64,000 bases of DNA from assembly GCA_951802425.1 (NCBI GenBank), contig OX637802.1, forward strand, positions 2,604,001 to 2,668,000. The letters run 5' to 3'. The notes beneath the pieces are model-generated. The model was given only the letters and a program-made list of their open reading frames with translations, was not told the DNA's origin and did no database searches. The stretch is from Clavaria fumosa. Its lineage: Eukaryota > Basidiomycota > Agaricomycetes > Agaricales > Clavariaceae. A program made the position numbers and the translations under genes. Of this stretch, positions 1 through 64,000 are shown in pieces; the first letter of the stretch is position 1, and each line of letters begins with the position of its first letter.

Positions 1-1084
1 TATGCCATTGCACATCTTCTTCAACTGACATGTGACTTGCCATGCAGCACCCCTGGCGCTACCACTACTAGCGCTAATACGTTACCAGCATTACGACCAT
101 TACCAGCGTTACAACTGTTACCAGCATTATCCACGTGACTTCCCACCCAAGTGTCACCTGCATCACTACTGCCATCCACATGACCACACGCATGGACCTC
201 ACAACCTTAATGATGAAACACACCACCAACAACCAGTTGAGCACTACTTCAAATTATGCTTCCCTTCTTCTCCCCAGTCATCTATAACTATGATACTTAT
301 GACCAAAGCACCTCCTCATAGTTATAGTTACTCATATGATTATTTAACTAAGTTGTGACCCATGACTGGTCAGGTTTGCAACCTTACCTATGATTCCTTT
401 ACCCCTCACAACCTTAGTAGAACATGTCCATAGTCACTTTATGACTGACCATACCCATACTACTATAGTTCTGTCACTTGGCGACCTCTGTACTTTTCCT
501 TTTCTGTTATACTCTCTGTACGCTCTCTGTACGCACATATATAAGTCTCGCATGTACATATGGTACAGTAGACTTGATATTGATGCACTTTTGGTTTAAG
601 CTTGAGGCCACAACGCCCTTTGAGCTTGGAACCATTGTGATTGATAGGTCTTGTCTCCCTTGGTGACCTCAAGATTGTCAAGACACTTTTACTCTATTCT
701 AACTTGTTCTCTGCGCTCATATAAACTTGTGTGCTTAAGTATTCTCTCCTATTCGTCTTGATACTGATTCCTTCAAACCCCACAGGTTCTCTCATTGGTT
801 GGCAAAGTCATTGCCTTCACTGACACACCTCTCAACATTGTCGCGACTACTGTGACTCTCTCAATATCATCTATTTCTCCCTCCTCATCTACTTATTCCT
901 TCATGCTTCGTTGGTCGACTTTGCGACCTTCTCAGCATTACCTATTTCTTTCAACTCATCCTTTTCCCTCTCTACACTTCATCTACCAACCTCGTGACCT
1001 TCTCAGTGACATCTCCCTCCTCTCTACTTGTCTCTCCTCATTCTCACATCTTCTCAGACATCCTTGTGACCTTCTGGGACCGAG
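1..1084. other. No supported gene
   Basis: Pyrimidine-rich sequence with short imperfect repeats of the type CCATTACCAGCGTTA near 70-130. The open frames here are short, have no recognisable domain and are not joined by convincing splice sites. I see no gene. Confidence 0.5.
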
Positions 1085-1190
1085 CATTATCGACTGTGCT
1101 CAACAGTTGATTGGTCTTAGCGAGTTTCCAGGACTGGTCACCAACAAGTCGACCTTCGGTATTACTTATGAGATGGGACAGGCCCTAACA
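1085..1190. repeat. Dispersed repeat, copy a
   Basis: About 105 bp match, at roughly 85 percent by eye, the segment 28735-28840; both share CTCAACAGTTGATTGGTCTT and end at GGACAGGCCCTA. The match stops just before the start codon of the gene beginning at 1198. Several differences are CG here and CA or TG in the other copy. This is either a transposon fragment or a shared promoter segment of a gene family. Confidence 0.7.
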
Positions 1191-1197
1191 TGATGCC

Positions 1198-2385
1198 ATG
1201 GTGCTACTCAAAGATGGCACCAAATCACCTTTCATTGTCCATTCTACAACTGCCTTTGAAGGACTTTGAGCTAAAATCATGGAGAAACTCAACTGCTACA
1301 CACTCAAACTGCAGTATCGCCTGGAGAACGACAAGCCGAAGGAGGGATCCACATCGATCCAATCCGAAGAAGATTTTACATACTTCATGGATCGCATGCA
1401 TTCACTTTCAGTCCCTCAGAAGACAGCAAGTGGGAAAGCGTCCTTGAGAACAATCAAACTGTTCCGCATCATATTCGAAAACACTCACAATAAGCAATCA
1501 GATCAGCCTGTCAACAGTGGTAAGAAGTCCAGCAAGCTGGTAAGCAACCTCCTGAGCTATTCAATACATAACTGATTGTATTGTTAGGCCAGATCCACCC
1601 CACCACATGCAGCGGTGAACAAGCCATCAGACAAACTTCGGGCAAGGAAAGACACCATAATCGCACAGCTACATGAGCGTTATCAATGCGAAAGGCATTC
1701 AACTGGGATGACTGTGCAGTACTGCTACAACCCGAGCAGCTCATTGTGCTACAGACTCACGATGTTGGACCTAAATTACTGGGCCATGGACGTAGTGCAT
1801 TACCACATTTCTATAACATCTCAATTCAAACTCATTACCACCCAGATTTCTCAAGAAATGGATACAACGATCATGCAGAAGCCAGACACGCTTTTCCTCA
1901 ATGTAGCCCGGGACACAAAGCACCTGAAGACACTACCTGGTACACTCCCATACATGATCATTCCTGCTAAACCCCATCTGCCGGCACAAGGTTATCCACA
2001 TCCCAAACAGCTGCAGCCCCCTTATCACCCTCCTGCACTGCTCTCAGCACAGTCAAATCCCACTCTGGCTTTCGCACCTCCCACTCTGGCCATCACACCT
2101 CCCACAGCAACTCCCTCTTTGCCAGCCCCAGTTCCAATCCCTGAAATCACACCCTGGCTCTTCAGCTTGAATGAGAACATGCTCCATAGAAGCCCTGACA
2201 TCAACTTCTCTATCTTCAGTGAGCCACTTCACAAGAATGGATTCCGCCACATCAACCAACTTGCAAGTGAATTTATTTCCATTGACAGGCTGATGGATAT
2301 GCTTCAAACAAATTACAGGACATTGGTTGAACTTCTTCAATATGCCAAGGAGGATATAGAGGCCTGCCAGAAGGGCAAAGTTTGA
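1198..2385 (+). pseudogene. Spliced gene of unknown function with a premature stop
   Basis: Exon 1 is 1198-1539 and exon 2 is 1588-2385, separated by a 48-nt GT-AG intron (1540-1587) that keeps the frame. An in-frame TGA at 1267-1269 follows residue 23. The codon context suggests CGA to TGA, so the full 378-residue product is probably not made; initiation at ATG 1279 would still give 352 residues. The N-terminal part is charged and compact, the middle contains NYWAMD, then a proline-rich stretch, and the C-terminus is helical. No domain was recognised. It resembles multicopy hypothetical proteins of mushroom genomes, which is an impression only. The repeat immediately upstream recurs at 28.7 kb. 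Confidence 0.55.
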
Positions 2386-2639
2386 TAGATTTACAGCTGT
2401 ACATTTGTATATAATGAAATATGGCTTGCTGGGATGCATGTGGTACCTGGTGCAAAAATTGCCAAAAAAAAAACTTTCAAATTTCCATGTTGCTCTAACT
2501 TTACAGGATAGCGCTGATCCGTGCAATCATTTTCCACTAATTTGTATGCTATTAGCTTCAGTCATTGTCAAGATATCACAGTGCTGACATCTGACAGCAG
2601 AATAGTCATGTGTTTTATGATTTATAAGGTTTCCTGAAA

Positions 2640-3160
2640 AAGACAGTAATATCACTCAATATCCTCCAGTTTAATATCACTCAAGTTGAGAGGTGTATTG
2701 TACCACTTGATATCCTACAGTTTGTAATCACTCAAATTAAGGGGGTATATTGTATCACTCAATATCCTCCAGTTAATCACCTGTCACCTATTTTTTGGGT
2801 GAAAGTCATAAATCATCTGACCAAATGGTGATATCAACTTGCTATTGAGTCCATAGTAGAGCCTGTTTGCTTAAGCTCTTTGATCCTGCTCAGTCATTAG
2901 ATTAGATTGTAGCAAGAGTGCTTTGTACAACCCAATATCCTTGGTTTAATATCACTCAAATCAGGGGGTGTATTATATAACTCAATCTCATCATGTTGAA
3001 TTTCCCTTGATTTCAAGAGTGTTTTGCACAATCCAATATCCTCCAGTTTAATATCACCCAAATTGAGGGGTCTATTATATAACTCAATCTTATCTAGTGA
3101 ATATCCCTTGATTTTGATGGTGATTAGAAATCACCCATCACCTGTTTTGCACTGATTTTT
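2640..3160. repeat. Degenerate tandem repeat, about four units
   Basis: Units of roughly 90-120 bp start with variants of CAATATCCTCCAGTTTAATA and contain CACTCAAAT and GGGGGTGTATT. They lie on the 3' side of the truncated Tc1-like transposase and may be its expanded or rearranged terminal region. No coding potential was seen. Confidence 0.6.
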
Positions 3161-3221
3161 GGGTGAAAGTCATAAATCATCTGACCAGATGGTGATAATA
3201 ACCTGCTATTGGGTCCATAGT
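2780..3221. repeat. 80-bp direct repeat ending inside the transposase
   Basis: The segments 2780-2858 and 3140-3221 are near copies: both contain TTTTTGGGTGAAAGTCATAA and end at GTCCATAG. The second copy runs into the transposase reading frame just where the protein loses its conserved C-terminal half, marking a rearrangement breakpoint. Confidence 0.6.
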
Positions 3222-3748
3222 GCCAGTCTCTCACTCAGACCTTCCCCAGCCTTTTTCCATACCCATTTCCTCCCATCTGACCCCAAACAATTGATTTTGG
3301 TCTCATCTGACCATAAAACCTTCCTCCAATCCTCCACAGTCCAGTCTTTATGAGCAATGGCAAAATCTAGCCTCTCCCTCATATGCCTCTTGGTGAGAAG
3401 TGGTCTTTTTCTCTTCACCACAGCCTTCATACCTTCCTTCTTCATCCCATTCTGAACTGTCTGAGCTGAAAGAGGCTGGTTGACAATGTCCTGAAGGACC
3501 TTTGTCACTTGGACTGCATTTTCAGCTCTCCCAGACCCAATAAGATGAAGGGCATGTTGAATGTTGGCATCAGAAAGCTTAGCTGGACGACCTCCAGGAG
3601 CTTTTGTGAGGTAAGGGCAGTGCCTGGAGTGAATTCTGGAGATGGTGGCATTGGATAATCCAGTCTGAGATGAGATTTGTTCCCCAGAAAGACCAGAATC
3701 AAGAAGAGTGAGGATGTGATTGGTATCAGCAGCAGATAGAGGCTTCAT
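3206..3748 (-). pseudogene. Tc1-like (Tc1/mariner) transposase, C-terminally truncated
   Basis: The chosen start is ATG 3748. The N-terminal part is a helix-turn-helix of the Tc1 type (DSGLSGEQISSQTGLS), followed by a second DNA-binding region with the GRP motif (GGRPAKLS). The catalytic core begins with VLWSDETKINCLGSDGRKW, whose first Asp is the first acidic residue of the DDE/DDD triad. The frame ends about 25 residues later, so the second Asp (normally in a QDN context) and the last acidic residue are missing. The product is about 180 aa against 330-350 for the family and cannot be active. The C-terminal loss coincides with the direct repeat ending at 3221. Confidence 0.85.
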
Positions 3749-3898
3749 AGTGGTGGTGGTGTGAAACAACTTGTTGTTTTGCTCTGTTTGATGAAGTTCA
3801 ACACTCACATGACCTGTCTGTTGATTCTGATGCCAAATATAGCACAACATTTACATTATGCCAATATAATTTGGTCCTGTTTCATTTTTGTAGTCAGC

Positions 3899-4105
3899 AA
3901 AAAACCCTTACAATGATACTATTGACTTAAAATTGATATTTCTCAAAAATGACAGAATGAAATATTATGATACAAAGCTCATTTGAAAGCCAGGAAGCAG
4001 GTCTATTGTTCTTAATATTTCAAGAATTTTTTGGAATTTTGTTCACAAGATATATTGCCCTCAAGTCAAACTTGTAAAACATTGTAAGGGTTTTTTGAGT
4101 CACTG
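3899..4105. repeat. Terminal inverted-repeat region of the Tc1-like element
   Basis: A perfect 17-bp inverted pair, AAAAAACCCTTACAATG at 3899-3915 and its complement at 4080-4096, lies upstream of the transposase start. The outer edge reads CACTG followed by TA at 4106-4107, as expected for a Tc1/mariner end and its TA target. It could instead be a small nested MITE. The partner end beyond the truncated transposase was not found. Confidence 0.55.
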
Positions 4106-4466
4106 TAACTCTGACCACAGATCCTAAAATTTTGTAATTTTGTCCATTTTGTGCAGACTGCCAAGTGTGGTGAAAGAGGAATAGAATGAGCAACTGCACC
4201 CCCACCCAGCATGTTGGGGAAAAACATCTGCTGGTATGAAGAAAGATATTTGCTTCTCTGATCTGCGCATAATGTGATCCAGGTAAGACTGCACTTCCAT
4301 GCACAAGTATAGCTTGTGGCAGTGTTATTATATAAAATAGGTAAAGCGGAACAATACGGTCACCGAGACAAAGGCATTATCAACAGGGAAGCAATGTTCA
4401 GTCCCTCATAGAGTGTCACAAAATAATCATCACCCAAAAAGAACAAAACATAGGCATGCAAACTAG

Positions 4467-5487
4467 TCACTCAAACGGGTTTGTCTTGCCAGCCTAGTTG
4501 TTGTGAGGATCAATATACCACCGACGAAGGACCTTGGAGCATTTACCTGATCTTCTCCGTCACGGTCTGGGGCTCCGCCACAACCACAGAGCCATTCATG
4601 CCACCATCTCATAGGCCCTGCATCGTCTTCTGCGGGAGCAGGGAGGCCTTGGTGTGCGCGAGACACTGGAGTGCCGAGAGGTGGGGGTGTTGAGGGCGGC
4701 GGGATCCCAAGAGGCCGTGGGGTCGGCGGACATGTCATGCCCAAAATGGCACATCCAGAGGCCTGAAAAATGGAGCGGGCGGGCACGCGAGGGGGTGTAG
4801 AGGGGGGCATGGATGAAGCAGAGGGTTCGCGCATGAGCGTTGGACATTGCAGCTGCATTGGAGAGTGACAGGGGTTGGCAAATGGGTCCTGATGGAGGTT
4901 AAATGGCGCGAGCGACGGCCTAGGGGACGACGTCAAGGTGGGGCTGGTCGGGATGTCATCAAGCGGGACAACATCAACGTCTTCCCTAGATTGTAAGGCG
5001 GCATGCTTGCCTAGCGACGGGTCGCCCCTGCGGGCGGCTTGGGGCTTCTCACTTCCCGGCCAGAGAAGGTTCGCCAGGCCCCCGACCAGGGTCACCGAAC
5101 GCGGGACGACAGATTCGCGCGCAGCTTTCCGACGCTGCCGCTCCGCAACCTCCCAGCGTCGCAAATTCTAGAGTGGAATCGCGCTGAGCCTACTGCCAGA
5201 GCCTTTGCTGGACATGGTCAGCCTGAAGGAAAACCCACCTCCTCCACACGTCGCGTCTCTGCTTCCTCGTCGTTCATGGGTGGGTAACCCAACTCATGAC
5301 TATCCTCCTTCTCAACTATGTCGTCTACGCCGTTCAACACCTTCTCCTTTCCTTTCCGCCTGGAACAAGATGTGGTGTCAGAGTCAGAGTCGCTATCGTA
5401 GTCATACTTCAGCTTCGCTAGATCTTGTTCTGAGCCTGAAGCCTGAAGCGCAATATCGGGCTTGCCAGTCGGCCAAGACGAAGACAT
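4467..5487 (-). CDS. Conserved basidiomycete protein of unknown function
   Basis: Three exons: 5487-5239, 5167-4547 and 4493-4467, with introns 5168-5238 (71 nt) and 4494-4546 (53 nt), giving 298 aa. The start at 5487 begins MSSSWPTGKP; an upstream ATG at 5568 would overlap the SSL1 start and is less likely. The N-terminus has an acidic Asp-Ser run, followed by a basic, probably helical stretch (RRWEVAERQRRKAARES), a Ser/Pro-rich middle, then RWWHEWLCGCG and the spliced C-terminus AGKTNPFE. The splices restore continuous, plausible protein, and the C-terminal motif resembles small conserved proteins I associate with Agaricomycetes. No enzymatic motif or signal peptide is visible. It is transcribed divergently from SSL1 with starts 79 bp apart. 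Confidence 0.75.
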
Positions 5488-5566
5488 GCAAAGAGGGAAA
5501 CGATGGTTGAAGTCGCGCCACCAGCCATAAAATGTTGCTTGCTTTAGTTGCAACCTAAACGCAGCC
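5488..5566. promoter_or_regulatory. Compact bidirectional promoter
   Basis: Only 79 bp separate the start codons of the minus-strand conserved gene and SSL1. Both 5' UTRs and core promoters must lie here or inside the coding regions, so the pair is probably co-regulated. No clear TATA box was seen. Confidence 0.6.
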
Positions 5567-7294
5567 ATGGCACCTCAGCATGATCCCGACTTCATGGACG
5601 GCGACTCGGACTCGGACCTTTCTATTGCAGGCCAGTCCTCGCGTGCCAAGCCAAAAGGAAAGGGTAAAGCCACAGACAAGCGCCGGAAAGACAAGGGTAA
5701 AGGCAAAGCGAAAGACACAGTCAGCGCCGGGCCTCACATTCGTCGACCGCCCTACTAAGCCTTTTATAACACAGCAGGCGTACACATGGGAAGCCTCGTA
5801 TACGCGTTCTTGGGATGCCGTGCAAGAAGACGAGGCAGGTAGTCTGCAAGGCGCGGTCGAAGAGCTCATGGCAAGGGGAAGACGACGTAGGTGGGGCATA
5901 TATACACAATTTTCTATTTCTCCAATGACCTGTAAAGGTTGAATCGCTTTCAGGCTGCTGGCCCCAGCTGCTGCAATCCGGCGGACTATCATCCGGCATC
6001 TCTTTCTACTTCTCGACCTGTCCACTTCCATGCTAGACAGAGACATGCGCCCTACACGGTTCGACCTCATGCTCCAATACGTGCGCGAGTTCATTCGCGA
6101 GTGGTTCGATCAGAACCCCCTTGGGCAGGTAGGCGTCGTCGGCATGAGAGCGGGGCATGGCGAGCGGGTGGGCGATATGTCAGGTGAATTGCAATTACAG
6201 AACGAAGTGTTCCAACTCAATTCATGCCATCACCCCAGGAAATCCGCAGGACGTCCTCAAAATGGTATCTGAGAGACACAAACTCGAGCCCTCGGGTGAA
6301 CCCAGCTTACAAAATGCTATTGAAATGGCGCGGGCTACCATGAAGTAATTGTTTTCCTATGTAAGACCGCCGCACTTGCGTTGATCAGACATGCCAGTTA
6401 TCTACCTACCCATTCTTCCCGAGAGATTCTCATTATCTTCGGTTCCTTGACGACGGTCGACCCAGGTAACATCCACGAAACCCTTGATAGTTGCGTCAAG
6501 AACAAGGTCCGCATCTCCGTCGTTGCACTGGCAGCCGAAATAAAAATCTGCAGAGAACTCTGCGAAAAAACAGGCGGTGAGTGATCCTCAAGAACCTTTC
6601 TCTATCTTACCCTCTGTTTGATTGTTTTCGCCCATGAAATGCCTTTTTCCCATGGTAAATCACTTGTCAAGTCAGGCCAATTCGGCGTCGCAATGAATGA
6701 AGGTCATTTTAAGGATTTGCTTTTTGAGCTCGTCTCTCCTCCTGCTCAACGTATCATTTCGCGGGCTACCGGGACAATTGCTGCTAATCCCACCACAGAC
6801 CTCATGATGATGGGGTTCCCGACTCGCCTGCCGGACACCTCACCCCCTAGTCTGTGCGCCTGCCACTCGGAGCTCAAAAGCGAAGGTTTCCTCTGCCCGC
6901 GATGTCTAGCCAAAGTGTGCGACATACCAACTGACTGCGACATATGCGGCCTTATGGTTGTGAGTTCGCCGCATCTGGCGCGCAGCTATCACCACCTATT
7001 TCCGGTTAAGTCTTACGAGGCAGTGTGCGTCTGTGATGACATTGCGGCCCCGTTCGCTTATGAGCTGACAACCGCCATTCCAGGAAGACTGTTACCGATA
7101 CTACAAATCCGTCAACTACCTGTCATGGATGTATGCGCGTCTTCCAACCAACCGTAATCGGGAACTCAGCCATAGGCGAGGGAATGAGCCCTCTAGGCCG
7201 TTACCGCTGTCCAGAATGCAAAAATGACTTCTGCGTGGACTGTGATGTCTTTGTGCATGATGTCATTCATTGTTGTCCAGGTTGTGGGAAATAA
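5567..7294 (+). CDS. SSL1: TFIIH core subunit Ssl1 (p44)
   Basis: Seven exons: 5567-5719, 5775-5890, 5954-6183, 6239-6344, 6389-6576, 6676-7024, 7084-7294. These total 1,353 nt, or 450 aa, against 461 in yeast. Ssl1/p44 is the TFIIH core subunit that contacts the XPD/Rad3 helicase in transcription initiation and nucleotide excision repair. After a lysine-rich N-terminus comes [14 protein letters not shown], then the von Willebrand A-like fold ([32 protein letters not shown]). Next is a cysteine-rich zinc region ([22 protein letters not shown]) and a C-terminal RING-like C4C4 domain ([27 protein letters not shown]). The first intron uses a weak donor, GTCAGC, with a good CTAAG branch site and is the least certain junction. 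All seven exons are in frame. Confidence 0.95.
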
Positions 7295-7794
7295 TGCATG
7301 CGTCATTTCAGGCCTAAAAATGTTGCTACTGATTATAAAGTGTGCTGCATCCCTGCTTATCCCCGCAATTATGGTTGTCGAGTATAATAAACTCACTCTT
7401 CTGGCTTCGTTGGCACATGCACATTGATTGCATAAGCATTACTCCAGTTTTTGACACCCAAAACTTGTGAGCTGAGAGCTTGATTTGGATCTTGGTTTGG
7501 GGCAAATATTTTTATACCAGTAACATAAATTCACCTTTGACTACCAAACTGTACATTTTTGGGGCTATTGATAGATTTGTCATGGAATACAGGTCAAATC
7601 AGTATTATTTGCCCAATTGATACAGTTGTCACATCATGCTGGCTGAGCACATGCTGCATCAGCATCACTCCTCACCATCATCTGATAATGGTGGTGCTGG
7701 GTCCACATGAATGAGTCAAACATAGTGAACAAGATACAAACTAACCTGGGAGGTTCATGTGAATGAGTCAAACATGAACCCCCCCAAGACTACA
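7295..7794. other. Intergenic, no gene seen
   Basis: SSL1 3' flank, with AT-rich sequence and a short duplicated phrase (GTGAATGAGTCAAACAT, twice near 7710-7780). The next feature is the end of an LTR at about 7795. Confidence 0.5.
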
Positions 7795-7897
7795 TGTAAT
7801 ATGACTTATCTTTCAAAAGAACTGGACTCAATGGTATATTGAGTGATAGTTCTATATAGAGGGATCTGCCCTCTGTGTACAGTTGCAATGCAGTATA

Positions 7898-8278
7898 CTG
7901 TATCATTTCAACCACATGTTCACACCACACTTACATAAGCAGGTGGTCACGCATCCACTCGGAGTTCAGAGCTCAACATGATGTGTGACTGGGGTTGAAA
8001 CAAGTTCAAGCCGGTCAACAAGCAGATTTTGAGGAGGTGGAGGAGGCTCAGCAGTTGAGTATTGCAGCAATTGTTAAACAACTAGAAGAGATACAAGAAG
8101 GGGGGAGAGGGCAAAGGCATAAATTGAAAAGCAGTAGGTACAATAACAACTTTGAGGCTCATTGAAATTAGTCACACCTCCAAGTTCATCTATGAAAATA
8201 TTGTGTGACAGTCACACAGTTTGTGTTCAGTTCAGAGGTCCACGTGACGCATGATGAACATGTGGTCAAATGGTACAG
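7898..8278. mobile_element. MITE with TA target duplication, 381 bp
   Basis: The ends are inverted repeats: CTGTATCATTTCAACCACAT on the left and, reading inward from the right, CTGTACCATTTGACCACATG. The element is flanked by TA on both sides, as for Tc1/mariner-type elements. It is absent from copy B of the host LTR (around 57040), which gives an empty site. No reading frame of note. Confidence 0.75.
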
Positions 8279-8401
8279 TATATAGGTGAGTGGCCCTCCA
8301 GAGGGCACTGACATAAGCATAGCCAAGTGGCTATGCTAGGTAGACTAAATAAGGTATGTACATTATGTAATCAAGTACAGACAGAAGGCCCATGGCCTTA
8401 C

Positions 8402-8574
8402 TATTGGATTTGGGTGAAAACACCCCTTGCCGCACGTAGCCTAGTCGGACCTTTAATGTAGCCATACAGGCCTAGGGCAGTACATTGGATTCCCTGGTGT
8501 TTATACCGGGTTCCCTGCTAATCTCGAGCATCGTCTCGTCATATCTGGACTCTCTGACAACTGGAATTCCAACA
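8402..8574 (+). repeat. 5' LTR of the gag-only element
   Basis: 173 bp. It differs from the 3' LTR at six positions, all transitions, five of which are CG in one copy and TG in the other. Confidence 0.9.
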
Positions 8575-8656
8575 TAAACACCCAGCATAACCCACCACAG
8601 TCCTTACTGGTCGGATTCATCGTGCTGAGCATGGATTACGTTCTTTTTACACTCAC

Positions 8657-9532
8657 ATGATGCCCAACGACGAAAACCATCACCACTGGTTCCCGCTGCT
8701 CAATGACTCCAACTATGTCAAATGGTCATTGCGCATGGAGGCTGAGCTGATTGAAAGGGGGCTTTGGGACCAGGTCGTTATGGAGGTGGATGACGAAGGG
8801 AAGTCCATCGAGCAGACTGTAGCCAAGAAGGCTAGGGCAGTTGCAAAGAGAACTGTGAAGAAGATGGGGGAGGCAAGGGCAAGGATGATAGCATGGGTCG
8901 AGACGTCGCAGCTGGTACACATGTGCGAGCGGGATCCGATGGCAATCTGGGGCAGCCTCGCAACGACCCATCACGCTCGCGGGTTGGCAATGCGTCTTGC
9001 GAAATGGCAGAAGTTTTTAATGGTGGCCAAAGAGCCCAAGGAGTCGATAACTGCATGGACCAGTCGCATCAAAAGCATGGCATTCGATTTAGAGGATTCG
9101 GGAGGGTCTGTCACAAGCGAAGATCTCATTGTGGTGCTAACTATGGGGCTCGGGACAGAATACAACTACTTCGTGGCTTCAATAGACGCTACTGCAGGGA
9201 AAGAGCTCGATGTTGAGCATGTCATCACCCGCATGCTGAACGAGGAGGTGCGCCATGCGATCGGAGGGGCCATGCCTGCAAACACGGCGCTAGTGGCCAT
9301 CGTCCCCCCCTGGAATCTGCTGAAAACACGCAAGTGCTGGCGGTGTGGCGAGGCAGACCACCTAAGGTCAGAGTGCGACATTCCAAATGATGTTGAATGC
9401 AATAAATGTGGGTCGGAGGGACACCTTACGAAAGCCTGCTACAAGCATGAGGGAGGTGCGAAGGGGAAGTTGAAAGGTGATGATGGCCTGCAGGCGATGT
9501 CGGCTACACTCGGTGGACCTTACGCATTTTAA
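8657..9532 (+). CDS. Copia-type Gag with two zinc knuckles
   Basis: 291 aa, start ATG 8657. The N-terminal part (FPLLNDSNYVKWSLRMEAEL) and the central helical region are typical of Copia Gag (UBN2-like). Two CCHC knuckles follow near residues 232-245 (CWRCGEADHLRSEC) and 252-265 (CNKCGSEGHLTKAC), so it should bind element RNA and assemble particles in the cytoplasm. The frame is intact although the element lacks pol, which suggests that Gag is under selection or that the insertion is young. The stop lies 32 bp before the 3' LTR, leaving no room for pol. Confidence 0.9.
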   Translation: MMPNDENHHHWFPLLNDSNYVKWSLRMEAELIERGLWDQVVMEVDDEGKSIEQTVAKKARAVAKRTVKKMGEARARMIAWVETSQLVHMCERDPMAIWGSLATTHHARGLAMRLAKWQKFLMVAKEPKESITAWTSRIKSMAFDLEDSGGSVTSEDLIVVLTMGLGTEYNYFVASIDATAGKELDVEHVITRMLNEEVRHAIGGAMPANTALVAIVPPWNLLKTRKCWRCGEADHLRSECDIPNDVECNKCGSEGHLTKACYKHEGGAKGKLKGDDGLQAMSATLGGPYAF

Positions 9533-9564
9533 TCAGACGGCTCGGGGATGCATTCATGGGGGAG

Positions 9565-9737
9565 TATTGGATTTGGGTGAAAACACCCCTTGCTGCATGT
9601 AGCCTAGTCGGACCTTTAATGTAGCTATACAGGCCTAGGGCAGTACATTGGATTCCCTGGTGTTTATACTGGGTTCCCTGCTAATCTCGAGCATCGTCTT
9701 GTCATATCTGGACTCTCCGACAACTGGAATTCCAACA
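9565..9737 (+). repeat. 3' LTR of the gag-only element
   Basis: 173 bp with the same TATTGG and CCAACA ends as the 5' LTR. Followed by the target duplication CTTAC at 9738-9742. Confidence 0.9.
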
Positions 9738-9743
9738 CTTACA

Positions 9744-10208
9744 CCCTCACCCACCAGAGAGGCCCCTAACCAGAGATAACATGCAGGTGGCACAGGATGA
9801 CAAGCATCTGGACAGGGTTGCTGCCATGTCACTGTGCACAATCCCCATCTGGGGCCTTCACTTAGTGCTGATGGCTCCTCCCCATTGGTCTGCACAACCT
9901 GCCCCAAGTTGGACAGCATGTCACAAGTGGCACACCCTGGTGGGAGTGCCCCAAGTGCCACTGTCTTGTCCTGTGGGGTAGGCAGTTGGGGAGGGCCCAG
10001 ATGCTTAGTCTGAGCCCTGATCAAAGTCACACATTGCCTTGCCCTTGTTGTTGCTCCAATCAGGTGATGACATGACAGGCCTCTTTGAGGTCTTAGTGGC
10101 TGCTGACCTAGCTGCTTTCTTTTTTTGTTTTTGAGAGGGCCCTGTGCCCTCTGTCTGGGATACTGTACCATTGACAGTGGGTGTGCAGTTTGGAATGATC
10201 TGAGCTAG
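9744..10208 (-). mobile_element. Internal part of small LTR element, copy A
   Basis: Similar on the minus strand to 56440-56922. It contains a reading frame (10005 to about 10208) whose product shares with copy B the pattern SQTEG-GPSQKQKKK, KRPV, NKG and a QGSD ending before the same stop. The protein pattern is better kept than the DNA, which hints at past selection on it. The family is not recognised. The segment ends where the Gypsy2 5' LTR begins. Confidence 0.6.
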
Positions 10209-10552
10209 TGTTATGACCCCATCCAATCACATAAGCACAATCCCCACTCCAGACTCTGGACCAACTCTGGCCATCTCCGATCCACCCCTCTGTAACTCCA
10301 CATCCTCTGCTCTGCGCCTTCTTCAGACTCCATTCCACCATACTTCAGACCTTTCGGACTTCATTCTAGAATCTTCTCCCTCCATCCCCTTGTTCTGTTT
10401 ACCATTGAGAGGATACACTTGACCCATGGGAGTTATTTTTGTTGTTATTTCTTTGTTCCATGAAAATTGCACAGGCACTTGTGGTGAAACTCTCCTAGTA
10501 ATTTGATATGTACATTGTTTCACATTACTCCTATACTCTGTCCTTGCAGTAT
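10209..10552 (+). repeat. Gypsy2 5' LTR, first part
   Basis: Begins TGTTATGACC and matches the start of the 3' LTR at 27826. It is interrupted after AGTAT (10548-10552) by a 289-bp LTR-like element and resumes at 20746. The two parts together are about 720 bp against 732 bp for the 3' LTR. Confidence 0.9.
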
Positions 10553-10733
10553 TGTTAGGATCGCTTATGTAAGCCATCCCAAAGTGCAGTTGTGGAGAAA
10601 CTGGGGAGGGTTGTTGGAAGGTCACATAACCTGTGGCTGTGGTCAGATTACATAATTGTAAGATCACATGACCTGGGCCTGGGCGCATCACGTGATCCGA
10701 GGGTCCAAGCATGGGAAAGTCAGCAAGTCCCGG

Positions 10734-11651
10734 TGTAAGGACCATATGCGATCTAAACACGGAAACATGACAGATACCGACTATCCGGATGTTTTGCGAT
10801 CCAAAGAAATTACGTGCGATACGAACCGATAACGATCCGACACCGTCCGATAACGACCGATAGTATCCGATACATGTCCGATGTCGGACACTTCGGTCTT
10901 CAATCCCCCGTGACGATCACAGCCCACCGCTCTCACACACCGCCCACGCCTCTCTATTTCACCTCTCCAGCACGGTCAGCGCTCGACATACACACTATTC
11001 CATTCCCATTCCTTTATTTCATATACCATGCTGTAAATTTCATATTATGATCCCTTTCAACCATTCAATCGTTTAAACGTTTCAAACCCTTTGCAGTACC
11101 TTGTCCATTGTTCTTAGTACCCCTTTGCTGTACCAGCCCCACTTTCCTTCAGTTTATGAGCGGTCCGGACATTTGCTAGTTATCGGACATTTCATTCCTC
11201 CGAGCTACTCATTTCCCTTGTGATATAACTCCTTCATGTAATCCTTCACGCGACATGGCGCTGTTCCATGTGTTTTCCGGACATTTCCGTACATTCCAAT
11301 TTGCTGTACTTACAGAACTGTACTTAAGTACACTCCGGACCTCTCTGAAATACAGCTTTCTGAACCCCTTCTCTCTGTTAGAAACCTCACCTAAGCTCAC
11401 CCGTCGTCGCAACCTTCGATCCGCTGGCCTCCGTCGTTGCCGGCCCTTCGTCTTATCGCACCATCCTTATCGGATTTTATCGGACACATAGCAGAATATC
11501 CCGGACACCGTATATTTCTATTTCTCACACATTTTGAACTCATACTCCACATCCTCAAGGGTGTTTGGTGAATCTCTAACGCCTTACAGGAACCCCTGAA
11601 GGACTTGACTGTAATCAAGCAGTTGCAGCAAGAACCGTAATACCCACTACA
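10734..11651 (+). repeat. Gypsy1 5' LTR
   Basis: 918 bp. Within 10826-10892 the pentamers CCGAT and GATCCGAC and the words CGGACAC occur in a dense cluster, a possible binding-site array in the element's promoter. Confidence 0.95.
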
Positions 11652-12040
11652 ATTCTGGAGCCCACCGCGAGGGGTTCAACAAGACGTCTTCACTACCACC
11701 CTCAAGGATTCCCAGAGGCTCATCCGCTCCTCAGCCTCGACGCTCCGAACGCCTGAGAAGTCGAAACCCGAATCCGATCACAGAACCACCGCCCTCCGAA
11801 CCCCCCGGAGAAGTAATTGAAACTTCCCACCTTCTTCCATCGGACATTCCCAGTATCTCATCCATTGTCTACTCCCACACGAGTTTCACCACTCCGGATC
11901 CCTCACTACCACAGACCTTCGAACAACCACACTCACCGCTTACACCACTTCCCCTTGAACCAGACATCCTTCATTTCCCGCCCGAAACACCTCAGAATTC
12001 ACCAGACGAAGTTCACTCACCGCCCCACGCACCAATACAA

Positions 12041-14038
12041 ATGGCCAACCAACCGAGATATCCGCTCCGTGGCGCCCACGGGGCCCCTGCCTTTGACGGA
12101 GTACCGACACACCTCAACCGGTACTTCGAGGACATCGACATCGTGCTCACCGGCGTCAACCCGGACGTTCCAGAACCCGATTTAATTCGGTACGCCAAGC
12201 ACTATCTCGACACCGATACGTGTCTCCTCTGGGAGACTCTTTCACCTGACCCGGACCCGGTATGGACGTGGGATACCTTCAAAGCGGCCGTCCGACGACT
12301 TTATCCAGGATCTGATGGAGGTCGCTTATTTTCCGTCGCCGACCTGGACCGTTTCATATCGGACTCGGCCCAAAAGGGAGTTTACACGCGCGCAGAACAC
12401 GGAGAATACTATCGGGACTTTCTCCGGATCACCTCGCACTTGATCACATCACAGCGTATGTCCACAAATGACAGGAACCGACTTTACATCCTCGGATTTG
12501 GGGATCATACAAGGCGTCGGATCGAAAGCCGACTCGCTATCATACTACCAAACCACCATCCGGAGGATCCTTACCCCATGAATGAAGTACATGGTGCAGC
12601 TGAATTTCTTCTCTCCTCGACGTCCCCCCACTCTGCGACAACCGATCAACTTTCCGGACCCGTCCGTCTCGCATCTTCAGCCCCCGGGAGAGAAACGAAA
12701 CCGGTAGTCAAGAAGGAAGAATTTGATATGTCCGCAGCCTGGGCAACATTCGCTTCCACAATGGCTCGCCTGGAATCGATTTTGACAGCCCAATCTCTCG
12801 AACCGGCAAGACACTCCGCTCCCCGGACAACGAACTCTCCCGCAGGCCGGACGTGTAATTTCTGTTCGGAAATAGGTCATTTTGTTAGTGCCTGTCCGAA
12901 GGCCCTCGAATACATTAAGTCTGGCAAATGTATACGGAACACAGAAGGCAGGATTTGTCTCCCCTCCGGACGATATTTGCCAGGCACTATCTCAGGGAAC
13001 AACCTATCCGAGCGCTTCGACAAGTACTACGCTACATACCAATCCCAGAACACGCAACCGGCGACAACCGCGGTATTTGAAGCACAGCCGATCGGACAAT
13101 CCGCTCACCCCCCGGACATGGAAGACGATTCGGATGAGGAAGATGACGAGAATACCGTGTTGGAAAACATGGTCCGCACCTTTGCAAACGATGTCGCGAA
13201 GAAAGTAGACAAGGGCAAAAGGAAAGCACCCACACCCAGGAATACCGATCCTCAGCCATCTAGGTTATCGCCCCCACCCGCCGTTGTTATTACGCCGCCT
13301 CAGGTCACTCGTCCATCAAAGCCGGAGAAAATCGAACGACCCGACGTCCAGTACCATTACCAAGCTCCGATCGAAAATCCGGTAACCGTTCAACAAGTAT
13401 TCGATCGCGCACTCGACATGCCAGTCCGCGTCACACCTCGCGAACTACTCGCCATTTCCGGAGACATCCGCAAAAAGATGAAGGATGTGGTTACCGCTCG
13501 TCGCGTTCCGGTCACCGCGTCCGTCGTACAGGATACGCTCTATACAAACATTACGGTCCCGGACACCTCCGATCTTGTTGTCGCCGTCGACGCTGCTCCG
13601 CTCCGCATCGTAGAAGGGATATTGGACAACCGGATCGCCGCGGAGTGCCTGCTCGACCAAGGCAGCTCAATCGTGGCAATGCGAAGAGACGTTTGGGAGA
13701 AACTCGGCAACCCACTACACTCCGAGAACGTTATTCACATGGAATCCTCTCATGGCACCATCGCTCCGACCCTCGGACTCATCAAGAATTTCCCCCTACA
13801 GATCGGTCCGTGCACATTCCATGTTCAAATGCAAGTAGCAGACACGTTGCCCTGCGAGGTTCTTGTCGGACGACCCTTTTTCATGTTAACCGGTTCCCAA
13901 ACGATTGACCATCCCCACGGGGCCCAGGACCTTATTCTCAACGATCCAAACACCGGAGAAAGAATCATAGTGCCAACGAAGGAGCGAATCCCGATCCGCA
14001 AATCCTTGAAGAACAAGAAACCGCATCCGGATTTTTGA
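12041..14038 (+). CDS. Gypsy1 Gag with C-terminal aspartic protease
   Basis: 665 aa from ATG 12041. The N-terminal two thirds form a Ty3-type Gag with one CCHC knuckle (CNFCSEIGHFVSACP, about residues 277-291), then an acidic and a Pro-rich linker. Near residue 535 a retropepsin-like segment appears (AECLLDQGSSIVAMRRDVW, later LVGRPFF), with DQG in place of the usual DTG or DSG. Protease is thus in the Gag frame. The stop overlaps the pol frame, which lies at minus 1, next to a run of five T (14032-14036), suggesting ribosomal frameshifting. Gag packages the element's RNA; the protease matures the polyproteins. Confidence 0.9.
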   Translation: MANQPRYPLRGAHGAPAFDGVPTHLNRYFEDIDIVLTGVNPDVPEPDLIRYAKHYLDTDTCLLWETLSPDPDPVWTWDTFKAAVRRLYPGSDGGRLFSVADLDRFISDSAQKGVYTRAEHGEYYRDFLRITSHLITSQRMSTNDRNRLYILGFGDHTRRRIESRLAIILPNHHPEDPYPMNEVHGAAEFLLSSTSPHSATTDQLSGPVRLASSAPGRETKPVVKKEEFDMSAAWATFASTMARLESILTAQSLEPARHSAPRTTNSPAGRTCNFCSEIGHFVSACPKALEYIKSGKCIRNTEGRICLPSGRYLPGTISGNNLSERFDKYYATYQSQNTQPATTAVFEAQPIGQSAHPPDMEDDSDEEDDENTVLENMVRTFANDVAKKVDKGKRKAPTPRNTDPQPSRLSPPPAVVITPPQVTRPSKPEKIERPDVQYHYQAPIENPVTVQQVFDRALDMPVRVTPRELLAISGDIRKKMKDVVTARRVPVTASVVQDTLYTNITVPDTSDLVVAVDAAPLRIVEGILDNRIAAECLLDQGSSIVAMRRDVWEKLGNPLHSENVIHMESSHGTIAPTLGLIKNFPLQIGPCTFHVQMQVADTLPCEVLVGRPFFMLTGSQTIDHPHGAQDLILNDPNTGERIIVPTKERIPIRKSLKNKKPHPDF

Positions 14039-17000
14039 GAGCTGGAGCCTCGAATGTCCGCAAACCAACGGACTTACCTCCGATCAATGCGGACACGGAA
14101 GCTATACCCAGATACGAGACTCCAGCCATTTTTCCTACTTCCGTTCACGTTCCCTTATCGTTTTCCCTTATAAACCCAGTCTCTCTCGACCCCTTCCCCT
14201 GTATCAGTATCTCGGACGTTTCTCTCGATTCCGCTGATTCCCCAGTCGCTATCGGACGTGAACCGTCGCGTCCAAATGTTGCAACCCCCTTGTACAACAA
14301 AACCCCCGAAATAAATTCCCTGTCTACGGACGCCGTTCTTCCAGTTTACTTGGGAAAGAAATATAAGAAAGTCGCGAATCGCGTCAATCCGATCAAAGCG
14401 ACAGTACCCAAAGAATTCCGGATTGTCCGACGCCGACACCTGGACCCCCTAGCCGATATGCCAACTCTTCCGACCCATCCCCCCGATTTCACCCCCGGTC
14501 TTCGATACACTCAAAACCGGAAAGACACGCACAACGCCAACCCCACCGGATTCTTATGGCCGGAGGAAGAAAAACTCGTTCACCATCTTATTAAAGCCCA
14601 GGAAGACGCCTTCGCTTGGAAAGAGACCGAAAAAGGACGATTCGACGCAAAATACTTCGATCCGATTATTATCCCGACAGTCGAACATATCCCTTGGATC
14701 TTCAAAAATATACCGATTCCCCCCGGTATTTACGACGAAGTTCTCAAAGTAATCCGGGAAAAGATCGCAGCCGGCGTTTATGAAGAATCCAACTCTTCTT
14801 ATCGGTCCCAGTGGTTTTGCGTGTTAAAGAAAGACGGAAAGTCTCTCCGACTCGTGCACAACCTCCAGCCGCTTAACAAAATCACTATCGGCGATTCCGC
14901 GGTCCCCCCGATAATGGAGGTTTTTGCGGAATCATTCGCCGGACGCGGATGTTACGGATCACTCGACCTTTTCGTCTCCTTCGATCAGCGGTCTCTGGAC
15001 GAACGAAGCCGAGACCTCACCACGTTTCAAACCCCTCTCGGAGCAAAACGGCTCACCTGCGTCCCCATGGGATACACCAACGCGACGCAGATTATGCATG
15101 GAGACGTCACGCATGTTCTACAAGATGAAATTCCGCACGTAACCATCCCATTCGTAGACGATGTAGCGATCAAGGGCCCGGAAACCCGATACGAGCTTCC
15201 GGACGGCACCTACGAGACGATCCCTGAGAATCCGCAAATACGACGATTTGTTTGGGAGCATTTAAATAACGTCAACCGGGTGCTCCAACGAATCAAGAAA
15301 GTCGGAGGAACCTTTAACGGCAAGAAAACGACAATTTGCGTTCCCGAAGCAGTCGTTACCGGACATACGTGCACATACGAAGGACGAGTTCCGGATGCCT
15401 CCAACGTTCAGCGTATCCGGGACTGGCCTCCTTGCAAAACCCTGACCGATGTCCGATCATTTTTAGGGGTTTGCGGACTACTCCGGATATTCATTAAAAA
15501 CTACGCCGTACTTGCCCGACCTCTTGTCAGTCTAACTCGCAAGGACGTGCCATTCAGATTCGAAAAAGAAGAACAAAACTCGATGGACCGACTCAAACAC
15601 GCGATTCTGAACTCATCCGCCATCCGACCAATCGACTACCGCTCCGGACAACCCGTAATTCTCGCCGTCGACTCATCAAATATCGCCGTTGGTTTCGCAC
15701 TCTTCCAAATTGGAGAAGATGGAATACGATATCCCTCCCGCTTTGGCTCCATTACCTGGAACGAACGTGAGGCCCGATACTCACAAGCAAAAATCGAATT
15801 ATACGGACTCTTCCGCGCACTTCGGTCGTACCGGATTTACCTTATAGGCCTTCCGAAATTTACTGTCGAAATGGACGCGAAGTTCATTAAGGGTATGCTA
15901 AACAATCCGGACATTCAACCCAACGCTGCCATGAATCGATGGATTGCCGGTATACTACTCTTCGATTTCGATCTTGTTCATATTCCCGCAGATAAGCACA
16001 CCGGAGCCGACGGACTATCACGCCGACGTGCCGCAGATGGTGAAGAAGATACCGAGTCTGAAGATCACGAAGAATGGATCGATCGGAGCTACGTATTCGC
16101 CATGGAACACATGAATCGAGCACCGGACGCTTCCTACACATCCGAGACACGACTCGCCGGCATCACCCATACTCGCTTCAAAGTTTACACAGGATCGACG
16201 CTACTCAATTCGACGGTACCACCCGAGGAATCACCGACCCCGAACGAATCTTCCGCCGTCCTTATACCCCGATCCGATGCAGCAAACAAAAGAGAAGAAC
16301 AGATTCGCAAAATTGAATCTTTCCTTCGAAACCCGATCCGTCCCTCCGGCATTGACGCAAACCAGTTCCGACGACTGGTCCGCTCCGCATCCGAGTTCTT
16401 CATCCTAGATGACAAATTATGGCGTCGCCGACCTAACGGATACCACCAAGTAGTACCTCCGGACCACAAACGTCTCGCAATTATCACAGAGGCACACGAT
16501 TCACTCGGCCACAAAGGCGTTTACGTTATCCGGACACGTATTCTAAATCGGTTCTGGTGGCCGGTGCTGGATCAAGACGTAAAATGGTTTGTCAAAACTT
16601 GTCACCAATGCCAAACTCGGCAAATCCGGAAGATCTTCATTCCACCGACGGTTGCTACACCGGCCGGTCTTTTCCGTCGAGCGCACATTGATACTATGTT
16701 CCTACCAAGAGCCCGCGGTTTCCGACTTCTCGTCCACGCCCGATGCTCGTTATCCGCATATCCGGAAGCAAGACCGCTACGAAACGAGACCGCCCGACTT
16801 CTCGGAACCTTCATATTCGAAGATATACTATGCCGATGGGGAGCAGTAGAAGAGATTATCACGGATAACGGAGCCCCATTTATCAAAGCCCTCGATTTCC
16901 TTAAGAAACGGTACGGAATCCATCACATCCGTATATCCGGATACAACTCCCGCGCTAACGGCGTCATCGAACGTGCCCATCGATCGGTCCGTGAGTCGTT

Positions 17001-17772
17001 AATCAAAGCAGCAGATGGAGACGATTCGAAATGGCCGGACGTTTTACCCTCAGTCATTTGGGCAGAACGAACCACGATCCAACGGTCCACCGGCCACTCC
17101 CCATTTTACATCGCACATGGCGTCGAACCGCTTTTCCCCTTCGACATATCCGAAGCAACATATTTAATTCCGACCGCCGACGCCCCGATGACCACTCCGG
17201 AACTGATAGCCCTTCGTGCCCGCCAACTGCAAAAACGAGAAGAAGATCTAGCAACAATCGCCGATAAAGTGCTCGCTGCCCGCAAACAATCCGTCAAGCA
17301 GTTCATCGACGCACACCGGAAGTCTATTATCGACTACGACTTCCAACCCGGATCGTTGGTATTGATCCGCAATTCGGCCGTTGAAATGGAATTAAATCGA
17401 AAAACAAAACCGCGATTCTTCGGACCGATGATCGTCGTTCGCCGAACACAATATGGCGCCTATATTCTCTCGGAACTCGACGGCGCCGTTTCCAAAATCC
17501 ACTACGCAGCTTTCCGCATCATTCCCTACTATCCGAGGTCGCAAACATCGATTCCGGTCACTTCTATCATCGACCAAACGACGGAGATAAACGAGGACAT
17601 CTCTCCCTATCAAATACACGAGGCGTCACCCAACTCTATCGACAGAGAAGATGAGCAAAACCAAGCGGCTGACCTATCCGATGAATCCGATAATGAAACC
17701 ACTGACGACGACACTGCAGAAACTCGTCCGCAACGCTCCGGAGCAACCCGGAACCTTCGGCCTCGCCATTAA
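14035..17772 (+). CDS. Gypsy1 Pol: reverse transcriptase, RNase H, integrase
   Basis: 1,245 codons, open without interruption. RT lies at about residues 250-400, with LKKDGKSLRLVHNLQPLNK and the active site FVDD in place of YxDD, a common fungal variant. RNase H is at about 540-665 (LAVDSSNIAVGFALF; the HTGADGLSR signature). The integrase zinc finger is at about 820-870 (H, H, CHQC) and its catalytic core at 880-990 carries the DDE residues (HIDTM, ITDNGAPF, VIERAH). The C-terminus has a DNA-binding region (FFGPMIVVRR) and an acidic tail but no chromodomain. The listed first codon (TTG) overlaps the gag stop, so expression as a minus-1 fusion is expected. Confidence 0.95.
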   Translation: MRAGASNVRKPTDLPPINADTEAIPRYETPAIFPTSVHVPLSFSLINPVSLDPFPCISISDVSLDSADSPVAIGREPSRPNVATPLYNKTPEINSLSTDAVLPVYLGKKYKKVANRVNPIKATVPKEFRIVRRRHLDPLADMPTLPTHPPDFTPGLRYTQNRKDTHNANPTGFLWPEEEKLVHHLIKAQEDAFAWKETEKGRFDAKYFDPIIIPTVEHIPWIFKNIPIPPGIYDEVLKVIREKIAAGVYEESNSSYRSQWFCVLKKDGKSLRLVHNLQPLNKITIGDSAVPPIMEVFAESFAGRGCYGSLDLFVSFDQRSLDERSRDLTTFQTPLGAKRLTCVPMGYTNATQIMHGDVTHVLQDEIPHVTIPFVDDVAIKGPETRYELPDGTYETIPENPQIRRFVWEHLNNVNRVLQRIKKVGGTFNGKKTTICVPEAVVTGHTCTYEGRVPDASNVQRIRDWPPCKTLTDVRSFLGVCGLLRIFIKNYAVLARPLVSLTRKDVPFRFEKEEQNSMDRLKHAILNSSAIRPIDYRSGQPVILAVDSSNIAVGFALFQIGEDGIRYPSRFGSITWNEREARYSQAKIELYGLFRALRSYRIYLIGLPKFTVEMDAKFIKGMLNNPDIQPNAAMNRWIAGILLFDFDLVHIPADKHTGADGLSRRRAADGEEDTESEDHEEWIDRSYVFAMEHMNRAPDASYTSETRLAGITHTRFKVYTGSTLLNSTVPPEESPTPNESSAVLIPRSDAANKREEQIRKIESFLRNPIRPSGIDANQFRRLVRSASEFFILDDKLWRRRPNGYHQVVPPDHKRLAIITEAHDSLGHKGVYVIRTRILNRFWWPVLDQDVKWFVKTCHQCQTRQIRKIFIPPTVATPAGLFRRAHIDTMFLPRARGFRLLVHARCSLSAYPEARPLRNETARLLGTFIFEDILCRWGAVEEIITDNGAPFIKALDFLKKRYGIHHIRISGYNSRANGVIERAHRSVRESLIKAADGDDSKWPDVLPSVIWAERTTIQRSTGHSPFYIAHGVEPLFPFDISEATYLIPTADAPMTTPELIALRARQLQKREEDLATIADKVLAARKQSVKQFIDAHRKSIIDYDFQPGSLVLIRNSAVEMELNRKTKPRFFGPMIVVRRTQYGAYILSELDGAVSKIHYAAFRIIPYYPRSQTSIPVTSIIDQTTEINEDISPYQIHEASPNSIDREDEQNQAADLSDESDNETTDDDTAETRPQRSGATRNLRPRH

Positions 17773-17829
17773 GTATTTTTTCTCCATCATATCCTTCATT
17801 TTTCTATACTTCACATTGATTCACACCTT

Positions 17830-17830
<1 letters not shown>

Positions 17831-17866
<36 letters not shown>
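17831..17866 (+). repeat. Homopolymer A run, 36 bases
   Basis: Lies between the stop of pol (17772) and the stop of the convergent antisense gene (18008). On the minus strand it is a T run. It could be a poly(A) tail captured when the antisense gene was acquired, or simple slippage. Confidence 0.9.
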
Positions 17867-17867
<1 letters not shown>

Positions 17868-18007
17868 GAAATTTCGGACAAGTCCAAACTTTATACCCGA
17901 CGTTCTTTCAACCATTTTCTCACATTCTCACATTCCTCACTTATCCCACATGACATACCATACCAAATAGAAAAAGAAAAACATATATAAAAACAAAAAC
18001 AAAATAT

Positions 18008-19558
18008 TTACTTAGAGGACGACTCGCCAAGGAGGAGCATCCGGAGCAGCTCCGCTCCGGCCTTCACCTGGTCCGCCCCCCTCTCCATCATCTCCAGCGC
18101 CCTATCGAGCGCCTCCCTCCCGGACACCCCTCGCGCCACCTCCCGCTCCTTACCCTTCCGACTTGGTCCCGCCTCCGCCTTCTTCTTCTTTGCCGGCGGC
18201 TCCTCCACCAGCTCCACACTGGTATCCTCCTCAATCTCGTCCTCCTCCTCCGGCGTCGTCTCCTCGCGAACCGGTACCCGCGTCGCACCTCGCCTCGGCC
18301 TCTTACTTCCGCTCGCTCCCGCCGCCTTCGGACCTGTTCCGATACGTTAGCAAATGCGGACCCGATACCTTCTCGACATACCTTCCGTTCCGGACACCGC
18401 CGCTCTCTCTGTTTTCGCTCCTGAAACACACCTATCATTTGTCTCATCATGAAAAATAAAAAGAATACCACTTACCTCGCACAGCCGACAGACTGCACGA
18501 TACCTTATACGTCCGGCACCACCGGCACGCTATCCCCTCCACTCCGTAGCACACCCGCCACTTCCGGGTGCACTCCTTGCACCCCGGAACGTGCTCCTAA
18601 TCATTATATCAGACGTCGAAAAAGCCTCACATATCTTAATTAACCACTCACCTTATCTCCAGGCTGCCGCGCAGCCCGGGACTCTATGTCGCTCTTCGCC
18701 CCGCCTCTCCTCCCTCGCCCTCGCTCCGCTGCCTTCCGCCTCGCGATCTCCACCCACACCGGAGTCGCCATCATCCGCGCACCGTCCCGGTGCACGAACA
18801 TCGGCTCCTCCACCGACTGCTCGCCTCCCCCGGCCACCGCACTCACCGCCGCCGCCTCGATAACACCGACGGGCGTCACCCCGTCGGTTCCCCACACGGT
18901 CCGATGACCGTCCGGATCCTCCCCTGCCGCCACCTCGTCCACACGCAGCTCTCCGGCGTCCGGTGATATCGTCGTCGTTGTTACCGCCGCTGCACCGGAC
19001 TCCGCCGCTCCCGTCGTCGTCGTTGTTGCCGCCGCCGCCGCCTCGCCCTCGTCGTCGCTGTCACTTACGACAATTAAGCGCGCCCGGGCAAGGCGCGCCC
19101 TCTTCTCGGCAGCCCTCGCCGCCTCCGCCCGCCTCTCCTCCGCCTCCGCCTCTGCTGCGGCCCGCTCAGTAGCCGCCCTCTCCTCGCTCGTGCGCTGTTT
19201 CTCGGCCTCGACCTCCTCCCGCCTTCTCGTCCGCTCAGCGGACCACTCGTCCCCGCAGAGCTTCCGCCACTTCTTGAGCCTTCGCGCGACCCGGACGAGT
19301 CCCTCGTCCACCTCCACGTCGTCGTCGATCGCTGCCACATATCCGGCAAGAAAATCGTCCTAAAAACGTTGTCAGTGCGATACAAAAAAGTACGAAAGAT
19401 TCTCGTTCACGCACCGCGTCACCCGCATACGTCCCCACCCACTCCGCGCACTCTCCATCCTGCCCCCGATCCGGCAACTCCTCGCCCGGCGCCATGGCCT
19501 GCGCCTCGGTCATCGCCTGGACTGCGTTTCGAAAGATTGAAGAATCGAAGTTTTCCAT
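18008..19558 (-). CDS. Antisense accessory gene of Gypsy1: coiled coil plus Zn2Cys6-like cluster
   Basis: Five exons: 19558-19415, 19359-18652, 18596-18476, 18420-18382, 18333-18008. Introns are 48-55 nt, every junction keeps the frame, and the product is 445 aa. The N-terminus (MENFDSSIFRNAVQ) is acidic. A long Arg/Glu/Ala coiled coil follows at about residues 75-145 (EERAATERAAAEAEAEERR), then a Ser/Thr/Ala region. Across the exon 2-3 junction comes CKECTRKWRVC, then CRWCRTYKVSC, with spacing C-X2-C-X6-C-X7-C-X2-C-X6-C, as in fungal Zn2Cys6 DNA-binding domains. The tail is basic, with KKKK and leucine-rich ends. A nuclear, DNA-binding role is inferred. Because the gene is antisense, its introns are not removed from the genomic RNA. 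Gypsy2 carries a decayed relative. Confidence 0.8.
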
Positions 19559-19715
19559 TGTCGGAGAGTTGACGTGTTGCTGTCGCTGGAGAAAACACAA
19601 GGGTGTGTTTGGACCTATGTGCACCCACACGACGCGTACTTCACGATCAACAAACCGTTATTTGGCCTTGTTTGGTTGCAACCGAGGGCGGTTGCATTTT
19701 CAGCCCCCGGGAGAA

Positions 19716-20633
19716 TGTAAGGACCATATGCGATCTAAACACGGAAACATGACAGATACCGACTATCCGGATGTTTTGCGATCCAAAGAAATTACGTGCG
19801 ATACGAACCGATAACGATCCGACACCGTCCGATAACGACCGATAGTATCCGATACATGTCCGATGTCGGACACTTCGGTCTTCAATCCCCCGTGACGATC
19901 ACAGCCCACCGCTCTCACACACCGCCCACGCCTCTCTATTTCACCTCTCCAGCACGGTCAGCGCTCGACATACACACTATTCCATTCCCATTCCTTTATT
20001 TCATATACCATGCTGTAAATTTCATATTATGATCCCTTTCAACCATTCAATCGTTTAAACGTTTCAAACCCTTTGCAGTACCTTGTCCATTGTTCTTAGT
20101 ACCCCTTTGCTGTACCAGCCCCACTTTCCTTCAGTTTATGAGCGGTCCGGACATTTGCTAGTTATCGGACATTTCATTCCTCCGAGCTACTCATTTCCCT
20201 TGTGATATAACTCCTTCATGTAACCCTTCACGCGACATGGCGCTGTTCCATGTGTTTTCCGGACATTTCCGTACATTCCAATTTGCTGTACTTACAGAAC
20301 TGTACTTAAGTACACTCCGGACCTCTCTGAAATACAGCTTTCTGAACCCCTTCTCTCTGTTAGAAACCTCACCTAAGCTCACCCGTCGTCGCAACCTTCG
20401 ATCCGCTGGCCTCCGTCGTTGCCGGCCCTTCGTCTTATCGCACCATCCTTATCGGATTTTATCGGACACATAGCAGAATATCCCGGACACCGTATATTTC
20501 TATTTCTCACACATTTTGAACTCATACTCCACATCCTCAAGGGTGTTTGGTGAATCTCTAACGCCTTACAGGAACCCCTGAAGGACTTGACTGTAATCAA
20601 GCAGTTGCAGCAAGAACCGTAATACCCACTACA
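19716..20633 (+). repeat. Gypsy1 3' LTR
   Basis: 918 bp, preceded by the purine stretch GGGAGAA and identical to the 5' LTR except for one observed C/T difference. Followed by CCGG. Confidence 0.95.
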
Positions 20634-20745
20634 CCGGGGCTCTCGCTATATATACTGTGTCCTTTCCATTTTTGTACTCTTTCCCCCTTATCTTAGTATT
20701 GTCGTCATGACCTTATGCTTAAGTTGTGTGAGACCCAGTCTGATA

Positions 20746-21121
20746 AGTATAAGTTCCCCCCTGCTCCTCAGTTTGAATATTAACATCTCTTGATCCTAAA
20801 TATCTCTGAGTTTTCGTCCTCATCATCCTCGATGTTCTCCATGTCATCTGACCAACTCCGAGCAACTCTGATGGACTCTGATCAACTTCAGAGTTTGACT
20901 TTCATTCTGATTCTCTCTTGGGTATTGTTTCTGTTTGATAAATAGGGACAAGTATATATGTGGTGGCACAACACATACATTGAGGCCACAGTCCCATAAG
21001 TCTCCTTCTTCTCTGTTTGCTTCTCCATTTCTCTGATATCAGACTCCGATTGGACTCCAATAAAACATCTCCACCCTGTTCCATTAACCCCTTTTGCTAC
21101 TAACCTGATAGGACTGTGACA
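20746..21121 (+). repeat. Gypsy2 5' LTR, second part
   Basis: Continues the LTR interrupted at 10552 and matches 28172-28557, ending ACTGTGACA before the internal region. Confidence 0.85.
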
Positions 21122-21161
21122 GTATATTTGAACTTCAAATCTCATATATACAAACATAACA

Positions 21162-22343
21162 ATGCCTACGACACGATCTGGTGCTCAACCTCCACCTCCA
21201 GTCACTGATGATATTGACATTCCAGAACCAGCTGACAACACTCCAACTCCGAGTTTGTCCGGACCTCTGGACCATGGCAAAGAGTCAGACCCCTCAGTCA
21301 CTGACAATGACAATGAGCTAAATAAACCTCCGACACCTCAAGCCGAGCATGAACTAACACTAACTCTGGTGTGTCTCCTTCAGGAGATTATTAATGCCAA
21401 CAAGCACCTGGAGATGGTTAAACCATGCAACCCTGATACCTTCAATGGCTCAGATGCTAAGAAGTTGAAAAGCTTCTTGGTCCAATGCCAGTTAAATTTC
21501 CTTGATCGCCCAAGAGTGTTCAAGTCTGACTCCCACAAGGTATGCTATGTCCTTTCCTTTCTCTGGGGCTTTGCCCTGGAATGGTTCAAACCAATGATCC
21601 TGGATGGCAAAGGCCATCCAGTTCTTTCGAACTATAAGATGTTTGTTTCCCAACTTACAGAGAACTTTGGTCCATATGATGCGATCCGCAAGGCAGAGTT
21701 CAAACTCGAACACCTCTGGATGCGTGAGGACCAGAAGTTGACAAAATATACCATTTCGTTCAACAGATTCGTGTCCATTGTCAATTGGGATGAGTACGCA
21801 TTGCAATGGCAGTTCTACAAGGGACTTGCCAGCCACATCAAGGATGAACTGGCCTGTGTTAACCATGCAGACATGCTCCACGGACTCCGCAAGCAAGCCA
21901 GCGCTATCGATGGCTGTTATTGGGCTTGGCAGCAGGAGATCACTAGGGACTCTGCAAAGGCTCCAATGCCTAACAACACCAATAAAAAGGAGACTTCAGA
22001 TAGTTCCAAGTCCCCCAACCCTTCCAGTGCTAATACCAAGTCCGAGAAACCATCAGATAAGCATCCAGCGAACTCCAGTCCGACTTCTGGGAACTCCGTT
22101 CCAAAGGCCGCTGAGGGCTCCAGTGGCTCTGGTAGCTCCAGCAATACTAAGAAGGCTCATCTGGGTCAGGATGGAAAACTGACTCCAGAGGAGTGCCAAC
22201 AGTGCTTTGATAATAATCTGTGCCTCTTCTGTGGAATAGCAGGACACAAGGCCAACAAGTGGCATAAGCAGACCTTGCGGGCCAGTGCCAGCGCCACACG
22301 AATCACCTCCAATGGAGATGACTCCATGCCAAAAAAAGATTAA
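21162..22343 (+). CDS. Gypsy2 Gag
   Basis: 393 aa from ATG 21162 (MPTTRSGAQPPPP). It contains the central retrotransposon Gag domain (about 85-260) and a Ser/Pro-rich linker. A zinc knuckle follows in which the last ligand is lost: CLFCGIAGHKANKW shows C, C, H, then W in place of the final Cys. The frame is open, but the knuckle change and the stops in pol mark a dead copy. The pol frame follows at minus 1. Confidence 0.85.
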   Translation: MPTTRSGAQPPPPVTDDIDIPEPADNTPTPSLSGPLDHGKESDPSVTDNDNELNKPPTPQAEHELTLTLVCLLQEIINANKHLEMVKPCNPDTFNGSDAKKLKSFLVQCQLNFLDRPRVFKSDSHKVCYVLSFLWGFALEWFKPMILDGKGHPVLSNYKMFVSQLTENFGPYDAIRKAEFKLEHLWMREDQKLTKYTISFNRFVSIVNWDEYALQWQFYKGLASHIKDELACVNHADMLHGLRKQASAIDGCYWAWQQEITRDSAKAPMPNNTNKKETSDSSKSPNPSSANTKSEKPSDKHPANSSPTSGNSVPKAAEGSSGSGSSSNTKKAHLGQDGKLTPEECQQCFDNNLCLFCGIAGHKANKWHKQTLRASASATRITSNGDDSMPKKD

Positions 22344-22480
22344 GCAGCCCAGAGAGCACAGTACGACTCTCCGGCTGCTCCGACTCCGATCGTACTAAAC
22401 CTATACTCGATACCCTTTCCTTTCATCATTCTCTCTCTCTTCTTGCCTCCTCTCCTTCTATTCCTTCTCCATTCAAAGCA

Positions 22481-25400
22481 ATGATAGACTCTGGTGCTGA
22501 ACTTTGTTTCATTGATGCCAAATTTGCCTCTTGCCTCCATCTTCCAAAAACTCCGGTGACCCCCCGGGAGGTCATTTTTATTAACAGGACCACCTCCGTA
22601 TGGGTTACCGAAGCAGTCTGGCTCTCCATTCGGCTCTCCGCCATGGATCCGACTGACATCTTGTGTGTAGTTACCAACCTTGATCCCTCTAGTGATGTGA
22701 TCTTGGGAATGAATTGGCTGTTCCAAAACAACCTGCTGGTTGACTGGACTAGTGGCCAGATAAAGCCCAGACCATCTACTAATGAGGAAAAAACTCCGAA
22801 ATCTGATCTGGAGGGTGCACTGGCCAGCACTCTCCATTCTGTCCCTCTGTCCATCTCTGTCCCTCTGTCTGTCTCTGCTCCATGTGCTCCAGTTCAAATG
22901 TCATCTGCAGCGACTCTGAACCAAGCCTGGACTCTGTCTCCATCTCTGCTTCTGTCTCTGTCTTTGACTCTGTCTCTGACCATTCTGTCTACTCTGTCTC
23001 TCCAGGAGGCACCTAAGGTTTCTTTTGTGAATGCTGCTGCATTTGTCATGGCTTGTGGACTTTGTGGGTCCCAAGTCTTTGGCATGACGTTGTCAAGCGA
23101 ATCTGTGTGTGCGGCCTCCGCTTCGTTCAACGTCCCCAACACCACCCCCCAGGATCTCCTCTCCATTCCAGAGGAGTACAGGGACTTTCCGGATGTCTTC
23201 AGTAAAAAGAAGGCAGACACCCTTGCTCCACATCATCCATATGACCTAAAAATCAACCTGCTGGAGGGCAAATCCCCTCCACCAGGTGCAGTCTACTCCC
23301 TGTCACAGTCCAAACTCAGCAAACTCCATGAGTTTCTGGACGAGCATCTTCACATCAGATTTATCTGTCTGAGCCGTTCTCTGCATGGAGCACCCATGCT
23401 TTTTGTACAAAAAAAGAATGGAATGCTCCGACTTTGTGTTGATTTCTGTGGTCTCAATAAAGTGACCAAAAAAGACCATTATCCGCTTCTGCTGACTAAA
23501 GATCTTCTTGATGTTCCAGGAAAAGCCCGAATTTATACAAAACTCGACCTCTGACATGCATATCACCTGGTCCATATCGCTGAGGGTGACGAATGGAAGA
23601 CCACATTCCGCACCTGATATGGATCCTTTGAATGGTGTGTGATGCCCTTTGGGCTCACCAACACACCCACCACTTTCCAGCACTTCATGAATGATATATT
23701 CTCTGACCTCCTTGACACATTCATGGTCATCTATCTCGACAACATCCTCATTTACTCCAAGGACCTGAAGCAACACGTTGAGCATGTCCAAGAGGTACTC
23801 CGAAGGCTCCAGAAGAACAGTCTCTTCCTAAACCCAGCTAAGTGTGAATTTCATGCTGAAACCATGGAGTATCTCAGATTTATTTTATCTCCAGCCGGAC
23901 TTTCTATGGATACGGCCAAAGTTAAAGCTATACAGGATTGGCCTACTCCACGAAAGGTCAAAGATGTACAGTCCTTCCTTGGGTTTGCCAATTTCTATTG
24001 CTGCTTTGTCCATGGATACTCCAACATTGTCGCCCCGATGACCAGCCTCACACAAAAGAATATCCCGTGGCTTTGGTCCAACAACTGCCAGTCCACTTTC
24101 GACTCTCTGAAAACAGTGTTCTCCACCACTCTGATCCTCTTGCACTTCATCCCTGGAGCTCCACTTATAGTCGAAACAGATGCCTCGGACTATGCTGTCG
24201 CCATGATACTCTCTATGGTTGCCTCTGATGGTGATGTCCATCCTATTGCCTTTCATTCCTGTACCCTAGGCGTCTCCGAACTGAACTATGACACCCACAA
24301 TAAGGAACTCCTCGCTATATTTGAGGTGTTTACCACCTGGAGGCACTATCTTGAAGGTTCTGAAACTCCAGTCAATGTTGTTACTGACCATAAGAACCTT
24401 GAGTACTTCTCCACGGTCTGCCTGCTCACCCGGCGTCAAGCCAGGTGGTCAGAGTTCCTCTCCCAGTTCAATTTCATGATTCGATTCTGCCCCAGTCACC
24501 TTGGAATGAAACCCAATGTGTTGACTAGATGTTGGGATGTCTATCCCAAAGAGGGGGATAGCGACTATGCCCATGTCAATCCGCAAAACCTCTGGCCAAT
24601 GTTCACCAGTGGACAGTTGATCTCGTCACTCCAAGCTTCATTGCTTTACATACCCACACTCTGCATGTTGTTTGTGATTGATGATAATCAACTCTGCAAG
24701 GATATCCAGTCTGGACTCTTGCTGGATCCTGTGATCATCCTGATCCTAGAAGACCTCCGCTCGAACTCTGCAGACCCTAAGTGGTCCATGGACAATGACG
24801 GACTTCTCCGCAAGTGCAGACAAATTTATGTACCAGATGTCAATGACCTCCAACTCCGTGTTTTACATGTGAGACATGATCACCCACTTGCTGGACATTT
24901 TGGTTGGACCAAGACTACAGCCTTGGTCTTCAGGGATTATACCTGGCCGAAACTCTGAGGATTTGTGTCGGACTTTTGCAAATCTTGCACGACTTGTGGT
25001 AGGGCAAAAGCCCCTCAGCATAAGCCATATGGAATGCTCAAGCAGCTGCCCATACCCGAGAAACTGTGGAATTCCATTTCGATGGATTTCATTGAGCAAC
25101 TCCCTGAGAGCTCTGGTTTTACCACAATTCTAGTGGTTGTTGATAGGTTTATGAAGCAAGGGGTTTTCATCCCGACGACCAATGAAGTGAACTCTGCAGA
25201 GTTGGCTCCTCTGTTCGTACTCCATGTCTTTTCAAAACACAGAGTTCTGTCGCATGTCACTTCCGACCGCGGCTCCAAGTTCATCTCTCATTTTTTCCAC
25301 TCATTAGGCAAGGTCCTTGACATGACTTTGCACTTCACCTCCGGATATCATCCAGAGGGTGACAGACAGACAGAACGAACAAATCAGACGTTGGAACAGT

Positions 25401-26161
25401 ACCTCCATTGTTACTGCAATTACCAGCAGGACAACTAGTCCAAACTACTACCCCTAGCAGAGTTTGCCTACAACAATGCTCCAAGTGCCACTACTGGGAT
25501 CTCTCTGTTCTTTGCGAACAAGGGCTATCACCCAAATATATCGGTGTACCCAGAACACAAAGTAACTTCGGTTTGTGCCTGAATACTCGCTGTGGACTTG
25601 GATCAGCTGCACCAAGAACTCTGTAACCAAATCGCTGAAGTGCAACATTGCTATCAGGGTCTGCTGGACAACTGTCAGACTCTGGCACTGGAGTTTAAGG
25701 TCAGAAACTGAGTCTATGTCAAGGCAAAGTACTTCCGTACAACCAGACCCTCCCCAAAACTCACCGAGAAGTTCCTCGGACCCTTTGAGATCATCGGAGA
25801 GGCCGGCTCGCATGCCTTCATACTCCGACTCCCTGAGGCCATGTGAGCAGTCCACCCCGTCTTCCACATTTCCATGCTGGAACCCGTAACTCCAAACACA
25901 ATTCCAAATTGTATACTCCCTCTGCCACCTCCAGTAGAGATCAATGGAGACCTTGAGCACGAAATCTCCAAAGTGCTCAACTCCAAGATCGACAAACACC
26001 GCAGCTGCAAACTCCTTTATTTGGTGCGGTGGACCGGATACAAAGGAACCAAGGAGGAAACATCTTGGTTACCAGCTACAGAACTCATACATGCCTCCAA
26101 GGCTGTTTTGGACTTCCATCATGCTTATCCGAACAAGCCCGGACCTCTCAATTCCCTTTAA
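22481..26161 (+). pseudogene. Gypsy2 Pol with chromodomain, seven in-frame stops
   Basis: A single frame runs from the aspartic protease (MIDSGAELCFIDAKF) through RT, RNase H (IVETDASDYAVAMIL), integrase (PLAGHFG, CKSCTTCGRAK, SDRGSKF, RQTERTNQTLEQ) to a C-terminal chromodomain (LYLVRWTGYKGTKEETSW), so it is a chromovirus. Stops occur at 23552, 23615, 24956, 25436, 25580, 25709 and 25844. No frameshift was found. Six are TGA where the family has Arg, consistent with CGA to TGA, and one is TAG for Trp. The RT active site reads YLDN for YLDD, again a CG to CA change. The element is inactivated by point mutation alone, in the pattern expected from deamination of methylated CpG. Confidence 0.92.
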
Positions 26162-26589
26162 ACCTTACTCTGCTTACTTCAATACCCCAAAATTTCTTTT
26201 CTTTTCTACTTACATTTCTCTTCTATATAACTCTGTCTCCAATAAAAATAATTAAAAATAAATATAAAATATAAAATATTAGATATATCCATCTCCATCT
26301 CCTTTTCCTTGTTCCCTTACTCCATCTTCTCCAAAACTCCGAAAAAACATTCCTCTCTTCTCTCTATTCCTTATTCCACTTTCTCTGAAACTCCAAAAAC
26401 AAAAATTTTTACCTTCTCTGAAAAAACTCCAAATCTCTTTCTTCATTTTTCTCTGTCTTGCCTTACTTTACTTTCCTTTCACTCCACTTACTTTCACTCA
26501 AGTTCAAAAATAAAAAAATAAAAAATTTATAAAACAAAAAACAAAACAAAAAACAATAAATAGATAATGTAGATTATTTATTTATTTTT

Positions 26590-27623
26590 TTAGGTGGAGG
26601 GGGGCAAGCCAGGCAACACCTGCAAAATTCCTTCGGGCTTGTCTAGCCCACACTCTGCTCCTACCTCTCCGTCCTCCACCGCCTTCTCCAATCTCTCCGC
26701 CTCCTTCTCCACCTCTACCTCCTTCGCCTTTTCCTTCTCCTTCTCCTTCCCCATCACCTCCACCACCATGTCCTCTGCCTCCACTTTCTCCGCCTCCGCC
26801 CTCAGAGCCTCCACTTTCCTCTTCCTCTCTGCCTCCACTACCTCTGCTGCCTCCGCCTTCTCCGCCACCTCCATCCTCCTCCCCACTTCTCCAAAATCCT
26901 GCGGAGGATCCTCCGATCCTCCACCGCGGCCTTTCACTCTGCTGCTGCCTCCTTCCTCCACTCCTCTATCGCAACCACTCCCCTCAGGACCATGCTATGC
27001 ATGGCCCACACCAAGTTCAAAACCTCCTCCTCCAGCTGCTGACCCTGCAGCACCCACATCTCTGACCTATCCTCCTCCGAGTCCGCAGACCACTTGGTCC
27101 ATGTCCCCTTTGCCTTTTTCCACTCCGGCCACTCTGCCTCTCCACACTTCTGCTTCGCCCCTGCACAGGCATTGCAGGCCGTCCCCCACCCCCCACTTGG
27201 CCACACACAGGCCATCCCCAACCTCCGGCATCACACGCACTCTGCACGATCCGCCTCCGTCTCCGGTGTCGGAGACCATTTCCTCCCTACCCCTTGCTCC
27301 CACGCCACCTCCGCCGCCTTCCGCTTCGCCTCCACCGCCTTCGCCCTCTCCAGCTCCTCCTGCCACACCTCATCCACTACCTCCTTCGCTTTCCGCTCCT
27401 CCTCCTCCCGCCTCTGTTGCTCCTCTTCCTCCCTCGCCTTTTTCTCCCTCAATGCATTGATTCCTTTTGTGAGGGTGGCGATCTCGGGGTCCTTGTCCTC
27501 CGCATGGGGTTGCGTGGGGACAGCAACAACGGGTCATGGGTGAGGGTGGGAGGGGCAACTGGGCCCGGCTCCAGGCATTGATTGTGTGTTGGACATGATG
27601 AGTTTTTTTAAAGAATTGCCCAT
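26590..27623 (-). pseudogene. Antisense accessory gene of Gypsy2, decayed
   Basis: Read on the minus strand from ATG 27623 (MGNSLKKL). One frame continues through a TGA at 27534, a Glu/Arg-rich coiled coil (KKAREEEEQQRREEEERK), and a cluster interrupted by TGA at 27231. The cluster has spacing C-X2-C-X6-C-X10-C-X2-C-X6-C (ending CNACAGAKQKC), with the stop replacing one residue between the first two Cys. The frame ends at 26934; a second, Glu/Ala/Val-rich coiled-coil frame (26961-26590) follows out of phase and is either a further exon or a frameshifted tail. Position, orientation and domain order match the intact antisense gene of Gypsy1. Confidence 0.65.
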
Positions 27624-27825
27624 GTTAGGGGCAAATGATGATGGTGATGAGTTAAGGAAGAAAAAAGCGGAGCACGCCACGCACAGTTGTTTTAACCCCC
27701 AAAAAAAAAAATCGGACTCCAATTGAAGTGCCACAAAACTCTGGTGCTAACTTGTTTTGGAATGCACATGTTCATGTGGAGTTTAGCCACAGGGTCTCAG
27801 GGGTTCGACCCTAAAAGGGGGATAC

Positions 27826-28557
27826 TGTTATGACCCCATCCAATCACATAAGCACAATCCCCACTCCAGACTCCAGACTCTGTGCCAACTCTGGCCATCT
27901 CTGATCCACCCCTCTGTAACTCCACATCCTCCACTCTGCACCTTCTTTGGACTCCGTTCTGCCGTACTTTGGACCTTTCAGACTTCATTCTAGAACCTTC
28001 TCCCTCCATTCCCTCATTCTGTTTACCATTGCGAGGATACCCTTGACCCATGGGAGTTATTTTTGTTGTTATTTCTTTGTTCCATGAAAATTGCACAGGC
28101 ACTTGTGGTGAAACTCTCCTAGTAATTTGATATGTACATTGTTTCACATTACTCCTATACTCTGTCCTTGCAGTATAAGTTCCCACCTGTATCTCCCTGC
28201 TCCTCAGTTCAAATATTAATGTCTCTTGATCCTAAATATCTCTGAGCTTTTGTCCTCATCATCCTCAACATTCTCCATATCATCTGACCAACTCTGACCA
28301 ACTCTGACAGACTCCGATCAACTTTGGAGTTTGACTTTCATTCTGATTCTCTCTTGGGTATTGTTTCTGTTTGATAAATAGGGACACATATATATGTGGT
28401 GGCACAACACATACATTGAGGCCGCAGTCCCATAAATCTCCTTCTTCTCTGTTTGCTTCTCCGTTTCTCCAATATCGGACTCCGATCGGACTCTGATAAA
28501 ACATCTCCACCCTGTTCCATTAACCCCTTTTGCTACTAACCTGATAGGACCATGACA
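27826..28557 (+). repeat. Gypsy2 3' LTR
   Basis: 732 bp, from TGTTATGACC to CATGACA, preceded by the purine tract AAAAGGGGGA. The 5-bp flanks of the whole element (GCTAG left, TATGT right) do not match, so no target duplication is preserved. Confidence 0.9.
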
Positions 28558-28734
28558 TATGTATTGCATCATCAATCTCATTTTCAGTGGCTCAGGTGGA
28601 TAGAAATCCAACACAATGCCAAGGCGAAGCTGAGTAATAGAAGGTCACACATCATGCAAGCTATTGAAGGCCCAAGGCTATGCATGACTCTGGTCATGCT
28701 GAAAATGGGTGAACCTATGGTCGAAATGGTACAG

Positions 28735-28840
28735 TATTCTCAATTGTACTCAACAGTTGATTGGTCTTAGCAAGTTTACAGGACTGGTCACCAGCAAATT
28801 GACCTTCAGTACTATTTATGAGACAGGACAGGCCCTAGCA
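28735..28840. repeat. Dispersed repeat, copy b
   Basis: Second copy of the 105-bp segment at 1085-1190. Here it is not followed by a related gene. Confidence 0.7.
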
Positions 28841-28920
28841 CCCCCAGTGGCTGGGGGAATCTTGGAGGCCAGTGGGTCATGGTGTGCCCTCTTTCAGCCA
28901 GGGTCTCTTCCTGCTGGGGG

Positions 28921-29209
28921 TAGTGATGGGATGGTTCAGTTCTGAACCAGGGTTTGAACCTGAACTTTTGAGAACTGGACCAAAGTCCAGTTCAAAGTTC
29001 AGTCGTCAAACTGAACCTTTTTTCAGGTTCAAGAGGACCAAAATTGGTTGAACCATTACCAAATTAGGTAAAAGTCCGGTTTTTGAACCTTGAACCAGAC
29101 CAGAACTGGGTTCAAGGTTCGAAAATTTGCCTGAACTGGACCTTAAGTCCAGTTTGGAGTTCAAAATTTTTGGTCAAGAACTGGACTGAACTGGACTTTT
29201 ACATCACTA
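28921..29209. mobile_element. hAT-type MITE, 289 bp
   Basis: Ends TAGTGATG and CATCACTA, flanked by a perfect 8-bp duplication GCTGGGGG (28913-28920 and 29210-29217). The interior is made largely of short words such as GAACTGGAC and GGTTCAAG on both strands, so it can fold extensively. No reading frame. Confidence 0.9.
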
Positions 29210-29217
29210 GCTGGGGG

Positions 29218-30244
29218 TGGGGGAGACCTGGAGGCCATTCTGGGCCACCCCAACACTCCACCAGGCCTGGAGAGCAGTGTTGCAAAAGGGCCCAGCAGGT
29301 GCTGGATATGGGATTGGATTGGCAATACCAGTGACCCTCCTCCCTTGGGCAGAGGATTGTCCCTAAGCAGGGGTCAGACAGATGGATTGGAGTCCTGAGG
29401 GGGATGTCCCTGAAGGACAGAGTCATAGGGAGCTGTGGAGCTGTGAGTTGTGATAGCCATAACACAAAAATTGATGCAAAGGAATGAGTGTGGAGGATGG
29501 GGGTGAGTGATGAGTCTGGGGAAGGTGAGAGGGGGAAGAGGGTGAGAGCATTGCTTAAATATGTGCAGAGGGAGGTTGTGATGTCATTTGGATGTGCTGG
29601 ACCTTGAGACATGATGGATCGCAGGCAGCAAACAAGGCTGCATGTGACCTATGAGGCCTTTCATTGGCCAAGACATCATCTTCCCAGTTTGCACACAAAC
29701 ACAGAGCACTTCCTGTGGGAATCAAGTCTTATTCAACTTTGGTGATGTACAGGTTGGAAATTATCACTATGAGTTTGGTTGTGGAAAGCTCAGCAGAATA
29801 GTGATGATTATAATAACTTGGGGCAATGAGTGAGCTCTAGAACCGATAATATAGGTGATAGGTAAGTACCTTGGGGCAATGAGTGAGCACTAGAACCAAT
29901 AATATAGGTGATAGGTAAGTACCTTGGGGCAATGAGTGAGCACTAGAACCGATGCTGCACCCAGATTTTGCCCCATGGGTTAAGTACAGTTATGTAACTA
30001 CTAGCAGTGCCTATGGTGCAACAAAAGTGAATCATAACTACAGTAAGAAGGGTCCAGTTGCTCTACAACCAGATCTCCTACACTACTGATACATAGATAC
30101 AGTCAGAGACCTTTGGTTGCACTGCAACCAAACATGTAAAGTATGTCAGATGATCTACACTGCATACTATGAGTCAAAATGACGAAGATAGGTAAGGAAA
30201 CTAAGTAATAGAATAGAAATCCAACAAATAGGTGGATAGTGTAT
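29218..30244. other. Intergenic with a 53-bp tandem repeat
   Basis: No gene supported. A 53-bp unit starting TTGGGGCAATGAGTGAGC occurs about 2.5 times at 29818-29952. The rest is AT-rich and lies downstream of the minus-strand micro-exon gene. Confidence 0.6.
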
Positions 30245-33200
30245 CTATGGGGCTGGGGCCGGGACCGCAGTCGGCTTCGCCATTGCCGCCTGCTTCTTCA
30301 AATTCATGATCTCCTTAATGACCAACGTCGTCACCTTCTTGTCGGCCGCGGCCTTCTCGTCGGCTTGTCTCTTTTCGCGTGCGGCCTCCTTCTCGGCCTT
30401 GACCTGCGCCATGCGCAAGGCCTCTACCTGCTCGTCGCGGCGGAGTTGCTTCTCCGTCACATCCTTCATCCAGCTCCGGTGCGAGCAGCACCACCGCAGG
30501 GACGTGACTGTCTTGACGCAGCAGGGGCAGTCGTACAGATCCATGGGCGGCTCGTAGCAGCCGCAGCAGCTATCGCGCGCGAGCTGAGCCTCGCTATACG
30601 CGTCGTTCGGAGGCGGAACCATGTAGATGAAATACCCCATCGTGAGCACCGTGGCGATGAGGTTGAAGGTGTGCATGCCAAAGGCGTCTTGTCGTTGTTT
30701 TCGTTATTCATCCAAAAGTATTTTTGGTGGAGATGACATGACGTACCGAGAATGCGAGGGGCTTTGGCCTCGATAAGCGTGAGCTCGTTAATGATGGGCC
30801 TCTCGCCAGAGGTCGCATTCCTGATTGCCGTATTATAAATGGCGGCTGTCCGGCTGAACCAACTTTGGGATGATTCGACTAGAATGAAGTCTGCAATGAT
30901 GTGCACATTAATAACTCAATTCCAAATTGCAAGAATCTAACGAAGAGACACTCACTCGCTGCAAACGCGATTAATGGGAACCACCAAATGTGACGTCTGA
31001 TACGGTTCCATTTCATTTGCAAGTGCGCCGATATCCAAATAATTATGCCCAGGACATACACGGTCCAGAATACGCCAAGAACAGGAGGGGGGGGTGGCTT
31101 GACAAGATTTGCGGCATCTTGTAGTTCAACAATATCACCGAATGCTTGGAAGTCTGTCCATGGAGAGAGATGTTATATTTAATCATGATGTTTTGAAATA
31201 ATAGAAGCTAACAGTATGTTTCTTGAAAAGAGTTAATACATTCCGGTTGAGATGGTGATGGTGCTTGGATGCACGAAACTGAGGTAAAGGATGGTTAGGA
31301 AATAAATAGTCTTGATGTAACAAAAGATTGAGACTCACCGAAGAAAGTGAACAGGGCATTCCAACCCTGGGACCGGTCCAGTTGTGAATGATTGCGAGGG
31401 TTCACTATTCCCATTGAAGGAACGATTCTAAGCCATGCATAGGTGCTTGGGATTGTGTGCCAAAAAATGCAGCTGAAAACGAGGATTGTGTAGAGAACAA
31501 AACTGGGGACAGAAAGAAAGGAGCCCATGTGAGAAACGGCCTTGAAGCAGCTGGGGGGGACAAAGGTAGGGGGCTGAGATTTTTCAGGAGGTTTTGTGAG
31601 ATTCTCAAGCCAAGGAATAATGCCACTGGTGTCTAAACCAGCCAGTGCGGCAGGGGCGAGTGTGGGTGCAGATGCGGATGCGGGTTGCGGGGGGGTAGGC
31701 AAAAGTCTGTTAGTTTGGGGACTGCCTTGAGGTCGCTGTGAGATCTATGAGTTAACGTTCTCTTCGGATCCAAACAAACTCTCACGCTTGCAAATGCACT
31801 TGACTGTGTAATCTGTGAGGTAACGTTTTCTTCGGATCCAAACAAACTCTCACCTGCTGTCCAGTCGGCAATGTAATCTATGAGCTAACGTTTTCTTCAG
31901 ACCTAAACAAACTCTTACCTGTCCAGTTGACAATGACTGTGTGATCTATGAGCTAACATTTTCTTCGGATCCAAACAAACTCTCACCACCTGCTGTCCAG
32001 TTGGCTATGTAATCTATGAGCTAATGTTTTCTTCAGATCCAAACAAACTCTCACCGCCTGCGATCCAGTCGGCTATGTAATCTATGAGCTAACGTTTTCT
32101 TCAGACCTAAACAAACTCTTACCTGTCCAGTTGACAATGACTGTGTGATCTATGAGCTAACGTTTTCTTCGGATCCAAACAAACTCTCACCGCCTGCGAT
32201 CCAGTCGGCTATGTAATCTATGAGCTAACGTTTTCTTCAGACCTAAACAAACTCTTACCTGTCCAGTTGACAATGACTGTGTGATCTATGAGCTAACGTT
32301 TTCTTCAGATCCAAACAAACTCTCACCACCTGCTGTCCAGTTGGCTATGTAATCTATGAGCTAATGTTTTCTTCAGATCCAAACAAACTCTCACCGCCTG
32401 CGATCCAGTCGGCTATGTAATCTATGAGCTAACGTTTCTTCAGACCTAAACAAACTCTTACCTGTCCAGCTGGTGGCTGTGTGATCTATGAGCTAATGTT
32501 TTCTTCGGATCCAAACAAACTCTTACCTGTCCATTTGATGATGACTGTGTGATCTATGAGCTAACGTTTTCTTCGGTATAAACAATGTTCTCACCCTGTT
32601 TGGCTGCGAAACCTGGGATGGCCACCACCAGTTCCATGCATATGCCAGCATGCCAGACCATGGTACAAACCATGGTACCGGTGCTTGTCCTTCCTGAGCA
32701 TCCGATGCTCGATCTTCGTCATTGCGCTGTTCCTGTGAATTATTAATAACGTTATCTTTTTCAACGGATTTGTTCTCCAGTAATTGTAGTCGTTGGTCAT
32801 GTGACAGCAATTTCTGTGAGTTATTATTAATAACGTTATCTTTTCACGGATTTATTCTCTGTCTCTGTCTCACCATGTCTTTGTCAAGTTCCTGTGAGTT
32901 ATTAATAACGTTATCTTGTTCACTGGAATGGTTCTCTGTCTCACCATAAATTCTAGTGCTCTGAAAGGTAGCAGCGTTCTCTGTGAGTTATTAATAACGT
33001 CGTCTTATTTCACGGATTTGTTCTCTCTCTCACCAGATATGGTAGCACTTGTTCAGGGCTCAGCGTTCTCTGTGAGTTATTATTAATATCATCTTTTTAC
33101 CGGATTTGTTCTCTCTCTCACCAGACGTGATAGTTCTGTGTCATATGAGCGCATCCTTCGTGGTTGACCGAGCGATGATGTCGATCGTATCTGTGTGATC

Positions 33201-36200
33201 TATGAGTTAACATTATCTTCTCAACTGGATCGGTTCTGTCTCACACTGTCGGGTCGCTGTAATCTATGAGTTAATAACGTTATCATCCCATCCAAACAAC
33301 GTTCTCACCGCGTCCAACGATGGTTCTTGCACCGTTCTCTGTGAGTTTTCTTGCACCGTTCTCTGTGAGTTATTAATAACGTTATCAATTTATTCTCTGT
33401 CTCTGTCTCACCAGATATTCCTGTGAAATATTATTAACAACGTTATCTTTTCACCAGATTTGTTCTCTCTCACCACCAAATCTAGTTGTGCGGTAAATGA
33501 CAGCGTTTCCTGTGAGTTATTAATAACGTTATCTTTCTCACGGACTTGTTCTCTGTCTCACCGAATATGCTTCTCGTTGTTCGACATTTGACAGCGTGTT
33601 CTGTGAGTTATTAATGACGTCATCTTTTCATGGATTTGTTCTCTGTCTCACCAGATGATTTAGATGACCGGCAAGTGCCTGTGAGTTATTAATAACGTTA
33701 TCTTTTCATCAGATTTGTTCTCTGTCTCACCAGTAATTCTAGTTGTGTGATCCCTGTCACTCCCAGTTCCTCCAGATATGCTTGTCGTCCGTCAGGTGAC
33801 AGCCTCATCTGTGAGTTATTATTAATAACGTTATCTTTTTCATCGGATTGGTTCTCTCTCTCACTATTTGTGATAGTCGTTCGTAAAATGTCCGATTCAC
33901 CTCACTCATTGGTGGTGGATGTATTGATGATGATCCCTGTGTGATCTATGAGTTAACGTTATCTTTTCACTGGATATGTTATCTGTCTCACCTGATCCTG
34001 TAAGTAAAAGTGATCTGTGAGTTAACATCTGTCTCACCGTCATCAATTGCTCGCTCTGTGAGTTATTATTAATAATGTTATCAATTTATTCTCTGTCTCT
34101 GTCTCACCAGATAATTGGAAAAGTCCTGTGAATTATTAATAACGTTATCTTTTCACCAGATTTGTTCTCTCTCACCATCAAATCTTGTTGTCTGTCATTT
34201 GGCAGCGTTTCCTGTGAGTTATTAATAACGTTATCTTTCTCACGGACTTGTTCTCTGTCTCACCCAATGTGCTTGTTGTTGTTCGGCAATTGACAGCACG
34301 ATCTGTGAGTTATTAATAACGTCATCTTTTCAGGGATTTGTTCTCTGTCTCACCAGATCATCTAGACAACGGGCAAGTTCCTGTGAGTTATTAATAACGT
34401 TATCTTTTCATCAGATTTGTTCTCTGTCTCACCAGTAATTCTCGTCGTGTGTCACGTGTCACTTCCACCTGTCCCACCAGATATTCAACTCGTCCGTCAG
34501 GTGGCAGCCTTCTCTGTGAGTTATTATTAATAACGTTATCTTTTTCATCGGAATGGTTCTCTCTCTCACTATTTGTGATAGGTGTTCGTAAAATGCCGTT
34601 GTCCTTGTTGGTGAAGGTGGTTCCTGTGTGATCTGTGAGTTATCTTCTCATCGGATCTGTTCTCTGTCTCACCTCCGGCGGCACCCTTGGTGAAGGTTGA
34701 TCCTGTGTGATCTGTGAGTTAACATTATCTTCTCAACTGGATCGGTTCTGTCTCACCCTGTCGGGTGGCTGTAATCTATGAGTTAATAACGTTATCATCC
34801 CATCCAAACAACATTCTCACCGTGTCTGGTTCTGGCACCCTTCTCTGTGAGTTATTAATAACGTTATCAATTTATTCTCTGTCTCTGTCTCACCAGATAT
34901 TCCTGTGAGTTATTATTAATAATGTTATCTTTTCACCAGATTTGTTCTCTCTCACCACCACATCTAGTTGTGCGGCATATGGCAGCGTTTCCTGTGAGGT
35001 ATTAATAACGTTATCTTTCTCACGGACTTGTTCTCTGTCTCACCAGATATGCTTGTCGTCGTGCGTCATTTTGCAGCGTGTTCTGTGAGTTATTAAGAAC
35101 ATCATCTTTTCATGGATTTGTTCTCTGTCTCACCAGATGATTTAGATAACGGGCAAGGTTCTGTGAGTTATTAATAACATTATCTTTTCATCAGATTTGT
35201 TCTGTCTCACCAATAATTCTCGTCCTGTGTCCTGTGTCACTCCCAGATCCTCCAGATATGCTTGTCGTCCGTCAGGTGACAGCGTTATCTGTGAGTTATT
35301 ATTAATAACATTATCTTTTTCATCGGATTGGTTCTCTCACTCACCAGACGTGATAGTCGTTCGTGAAATGTCCGATTCCCCTCACTCATTGGTATTGATG
35401 ATGATCCCTGTGTGATCTATGAGTTAACGTTATCTTTTCACTGGATATGTTATCTGTCTCACCTGATCCTGTAAGTAAAAGTGATCGGTGAGTTAACATC
35501 TGTCTCACCAGCTCAAATGGCGTGCTCTGTGAGTTATTATTAATAACGTCATCAATTTATTCTCTGTCTCTGTCTCACCAGATAATCGAGAAAGAGCTGT
35601 GAGTTATTAATAACATTATCTTTTTCACTGGATTTGTTCACTGTCTCACCCACAAATCTTGTCGTTCCCTCAGTGTCATATTTTCCTGTGAGTTATTAAT
35701 AACGTTATCTTTCTCACGGACTTGTTCTGTCTCACCATCCTATATGCTTCTCGTTGTTCGTCATTTGACAGCCCCATCTGTGAGTTATTAATAACGTCAT
35801 CTTTTCATGGATTTGTTCTCTGTCTCACCTGATCATTTAGATGACGGACAAGGTTCTGTGAATTATTAATAACGTTATCTTTTCATCAGATTTGTTCTCT
35901 GTCTCACCAGATATTCTTGTTGTCCGTCAGGTGTCACTCCCTGTCCCACCAGATATTCAATTTGTTCCCTAAGTGGCAGCCTTCTCTGTGAGTTATTATT
36001 AATAACGTTATCTTTTTCATCGGATTGGTTCTCTCTCTCACTATTTGTGATAGTCGTTCCCAAAATAACCTTGACCGGCTCATTTCACTCATTGGATCTG
36101 TTCTCCGTCTCACCTCATCGAGTGGCTGTGTGATCTGTTAATAACGTTCTCATCTGATCCAAACAACGTGAGAATTCTCACATCTGGCGGTGAACTTGGC

Positions 36201-38308
36201 GTTGGCGGTATCGGTGATGGCTGTGTGGTCTCTGAGTTAATGTTGTCTTCTCAACTGGATCGATTCTGTCTCACCCTGTCGGGTGGCTGTAATCTATGAG
36301 TTAATAACGTTATCATCCCATTGGCCTATGAATTATTAATAACGTTATCTTTTTCAACGGATTTGTTCTCTGTCTCACCAGTAATTGTAGTCGTTGCTCA
36401 ATTGGCAGCGTTATCTGTGAGTTATTAATAAAAATGTTATCAATTTATTCTCTGTCTGTCTCACCAGATCTTCGCCAACAATGGCCTGTGAATTATTAAT
36501 AACGTTATCTTTTTCACCGGATTTGTTCTCTGTCTCACCTGCAAATCTAGTCGTCTGCCCTCTGGCCGCGTTATCTGTGAGTTATTAATAACGTTATCTT
36601 TTTCACGGATTTGTTCTCTGTCTCACCAGATATCTTCGTCGTTGGTCAATTGGCAGCATGCCCTGTGAGTTATTAATGACGTCATCTTTTCATGGATTTG
36701 TTCTCTGTCTCACCAGATGATTTAGATCATGGTCAAAGTCCTGTGAGTTTTTAATAACGTTATCTTTTCATCAGATTTGTTCTCTGTCTCACCATTAATT
36801 CTAGTTGTGTGGTAGCTGGCAATCTCCCCAGATATTCAAATAGTCCGTCAGGTGACAGCGTTCTCTGTGAGTTATTATTAATAACGTTATCTTTTTCACC
36901 GGAATGGTTCTCTCTCTCACTATTTGTAATATGTGTCCGTAAAATGACCTTGTCCTTGGTAGAGGTATCGATGATGGTCCCTGTGTGATCTATGAGTTAA
37001 ACGTTATCTTTTGACTGGATATGTTCTCTGTCTCACCCGTAATTGTAGTTGCTCAATTGGCGGCAGCTGCGAGTTATTAATAACGTTATCAATTTATTCT
37101 CTGTCTCTGTCTCACCAGATCTTGGATTGGCGGTAAAGGTGGTGGCTGTGTGATCTGTGAGTCAACGTTATCTTCTCAACTGGATCGGTTCTGTCTCACA
37201 CTGGGCGGCTGTAATCTATGAGTTAATAACATTATCATCCCATCCAAACAACGTTCTCACCCTGTCCAATGGTGGTGGATCTTCGTCAAAGGCCTGTGAA
37301 TTATTAATAACGTTGTCAATTTATTCTCTGTCTCTGTCTCACCAGATCTTCGCCAACAATGGCCTGTGAATTATTAATAACGTTATCTTTTCACCAGATT
37401 TGTTCTCTGTCTCACCAGTTCGTCTATTGTGTGTGGTGACAGAGTGTCCTGTGAGTTATTGATAACGTTATCTTTTTCACGGATTTGTTCTCCGTCTCAC
37501 CAGATGTGCTTGTCGTTGTTCAGATGTCAGCGTTCTCTGTGAGTTATTAATAACGTTATCAATTTATTCTCTGTCTCTGTCTCACCAGATATTCCTGTGA
37601 GTTATTAATAACGTTATCTTTTTCATCAGATTTGTTCTCTGTCTCACCTGATCCGCCCTTCTTCGCCAAGGTTGATCCTGTGTGATCTGTGAGTTATCTT
37701 CTCATCGGATCTGTTCTCTGTCTCACCTCCGGCGGCACCCTTGATGAAGGTTGATTCTGTGTGATCTGTGAGTTATCTTCTCATCGGATCTGTTCTCTGT
37801 CTCACCACCACCGGCACCGGTGGTTCCTGTGTGGTCTGTGAGTCAACGTTATCTTCTCAACTGGATCGGTTCTGTCTCACACTGGGATTTGTTCTCTCTC
37901 TCACCAATAATTCTCGTCGTGTGTCAGGTGTCTGACTATCCAGATATTTGTTCCATTCGTCATCTGTCAGCGTTCTCTGTGAGTTATTATTAATAACGTT
38001 ATCTTTTTCACTGGATTTGTTCTCTCTCTCACCATATGTAATAGTTGTTCGTGAAGTGACGTCCTTGGTAGAGGTATCGATGATGGTCCCTGTGTGATCT
38101 ATGAGTTAAACGTTATCTTTTGACTGGATATGTTCTCTGTCTCACCTGATCCGCCCTTGTTGGTGAAGGTGGATCCTGTGTGATCTGTGAGTTATCTTCT
38201 CATCGGATCTGTTCTCTGTCTCACCACCACCGGCACTACCTCCTGCACTGTCGACTGTTGAGGTCGAGGTAACCTCTTTCCCGGCCTCAATCCGTGGGGG
38301 GCGGGTGG
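30245..38308 (-). CDS. Giant micro-exon gene with a C-terminal four-helix membrane domain
   Basis: About 79 exons encode roughly 1,300 residues. The last five exons are 31735-31339, 31278-31240 (or to 31213), 31153-30956, 30890-30747 and 30687-30245. They encode four hydrophobic helices (VPSFVLYTILVFSCIFW; VLGVFWTVYVLGIIIWI; IWWFPLIAFAANFILV; FNLIATVLTMGYFIYMV), a Cys-rich loop (CCGCYEPPMDLYDCPCC) and a charged helical tail. Upstream, in the same frame, about 74 tiny exons follow from 31786 to 38308. Every one I measured is a multiple of three, phase 0 and stop-free. They encode short charged modules such as RTLTSEQRQAHL, ALAGHLNHL and PPDR. The introns are near-identical and 40-56 nt long. 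The 5' exon (38225 to about 38308) is preceded by an in-frame TAA, and the true start is unresolved. The product is probably a membrane protein with a long modular N-terminal part; its function is unknown. Confidence 0.8.
31745..32594 (-). repeat. Proximal intron-exon array of the micro-exon gene
   Basis: Twelve exons of 15-27 nt alternate with 40-41 nt repeats. The intron core starts GTGAGAGTTTGTTTGGATC and ends GCTCATAG; a second AG nine bases on (ATCACACAG or ATTACATAG) is the likelier acceptor. In five copies (31987, 32055, 32191, 32327, 32395) using the first AG would put a TAG in frame, which the second AG removes. Modules read SLSTGQ, PTGQQV, PTGSQA, PPAGQ and SSSNGQ. The unit is 68 bp with a 136-bp higher-order period. 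Confidence 0.8.
32595..32813 (-). other. Composite exon containing an exonised intron
   Basis: The 3' part (32732-32595, 46 codons, containing PWFVPWSGMLAYAWNWWW) is preceded by an intron copy that has lost 8 bp, including its GT donor. The 45-nt remainder (32777-32733) is now read as 15 stop-free codons (ENKSVEKDNVINNSQ), joining the upstream module KLLSHDQRLQLL in frame. This shows an intron turned into coding sequence. Confidence 0.75.
32814..38224 (-). repeat. Distal intron-exon array of the micro-exon gene
   Basis: About 60 exons. Introns of 49-56 nt have donor GTGAGAC or GTGAGAG, the palindrome GTTATTAATAAC near the 3' end (branch site) and acceptor CTCACAG or CACACAG. Examples (plus coordinates, codons): 37501-37536, 12; 37586-37594, 3; 36793-36864, 24; 36539-36574, 12; 35908-35985, 26; 35463-35468, 2; 34433-34513, 27; 33412-33420, 3; 33122-33190, 23. 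Exons recur in fixed order with a block of about 700-780 bp (eight exons) and a higher-order repeat of about 1.48 kb (35908 to 34433; 35211 to 33731). Module types: xRLxPDGRxxYL...ELL; xLAxxLNHL; xTLSxxEQRxAYL; ETLxxxxQLDLV; EYL; DQ; PPDR; SxxFYExLSQI. Confidence 0.8.
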
Positions 38309-39278
38309 CTCTGTGGCGCTGGGTTATGCGGACTGGAATTCGAATGCATGACGTTTATCCGGCGACAAACCTGACATTTCTTCTATTTGCGCCAAAATGC
38401 GATGAAGTGATAGAGGACAAGCTCAAAAACGAGATGATGGTGGAGAGAATACAAGAACAACGAAGACACACTCAGGTCTGGTCAGCATCGCTCGTTTCAG
38501 TGGGAAGAAGGGGCTGTGCGTGAAACGGTGGACACCCCTCCGCGAATGCAAGGGCGGCTCCTTGTGACGAAGCGTCGTCGTCGTTTTTTCACCACTGCCT
38601 CAACCACTGATACATCACACTGCATTTCATCGAAATTTCATCATTCGCGATTGCCAACATTTCAATACACTAAGCACAAAGTGTATGTATATGATGGCAA
38701 CGCAGAAAATACTCATGTTCTGTTTGACGATGGAATGCGTCTGAAGAAATGACTCATCGTCCATGCTTGGCCCAAATCACACGCTCGTACGACTCTCGGA
38801 GGGGAGTGGAATGAGCCAACACAATAAGACGCGCGTTCACGTACGGCGGGGGCAGCAGAGGGTGAATGACCTAGAGGCTGATTACGAGGGGAAAGCAGCA
38901 CGACGCGGTGGATGACGACGACAGCGTAGACAGCGTGCGCCGGCGGTCCAGCTGCGGTCCAGCTGCGGTTGATGCTGTCGCTGCTGTTGCTGCTCTGGTG
39001 ATGGTGGTAGTGGTAGAGGTGCAGATGTGACAGTCCCTGGTTCCGGAGATGTGGGGAGCTCGTCGCGCTGGCAGCAGCGATGGATCAGGGAACGGCGGAG
39101 GCGCGCTGCCTGACGACGGCGGCGGCGACGCCGAGACGACGTTGAGCGGTGCCGGCGCGGCCTGCTGTCCCGTTTGCACGTTCGCATCTCCCTGCTGCGG
39201 TCGTGCACTGGCGGAGGAAGCGTAGGGCAGCGAGGAGGGTTGCTCGTCGGGACCGCTGGTCAGACGCCGATAGTGCAG
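38309..39278. other. Intergenic region between divergent genes
   Basis: Presumed promoters of the micro-exon gene (minus) and the Pho80-like cyclin gene (plus). Candidate minus-strand start codons at 38377 and 38349 fail to connect cleanly to the array frame. The GC-rich stretch 38900-39270 gives overlapping open frames on both strands without recognisable domains. Confidence 0.5.
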
Positions 39279-40667
39279 ATGGACTTCCGGACGTCCTCGT
39301 CTGACGAGGACGTGATCGCACCGCTCTCGGAGCCTATTCCTCCAGGGAATCTTGGTGGGTGGCGATGGTGAAGTTAGTGCACTGCTAGACGCGTATGGGC
39401 TGAGGGAGAGTGTTCGAGGCAGAGGTTACAGAGCTGCGCCACCGCACTGCTCGTCTCCACCACCAGACGAGGGCAATGGATGGATGGACAACAGCACTGA
39501 CGACCGAGTGCTGTTGCCGTTCGTCTTCACCGAAGCCCCAATGGACAGTCTCGTCCTGCTGATTGGTACGAGTCCGCCCCTCCCAGACCCTTTGCTCGTC
39601 AACCGCTGTAGCCAACTGCACATCACGCACATGCTTCTCTCTCTTTCGTTGCAGCCGACATGCTTGCCCGTCTTATGGCGCACAATGACCGCATACCGCT
39701 CTATGCGTGAGCCTCGTCGTCGTGTTACACCTGCCTTATCGTTGGCAAGCGATGTTGATTGATACCATGCAGCGAAAGCCTGACACGTTTCCACTCCCGC
39801 TCGACGCCCAACATCTCCGTTTTAGACTATCTGAGACGCATTGTCAATTACACAAAGGTCGAGGTATGCTGTTATTTTGTTGTTGTGTTTCGAGACCGAT
39901 GTCTGGGACGGGTTGCTCCCAACACTACTCCCTCTCTGCAGAAATCCGTTCTACTCCTCACCTTGCATTACATCGACCAAATATGTGCTCGGGTGCCGCT
40001 GTTCACGCTGTCGTCTTTGACCTGCCATCGATTCATCATCACCGCCATCGTAGTCTCCAGTAAAGGCCTCTGCGATACCTTCTGCAGGAACAGCCTCTAC
40101 GCCAAAGTCGGCGGGATCCCCACATCCGAGCTGAACATGCTTGAGCGAGAGTTCCTCCGCGCGATTGACTGGAGGCTCACGGTGAGCTTCCTCTCTACGG
40201 CCATGTCCGAATCCCACGTATCAAAAAAGCCGGGTGTCTGGCCCTCCGACCTGCATCGGCAGCGGCGACACACCCCATTCCATTCCATCCCATCCCATCC
40301 CCATTCTCATCCATCATTTTCCACACACACACTCCTACAGTGCACGCGCGAAGTCCTGCAAGAGTACTACGTCAATCTTGTGCGCACTCACAGCACAGGG
40401 CGCTTCGCGATCGTCGGTGTCGGCACAGGCGTAGAGCTCGCCACCCCTACCACCACCATCTCATCGGGTATCTCAACCTCATCCGACAGCGACGTTGACC
40501 TCAGCGGCAGCAGCACCGGCGCCAGCGTGCCTTCCAGCCCGACATCCCCACGGACCCCGTCCGCCATCTTCGTCGACGTCGCTTTCCCCGACAGTGCGAC
40601 ACGCCCTCGTCCGACCATAGAGCAGAATATTGCGTTCGCCGAGCTCCAGCAGTCATGGGAACGATGA
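39279..40667 (+). CDS. Pho80-like cyclin
   Basis: Six exons: 39279-39354, 39425-39565, 39655-39706, 39773-39863, 39942-40181 and 40341-40667, 308 aa. The cyclin box of the PHO80/Pcl family spans about residues 85-225: ADMLARLMAHNDRI, TPNISVLDYLRRIV, LLLTLHYIDQICA, RFIITAIVVSSKGLCDTF, YAKVGGIPTSELNMLEREFL and DWRLTCTREVLQEYY. The N-terminus is acidic (DFRTSSSDEDV). The C-terminus is Ser/Thr/Pro-rich, as in regulatory tails. Such cyclins partner Pho85-type kinases in phosphate and nutrient signalling and polarity; the specific role cannot be told from sequence. The second intron acceptor (CAGAG before GTTACAG) was chosen because it alone keeps the frame. ATG 39279 is the first in frame. Confidence 0.9.
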
Positions 40668-40966
40668 AACGTGGTGGGTCGGGTCGCTCACGGTTCCGGC
40701 TGTAGACACTCGCAGACCGTGAAGACGGCATTCCGAATTTCGGCCACCACCCCTGCCTCATATAGTAGTACACTGCTGAAGTGTCCCGTACCTTATGCGC
40801 AAGACGGAAATTATCCGCATTGACAAGTCCTCTAATGTGCATAAAGATGATCTGAATTTTGTGGTGCCATCTACAAGAAACTTGAATGAGGAATCGGAGA
40901 AGGGAAGAGCAAGGTTAAAAATGAGTCTACAGTAGATTTTATCACAACGTATGGTATGAGATCGCA

Positions 40967-41351
40967 CTAGGTGTATACGTTTCGGTCGGTTGGTGGGTGC
41001 TGCCGCCTTGTGTGACGCTTCCCGCAGGGCATCGCCTCGCCGCTGTCGTCCCCATCTGCTGTTGTCCCCATTGCGATTGCGGTCGGGTAAATCTCGACAC
41101 CGAAGGGGTCGGTGATGAGTGTCTCATTGAGCAGACGTCTGAAGAAGTCCAGATGGATGTCCGTGTGCAAGTGGATTTTCTTGAACGTGTATAAATCGAA
41201 CACGAAAGAAGGAAAGACAGCGTTAGATCGGTGTTGGGATGACAAGGAATGCAGAATATGAAATGAGACAGACATCTTGTTATTATAATACCTTCCATAA
41301 ATGGGTCCAACAGCCATGCTGATGTCATAGTCCATTCTCAAACTGTGCAAG
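40967..41351 (-). pseudogene. 3' remnant of an unidentified gene
   Basis: Two adjacent exons are readable: about 41350-41298 (MDYDISMAVGPIYG, between CACAG and a GTATTA donor) and one ending at the stop 40967, containing KIHLHTDIHLDFFRRLLNET and DPFGVEIYPTAIAMG. The protein looks like a conserved fungal sequence, but I cannot name it. Upstream of 41351 the coding sequence is lost into repeats, so this is probably a truncated gene. It is convergent with the cyclin gene. Confidence 0.5.
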
Positions 41352-41574
41352 GTAGGACATATAGATGAGCCCTGAAAGAGGCCATATACAATATTTGCAT
41401 GACCCTCACTCAGTGTACTAGCAGGAGGGGGGTACCCTCTTCAATGTACATGGGAATGTTCACATCACTGGCACCCATGGGCCACATTATGTCCATACAT
41501 GAGACAATTGTGCAGGCCCTTTTAGAGTCCTGCTCCAAGGGATCCCTTTCAGGTCCCTTCCCCTTCACTGCAGT

Positions 41575-42006
41575 TTACAGTGCAGTAAGCTCTTCATTGG
41601 CACTTGCCAACTTCTCTGTCAGGGAGAGAACTCTCTCCTGTGCCACCTTAAGGTCTTTCTTGACCTTGTCCAAGCCATCATAAGCTCTTTTGAGCTTTTG
41701 CTGGTGCCCCTGGCACCAGGCACTCCCCTTCTTGCTGTCTTCATGCAAGTCTGCAAGCTTGTGCTGAAGCACCTTGAGCTCTGGCCCAAGCTTGTGCTTG
41801 GCACATCCTTAAGCATTTGCTGAAACACTTTATCTGAGTGCAAGAGCAACTCAAAGATGTGGTTAGGGCAGAGCATGGGTATACCCATGCTCTGCCCTAG
41901 ATGTGGTGACAGAACCTGATGCACTGAGTGTGCCAGGATCCATGAGTGAACATGCAATCTTGGACCCAGGGGAGGATCTCCTCCCCTTGTGATAATGATG
42001 GCTAGG
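41575..42006 (-). pseudogene. Coding remnant interrupted by the fold-back element
   Basis: A minus-strand frame (LAIIITRGGDPPLGPRLHV onward) is joined after one shift to a coiled-coil frame ending at 41575 (KKDLKVAQERVLSLTEKLAS). Across the insertion at 42007-46702 the frame continues upstream at 46703-46770 (NDHCWNGWVV), so the fold-back element landed in this coding sequence. Family unknown; possibly transposon-derived. Confidence 0.45.
41864..41899. repeat. Perfect 36-bp palindrome
   Basis: Centred on 41881/41882, with arms TAGGGCAGAGCATGGGTA and complement and no spacer. It lies in the coding remnant. Confidence 0.9.
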
Positions 42007-42164
42007 CACATAGTTCAGTCAGATATTGTAGTATATAACTACATACCGGATGCTGCATATCCCCTGTATATAATGCGGTACCGGAATCCGCCGGAGATAT
42101 CCGTATCCTTGGTATAATACAGGTCCGCCAGAGGATATCCCTCTCCAGTGTGAGACCTGTCCAG

Positions 42165-43015
42165 CGGAGGGATATTAGGATATCCCTCTCCAGTATGAGA
42201 CCCATCCAGCGGAGATATTAGGATATCCCTCTCCTGTAAGAGACCTGTCCAGTGGAGATATTAGGATATCCTTCTCCAGTATGAGACCTGTCCAGTGGAG
42301 AGATATTAGGATATCCTTCCCCTGTATGAGACCTGTCCAGCAGAGATATTAGGATATCCTTCCCCTGTACGAGACCTGTCCAGCAGAGATATTAGGATAT
42401 CCTTCCCCTGTACAAGACCTGTCCAGCAGAGATATTAGGATATCCTTCCCCTGTATGAGACCTGTCCAGCGAAGATATTAGGATATCCTTCTGCAGTATG
42501 AGACATGTCCAGCAGAGATATTAGGATATCCTTCCCCTGTATGAGACCTGTCCAGCGGAGATATTAGGATATCCTTCCCCTGTATGAGACCTGTCCAGCA
42601 GAGATATTAGGATATCCTTCCCCTGTACGAGACCTGTCCAGCGGAGATATTAGGATATCCTTTCCCTGTATGAGACCTGTCCAGCGAAGATATTAGGATA
42701 TCCTTCTGCAGTATGAGACATGTCCAGCAGAGATATTAGGATATCCTTCCCCTGTATGAGACCTGTCCAGCATAGATATTAGGATATCCTTCTCCTGTAA
42801 GAGACATGTCCAGCGGAGATATTAGGATATCCTTCCCCTGTATGAGACCTGTCCAGCGGAGATATTAGGATATCCTTCCCCTGTACGAGACCTGTCCAGC
42901 AGAGATATTAGGATATCCTTCTGCAGTATGAGACATGTCCAGCAGGGATATTAGGATATCCTTCCCCTGTATGAGACCTCTCCAGTGGAGATAGTAGGAT
43001 ATCTATCCCCTGTAC
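42165..43015. repeat. 43-bp tandem array, left arm, about 20 copies
   Basis: Unit contains AGATATTAGGATATCCTTCC and GAGACCTGTCCAGC; variants have CTGCAGTATGAG or CCCCTGTATGAG. Confidence 0.9.
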
Positions 43016-44319
43016 CCAGCATGGCTGCTTTTGGTAAGCCACTATGACTGTGGGAACTTTTTCACACAGCTTGCAAAATATGACATATGATATATCAAAA
43101 AATCAGCAAAAATCAGGAGATTCCGGATCTGGACACCATACATATGTATCCTTCTTAGTTCAATGTCAATTTGCAAAATACACTGAATACATTTGTTTTT
43201 CCTCACTTCTTCAATACTTTGGCTTAAAAATAGATAGCTAGAGAATCTACACACCACCTGTGGACATATGGGAAGGGTGTGGATTAGTTTAACAACCCAT
43301 CAACCATCTCTGTCACCTCCCTGGAATCCATTACTAGGAATTAGGGTGTTATTGGCCTGGGAGCATGGCTATGTGTTAGATTGCAAATTCCAGCCATCAG
43401 ACTATGCTTTATGACATTTAATACAACCACACAAAAGCCCATAATATTTGGTGCAGAACTACAGATTCCCCATGTCTATTTTCCCAAATTTCTCAAAATC
43501 TCTCCCTAGACAACCTCCTGTGTCAAATCACATATTCCTGTTGTCTAATAGCTGACAATGAATGCATAAATACATGTTCAAAGTTTGGTGAAGTTAGGTA
43601 AAGTTCTCAGGAAGTTAGCCCAGAATGTGTGTTTTACAAGACAGTCTAAAGTGAAGGCAACAACACAGGCAAGGATAAGCAAGACCTTGACTGGCTTCCA
43701 AAACACACATTCTGGGCTAACTTCCTGAGAACTTTACCTAACTTCACCAAACTTTGAACATGTATTTATGCATTCATTGTCAGCTATTAGACAACAGGAA
43801 TATGTGATTTGACACAGGAGGTTGTCTAGGGAGAGATTTTGAGAAATTTGGGAAAATAGACATGGGGAATCTGTAGTTCTGCACCAAATATTATGGGCTT
43901 TTGTGTGGTTGTATTAAATGTCATAAAGCATAGTCTGATGGCTGGAATTTGCAATCTAACACATAGCCATGCTCCCAGGCCAATAACACCCTAATTCCTA
44001 GTAATGGATTCCAGGGAGGTGACAGAGATGGTTGATGGGTTGTTAAACTAATCCACACCCTTCCCATATGTCCACAGGTGGTGTGTAGATTCTCTAGCTA
44101 TCTATTTTTAAGCCAAAGTATTGAAGAAGTGAGGAAAAACAAATGTATTCAGTGTATTTTGCAAATTGACATTGAACTAAGAAGGATACATATGTATGGT
44201 GTCCAGATCCAGAATCTCCTGATTTTTGCTGATCTTTTGATATATCATATGTCATATTTTGCAAGCTGTGTGAAAAAGCTCCCACAGTCATAGTGGCTTA
44301 CCAAAAGCAGCCATGCTGG

Positions 44320-46540
44320 GTACAGGGGATAGATATCCTACTATCTCCACTGGAGAGGTCTCATACAGGGGAAGGATATCCTAATATCCCTGCTGGACAT
44401 GTCTCATACTGCAGAAGGATATCCTAATGTCTCTGTTGGATGGGTCTCATACAGGGGAAGGATATCCTAATATCTCCGCTGGACATGTCTCATACAGGGG
44501 AAGGATATCCTAATATCTCCACTGGACAGGTCTCATACTGCAGAAGGATATCCTAATATCTCCGCTGGACAGGTCTCATACTGCAGAAGGATATCCTAAT
44601 ATCTCCGCTGGACATGTCTCATACAGGGGAAGGATATCTTAATATCTCCACTGGAGAGGTCTCATACAGGGGAAGGATATCCTAATATCTCCGCTGGACA
44701 GGTCTCGTACAGGGGAAGGATATCCTAATATCTCCGCTGGACAGGTCTCATACAGGGGAAGGATATCCTAATATCTCCACTGGACAGGTCTCATACAGGG
44801 GAAGGATATCCTAATATCTCTGCTGGACATGTCTCATACAGGGGAAGGATATCTTAATATCTCCACTGGACAGGTCTCATACAGGGGAAGGATATCCTAA
44901 TATCTCTGCTGGACAGGTCTCATACTGCAGAAGGATATCCTAATATCTCCGCTGGACAGGTCTCATACTGCAGAAGGATATCCTAATATCTCCACTGGAC
45001 AGGTCTCATACAGGAGAAGGATATCCTAATATCTCCGCTGGACAGGTCTCATACAGGGGAAGGATATCCTAATATCTCTGCTGGACATGTCTCATACTGC
45101 AGAAGGATATCCTAATATCTTCGCTGGACAGGTCTCATACTGCAGAGGGATATCCTAATATCTCCGCTGGACAGGTCTCATACAGGGGAAGGATATCCTA
45201 ATATCTCCACTGGACAGGTCTCATACAGGGGAAGGATATCCTAATATCTCCACTGGACAGGTCTCATACAGGGGAAGGATATCCTAATATCTCCGCTGGA
45301 CATGTCTCATACAGGGGAAGGATATCTTAATATCTCCACTGGACAGGTCTCATACAGGGGAAGGATATCCTAATATCTCCGCTGGACAGGTCTCATACTG
45401 CAGAAGGATATCCTAATATCTCTGCTGGACAGGTCTCATACTGCAGAAGGATATCCTAATATCTCCGCTGGACAGGTCTCATACTGCAGAGGGATATCCT
45501 AATATCTCCGCTGGACAGGTCTCATACAGGGGAAGGATATCCTAATATCTCCACTGGACAGGTCTCATACAGGGGAAGGATATCCTAATATCTCTACTGG
45601 ACAGGTCTCATACAGGGGAAGGATATCCTAATATCTCTGCTGGACAGGTCTCATACTGCAGAAGGATATCCTAATATCTCCGCTGGACAGGTCTCATACA
45701 GGGGAAGGATATCCTAATATCTCTGCTGGACAGGTCTCATACTGCAGAAGGATATCCTAATATCTCCACTGGACAGGTCTCATACAGGAGAAGGATATCC
45801 TAATATCTCCGCTGGACATGTCTCATACTGCAGAAGGATATCCTAATATCTCTGCTGGACAGGTCTCATACTGCAGAAGGATATCCTAATATCTCCGCTG
45901 GACAGGTCTTGTACAGGGGAAGGATATCCTAATATCTCCGCTGGACAGGTCTCATACTGCAGAAGGATATCCTAATATCTATGCTGGACAGGTCTCATAC
46001 AGGGGAAGGATATCCTAATATCTCTGCTGGACATGTCTCATACTGCAGAAGGATATCCTAATATCTCCGCTGGACAGGTCTCATACTGCAGAAGGATATC
46101 CTAATATCTCTGCTGGACAGGTCTCATACAGGGGAAGGATATCCTAATATCTCCACTGGACATGTCTCATACAGGTGAAGGATATCCTAATATCTCTGCT
46201 GGACAGGTCTCATACTGCAGAAGGATATCCTAATATCTCCACTGGACAGGTCTCATACAGGAGAAGGATATCCTAATATCTCTGCTGGACAGGTCTCATA
46301 CAGGAGAAGGATATCCTAATATCTCCGCTGGACATGTCTCATACTGCAGAAGGATATCCTAATATCTCTGCTGGACAGGTCTTGTACAGGGGAAGGATAT
46401 CCTAATATCTCCACTGGACATGTCTCATACTGCAGAAGGATATCCTAATATCTCTGCTGGACAGGTCTCTTACAGGAGAGGGATATCCTAATATCTCCAC
46501 TGGATGGGTCTCATACTGGAGAGGGATATCCTAATATCCC
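44320..46540. repeat. 43-bp tandem array, right arm, about 50 copies
   Basis: The same unit in inverse orientation (GGATATCCTAATATCTCCGC). Two unit types, ACAGGGGAA and ACTGCAGAA, are interspersed. The array is about 2.6 times longer than in the left arm, so the palindrome is asymmetric through unequal expansion. Confidence 0.9.
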
Positions 46541-46869
46541 TCCGCCGGACAGGTCTCACACTGGAGAGGGATATCCTCTGGCGGACCTGTATTATACCAA
46601 GGATACGGATATCTCTGGCGGATTCTGGTACCGCGTTATATACAGGGGATATGCAGCATCTGGTACGTAGTTATATACTACAATATCCGACTGAACTATG
46701 TGGGCTAGGACAACCCAGCCATTCCAACAGTGGTCATTGGTAACAAATTCCCTGTCAATGAGGCCAGGGGCAGTGGTGGTTGCAGCAGTAGCAGTAGCAG
46801 CAGCAGTGTGGGTAGCATAGAGAGATAGGACAGGACTGCGACAAACAGGCTGACAGAACCTGAAGACCT

Positions 46870-47180
46870 GTGGATTTATCTCAAAAAGTTTCAGCTGCAG
46901 AGATAAACTTTGCTACCTATGAAGAAGAGTTCCTTGCCATCATTTATGCACTAGAAGAATGACACTGGTACATGTCAAACTTTTTGAATTACACAACTCT
47001 CCCCTGGCTGGACACCCAGGAATTGACAAAACTCTGGAGTCTGTCAGCAGACAATATTTATGAAAGAGTGTGTGATGACATACATGCAAGAAATGTCAAA
47101 GGATCAAACCAGATAGAACCAAAAGACATGCCCCACATCAGCAAAACCATGTTTTTGAGCATCTATGAGTTACTATGACA
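46870..47180 (+). pseudogene. Decayed Ty3/Gypsy fragment
   Basis: In scattered frames one reads an RNase H piece (INFATYEEEFLAIIYALEE) directly followed by an integrase zinc-finger piece (AGHPGIDKTLESVSRQY). The 300 or more residues that normally separate them are missing, so this is an internally deleted, frameshifted relic. Confidence 0.6.
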
Positions 47181-47252
47181 GACTATGTAGTGCTCTATAG
47201 CTTACCATAGATAGCTGTGGTAAGGTCAGGTCTTTATAGAACTGTATAGATG

Positions 47253-47570
47253 TAGGGAATGGCAAGGATATGGATAAATCTGTATCCGTGGGTATCCGTA
47301 TCCATATGGGTATGGGTACGGATACAGAAATCTATATCTGTGGGCTTCATAACAAGCCAAAGATCACCCAAAACAGTCAAGAATTGACTGAGATAGAGTC
47401 AAAACACTGTTTTGAGCATATCTCAGTCAATTCCTAACCATTTTGGATGTTCTTGGTGTCATTTAATCAGAAATCTGTGGATAAATCCAAGGATTTTGTA
47501 TCTGTATCTGTGGCGAGTACGAGTATGGATACAGAGAAATGTATCCATGGAGTATCTGTGCCATTGCCTA
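47253..47570. mobile_element. hAT-type MITE, 318 bp, fold-back
   Basis: Terminal repeats TAGGGAATGGCA and, inverted, TAGGCAATGGCA, with 8-bp duplication TATAGATG (47245-47252 and 47571-47578). The centre is an inverted repeat (GAATTGACTGAGATA and complement), and the arms are rich in GTATCC-type words. Confidence 0.85.
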
Positions 47571-47578
47571 TATAGATG

Positions 47579-48021
47579 TGCCTTATCTATGAGTATCTAT
47601 ATAACTTTGTGCAGCAGAGCCAGGTTTTGCTGATGGACTTACCCCATGCAATTCCTCTGCATCCCTGCATCAGGAAAATAATTGGGGTGGTAAATTGAGG
47701 CATATACCATCACACCACACTTATTCTGGTTATAACCTGGCTTATACTTGGTTATACTTCTCTACACCACCATGACAAAGTGGTATGACAGGGCCATGAT
47801 TTTGCTGATGCCTACACAATTTCCTGGGACATAATCAGCCCCTAGTTGGAGTTCAGATTGAGTTTTTGTTGTCATCACCACCTTTGGCTTCTTGTAGTGT
47901 AGTGCTTTTTGTGATTTGTCAGGAGGGGAGGGGTGTTGGGGCATTCGGACGACGTGACATGATGTGACGACGCTTTTTTGTGACGGGAAAGCATTCAACA
48001 GCTCTCCGACCTCCACGCGAC
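47579..48021. other. Intergenic, promoter of the following gene
   Basis: AT-rich sequence with short repeats (TGGTTATAC, CTTATACTTGG) near 47730-47760. No gene seen. Confidence 0.5.
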
Positions 48022-51000
48022 ATGGATAGCTCTGGCGATATGGCACCTTCACGTGCAAAATTGGCTCGAACACCCGCCGAATCTGTCGGGCTGAATCTGT
48101 CATCCACCGCGGGTCCATCCATGACACCGCCTCGAGTTCCAACTGATCTCACGGATGGCCAGGAAGAGGATCACGTCCAACACACCCCAAAGCTCTCTTC
48201 GTTGGTGCCTTTGCCCCCTAGCACAGGGCGTGAATCAGGTCTCGTCGGCGAGGCCGCCGCGCTCGTAGAGACACCCGCCGCGAGGTTGCGAGCTGTGCTG
48301 GCGCGCGCCCCGAACCACGCTAACAACAACTTACCTCTTCCCCACAAAAGGCCCGAATCCCCGTCTGAGCTTGACTCAGACTTCGATTCATCCCCTTTCG
48401 TCGCTCCGACGCCCAGTGTTGCGCGCGAGAGCGTCAGAGACCTCTTTTCACGTGCTCTTCGAGAATCTAGCTCGTCGCCTGAGAAAGGAAGGATCAGGAG
48501 GAATAGCATCGACCTTAGCGACGTCAATGCTAGCCCTAGGGCGAAGGAACGTAGGGTGATGAAAGGTGTACAAAAGAGCCTGAGCGACAATGATGAGGAA
48601 CTCCGACAAAAGGCCGGTGCGTGGACTTTAAGCCAATTCGTGCCACCTTTCATTTACTTGCTCGAGAAGGACAAGGACATTCTCAATCCATAGTTTCCCG
48701 CCCTCCCCTCCAACCAATCGATAACTATGATTCCGATTCAATGCAACTCATTTCACTTCCGCATAATGGCATGTGTTCTTGCCTTTTATTACCGTTCTCA
48801 CTTAACACCCCTTAGATGGGCTTGGCTCCTTTGATAGTAATAACTCAGTGTCATTTCTCCGTGACCTAGAAACGGCTCAGTCATCGCCGCCCCCTACGAC
48901 AGGCAAATCTTACAATTCTATATTTATTTCTCCCCAATTCCAATCTCAGTCGAGTGCGTGGTATCATCTGTCTCCGCTTCCTTCTTCTGAGAGCCGAGTG
49001 AAGATCTCTTGGAGCAAGATTCTGAGATGCAACGAGTGCTCGGTGAACGTGATAGTTATGATTTGGATCTTCCTGCTGGCCAGTGTCCTAGTAGGTCCAA
49101 TTTATCGAAATATATGACGGGAGTTCGGTCCAGTAATTCTTTCTGTTTTTTAAGCAGCCACAGAACGGCAGCCTCACACAAAGTCAACTCCCCAAGACGT
49201 CAGGTCCCGCTCTCGTCTTGTCTTTGACAATCTCTCCCGTGAGTATCGCTATCTCCGGTTCCCTCAAAATCTGAGAGTATTTGTAGACCGATCATCATTA
49301 TCACTGACTGGTTCGTGTTTTCGACTAGCTTGGTCCTACTACTGTGCTGATTCTTGATGCCACTTAGGGACAGCATATCTTCGGGAGTCCGATCACGGAC
49401 GCTTACTCGAGCATGAACGGAAAGAGCACAAGTCAACATACAAGTCATCTCTCGGTGTTTCTATGCCAGGTTCGAGTCACATGCGTGGTACCGCGGAGGC
49501 GCACTCCAGGGCGTCATTAGGGAATGGTCTACCACGATCAAGGCATGACAGCGTAGAATCTAACAATAGTTTACATTCCGGACGATCATCCAGTGCAAGT
49601 TCACCTGGGTCTCAAGCGTCATGTAAGTCCTTACACTCGATTCATCAAACTGTTTGTTTTTGAAGACGGCAAATACGATAGACCTGGAGTACCTAGAAGA
49701 GCTGGGAAGAGAGCGGAATCGAGACCGAGAGCGAGATTGGAACAAACCTCATCCAAAATCACGTGCTTTGTCAGACCGCCCCCGTACGACGAGCAACACA
49801 GTCTTTCCCGACTCTGCCTCGAGACGCAATTTCTCCCACCATTCTAATGGTTCTACCTCTTCCCTCCACTCCCAGGGCGAACAGCGCTCATCGTCTCGCC
49901 TCAGCAACCATGCACCGCGGACACCTAGCCGTTCGACATGGTTGAATCCCGAACTTGCTTTACCGAGTGCCCTGGTCCGGCGTCGATCGTCTAGCTCCTC
50001 GCTTCAAGGCAACTCCCCTCCAGGTTCCTTGCAAAGCATTGAATCTGTGGTAGAAGAAGAGATCAACCATGAACGAGAGCGCAACTGGAATGCCCCTCGA
50101 CCGAAATGGAACATAAGTCCAGGGGTGGGACGCCCAGCTCTCTCTCCAGCGCACTCTCCACACGCACAATCCCTTGCGCATACGCTCAATTTTGATGAGC
50201 ATGCCGTCGATGCGAAGCCGGCCAGTGCTACGGGAAACCCTGAGTTATCAACCTTGGAAAACCATCGGTCGCTTATTCCGACAGGCGCATTGAGGACAAC
50301 TGGGCACACTTCACCCTCTCAGCTCACCCTCCTTCCGCGGCGCACGAGTTCAGAAAGCCCTTCAAACCTCTCGCGTGCTGCGTCCTTCCCCCCGCAACCG
50401 TGCTCGCCTTCTCAGGCGTACAAAGGCCACAGAGAACATGGCAGGAAGCCTTCTGGTATCCTAAAGCCTGGATGGGCACTTTCGCGCAACAAATCTGCAT
50501 TGCCGCTACTGGAGTTTGACGAACATACTTTTGACAAGGGCCTGGAGTCAGACGAACGTGTTCGAGATGGTTCGTTCCTCTCGTCGCGTGAAGGAGATGT
50601 GGGTGACGAGGCGAACGAGGCAGAGCCTCAACATAGCTGGCCTGCTCAGATTCAGATGAGCGATACTCGCCAAAGCCCCCTTGATACCTTGGGCTTGAAC
50701 GCGCTTTCAACGCAGAGCGGGGTTGAGGGAAGGTCTCCTCGTATCCCTCACTCTACAAGCCCCCCGCTCGGTCAGTTCATCGATTAATTTTTTCCTCTTA
50801 AAAATACTTCTGACACGCAGATCTAGGCACATCAGTCGATCAGGGAACTACTGTTACGCCGCCAAACCCTGCTGTAGATTCGTCCGCCAGGTCGTCGTCT
50901 CTCAATGACGAGCTGCGTCTTAGGAAAGCGCTTGTCACTGTCGTTCCGCAAGAGGAATCATCGCCACTCCCCTACGAGGGTATTACCGAGCGGATGCCCG

Positions 51001-52798
51001 ACTCTAGAGCGATTTTGACACCAGTAACTCCGTCGCAACGACCTTCCTTCGTCGCCGGCCGAGTTGACTTCCCAACACCGCCCTCACTTGAGCTGCCCTC
51101 GCTCCCGGATCCACCGTCCTCATCTGAAGAGCAAGGAGAAGACACATGGCGCACGGCTCTCCGTATCGACAGGAGCGGGATGGGTTATATGAAGACTCCC
51201 CAGCCACCTGGGGCTTGGATCCAGACCCCTGCGCATCACCAGCATCGTCGAGCCGACTCGCTGCCCAAAGAATCAGAGGCACCGGTACAGAGCAACGGAC
51301 TGGCGACGCCTGCACCATCGTTATCAAGGGCAAGAGCCGTATCGCTGTCGATGGTCACTCCAGCACCGCCTGGGGCATTGATAGCTACGCCGGGTACTGA
51401 GCGTCGGAAGAGTATCCTGAAGGTCAGGTTCGACGTCGAATCTGAGCCGTCCATGACAGACATTAGCGCGTCGTCAGAGGTGGTGTTCCACCCCTTCGAC
51501 GTAGACAGCGCGAACGAGCTGAGGAAGTCTTCTCGGACGTTACCCGGGGAAGTAGCAGCGGGTGTCAGCCGTTTTTCCTGTGGCCAACCTCCAACCGGGG
51601 AGAGGAGCGTGTCATCGCCGGAGCCGTCTGATATACCCACTCCTGCCTCTCCACGCTCGCCCCGCCGGTTCGCGGGCGTGCGTGTGGTAGACGCATTTGG
51701 GAGGGAGAGAATGGAGAACGGGAAAGGAAATAGTGACGAGGAGACTGAGGCTTCGGCAGTGCCTAACGAGAGTCGCGATGGTAAGAGTGCTGTGAGAATC
51801 GTCGATGCAATGGGTTGCGTTGTGGCAGGAGAAGACGAAGATGAAACCTCTGAGGTGCTGTCGCACAATGAAGCCCTTGCGCGGGTTCGTCGCGGCATTG
51901 CTGAATTGACGGAAGGTTGGAGTGACTTAGACAGGCATGGCTTTCCCCTCATTTCGTTGGAGTCATGGGCTGACACCCTCGATTCCCAGGTCCGAGGATT
52001 TGGTGGCTCAGACTATACGCCTACACGAGCTCGAAGGCATGTCTCGGGCGGCGCGAGAGGCTAGAGGCCAGTTAGCCAATGTATTGGGAAAAGCGAAGAC
52101 GATGGAAAACGAATTCGGCTGGAGTGGCTACACCAGCTGGCGAGAAAGCATCAAAAAAGGCGTGTTCCTGGTACGCCTGGTCTTCGTTTTGCTCCTATCG
52201 GTTTTTGTATGAAATGGTCTTGCACCACCGTAGGGAAAGTTTGCGGATTCATCTGCACCATGGTGGACTCGGATGAGCCGCTGCACGATGTGGAGCATTG
52301 TATTTTTCCAGTTTTTGCTCATCGTCATTTTGTACTGGTGCGGTTTCTCTTTCTCGTGTTGTGGTGATAATTGTCTCATTTGCAAGTGTAGTGTGTCTAT
52401 CAGCCGCGCCAAGGAACTATTCTTGACAACTTATTACGACCCTTTTTACCCGGATTTACATCTCTATCCAAGGAGGCCCGACATCTACCGCCACAACGTC
52501 ATGTCTTGGACACGGCGATCCTTCAACGTTCGGGAGATTGTTCGAGGCAGCGGATGGAGGGCGTTGATGGGAGACACGGTTGATGTCGTCGCGAACGCGA
52601 TTTCTGATCTACAGCGACAGGTATGGGACATTTGTAGTGGAGTGGAAGATTTGAATACTTCTTGGCCACCCACGTGATCTTAAATCTTATGTGTTTTTGT
52701 TTTGTTTCGGGACCTTATTACATAATACCTCCGCCTTCTTTTTTTTTTCGTTGGCTTGATTCATTACCATCATATAGATCCCACCCAGCAATTCATGA
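48022..52798 (+). CDS. Large Ser/Pro-rich protein with C-terminal membrane segment, unknown function
   Basis: One multi-exon gene, start ATG 48022 (MDSSGDMAPSRAKLAR). Introns resolved: 48617-48815, 50771-50820, 51935-51989 (a GC-AG intron), 52162-52233, 52338-52391 and 52621-52777. The exons between about 48945 and 49650 are not fully resolved. Most of the protein is disordered and rich in Ser, Pro and Arg, with recurring phrases TPQPPGAWIQTPA and VTPAPPGALIATPG, then FAGVRVVDAFGRE and VRIVDAMG. A predicted helix follows (ALARVRRGIAELTEG; LHELEGMSRAAREARGQL), then a single hydrophobic segment (MWSIVFFQFLLIVILYC) and a conserved tail (YYDPFYPDLHLYPRRPD) ending IPPSNS. It appears to be a tail-anchored or single-pass membrane protein conserved in basidiomycetes. 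No catalytic motif. Confidence 0.75.
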
Positions 52799-53141
52799 TA
52801 CACCCTTCAAATTTCAGGTAGGATTTGCTGGCTTGGGTCTGGGTCTATGCCTCGCATTCTGACACCGCGGTTTTCTCCAGCCCACTTCACCAGATCAGTA
52901 TTGTCTTCGAGCCAGCTGCGTTCGTTCTCGTGGACAGCGACCGTCCTCCCTAAGAGTCCTACATAAGGCTTTCGGATCTTCCGAAGCTCTCGATTCCGAG
53001 CTCACTCTCTCGTCAAATGGGATAATTTCGCTTTCGATTTGGGATTGCTGTTCTCCGGCTGCCGACAACAGACCGCTAGAAGACCTCCTCATTCCAGCAT
53101 TGTCACTTCGGTTTTATACTAGCGTACACGCTTGAATTACG
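52799..53141. promoter_or_regulatory. Intergenic region between tandem genes
   Basis: 343 bp containing the 3' end of the upstream gene and the presumed promoter of the gene at 53142. A minus-strand frame here has no recognisable feature. Confidence 0.4.
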
Positions 53142-54781
53142 ATGTATGCACTCAAGACTCCCTCATTCCTTCGATCCAACAACCGCTCTCCTCCCAAGGC
53201 CATAGCTTCGCCTTCAGACCCCACTGAACCAACCACCAGCACTGACCGAACTGCGCGCGCCAGGCTAGCGCTTACGAACCTTATCCGTTCCTCATCTGTC
53301 TCCTCTACTGCGAGCCCCTCCGCTCCGATGCCCCTAGCCCAAGATGGATCTTACTTAGAATTGCTTAGCATGAAGTTTAACGATGGTATTTTGAAAGCGC
53401 TCGCTCAACCCACGGGTCCCGCCCATCCGCACGAACTTCTCGCGGGCAGAAAACCCCTACCAGCTGGCCGTGGCCACGCTTTGGGTGCCGTGTTTGCATC
53501 GTGAGCGGCTTTTGCTTACTTCTTTCACCAGTCACTCATGGAGGTATTTGAATTTGAAGTGAGTTGAAGACTTCTCACGGCAACCCTCATCTTTATAGGG
53601 CAATCATTCGTTGCCTCCATCGACCCTTATCCGTGCTGCTGTCCAACATATCTGCGCTTCTCGTTCCCTTATTGACTTCACCTGACTTCCACCTGCCACT
53701 CATTCCATGTCCAAACGCCACACAGTTACACGCTCTGGCCGTTGCTTCATTCTCAGGTGAGGTGCTTGAGGAATTCGAAGTCCTAGGCCTAGGCAAAGAG
53801 AAAGAATTGGATGGTAGAGACGATGGACTCAAGTCAATCCGTGAAGGCCTTGTCTCTGTGGTGGCCAGGGTCATTAATCCGCTTCTTGCTGGTATTAGGA
53901 ACGAGCTTTTCTCTGTCATTGATGCTTTGGAGAAACCCAAGCCCGCTCATCAGACAAAAGCTTTTACCGCCTCAAAGTCATCCGTCGCCGTGTCCCATCC
54001 TTCTGTTGTCTCACTGCAAAGCATGGTTCCCGTGCAGGCGCGCGTTCTTTCGAGATATGTCATCACCTCGCGGGCCTCCCAGAAACTGCTAGCCTCTTTT
54101 CTCCTTGGAGTTATCTGGCGTGCCCTCGTCGCACTTGCTCACCGTCCACTTCCGCGACATGTCACGTTCTTGCCAACGCCGGTGCCAATGCCACCATCTG
54201 CCAGCCGTTTCAGCATGAGGCTCTCCCCACCTTCCTCCCGTGCTTCCTCTCCCTCCTCATCCACCTCTATCAAGTCCATGGGGTCGTCCAGCACTGCCAC
54301 GGTCGTGTCAGCTTCGGCGGACGCTTCGGCGGTGCGCAGCCTCCTGCTGTTGTTCCCTCGTCCACATGTTGAGCATGAGGCGACCAAGGTGGCGCGTGAA
54401 GCCGTCGACGAGGCGTTTGATGCGCTTGGAGCACTTGTCACTCTCTTCGCCGTCATACAGGCTGAGGCGACCGCCCAAGGCTCCAACGACGGCTTCTACA
54501 AGGAGGACTTTTCCTCGCTGACTTCTAGAATCCCGACGCTCATCGCGCTGCCCGTCTTGCTTCAAGTGACGCCCGACCAGCCGACAATTACGTCCGTCGC
54601 AAGCATGCTCGGACTGGACGAAAATGTGTACAGAGCAGGATGTCTAGCAGGCTTCTCGAGAGCCGAGGAGTGTGCGGTGGCCGTTGCTCAACGAGTGCTT
54701 GAGGCGCTTCCGGCTGATGGTTCTGCACTGGTCAATTGGCTAGAAGGGGTTGTGTCCTCAGATGCCTCCGAGGATAATTAG
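53142..54781 (+). CDS. Conserved helical protein of unknown function
   Basis: Two exons, 53142-53500 and 53599-54781, with a 98-nt GT-AG intron, giving 513 aa. The N-terminus (MYALKTPSFLRSNNRSPPKA) is basic and Ser/Pro-rich. From residue 70 on it is mostly amphipathic helix (GSYLELLSMKFNDGILKAL; AIIRCLHRPLSVLLSNISALLV), suggesting a helical-repeat fold. A Ser-rich insert (PPSSRASSPSSSTSIKSMGS) divides the two helical halves. No transmembrane segment or catalytic motif was recognised. It follows the previous gene in the same direction, 343 bp downstream. It resembles single-copy hypothetical proteins of mushrooms; I cannot name it. Confidence 0.8.
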
Positions 54782-56030
54782 AATGCACGCAAGGGACAGT
54801 CCGCTGAGTTGCCCTTTGTGCTGAAGGTTCTATTTCTCTTTTCTGCTAAGGTTACTGTCCGCTCGTAAAGAGAAGCCCACTGTATGTGTGTATCTCTTTC
54901 TCGTGTTGGTATATGGACATTGTTGTCATTCCTCTCTTCTGTTTCATGTCCACATTATTTATCTCTAATCCCCGCTCCCCCTAGAAAGTAGGGATATAAT
55001 GTAGATGCAAGGCAAGGCCATTGCTGTGATGCGAAAAGAAGTACAGCAGTGCATTTTATGAACGCTCCATGATCTTGAGATCATCGTCAACGCTATTGGA
55101 GGGTCACATTCTTCTGGCTGGCAACCATCTTTTCCTCCTCACCTTAGGTTTTCACGCCCTTTGTCGCCTGGGAAACTTAAGGGCCCGTTCGGCAGCAGTT
55201 TCTCGCGTGAAAGTGTCTGCCAAATTCGAAATTAGAATCTGGCTCTCCCGCGCACAGTAGAGAGACTGTTCGGAGAGCACTTCCTAGATACAATTTCTGT
55301 ATTTGAGAAAGAGATACTTGTACAAAATCGAAATACAGCTCTCAGCTGTTTTTGAAATCATTATCGCAAACTTTGACGTGTCTCTGGTGTGCTTTCCTCA
55401 TCACATCGACTCCTAGTGAGTTAAATTTATTCATTTAAGTACAAAATAGGGTCTTTCTAACAACTTTGGCTTGTTTGTGCTGATATTGTAGATCTGATCT
55501 GGGTGATCTGAAGCTTTGTGAGTCATATAACAGTTGATCTTCTGGCTTCAAATTATTAATTTTTTGAATGGTAGTAGTTTGATCCTATCTTCAATAAGTC
55601 CTCCCATGGTGTGTTTTCAGGTATGCTGACTTCTGTTTATGCAGTCACTTTGGAGTTACAGTATATTAGGGTAGCCATGGCCCCCTATAGAACATAGGCA
55701 CAGAAGTGTCAGGACCCATTCATTTTTCCTTGATCTACAACAACTCTACCAGCACTTGTAGACCTCCCAATGCCTCCCTACCACCTCATGAACCCCCCTG
55801 TACTCTTCCGAAACCTGCTGCCCACTTCCAAATGCCTCCTGGGCCTCCCTTGTCTTCTCACAACACTTGCAACCATCATGCCATACTCGTATCGCCTCCC
55901 ACCACCTCACCCTATGCGTATTCATGTCAACAACTGTCGCGTTGACTCCCGGGTATTCGAGGGACTCAGGCGGAGTCAGCCGAATGGGAGCAAAGGAGAT
56001 ATGTGATAGGAAGTAACAACCTGAGGAGGT
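54782..56030. other. Intergenic, no gene seen
   Basis: 3' flank of the preceding gene, then AT-rich sequence. GGGCCCGTTCGGCAG near 55182 and CTGTTCGGAGAGCAC near 55267 may be parts of an old transposon end, but no target duplication was found. A short hairpin TAACAACCT/AGGTTGTTA lies at 56014-56035. Confidence 0.4.
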
Positions 56031-56263
56031 TGTTACTGGTGTGGCTACTATATATATGTACAATGATACAAGTCGCGATGAGTCATAATAGGTAGGAGCC
56101 GACACATGTAGACAACGAGGTACGGCATGAGTCATGGTGATGAAACAGCAGGGGGAAGGGCATGCGGCATGTGATATGTGACGGGGGAGGGTGTGTGCAT
56201 GGTGTGGAGAGTGGAAAAGAGGGGGAGTGATATGGTGAAAGGTGATACGGTGAAAGTCTAACA
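56031..56263. repeat. Possible solo LTR
   Basis: Starts TGTTACTGG, ends GTCTAACA (inverted TGTTA/TAACA) and contains a TATATATATG box. No target duplication is visible, so this is tentative. Confidence 0.35.
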
Positions 56264-56381
56264 ATTCACCATCCAGTGGGGAGAGGCCTCCCATACCTCC
56301 CCAGACATATGCACTGCTAGAGTGCATAGGGCATGGGGTGCATCTGTGCCATCTTCAATTGAGCGAGAAGACAGGAGATGA

Positions 56382-56624
56382 ATGGAGGGGCAATGTGCCC
56401 TGGAAGATGGTGGAAGCACATCCACCATTAGAAACCCCCTAGGGCTACCTATTGGGGGTTTAACAATATCCCAGACAGAGGGTGCAGGGCCCTCTCAAAA
56501 ACAAAAAAAGAAAGTGGCTAAGTCATCAGCCGCTAAGGCTGCAAAGAGGCCTGTTGTGTTGTCACCCAACTGGAGTGACAACAAGGGTGAGCCACTGTGC
56601 AACTACAAGCAGGGCTCAGACTAA
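56382..56624 (+). CDS. Small reading frame of the LTR element, copy B
   Basis: 80 codons. The C-terminal 55 residues correspond to the minus-strand frame at 10005-10208 of copy A: SQTEGAGPSQKQKKK, KRPV, NKGEPLC and QGSD before the stop. Lysine-rich and probably nucleic-acid binding, but the family is unknown. It lies about 300 bp before the polypurine tract and 3' LTR, where an autonomous element would have the end of pol, so the element is likely non-autonomous. Confidence 0.5.
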   Translation: MEGQCALEDGGSTSTIRNPLGLPIGGLTISQTEGAGPSQKQKKKVAKSSAAKAAKRPVVLSPNWSDNKGEPLCNYKQGSD

Positions 56625-56922
56625 GTGTCCAAGCCCTTTAAAAAATATGCCTACCCCACAGGACGAGACAGCAGCACTTGGGGCACCCCCCACTGGGGCG
56701 TGCCACTTGTGACACGCTGTCCAACTGGGGGCAGGTCGCACAGACCACTGGGTAGGACCCATCAGCACTAGGTGAAGGCCCCAGGAGGGGATTGTGCCTG
56801 GTGACATGGCAGTAACCCTGCCCAAGGGGATGCACCCCTTTTAAATTATTACACAATCCTGCTTGTCATCCCGTGCTGCCCATGTGTAGCCTCTGGTTGG
56901 GGGCCTCTCTGGTGGGGGAGGG

Positions 56923-57146
56923 TGTAAGGCTATAGGCCTTTTCTTTCTTATATTACATAATCTATATACCATATTAGTCTACTAGCATAGCCGCTTGGGC
57001 TATGCTTACATCAGCAGCCTCTGGAGGGCCACTCACCTATATATACCATGTCATGACTGTACACAGAGGGTAGATCCCTCTACATAGAACTACCATACTC
57101 AATATACAGTTGAGTCCGGTTCTTTTGAGGGATAGTAAGTCTTACA
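56923..57146 (+). repeat. 3' LTR of the small LTR element, copy B
   Basis: 224 bp starting TGTAAGG and ending CTTACA, preceded by the polypurine tract GGTGGGGGAGG. Contains a TATATATA box. Matches copy A at 7795-9743 without the MITE and gag-only insertions, so it serves as an empty-site reference. Confidence 0.75.
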
Positions 57147-57309
57147 AGAGGGTTGTGAGAATCATGTGATAAGCAGAACTTTCAGTCTTTCTTCATAGTA
57201 GAAAGGTGCAAGTGGAGAATATCAAAACCTAAGGAATACATGTGTCCAATATGAGTATATATGCTGAGCCCAGGTCCATGGAAATGAAATAGGTACAAGG
57301 TTCTGCAAA

Positions 57310-58040
57310 GTATGCACAAGTCTGCACAGTGTGCATAACTTTGCATAACTTTGCATAACTTTGCATAACTTTGCATAACTTTGCACAACTTGTACAAAAA
57401 TATTGCATAACTGTGCATAACTTTGCACAACTCTGCACAACTTGTACAACAATATTGCATAACTGTGCATAACTGTGCACAACTCTGCACAACTTGTACA
57501 ACAATATTGCATAACTGTGCATAACTGTGCATAACTTTGCACAACTCTGCACAACTTGTACAACAATATTGCATAACTGTGCATAACTGTGCATAACTTT
57601 GCACAACTCTGCACAACTTGTACAACAATATTGCATAACTTTGCATAACTTTGCACAACTCCACACAAAACCATTGCATAACTTTGCATAACTTTGCATA
57701 ACTCTGCACAACTCTGCACAAAAATATTGCATAACTTTGCATAACTTTGCATAACTCTGTATAACTTTGCATAACTCTGCATAACTTTGTTGCACAACTT
57801 TGCACAACTCTGCATAACTTTGCACAACTTTGCATGGCTCTGCATGACTTTGCACAACTTTGCACAAAAATGTTGCACAACTTTGCACAACTTTGCACAA
57901 CTTTGCATAAGTGTGCATAAGTGTGCATTAGTGTGCATAAGTGTGCATAAGTGTGCATAAGTGTGCACAAGTGTGCGCAATCTTGCATAAGTTTGCACAA
58001 GTTTGCACAAGTTTGCATAAGTGCACACTTGTGTGCATAA
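57310..58040. repeat. Satellite built on TTTGCATAAC
   Basis: Roughly 70 units of about 10 bp (GCATAACTTT, GCACAACTCT, GCATAAGTGT variants), with a higher-order unit of about 65-75 bp marked by TTGTACAACAATATTGCATA. Because 10 is not a multiple of three and the units lack stops on the minus strand, all three minus frames stay open for 200-300 codons (KLCKVMQSYA-type peptides). I regard them as by-products. Confidence 0.9.
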
Positions 58041-58045
58041 AAATT

Positions 58046-58273
58046 ATGGCCAAAAAAAGGAGCCCTGAACAATTTTGTCCGGTTTGGACCTTCATAGCAG
58101 CGATTAAAGCGTTGGAGAAAGACGGTGACCTCTCAGATGAAGATTTCGTTGATGCTGTTGATCTATTTCAACAGAAAGCAACAGTAGCAACTGCGTATCT
58201 TGTGATTGAGAGTAGTAGTGCTCGTGCGCATTTCTTGCAGAAACAGATGGAGAAGGCGTGTCATATTCTATAG
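58046..58273 (+). CDS. Small helical protein next to the Harbinger transposase
   Basis: 75 aa from ATG 58046 (MAKKRSPEQFCPVWTFIAA). Predicted helical with a charged middle (LEKDGDLSDEDFVDAVDLF) and a KQMEKACHIL end. Its stop is 10 bp from the stop of the convergent transposase C-terminal exon, so it may be the second gene of the PIF/Harbinger element. These elements usually carry a Myb-like partner, which this does not clearly resemble. No known domain. Confidence 0.45.
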   Translation: MAKKRSPEQFCPVWTFIAAIKALEKDGDLSDEDFVDAVDLFQQKATVATAYLVIESSSARAHFLQKQMEKACHIL

Positions 58274-58511
58274 TACTCTGTATTCACAGACTCCGCCTTC
58301 GAACTCTGTAACATTTGTACTCGTTCCACATTTCGTGAGCAATGTCATCTCGTCGTTTCGCTGCCCGTGTCCTCTCCATGCTTGAAACATGTTGCTGTAG
58401 GTTTCCAAAGGCCTCTTGTGCTAGATCGTGTTCTTCCTCAACTCTTGGCTCATCGTCGGGATCATGGATTCGAATGAAATTATGAACAGCAATAAGGGCT
58501 TGAACCAATTT

Positions 58512-61018
58512 CATCAGGAAACCTCAAAATGTCTTGACCCAGCTTGATCTGTCTTGACCTTAGTGGTCAAGACAGATCAAGAACTTTTTTGGTCAAGAAC
58601 TCCGTCTTGAAAACGCAAAACGAACCTACTTATACAAGTTAAAGTTCTTGATTCAAGAACAATCAAGTGTACAAAGTAATCAAGTGTACGAGATGTGATA
58701 AGGGGTCAAGACAATGGTTCCGCTGCTGCCGCCGCCGTCATGTGCTGCTACCGCTGCCATCGTGTGCTGATGCCGCTGCCGCCACCATTGTGCGCTGCTG
58801 CCGCTGCCGTCGTGCGCTGCTGCCATCGTGCACTGCTGCCGCCACTGCGGTCGTGCGCTGCTGCCGCCACTGTGGTTGTGCGCTGCTGCCGCCGCCGTCA
58901 AGCACTGCTACCGCTGCCATCGTGTGCTGATGCCGCCGCCGCCACCATTGTGCGCTGCTGCCGCCACCGTCGTGCACTGCTGCCGCCGCTGCGGTCATGC
59001 GCTGCTGCCGCCGCTGCGGTTGTGTGCTGCTGCTGCCGCTGCGGTCGTGCGCTGCTGCCGCTGTTGTGCGCTGCTGCTGCCGCTGCGGTCGCGCTGCCGC
59101 TGCTGGTGCCATCGCCGCTGCTGCTGGTGCCATCACCGCTGCTGTTGGTGCCACCGCTGCCGCCGCCACCGCCGTCGCTGCTAGTGCTGCCGCTACCGTC
59201 GTCATCGCTGTGCTGCCGCTGCCGCCGTCACTGCTGGTACCGCCGTTGCCATCGCTGTTGGCGCCGCCGCCGCTGCTGGTGCTGTCGCCGCCGCCGCCGC
59301 TACCGTCATCATCACTGCGCCGCTGCCGCTGCTGCTGGTGCTGGTGCTGCCGCTGCCGCCATCACTGCTGGTACTGCCGCCACCGCCGCTGCTGCTGGTG
59401 CCGTTGCCGCTGCTGCTGGTGCCACCGCCGCCGCCGCTACCGTCATTGTCACTGCGCCGCCGCCGCTGGTGCCGCCGCCACCGCCATCGCTGCTGGTGCC
59501 GTCGCCGCTGCTGCTGGTGCTGCCGCCACTGCCGCCACCGCCGTCGCTGCTAGTGCCACTGCTACCGTCGTCATCGCTGCACCGCCGCCACTGCTGCTGG
59601 TGCCGTCGCCGCTGCTGCTGGTGCCGCTGCTGTCGCCGTCACTGCTGGTACTGCCGCCGCCACCATCGCAGCTGGTGCCGCTGCCGCCGCCTTCACTGCT
59701 GGTGCTGCCTCTGCCGCTGCCACCGCCGTCGCTGCTGGTGCCGCCGCCGCCGCCACCACCATCGCTGCTGGTGCCGCTGCTACCGTCGTTGTCGCTGCTA
59801 GTGCCGCCACTACCATTGTCGCTGCTTTGCTGCTGCCGCCGCCACCGTCGTCGCTGTCCATTGCCGCTGCCGATGTCGACCGCTTCTGCTGCCACTGTCG
59901 TCGTTGCCACCTGCCGTTTCTGCATTTGGGGTCATGAGAAAGGGAGAAAAAGAGAGGGGGCGGCATCACCTGAGTTGTCGTCCATTGTTCCTGCTGCTGC
60001 TGTCCACTGCCGCTGCCACCGCCGTCCACGTCACCCGCTGCTGCCGCCGCCGTCAACGCCGTCTGCTGCTGCCGCCGTCAACGCCGTCTGCTGCTGCCGC
60101 CGTCAACGCCGTCTGCTGCTGCCGCCGTCAACGCCGTCTGCTGCTGCCGCCGTCAACGCCGTCTGCTGCTGCCGCCGTCAACGCCGTCTGCTGCTGCCGC
60201 CGTCAACGCCGTCTGCTGCTGCCGCCGCTCGTCGTCCGTTGCTGCTGCTGCCGCCGTCGTCACTGTCCATTGCCGCTGCTGCTGCTGCCACCGTCATCGT
60301 CAACAACCGCTGCTGTCGTTACCCCTGCCATTTCCTTACCTGGGGTCAGCAGAGGGAAAGACAGAGGAGGTCACCTGGGGTCGTTGCCGCCATTTTCGTT
60401 GTCACACAAAGAGAGAGAGAGAGGGAGAGGAAGAGGAGTGGGGGGGTGTTAGATTGAGGATGTGAGAGTAGTGTTGTGGGCACGACTGACAAGCGGGGTC
60501 GGACTTTGAACAAAGTTCAACATAGACCATGTGACCTTATGTCGAAATTTCTTTTGAAGTCCAATTCAGGTTTTGCTGATGTTGATGTCTTTTGTAGCTA
60601 CTATGTAAATAAGTTCATTGATCACCATGCTTTTGAGATAGCTTCTTGACATCTTTTTTACTGCTTGTTTTCTAATTAGTCTTGATCATCTTATTGGCTC
60701 TTGACTACAATTGTTTCTTATTGGTCTTGACCAACTTATTGGCTCTTGATTTCTTAGCATATCCTTGACTACAATACTCTCCAAGATAAAATACATGTGT
60801 TGATTTTCTTATTAGTCTTGACCATCTTATTAGTTCTTGACTACAATTATTGCTTGTTTTCTTATTGGTCTTGACCATCTTATTAGCTCTTGACTACTTA
60901 GCATATCCTTGACTACAACACTCTCCAAGATAAAATACATGTCTTGACTTTCTTGACTGTCTTGACCAATTTGTCAAGACAGTCAAGGTGGGTCAAGACA
61001 ATTTGAGGTTTGCTGATG
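58512..61018. mobile_element. CATCAG-family inverted-repeat element 1, 2,507 bp
   Basis: Terminal inverted repeats of about 45 bp: CATCAGGAAACCTCAAAATG on the left and CATCAGCAAACCTCAAATTG reading inward from the right. Each is followed by TCTTGAC-rich subterminal sequence. The element is flanked by TTT. The interior is a CTG/CCG microsatellite and TCTTGACCA-type repeats. No transposase. A 3-bp duplication fits CACTA-like or Harbinger-type mobilisation. Confidence 0.8.
58720..60340. repeat. CTG/CCG trinucleotide array with a 25-bp sub-array
   Basis: Imperfect GCTGCTGCCGCCG repeats keep all frames open on both strands (Ala, Pro, Leu, Arg or Cys runs). Within it, 60061-60235 holds about seven copies of a 25-bp unit starting GTCTGCTGCTGCCGCC. 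I do not call genes here. Confidence 0.9.
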
Positions 61019-61782
61019 TTTGCTTGGAAGGATTGACTGTATTCAGGAGTTGATACAAGAACTTTGAATCGCTTCTTCATAACACCAAAGATTCTTTCAA
61101 TCACATTGCGGGCCTGGGCATGTCGAAGGTTGAATAGCTCCTTGTAATTTCGAGGTCTGAAAGAGTTCAAATAATTGTTGTAATTCAATACTCAAATACA
61201 CATACTTCTCATTTGATTGGCCCCATTCCTTGAGATGATAGCGTACTCCACGATATGGCACAAGAAGGTGATCACACAATGGGAATCCGGCATCACCTAG
61301 GTAGAATTTATTTGCAGGAATCATAAACGTGGATGATCGGGCTTCCTCATACATGCGACTGTCCGAAACGCTGCCCTCCCAACCCGTGACTGCATAAAGA
61401 AATTTCAGGTCAAACCCACATACTGCCAAGACATTCTGGGACAGGTCGCCTTTGCGATTACGAAAGCGGGGCCTCTGAGAGTCGATGACAAAAGCCGAGA
61501 TATGGGTTCCGTCTAATGCACCAAGGCAATCTTTGAGGTATGGGAATAGCTTTGGATTCTCCTCAATCTCCAGTGCACAGGGCATATCTTCAGAGGGTAG
61601 CTTGACATAACTTGGGTAAAACTGATTGGATGTGAACGCATTCACAAGCCGATGCAAAATCCTATCAAGTCCATCTTAAATTAAGAGCAGTGACAAGGTG
61701 TGAGCGCAAGAGCTACCCACTTTGAGATTGTGTCAGTGCTCCTCTGAAACCGTTCCTGGAGCTTCCGAATAGAGCAACCAGT

Positions 61783-63016
61783 CATCAGCAAAACGTCAAA
61801 CTACTTAATCCAACTTAAACTGCTCTTAAACTGTCTTAAACAGCAGATTAAGACATTTTCAGACATTTTTGATTAAGGCGACATGACTTAGATTAAGACT
61901 ATTCGAGTTATGGATTTTACTTAAACTTGCCTTAAAATCAGTCTTAATTACCTTAATTTTGACTACCCTGCCACTGCTGCTGCTGCTGCCGCCGCTGGTT
62001 GCTGCCACCGCTGCTGGTGGTGCTGCCGCCGCCGCCACCGCTGTTGCTGTTGGTGGTGCCGCCGCTGCTGTTGCTGCTGCCGCCGCCGCTGTTGCTATTG
62101 CTGCTGCTGCTGCCGCCGCCACCAGTGCTGTTGGTTGTGCCGCCGCTGCTGCTGCTGCTGCTGGTGCTGCCGCCGCTGCTGCTGCTGCTGGTGCTGCCAC
62201 TGCTGCTGCTGCTGCTGGTGCTGCCGCCACTGCTGCTGCTGCTGGTGCCGCTGCTGCTGCTGCTGCTGCTGGTGCCGCCGCCGCTGCTGCTGCTGCTGGT
62301 GCCGCTGCCGCTGCTGCTGCTGCTGGTGCTGCCGCCACTGCTGCTGCTGCTGGTGCCGCAGCTGCCGCCGCCGCCAGTGCTGTTGGTCGTGCCGCCGCCG
62401 CTGTTGTTGGCAGTGCTGCCGCCGCCGCCGCTGGTTGCTGTTGGTGGTGCCGCAGCCGCCACCGCTGCTGCTGCTGGTGCCGCCGCTGGTTGCTGCCGTC
62501 GCTGCTGCCGCCGCCGCCGCCGCTGTTGCTGTTGGTGGTGCCGCTGCCGCTGCTGTTGCTATTGCTGCCACTGCCGCCGCCGCTGTTGTTGGCAGTGCCG
62601 CCGCCGCCGCCGCTGGTTGCTGTTGGTGGTGCCGCCGCCACCGCTGGTTGCTGCCGTCGTCGCCGCCACTGTTGCTGTTGGTGGTGACGCCGCCGCCGCC
62701 GCCGCTGCTGCTGGTGGTGCCGCCGCTGGTTGCTGCTGCTGCCGCTGCTGTTGCTGTTGCCGCCGCTGCTGTTGCTGTTGCTGCCGCTGCTGCTGGTGGT
62801 GCCGCCGCTGGTTGCCGTTGGTGGTGCCACCGCCGCCGCCACCGCTGTTGCTATTGCTGCCGCCGCCGCTGCTGCTGCTGCTGGTGGTGGTGCTGGTTGC
62901 AATCACCGCCGCCACTTGCTGCTAGTCGCTGCCGCTGCTCGCCGCTGGGTGCTGCAGCCGCCTTCAAGCAGTTCAGGTGTGGTGGGGAGCGAGCGCGACC
63001 AAACATCGAGACGGTG
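61783..63016. mobile_element. CATCAG-family element 2, one end seen
   Basis: Starts CATCAGCAAAACGTCAAAC at the edge of the Harbinger coding sequence, followed by CTTAA-rich subterminal sequence (61800-61960) and a CTG/CCG array (61970-62935). The opposite end (CTGATG) was not found; the boundary given is where element 3 begins. Confidence 0.55.
61970..62935. repeat. CTG/CCG trinucleotide array
   Basis: Imperfect GCTGCTGCTGCTGGTGCCGC-type repeats, open in several frames on both strands. No gene called. Confidence 0.9.
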
Positions 63017-64000
63017 CATCAGCAAACCAGGGGTGATGCTGCAGTAGACTGTGTAGATCTACATAGACCCCATAGAACCCATAGAACCCATAGACAACTT
63101 CCTGGTCTATGTAGAACTACATAGATACAGGCCTTTCTATGTAGAACTATGTAGAACTATGTAGATGGTGCTTCCAGCCTGCCACCACCACCCCTCCCTT
63201 CCTTTGCACACCAGCTGCTGCGAATCAATGGCCCAGGTCCCCGTCGTCGGTCTGTGACCGCAGTGGGGGGCCTGGGCCATTGTTGCTGCTGCTGTTGCTG
63301 CTGCCGCCGCCCGCTGCCGCCGCCCACCGCTGTTGCTGCTGCCGCCACCGCCTCCGCCCGCCGCTGTTGCTGCCGCTGCCACCGCCCACCGCTGTTGCTG
63401 CCGCCGCCGCTGCCCGCCACTGTTGCTGCCGCCGCCGCCGCCCGCCGCTGTTGCTGCCGCCGCCGCCACCCGCCGCTGTTGCTGCCGCTGCCGCCCGCCA
63501 CTGTTGCTGCCGCCGCCGCCGCCCGCCACTGTTGCTGCTGCCGCCGCCGCCCGCCGCTGTTGCTGCTGCTGCCGCCGCCACTGCCCGCCGCTGTTGCTGC
63601 CGCTGCCGCCCGCCACTGTTGCTGCCACCGCCGCTGCCCGCCGCTGTTGCTGCCGCTGCCGCCCGCCACTGTTGCTGCCACCGCCGCTGCCCGCCGCTGT
63701 TGCTGCCGCTGCCACCCACCGCTGTTGCTGCCACTGCCGCCCACCACTGTTGCTGCCGCTGCCGCCCGCCGCTGTTGCTGCTGCTGCCGCCCACCGCTGT
63801 TGCTGCCGCCGCCGCCGCCGTCGCCCGCCACTGTTGCTGCCACCGCCGCCGCCCACCGCTGTTGTTGCTGCTGCCGCCGCCGCCGCCGCCGCCTGCCGCT
63901 GTTGCTGCCGCCGCCGCCGCCGCCCGTTGCTGTTGTTGCTGCTGCTGCCGCCGCCCGCCGCCCGCCGCTGTTGCTGCTGCCACCACCGCCCGCCACTGTT
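63017..64000. mobile_element. CATCAG-family element 3, one end seen, runs off the window
   Basis: Starts CATCAGCAAACC, then a subterminal region dominated by CTACATAGA and CCATAGAAC words (63050-63170), then a GCCGCTGTTGCTGCCGCC array to the window end. Confidence 0.5.
63280..64000. repeat. CTG/CCG trinucleotide array at the window edge
   Basis: Units of 27-39 bp such as GCCCGCCGCTGTTGCTGCCG, open on the minus strand in several frames (Gln, Ala, Gly-rich). No gene called. Confidence 0.9.

What the first reader, a model, noticed from the sequence alone, without database searches (positions are those of the whole stretch)
30245..38308. A minisatellite-like array is the body of a gene with about 79 exons, nearly all symmetric micro-exons
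On the minus strand I parsed about 74 consecutive exon units between 31.8 and 38.3 kb. Each is a multiple of three, has no stop and is bounded by GTGAG donors and CTCACAG or CACACAG acceptors, all phase 0. The last unit runs in frame into the exon encoding the membrane domain (31735-31339). A plain satellite would not keep frame across 60 or more units of different length (6 to 219 nt). Because every exon is symmetric, skipping any combination leaves the frame intact, so one locus could make a very large set of variants. The closest analogy I know is the micro-exon genes of schistosomes; I know of no described fungal equivalent.
Basis: partly seen in the sequence, partly recalled or inferred. 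Interest (0 to 1): 0.95.

Follow-up and report, generated by a model that had tools for sequence, protein, structure and literature searches.

The report
Mushroom gene with 78 tiny exons
What looks like junk repeat DNA in a mushroom-forming fungus reads as the coding body of a membrane-protein gene cut into more than 70 tiny exons, present in three versions whose pieces are shuffled and change fast, as in proteins that must keep changing what they recognise.

Summary
On the minus strand an open gene model runs from ATG (38377) to stop (30245): 78 exons, 1307 codons, no internal stop. All 72 array exons are multiples of three, phase 0. A parser blind to frame gives 69 of 72, against 31-34% in shuffled DNA and 7 of 32 on the other strand.

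The genome (48.8 Mb, Agaricomycete by markers) holds two more copies, with 83 and 77 exons, both open from ATG to stop, with rearranged arrays.

New evidence that the array is translated: duplicated exons differ at codon positions 1, 2, 3 in the ratio 59:56:30. dN/dS is 3.15 (bootstrap 2.13-4.94) in the predicted frame, 0.67 and 0.69 in shifted frames. The membrane exons are under purifying selection (0.40-0.46).

Its splice-variant idea is untested here: no transcripts were available. What the DNA shows is turnover of modules by duplication and apparent exchange between copies, plus diversifying selection. Nine paper searches listed no fungal gene like it.

The parts
38371..38377 (-). Exon 1: 7 coding nt with the proposed start codon; followed by a 60-nt intron
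   Evidence: Open through to the stop in all three copies; region 95.7% identical between copies A and C. Start site itself not proven by transcripts.
38225..38310 (-). Exon 2 (86 nt); with exon 1 sets phase 0
32595..38175 (-). Array exons 3-63 (61 micro-exons): mainly leucine-rich modules such as NTLSNDEQREAYL plus GSSS/proline linkers
   Evidence: diversifying selection
31786..32544 (-). Array exons 64-74 (11 micro-exons): PTGSQA / SLSTGQ linker modules, a separate intron class, 204-bp higher-order repeat
31804..31918 (-). 115-nt intron formed because one acceptor (near 31870) is mutated; one 15-nt unit dropped without frame change
31339..31735 (-). Exon 75: start of the conserved membrane part
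   Evidence: purifying selection
30956..31153 (-). Exon 76: hydrophobic segment
30747..30890 (-). Exon 77
30245..30687 (-). Exon 78: last hydrophobic stretch, cysteine cluster, charged tail, stop; its acceptor (AAG) is unusual

Best explanation
A three-member fungal gene family encodes membrane-anchored repeat proteins of 1248-1365 aa. The N-terminal 881-1005 residues come mostly from 71-77 tiny, symmetric, phase-0 exons. SHOWN by sequence: open frames from ATG to stop in all three copies; frame kept exon by exon; array exons under diversifying selection; membrane exons under purifying selection; arrays rearranged between copies; recent tandem duplications in the arrays; a near-identical 5' tract between two copies. 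INFERRED: the exons are spliced together, mostly constitutively. Because all array introns are phase 0 and alike within a few classes, an unequal crossover or conversion between introns gives an in-frame product. The introns thus act as frame-safe exchange tracts and the repeat domain diversifies at the DNA level. WEAKER inference: the variable domain is cytosolic, folds as short-helix repeats and recognises a fast-changing partner (non-self, defence or parasite ligand; about 0.35).
For: Frame-blind parse against shuffles and reverse strand. All three models open, array exons 72 of 72, 77 of 77, 71 of 71 in threes. dN/dS 3.15 in frame, 0.67/0.69 out of frame; codon positions 59:56:30; 0 of 500 neutral placements as low in silent changes. 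Codon models favour omega above 1 in three exon classes. Membrane part dN/dS 0.40-0.46. In pairs 75-90% identical, exon gaps in threes 12 of 12, intron gaps 1 of 17. Shared 5' tract between A and B with 0-1% mismatch, seven 200-bp bins in a row at zero, against 1.5-4.3% upstream. Keeping an intron would shift the frame or add a stop in 73 of 73, 78 of 78 and 69 of 72 cases.
Against: No transcript, protein, strain or species data. All selection tests compare paralogous exons that may exchange sequence, so intervals are optimistic. Over all 53 gapped pairs only 21 of 37 exon gaps are in threes (poor alignments below 75% identity). The helix idea rests on similarity below cut-offs, and an amphipathicity test was negative. 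One donor in copy B is weak (GTCAGA) and one acceptor in the window copy is lost. Recombination breakpoints were not mapped to introns; the near-identical tract could also be a later duplication or drift of rate. The recognition role is analogy only.
Confidence: 0.65

Rival explanations
1. Splice-variant generator: the array is spliced combinatorially, and exon skipping gives many isoforms from each locus, as the first reader suggests and as in schistosome micro-exon genes.
For: All array exons are symmetric. Some introns have a second in-phase YAG 3-18 nt upstream: 25 of 73, 29 of 78 and 35 of 72. Alternative splicing of central exons is reported for schistosome MEGs (passages of PMC10526429).
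Against: No transcript evidence. Splice sites are strong and uniform, which suits constitutive splicing (inference). Symmetry is also expected if only frame-safe duplication is needed.
Confidence: 0.2
2. Non-coding minisatellite in the 5' flank; transcription starts near 31.7 kb and the open frame is a by-product of copying one symmetric unit.
For: The array is repetitive and locally tandem. No transcript was available.
Against: Frame-specific excess of amino-acid-changing differences; exon gaps in threes while intron gaps are not, in well-aligned pairs; no stop in frame 0 of the joined array against 61 and 42 in the other frames of the window copy; conserved ATG region and open frame in three copies.
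Confidence: 0.05
3. Introner-like elements: mobile introns inserted many times into a formerly continuous repeat gene.
For: Introns are near-identical within classes: 220 introns fall in 24 classes at 88% identity, one with 91 members. Fungi have introner-like elements (start of abstract of PMC4457414).
Against: All 105 reported matches of an intron-exon-intron probe lie in the three loci (the tool calls such counts lower bounds). Intron class follows exon type, so exon and intron seem to have been copied together.
Confidence: 0.04
4. Relaxed selection on a decaying gene family: arrays drift because the N-terminal part has no function.
For: Arrays differ greatly between copies; one splice site is lost and one weakened.
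Against: Drift gives dN/dS near 1, not about 3, and would not keep three frames open over 71-77 exons. The membrane part is under purifying selection.
Confidence: 0.06

Closest known systems
Schistosoma mansoni micro-exon genes (MEG); passages of PMC10526429
   Same: Many very short exons, mostly multiples of three; raised dN/dS reported; repeated exons
   Different: 10-20 short exons and introns of 0.1-5 kb there; 72 array exons and mostly 49-60-nt introns here. MEGs are secreted with a signal peptide; none is seen here. No sequence relation tested.
Aphid bicycle genes and the megacycle gene; passages of PMC9168663
   Same: Many small internal exons of one phase; strong positive selection reported; megacycle has more than 100 microexons and about 2000 aa
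   Different: Phase 2 there, phase 0 here; those are putative secreted effectors, this one is a membrane protein. Cysteine motif absent from the repeat part.
Podospora anserina HNWD (het-d, het-e, het-r) genes; abstract of PMC2873952
   Same: Fungal paralogues with repeat arrays that are highly polymorphic and undergo concerted evolution; recombination within and between members
   Different: WD repeats in STAND proteins there; no Pfam domain above cut-off here. That their repeats are not split by introns is recalled, not checked.
Tremella mesenterica metallothionein gene; passages of PMC4755600
   Same: Repeat protein in a fungus with ten small exons (63-105 bp)
   Different: Ten exons against 78; cysteine-rich metal binder
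MgtE intracellular N domain (PF03448)
   Same: Leucine-spaced short repeats; weak profile similarity: 3 of 10 super-repeats match at E up to 1, best 7.3e-4; best solved-structure hit E 0.019
   Different: 16.4 bits against a cut-off of 25.9 for the segment where it was printed; in a single-sequence search a lectin chain ranked above it. May be analogy.

Membership tests
Schistosome micro-exon genes | Series of short symmetric exons | tested here: met
   72 of 72, 77 of 77, 71 of 71 array exons in threes
Schistosome micro-exon genes | Long introns, 0.1-5 kb | tested here: not met
   Array introns 40-66 nt in the three copies except one of 115
Schistosome micro-exon genes | N-terminal signal peptide, secreted | tested here: not met
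   No hydrophobic segment at the N-terminus in a hydropathy scan of the three models
Schistosome micro-exon genes | Alternative splicing of central exons | not testable with these tools
   No transcripts held
Aphid bicycle genes | Nearly all internal exons phase 2 | tested here: not met
   Phase 0 throughout the array
Aphid bicycle genes | Positive selection on the protein | tested here: met
   dN/dS 3.15, 2.13-4.94, between duplicated exons rather than species
Fungal HNWD / STAND repeat receptors | WD repeats or NTPase domain | tested here: not met
   No such Pfam match in copy A; copies B and C tested only by segments
Fungal HNWD / STAND repeat receptors | Repeat arrays that rearrange within and between paralogues | tested here: met
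   Module order differs between copies; recent duplications; near-identical A-B tract; one genome only
MgtE_N domain (PF03448) | Score above Pfam's curated cut-off | tested here: not met
   16.4 bits against 25.9; cut-offs not printed for the three matches
Introner-like elements | The same intron in unrelated genes | tested here: not met
   All 105 reported matches in the three loci (lower bound by the tool's own note)

The most novel reading that the evidence does not exclude
A fungal recognition gene family that uses dozens of phase-0 introns as interchangeable, frame-safe exchange tracts. Modules of about one helix can be gained, lost, reordered and swapped between paralogues in any combination without breaking the frame, while diversifying selection rewrites the modules: combinatorial diversification at the DNA level, possibly with splice variants on top.
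Probability: 0.35. Interest if true: 0.95.

Novelty: new variant of a known kind. Interest (0 to 1): 0.87.

Why it matters
Genes made of micro-exons are described in schistosomes and aphids, where they make fast-evolving secreted or effector proteins (passages). A 2024 paper states that functional microexons had not been described in filamentous fungi before its single example (abstract and passages of PMC11121469). A fungal gene with more than 70 of them, in three copies, would look like an independent origin of this architecture (inference). It would be a clean case for asking why the architecture keeps appearing in proteins under diversifying selection. Three features make that testable: exons evolve faster than their own introns, array introns are phase 0 throughout, and paralogues differ in module order. 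Standard annotation may miss or truncate such genes, so more may lie among mushroom 'minisatellites' (inference).

Tried and rejected
Homology outside the genome: the membrane part and the super-repeat alignment gave no hit at E 0.001 in the large protein collection. How many fungal proteins that collection holds is not known to me, so this says little. Pfam gave nothing at E up to 1 for the membrane part and one weak match, DUF6272 at E 0.5, for the repeat part of copy A.

Amphipathic helices in 48 distinct 11-14-residue exons: the moment at 100 degrees was slightly below shuffles (z -2.1). The helical idea rests on weak MgtE_N similarity alone.

A fourth locus found through the upstream region (C9:2746.6-2748.6 kb) is a diverged copy of the neighbouring cyclin region; no array or membrane part was found in the 9.9 kb fetched there.

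Other arrays of the same splice pattern in the genome: 207 matches to GTGAG-CACAG-GTGAG against 37 for the reversed control. The printed list is cut after contig 6. In it the clusters are the contig-4 copy and a short satellite at C6:989-1001 kb. A second pattern did not complete (below), so other micro-exon genes with other introns were not excluded.

Parser work: (looser rules) gave several wrong exons and was dropped. One search failed; searches stopped with an error after printing, and only what they had printed was used (repeats the failed part). In copy C mis-split exons at two places were corrected by hand on coordinates, no base changed. In one search exons of the 36-nt class were dropped by third residue or first letters (29 left) and of the 27-nt class by last residue (9 left). 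The 39-nt class (12) holds one probably unrelated exon. The 78-nt class (4, one unrelated) is not used. The omega = 1 models were fitted on the trees of the free models. The pairs leave out exons under 24 nt, unequal lengths, identical pairs, identity under 70% and copy B's exons up to 25. One search leaves out exons under 24 nt, identity under 55%, flanking introns under 75% identity and copy B's exons up to 25.

Structure prediction was not run: the spliced protein is not a letter-for-letter translation of contiguous DNA, which that tool requires.
Full report
WHAT IS THERE. On the minus strand of the window an open gene model runs from an ATG at 38377 to a stop ending at 30245. It has 78 coding exons and 1307 codons, with no internal stop. 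A 7-nt and an 86-nt exon together set the phase to 0. Then come 72 array exons (38175-31786) of 6 to 219 nt. Four longer exons follow, with hydrophobic segments (two pass a simple scan in the window copy, three in copy B, two in copy C), a cysteine cluster and a charged tail. The array has 2649 nt of exon and 3840 nt of intron. Introns up to the membrane exons are 49-60 nt, apart from two of 40 and one of 115 where an acceptor is mutated. Array donors are GTGAGA in 67 of 73, acceptors end CACAG in 61 of 73, and a branch-point-like motif is present in 72 of 73.

IS IT MORE THAN CHANCE. The first splice parser knew nothing of frame. It gave 66 of 69 internal exons as multiples of three in the window copy, and 73 of 75 and 69 of 73 in the two other copies. 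Frame 0 was open in 67 of 69, 72 of 75 and 68 of 70 exons of 9 nt or more, against 37-54 in the other frames. A tuned parser, with splice rules added after inspection, gave 69 of 72, 73 of 77 and 68 of 72. On 30 dinucleotide shuffles of each array it gave 140 of 452, 165 of 479 and 179 of 536; on the opposite strand 7 of 32, 6 of 24 and 8 of 21. The frame-aware models give 72 of 72, 77 of 77 and 71 of 71. In the window copy only 11 of 73 array introns are multiples of three.

THE FAMILY. The window lies in a 48.76-Mb, 17-contig genome. It has three hydrophobin (PF01185) and seven DUF6535 (PF20153) matches; neither family rings in the 14 control genomes. That these point to Agaricomycetes is recalled. 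The membrane exon occurs three times: in the window (contig 9), on the same contig in opposite orientation with its start codon about 212 kb from the window copy's (96%), and on contig 4 (92%). A probe from the array gave 105 matches, all inside these three loci. Copy B (L024) has 83 exons and 1248 aa. Copy C (L025) has 77 exons and 1365 aa after hand correction of mis-split exons at two places. Both are open from ATG to stop. The ATG region and the membrane exons are about 95% identical between A and C, while the arrays between them match only in patches, at 76-95% in the best rows listed. A and B share their first 23 array exons almost exactly; after that the module order differs until the second sub-array and the membrane exons.

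IS THE ARRAY TRANSLATED? Transcripts were not available, so I asked whether array exons evolve as coding sequence. Duplicated exons were paired so that each was used once. In 30 pairs of equal length and at least 70% identity, differences at codon positions 1, 2 and 3 are 59, 56 and 30. dN is 0.173, dS 0.055, ratio 3.15 (bootstrap 2.13-4.94). In frames shifted by one or two bases the ratio is 0.67 and 0.69. Twenty random pairings give 2.38-4.06. Placing the same base changes at random, with stops avoided, gives 37.7 +- 4.4 synonymous differences; 15.5 were observed, and none of 500 trials was as low. With gaps allowed, 53 pairs give dN 0.219, dS 0.092 and a downstream-intron distance of 0.048. 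Those pairs were required to have similar introns, which lowers the intron figure. In the 22 of these pairs at 75-90% identity, exon gaps are multiples of three in 12 of 12 and intron gaps in 1 of 17. Over all 53 pairs it is 21 of 37 and 6 of 31; the 16 exon gaps not in threes are all in pairs below 75% identity, where alignment is unreliable. Codon models print omega of about 7 (29 exons), about 4 (12 exons) and the upper bound of 50 (9 exons); log-likelihoods exceed those with omega = 1 by 21.7, 8.0 and 10.0 (rows dropped beforehand are listed in Tried and rejected). Between A and B the 23 shared exons carry 7 amino-acid-changing and no silent differences, and their introns 5 in 1204 sites. 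The membrane part behaves oppositely: dN/dS 0.46, 0.40 and 0.42. A non-coding repeat would not be expected to give this.

HOW IT IS BUILT. The 220 array introns fall into 24 classes at 88% identity, one of which holds 91. Class broadly follows module type: one class joins the leucine-rich modules, another the PTG/proline linkers, a third mostly precedes the GSSS-type linker. Exon and intron were therefore probably copied together. Locally the repeat period is 79-91 bp. Higher-order units of 204 bp (window) and 328 bp (copy B exons 51-60) are tandem duplications. Between the two contig-9 copies, mismatch is 0-1% per 200 bp from about 39.2 to 37.0 kb, with seven bins in a row at zero. Just upstream it is 1.5-4.3%, and in the membrane exons 0.5-5%. 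That is what recent conversion between the inverted copies would leave, though a more complex history is not excluded. Retaining an intron would shift the frame or add a stop in 73 of 73, 78 of 78 and 69 of 72 cases, whereas losing any array exon keeps the frame. The window shows this: one acceptor near 31870 is lost and the frame survives. By my reading former intron sequence has become exon in frame in 32813-32595 and 37976-37881.

HOW IT MOST LIKELY WORKS. I think the exons are spliced constitutively for the most part, because the sites are strong and the introns short (inference). The gene then diversifies by exchange at the DNA level: all array introns are phase 0, so an unequal crossover between any two yields an open frame. 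Selection then favours changed residues. The repeat part has no N-terminal hydrophobic segment and almost no cysteine (1, 1 and 0 in 946, 881 and 1005 residues) and precedes the hydrophobic segments, so it is probably cytosolic (inference). Its modules weakly resemble the MgtE N domain, a superhelix of short helices by recall (below the cut-off where one was printed). A simple amphipathicity test was negative. A recognition role, for example in allorecognition or defence, is by analogy with fungal HNWD genes, whose arrays rearrange within and between paralogues (abstract of PMC2873952). I put that role at about 0.35.

WHAT IS KNOWN. Schistosome micro-exon genes have 10-20 short exons and long introns and encode secreted proteins (passages of PMC10526429). 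Aphid bicycle genes average about 17 exons, nearly all internal ones phase 2, and one megacycle gene has more than 100 microexons (passages of PMC9168663). In basidiomycetes the nearest case I saw is a metallothionein gene with ten 63-105-bp exons (passages of PMC4755600; the paper's abstract calls the species an ascomycete, Tremella as a basidiomycete is recalled). Nine paper searches, not all aimed at fungi, listed no fungal gene of this kind. They cover only openly licensed PubMed Central papers, and most hits were seen as listings only. On the features tested it is not a member of these families; it works like parts of several.

LIMITS. No RNA, no protein, no second strain and no second species. 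The 5' end rests on frame and conservation. The selection tests use paralogous exons that may exchange sequence, so confidence limits are optimistic; their direction and frame-dependence are not easily produced by exchange (inference). One search for other micro-exon arrays in this genome did not complete.

Noticed in passing
about 39950-40190, plus strand: Part of a divergently oriented cyclin gene (PF08613, E 2.7e-21). The region upstream of the array gene is duplicated with it: window 38380-39985 matches at 97% and 90% beside copies B and C.
   Followed up: partly
G000:C9:2746608-2748595 (L026): A diverged fourth copy of the region upstream of the array gene, with no array or membrane part found in the 9.9 kb fetched.
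   Followed up: partly
42132-43014 and 44321-46577: Two arrays of a 43-bp unit (20 and 52 copies), apparently the same unit in opposite orientation.
   Followed up: no
27002-28557: High-copy element: dozens of copies at about 77-92% across the genome; only 40 of 1366 candidates were scored.
   Followed up: no
41425-41861: Another dispersed repeat, about 36 matches at 74-78% in a capped list.
   Followed up: no
57332-58020; 58722-60315; 61974-63977: A 10-bp TGCATAACTT array and long GCC/GCT-rich arrays.
   Followed up: no
L025 (copy C), end of exon 75's counterpart, near 8100: First intron of the membrane part appears to start GC instead of GT (CTTCAGCGAGT), where copies A and B have GT.
   Followed up: no
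G000:C6:989126-1001006: A separate short satellite whose units also match the GTGAG...CACAG...GTGAG pattern; not examined for coding.
   Followed up: no
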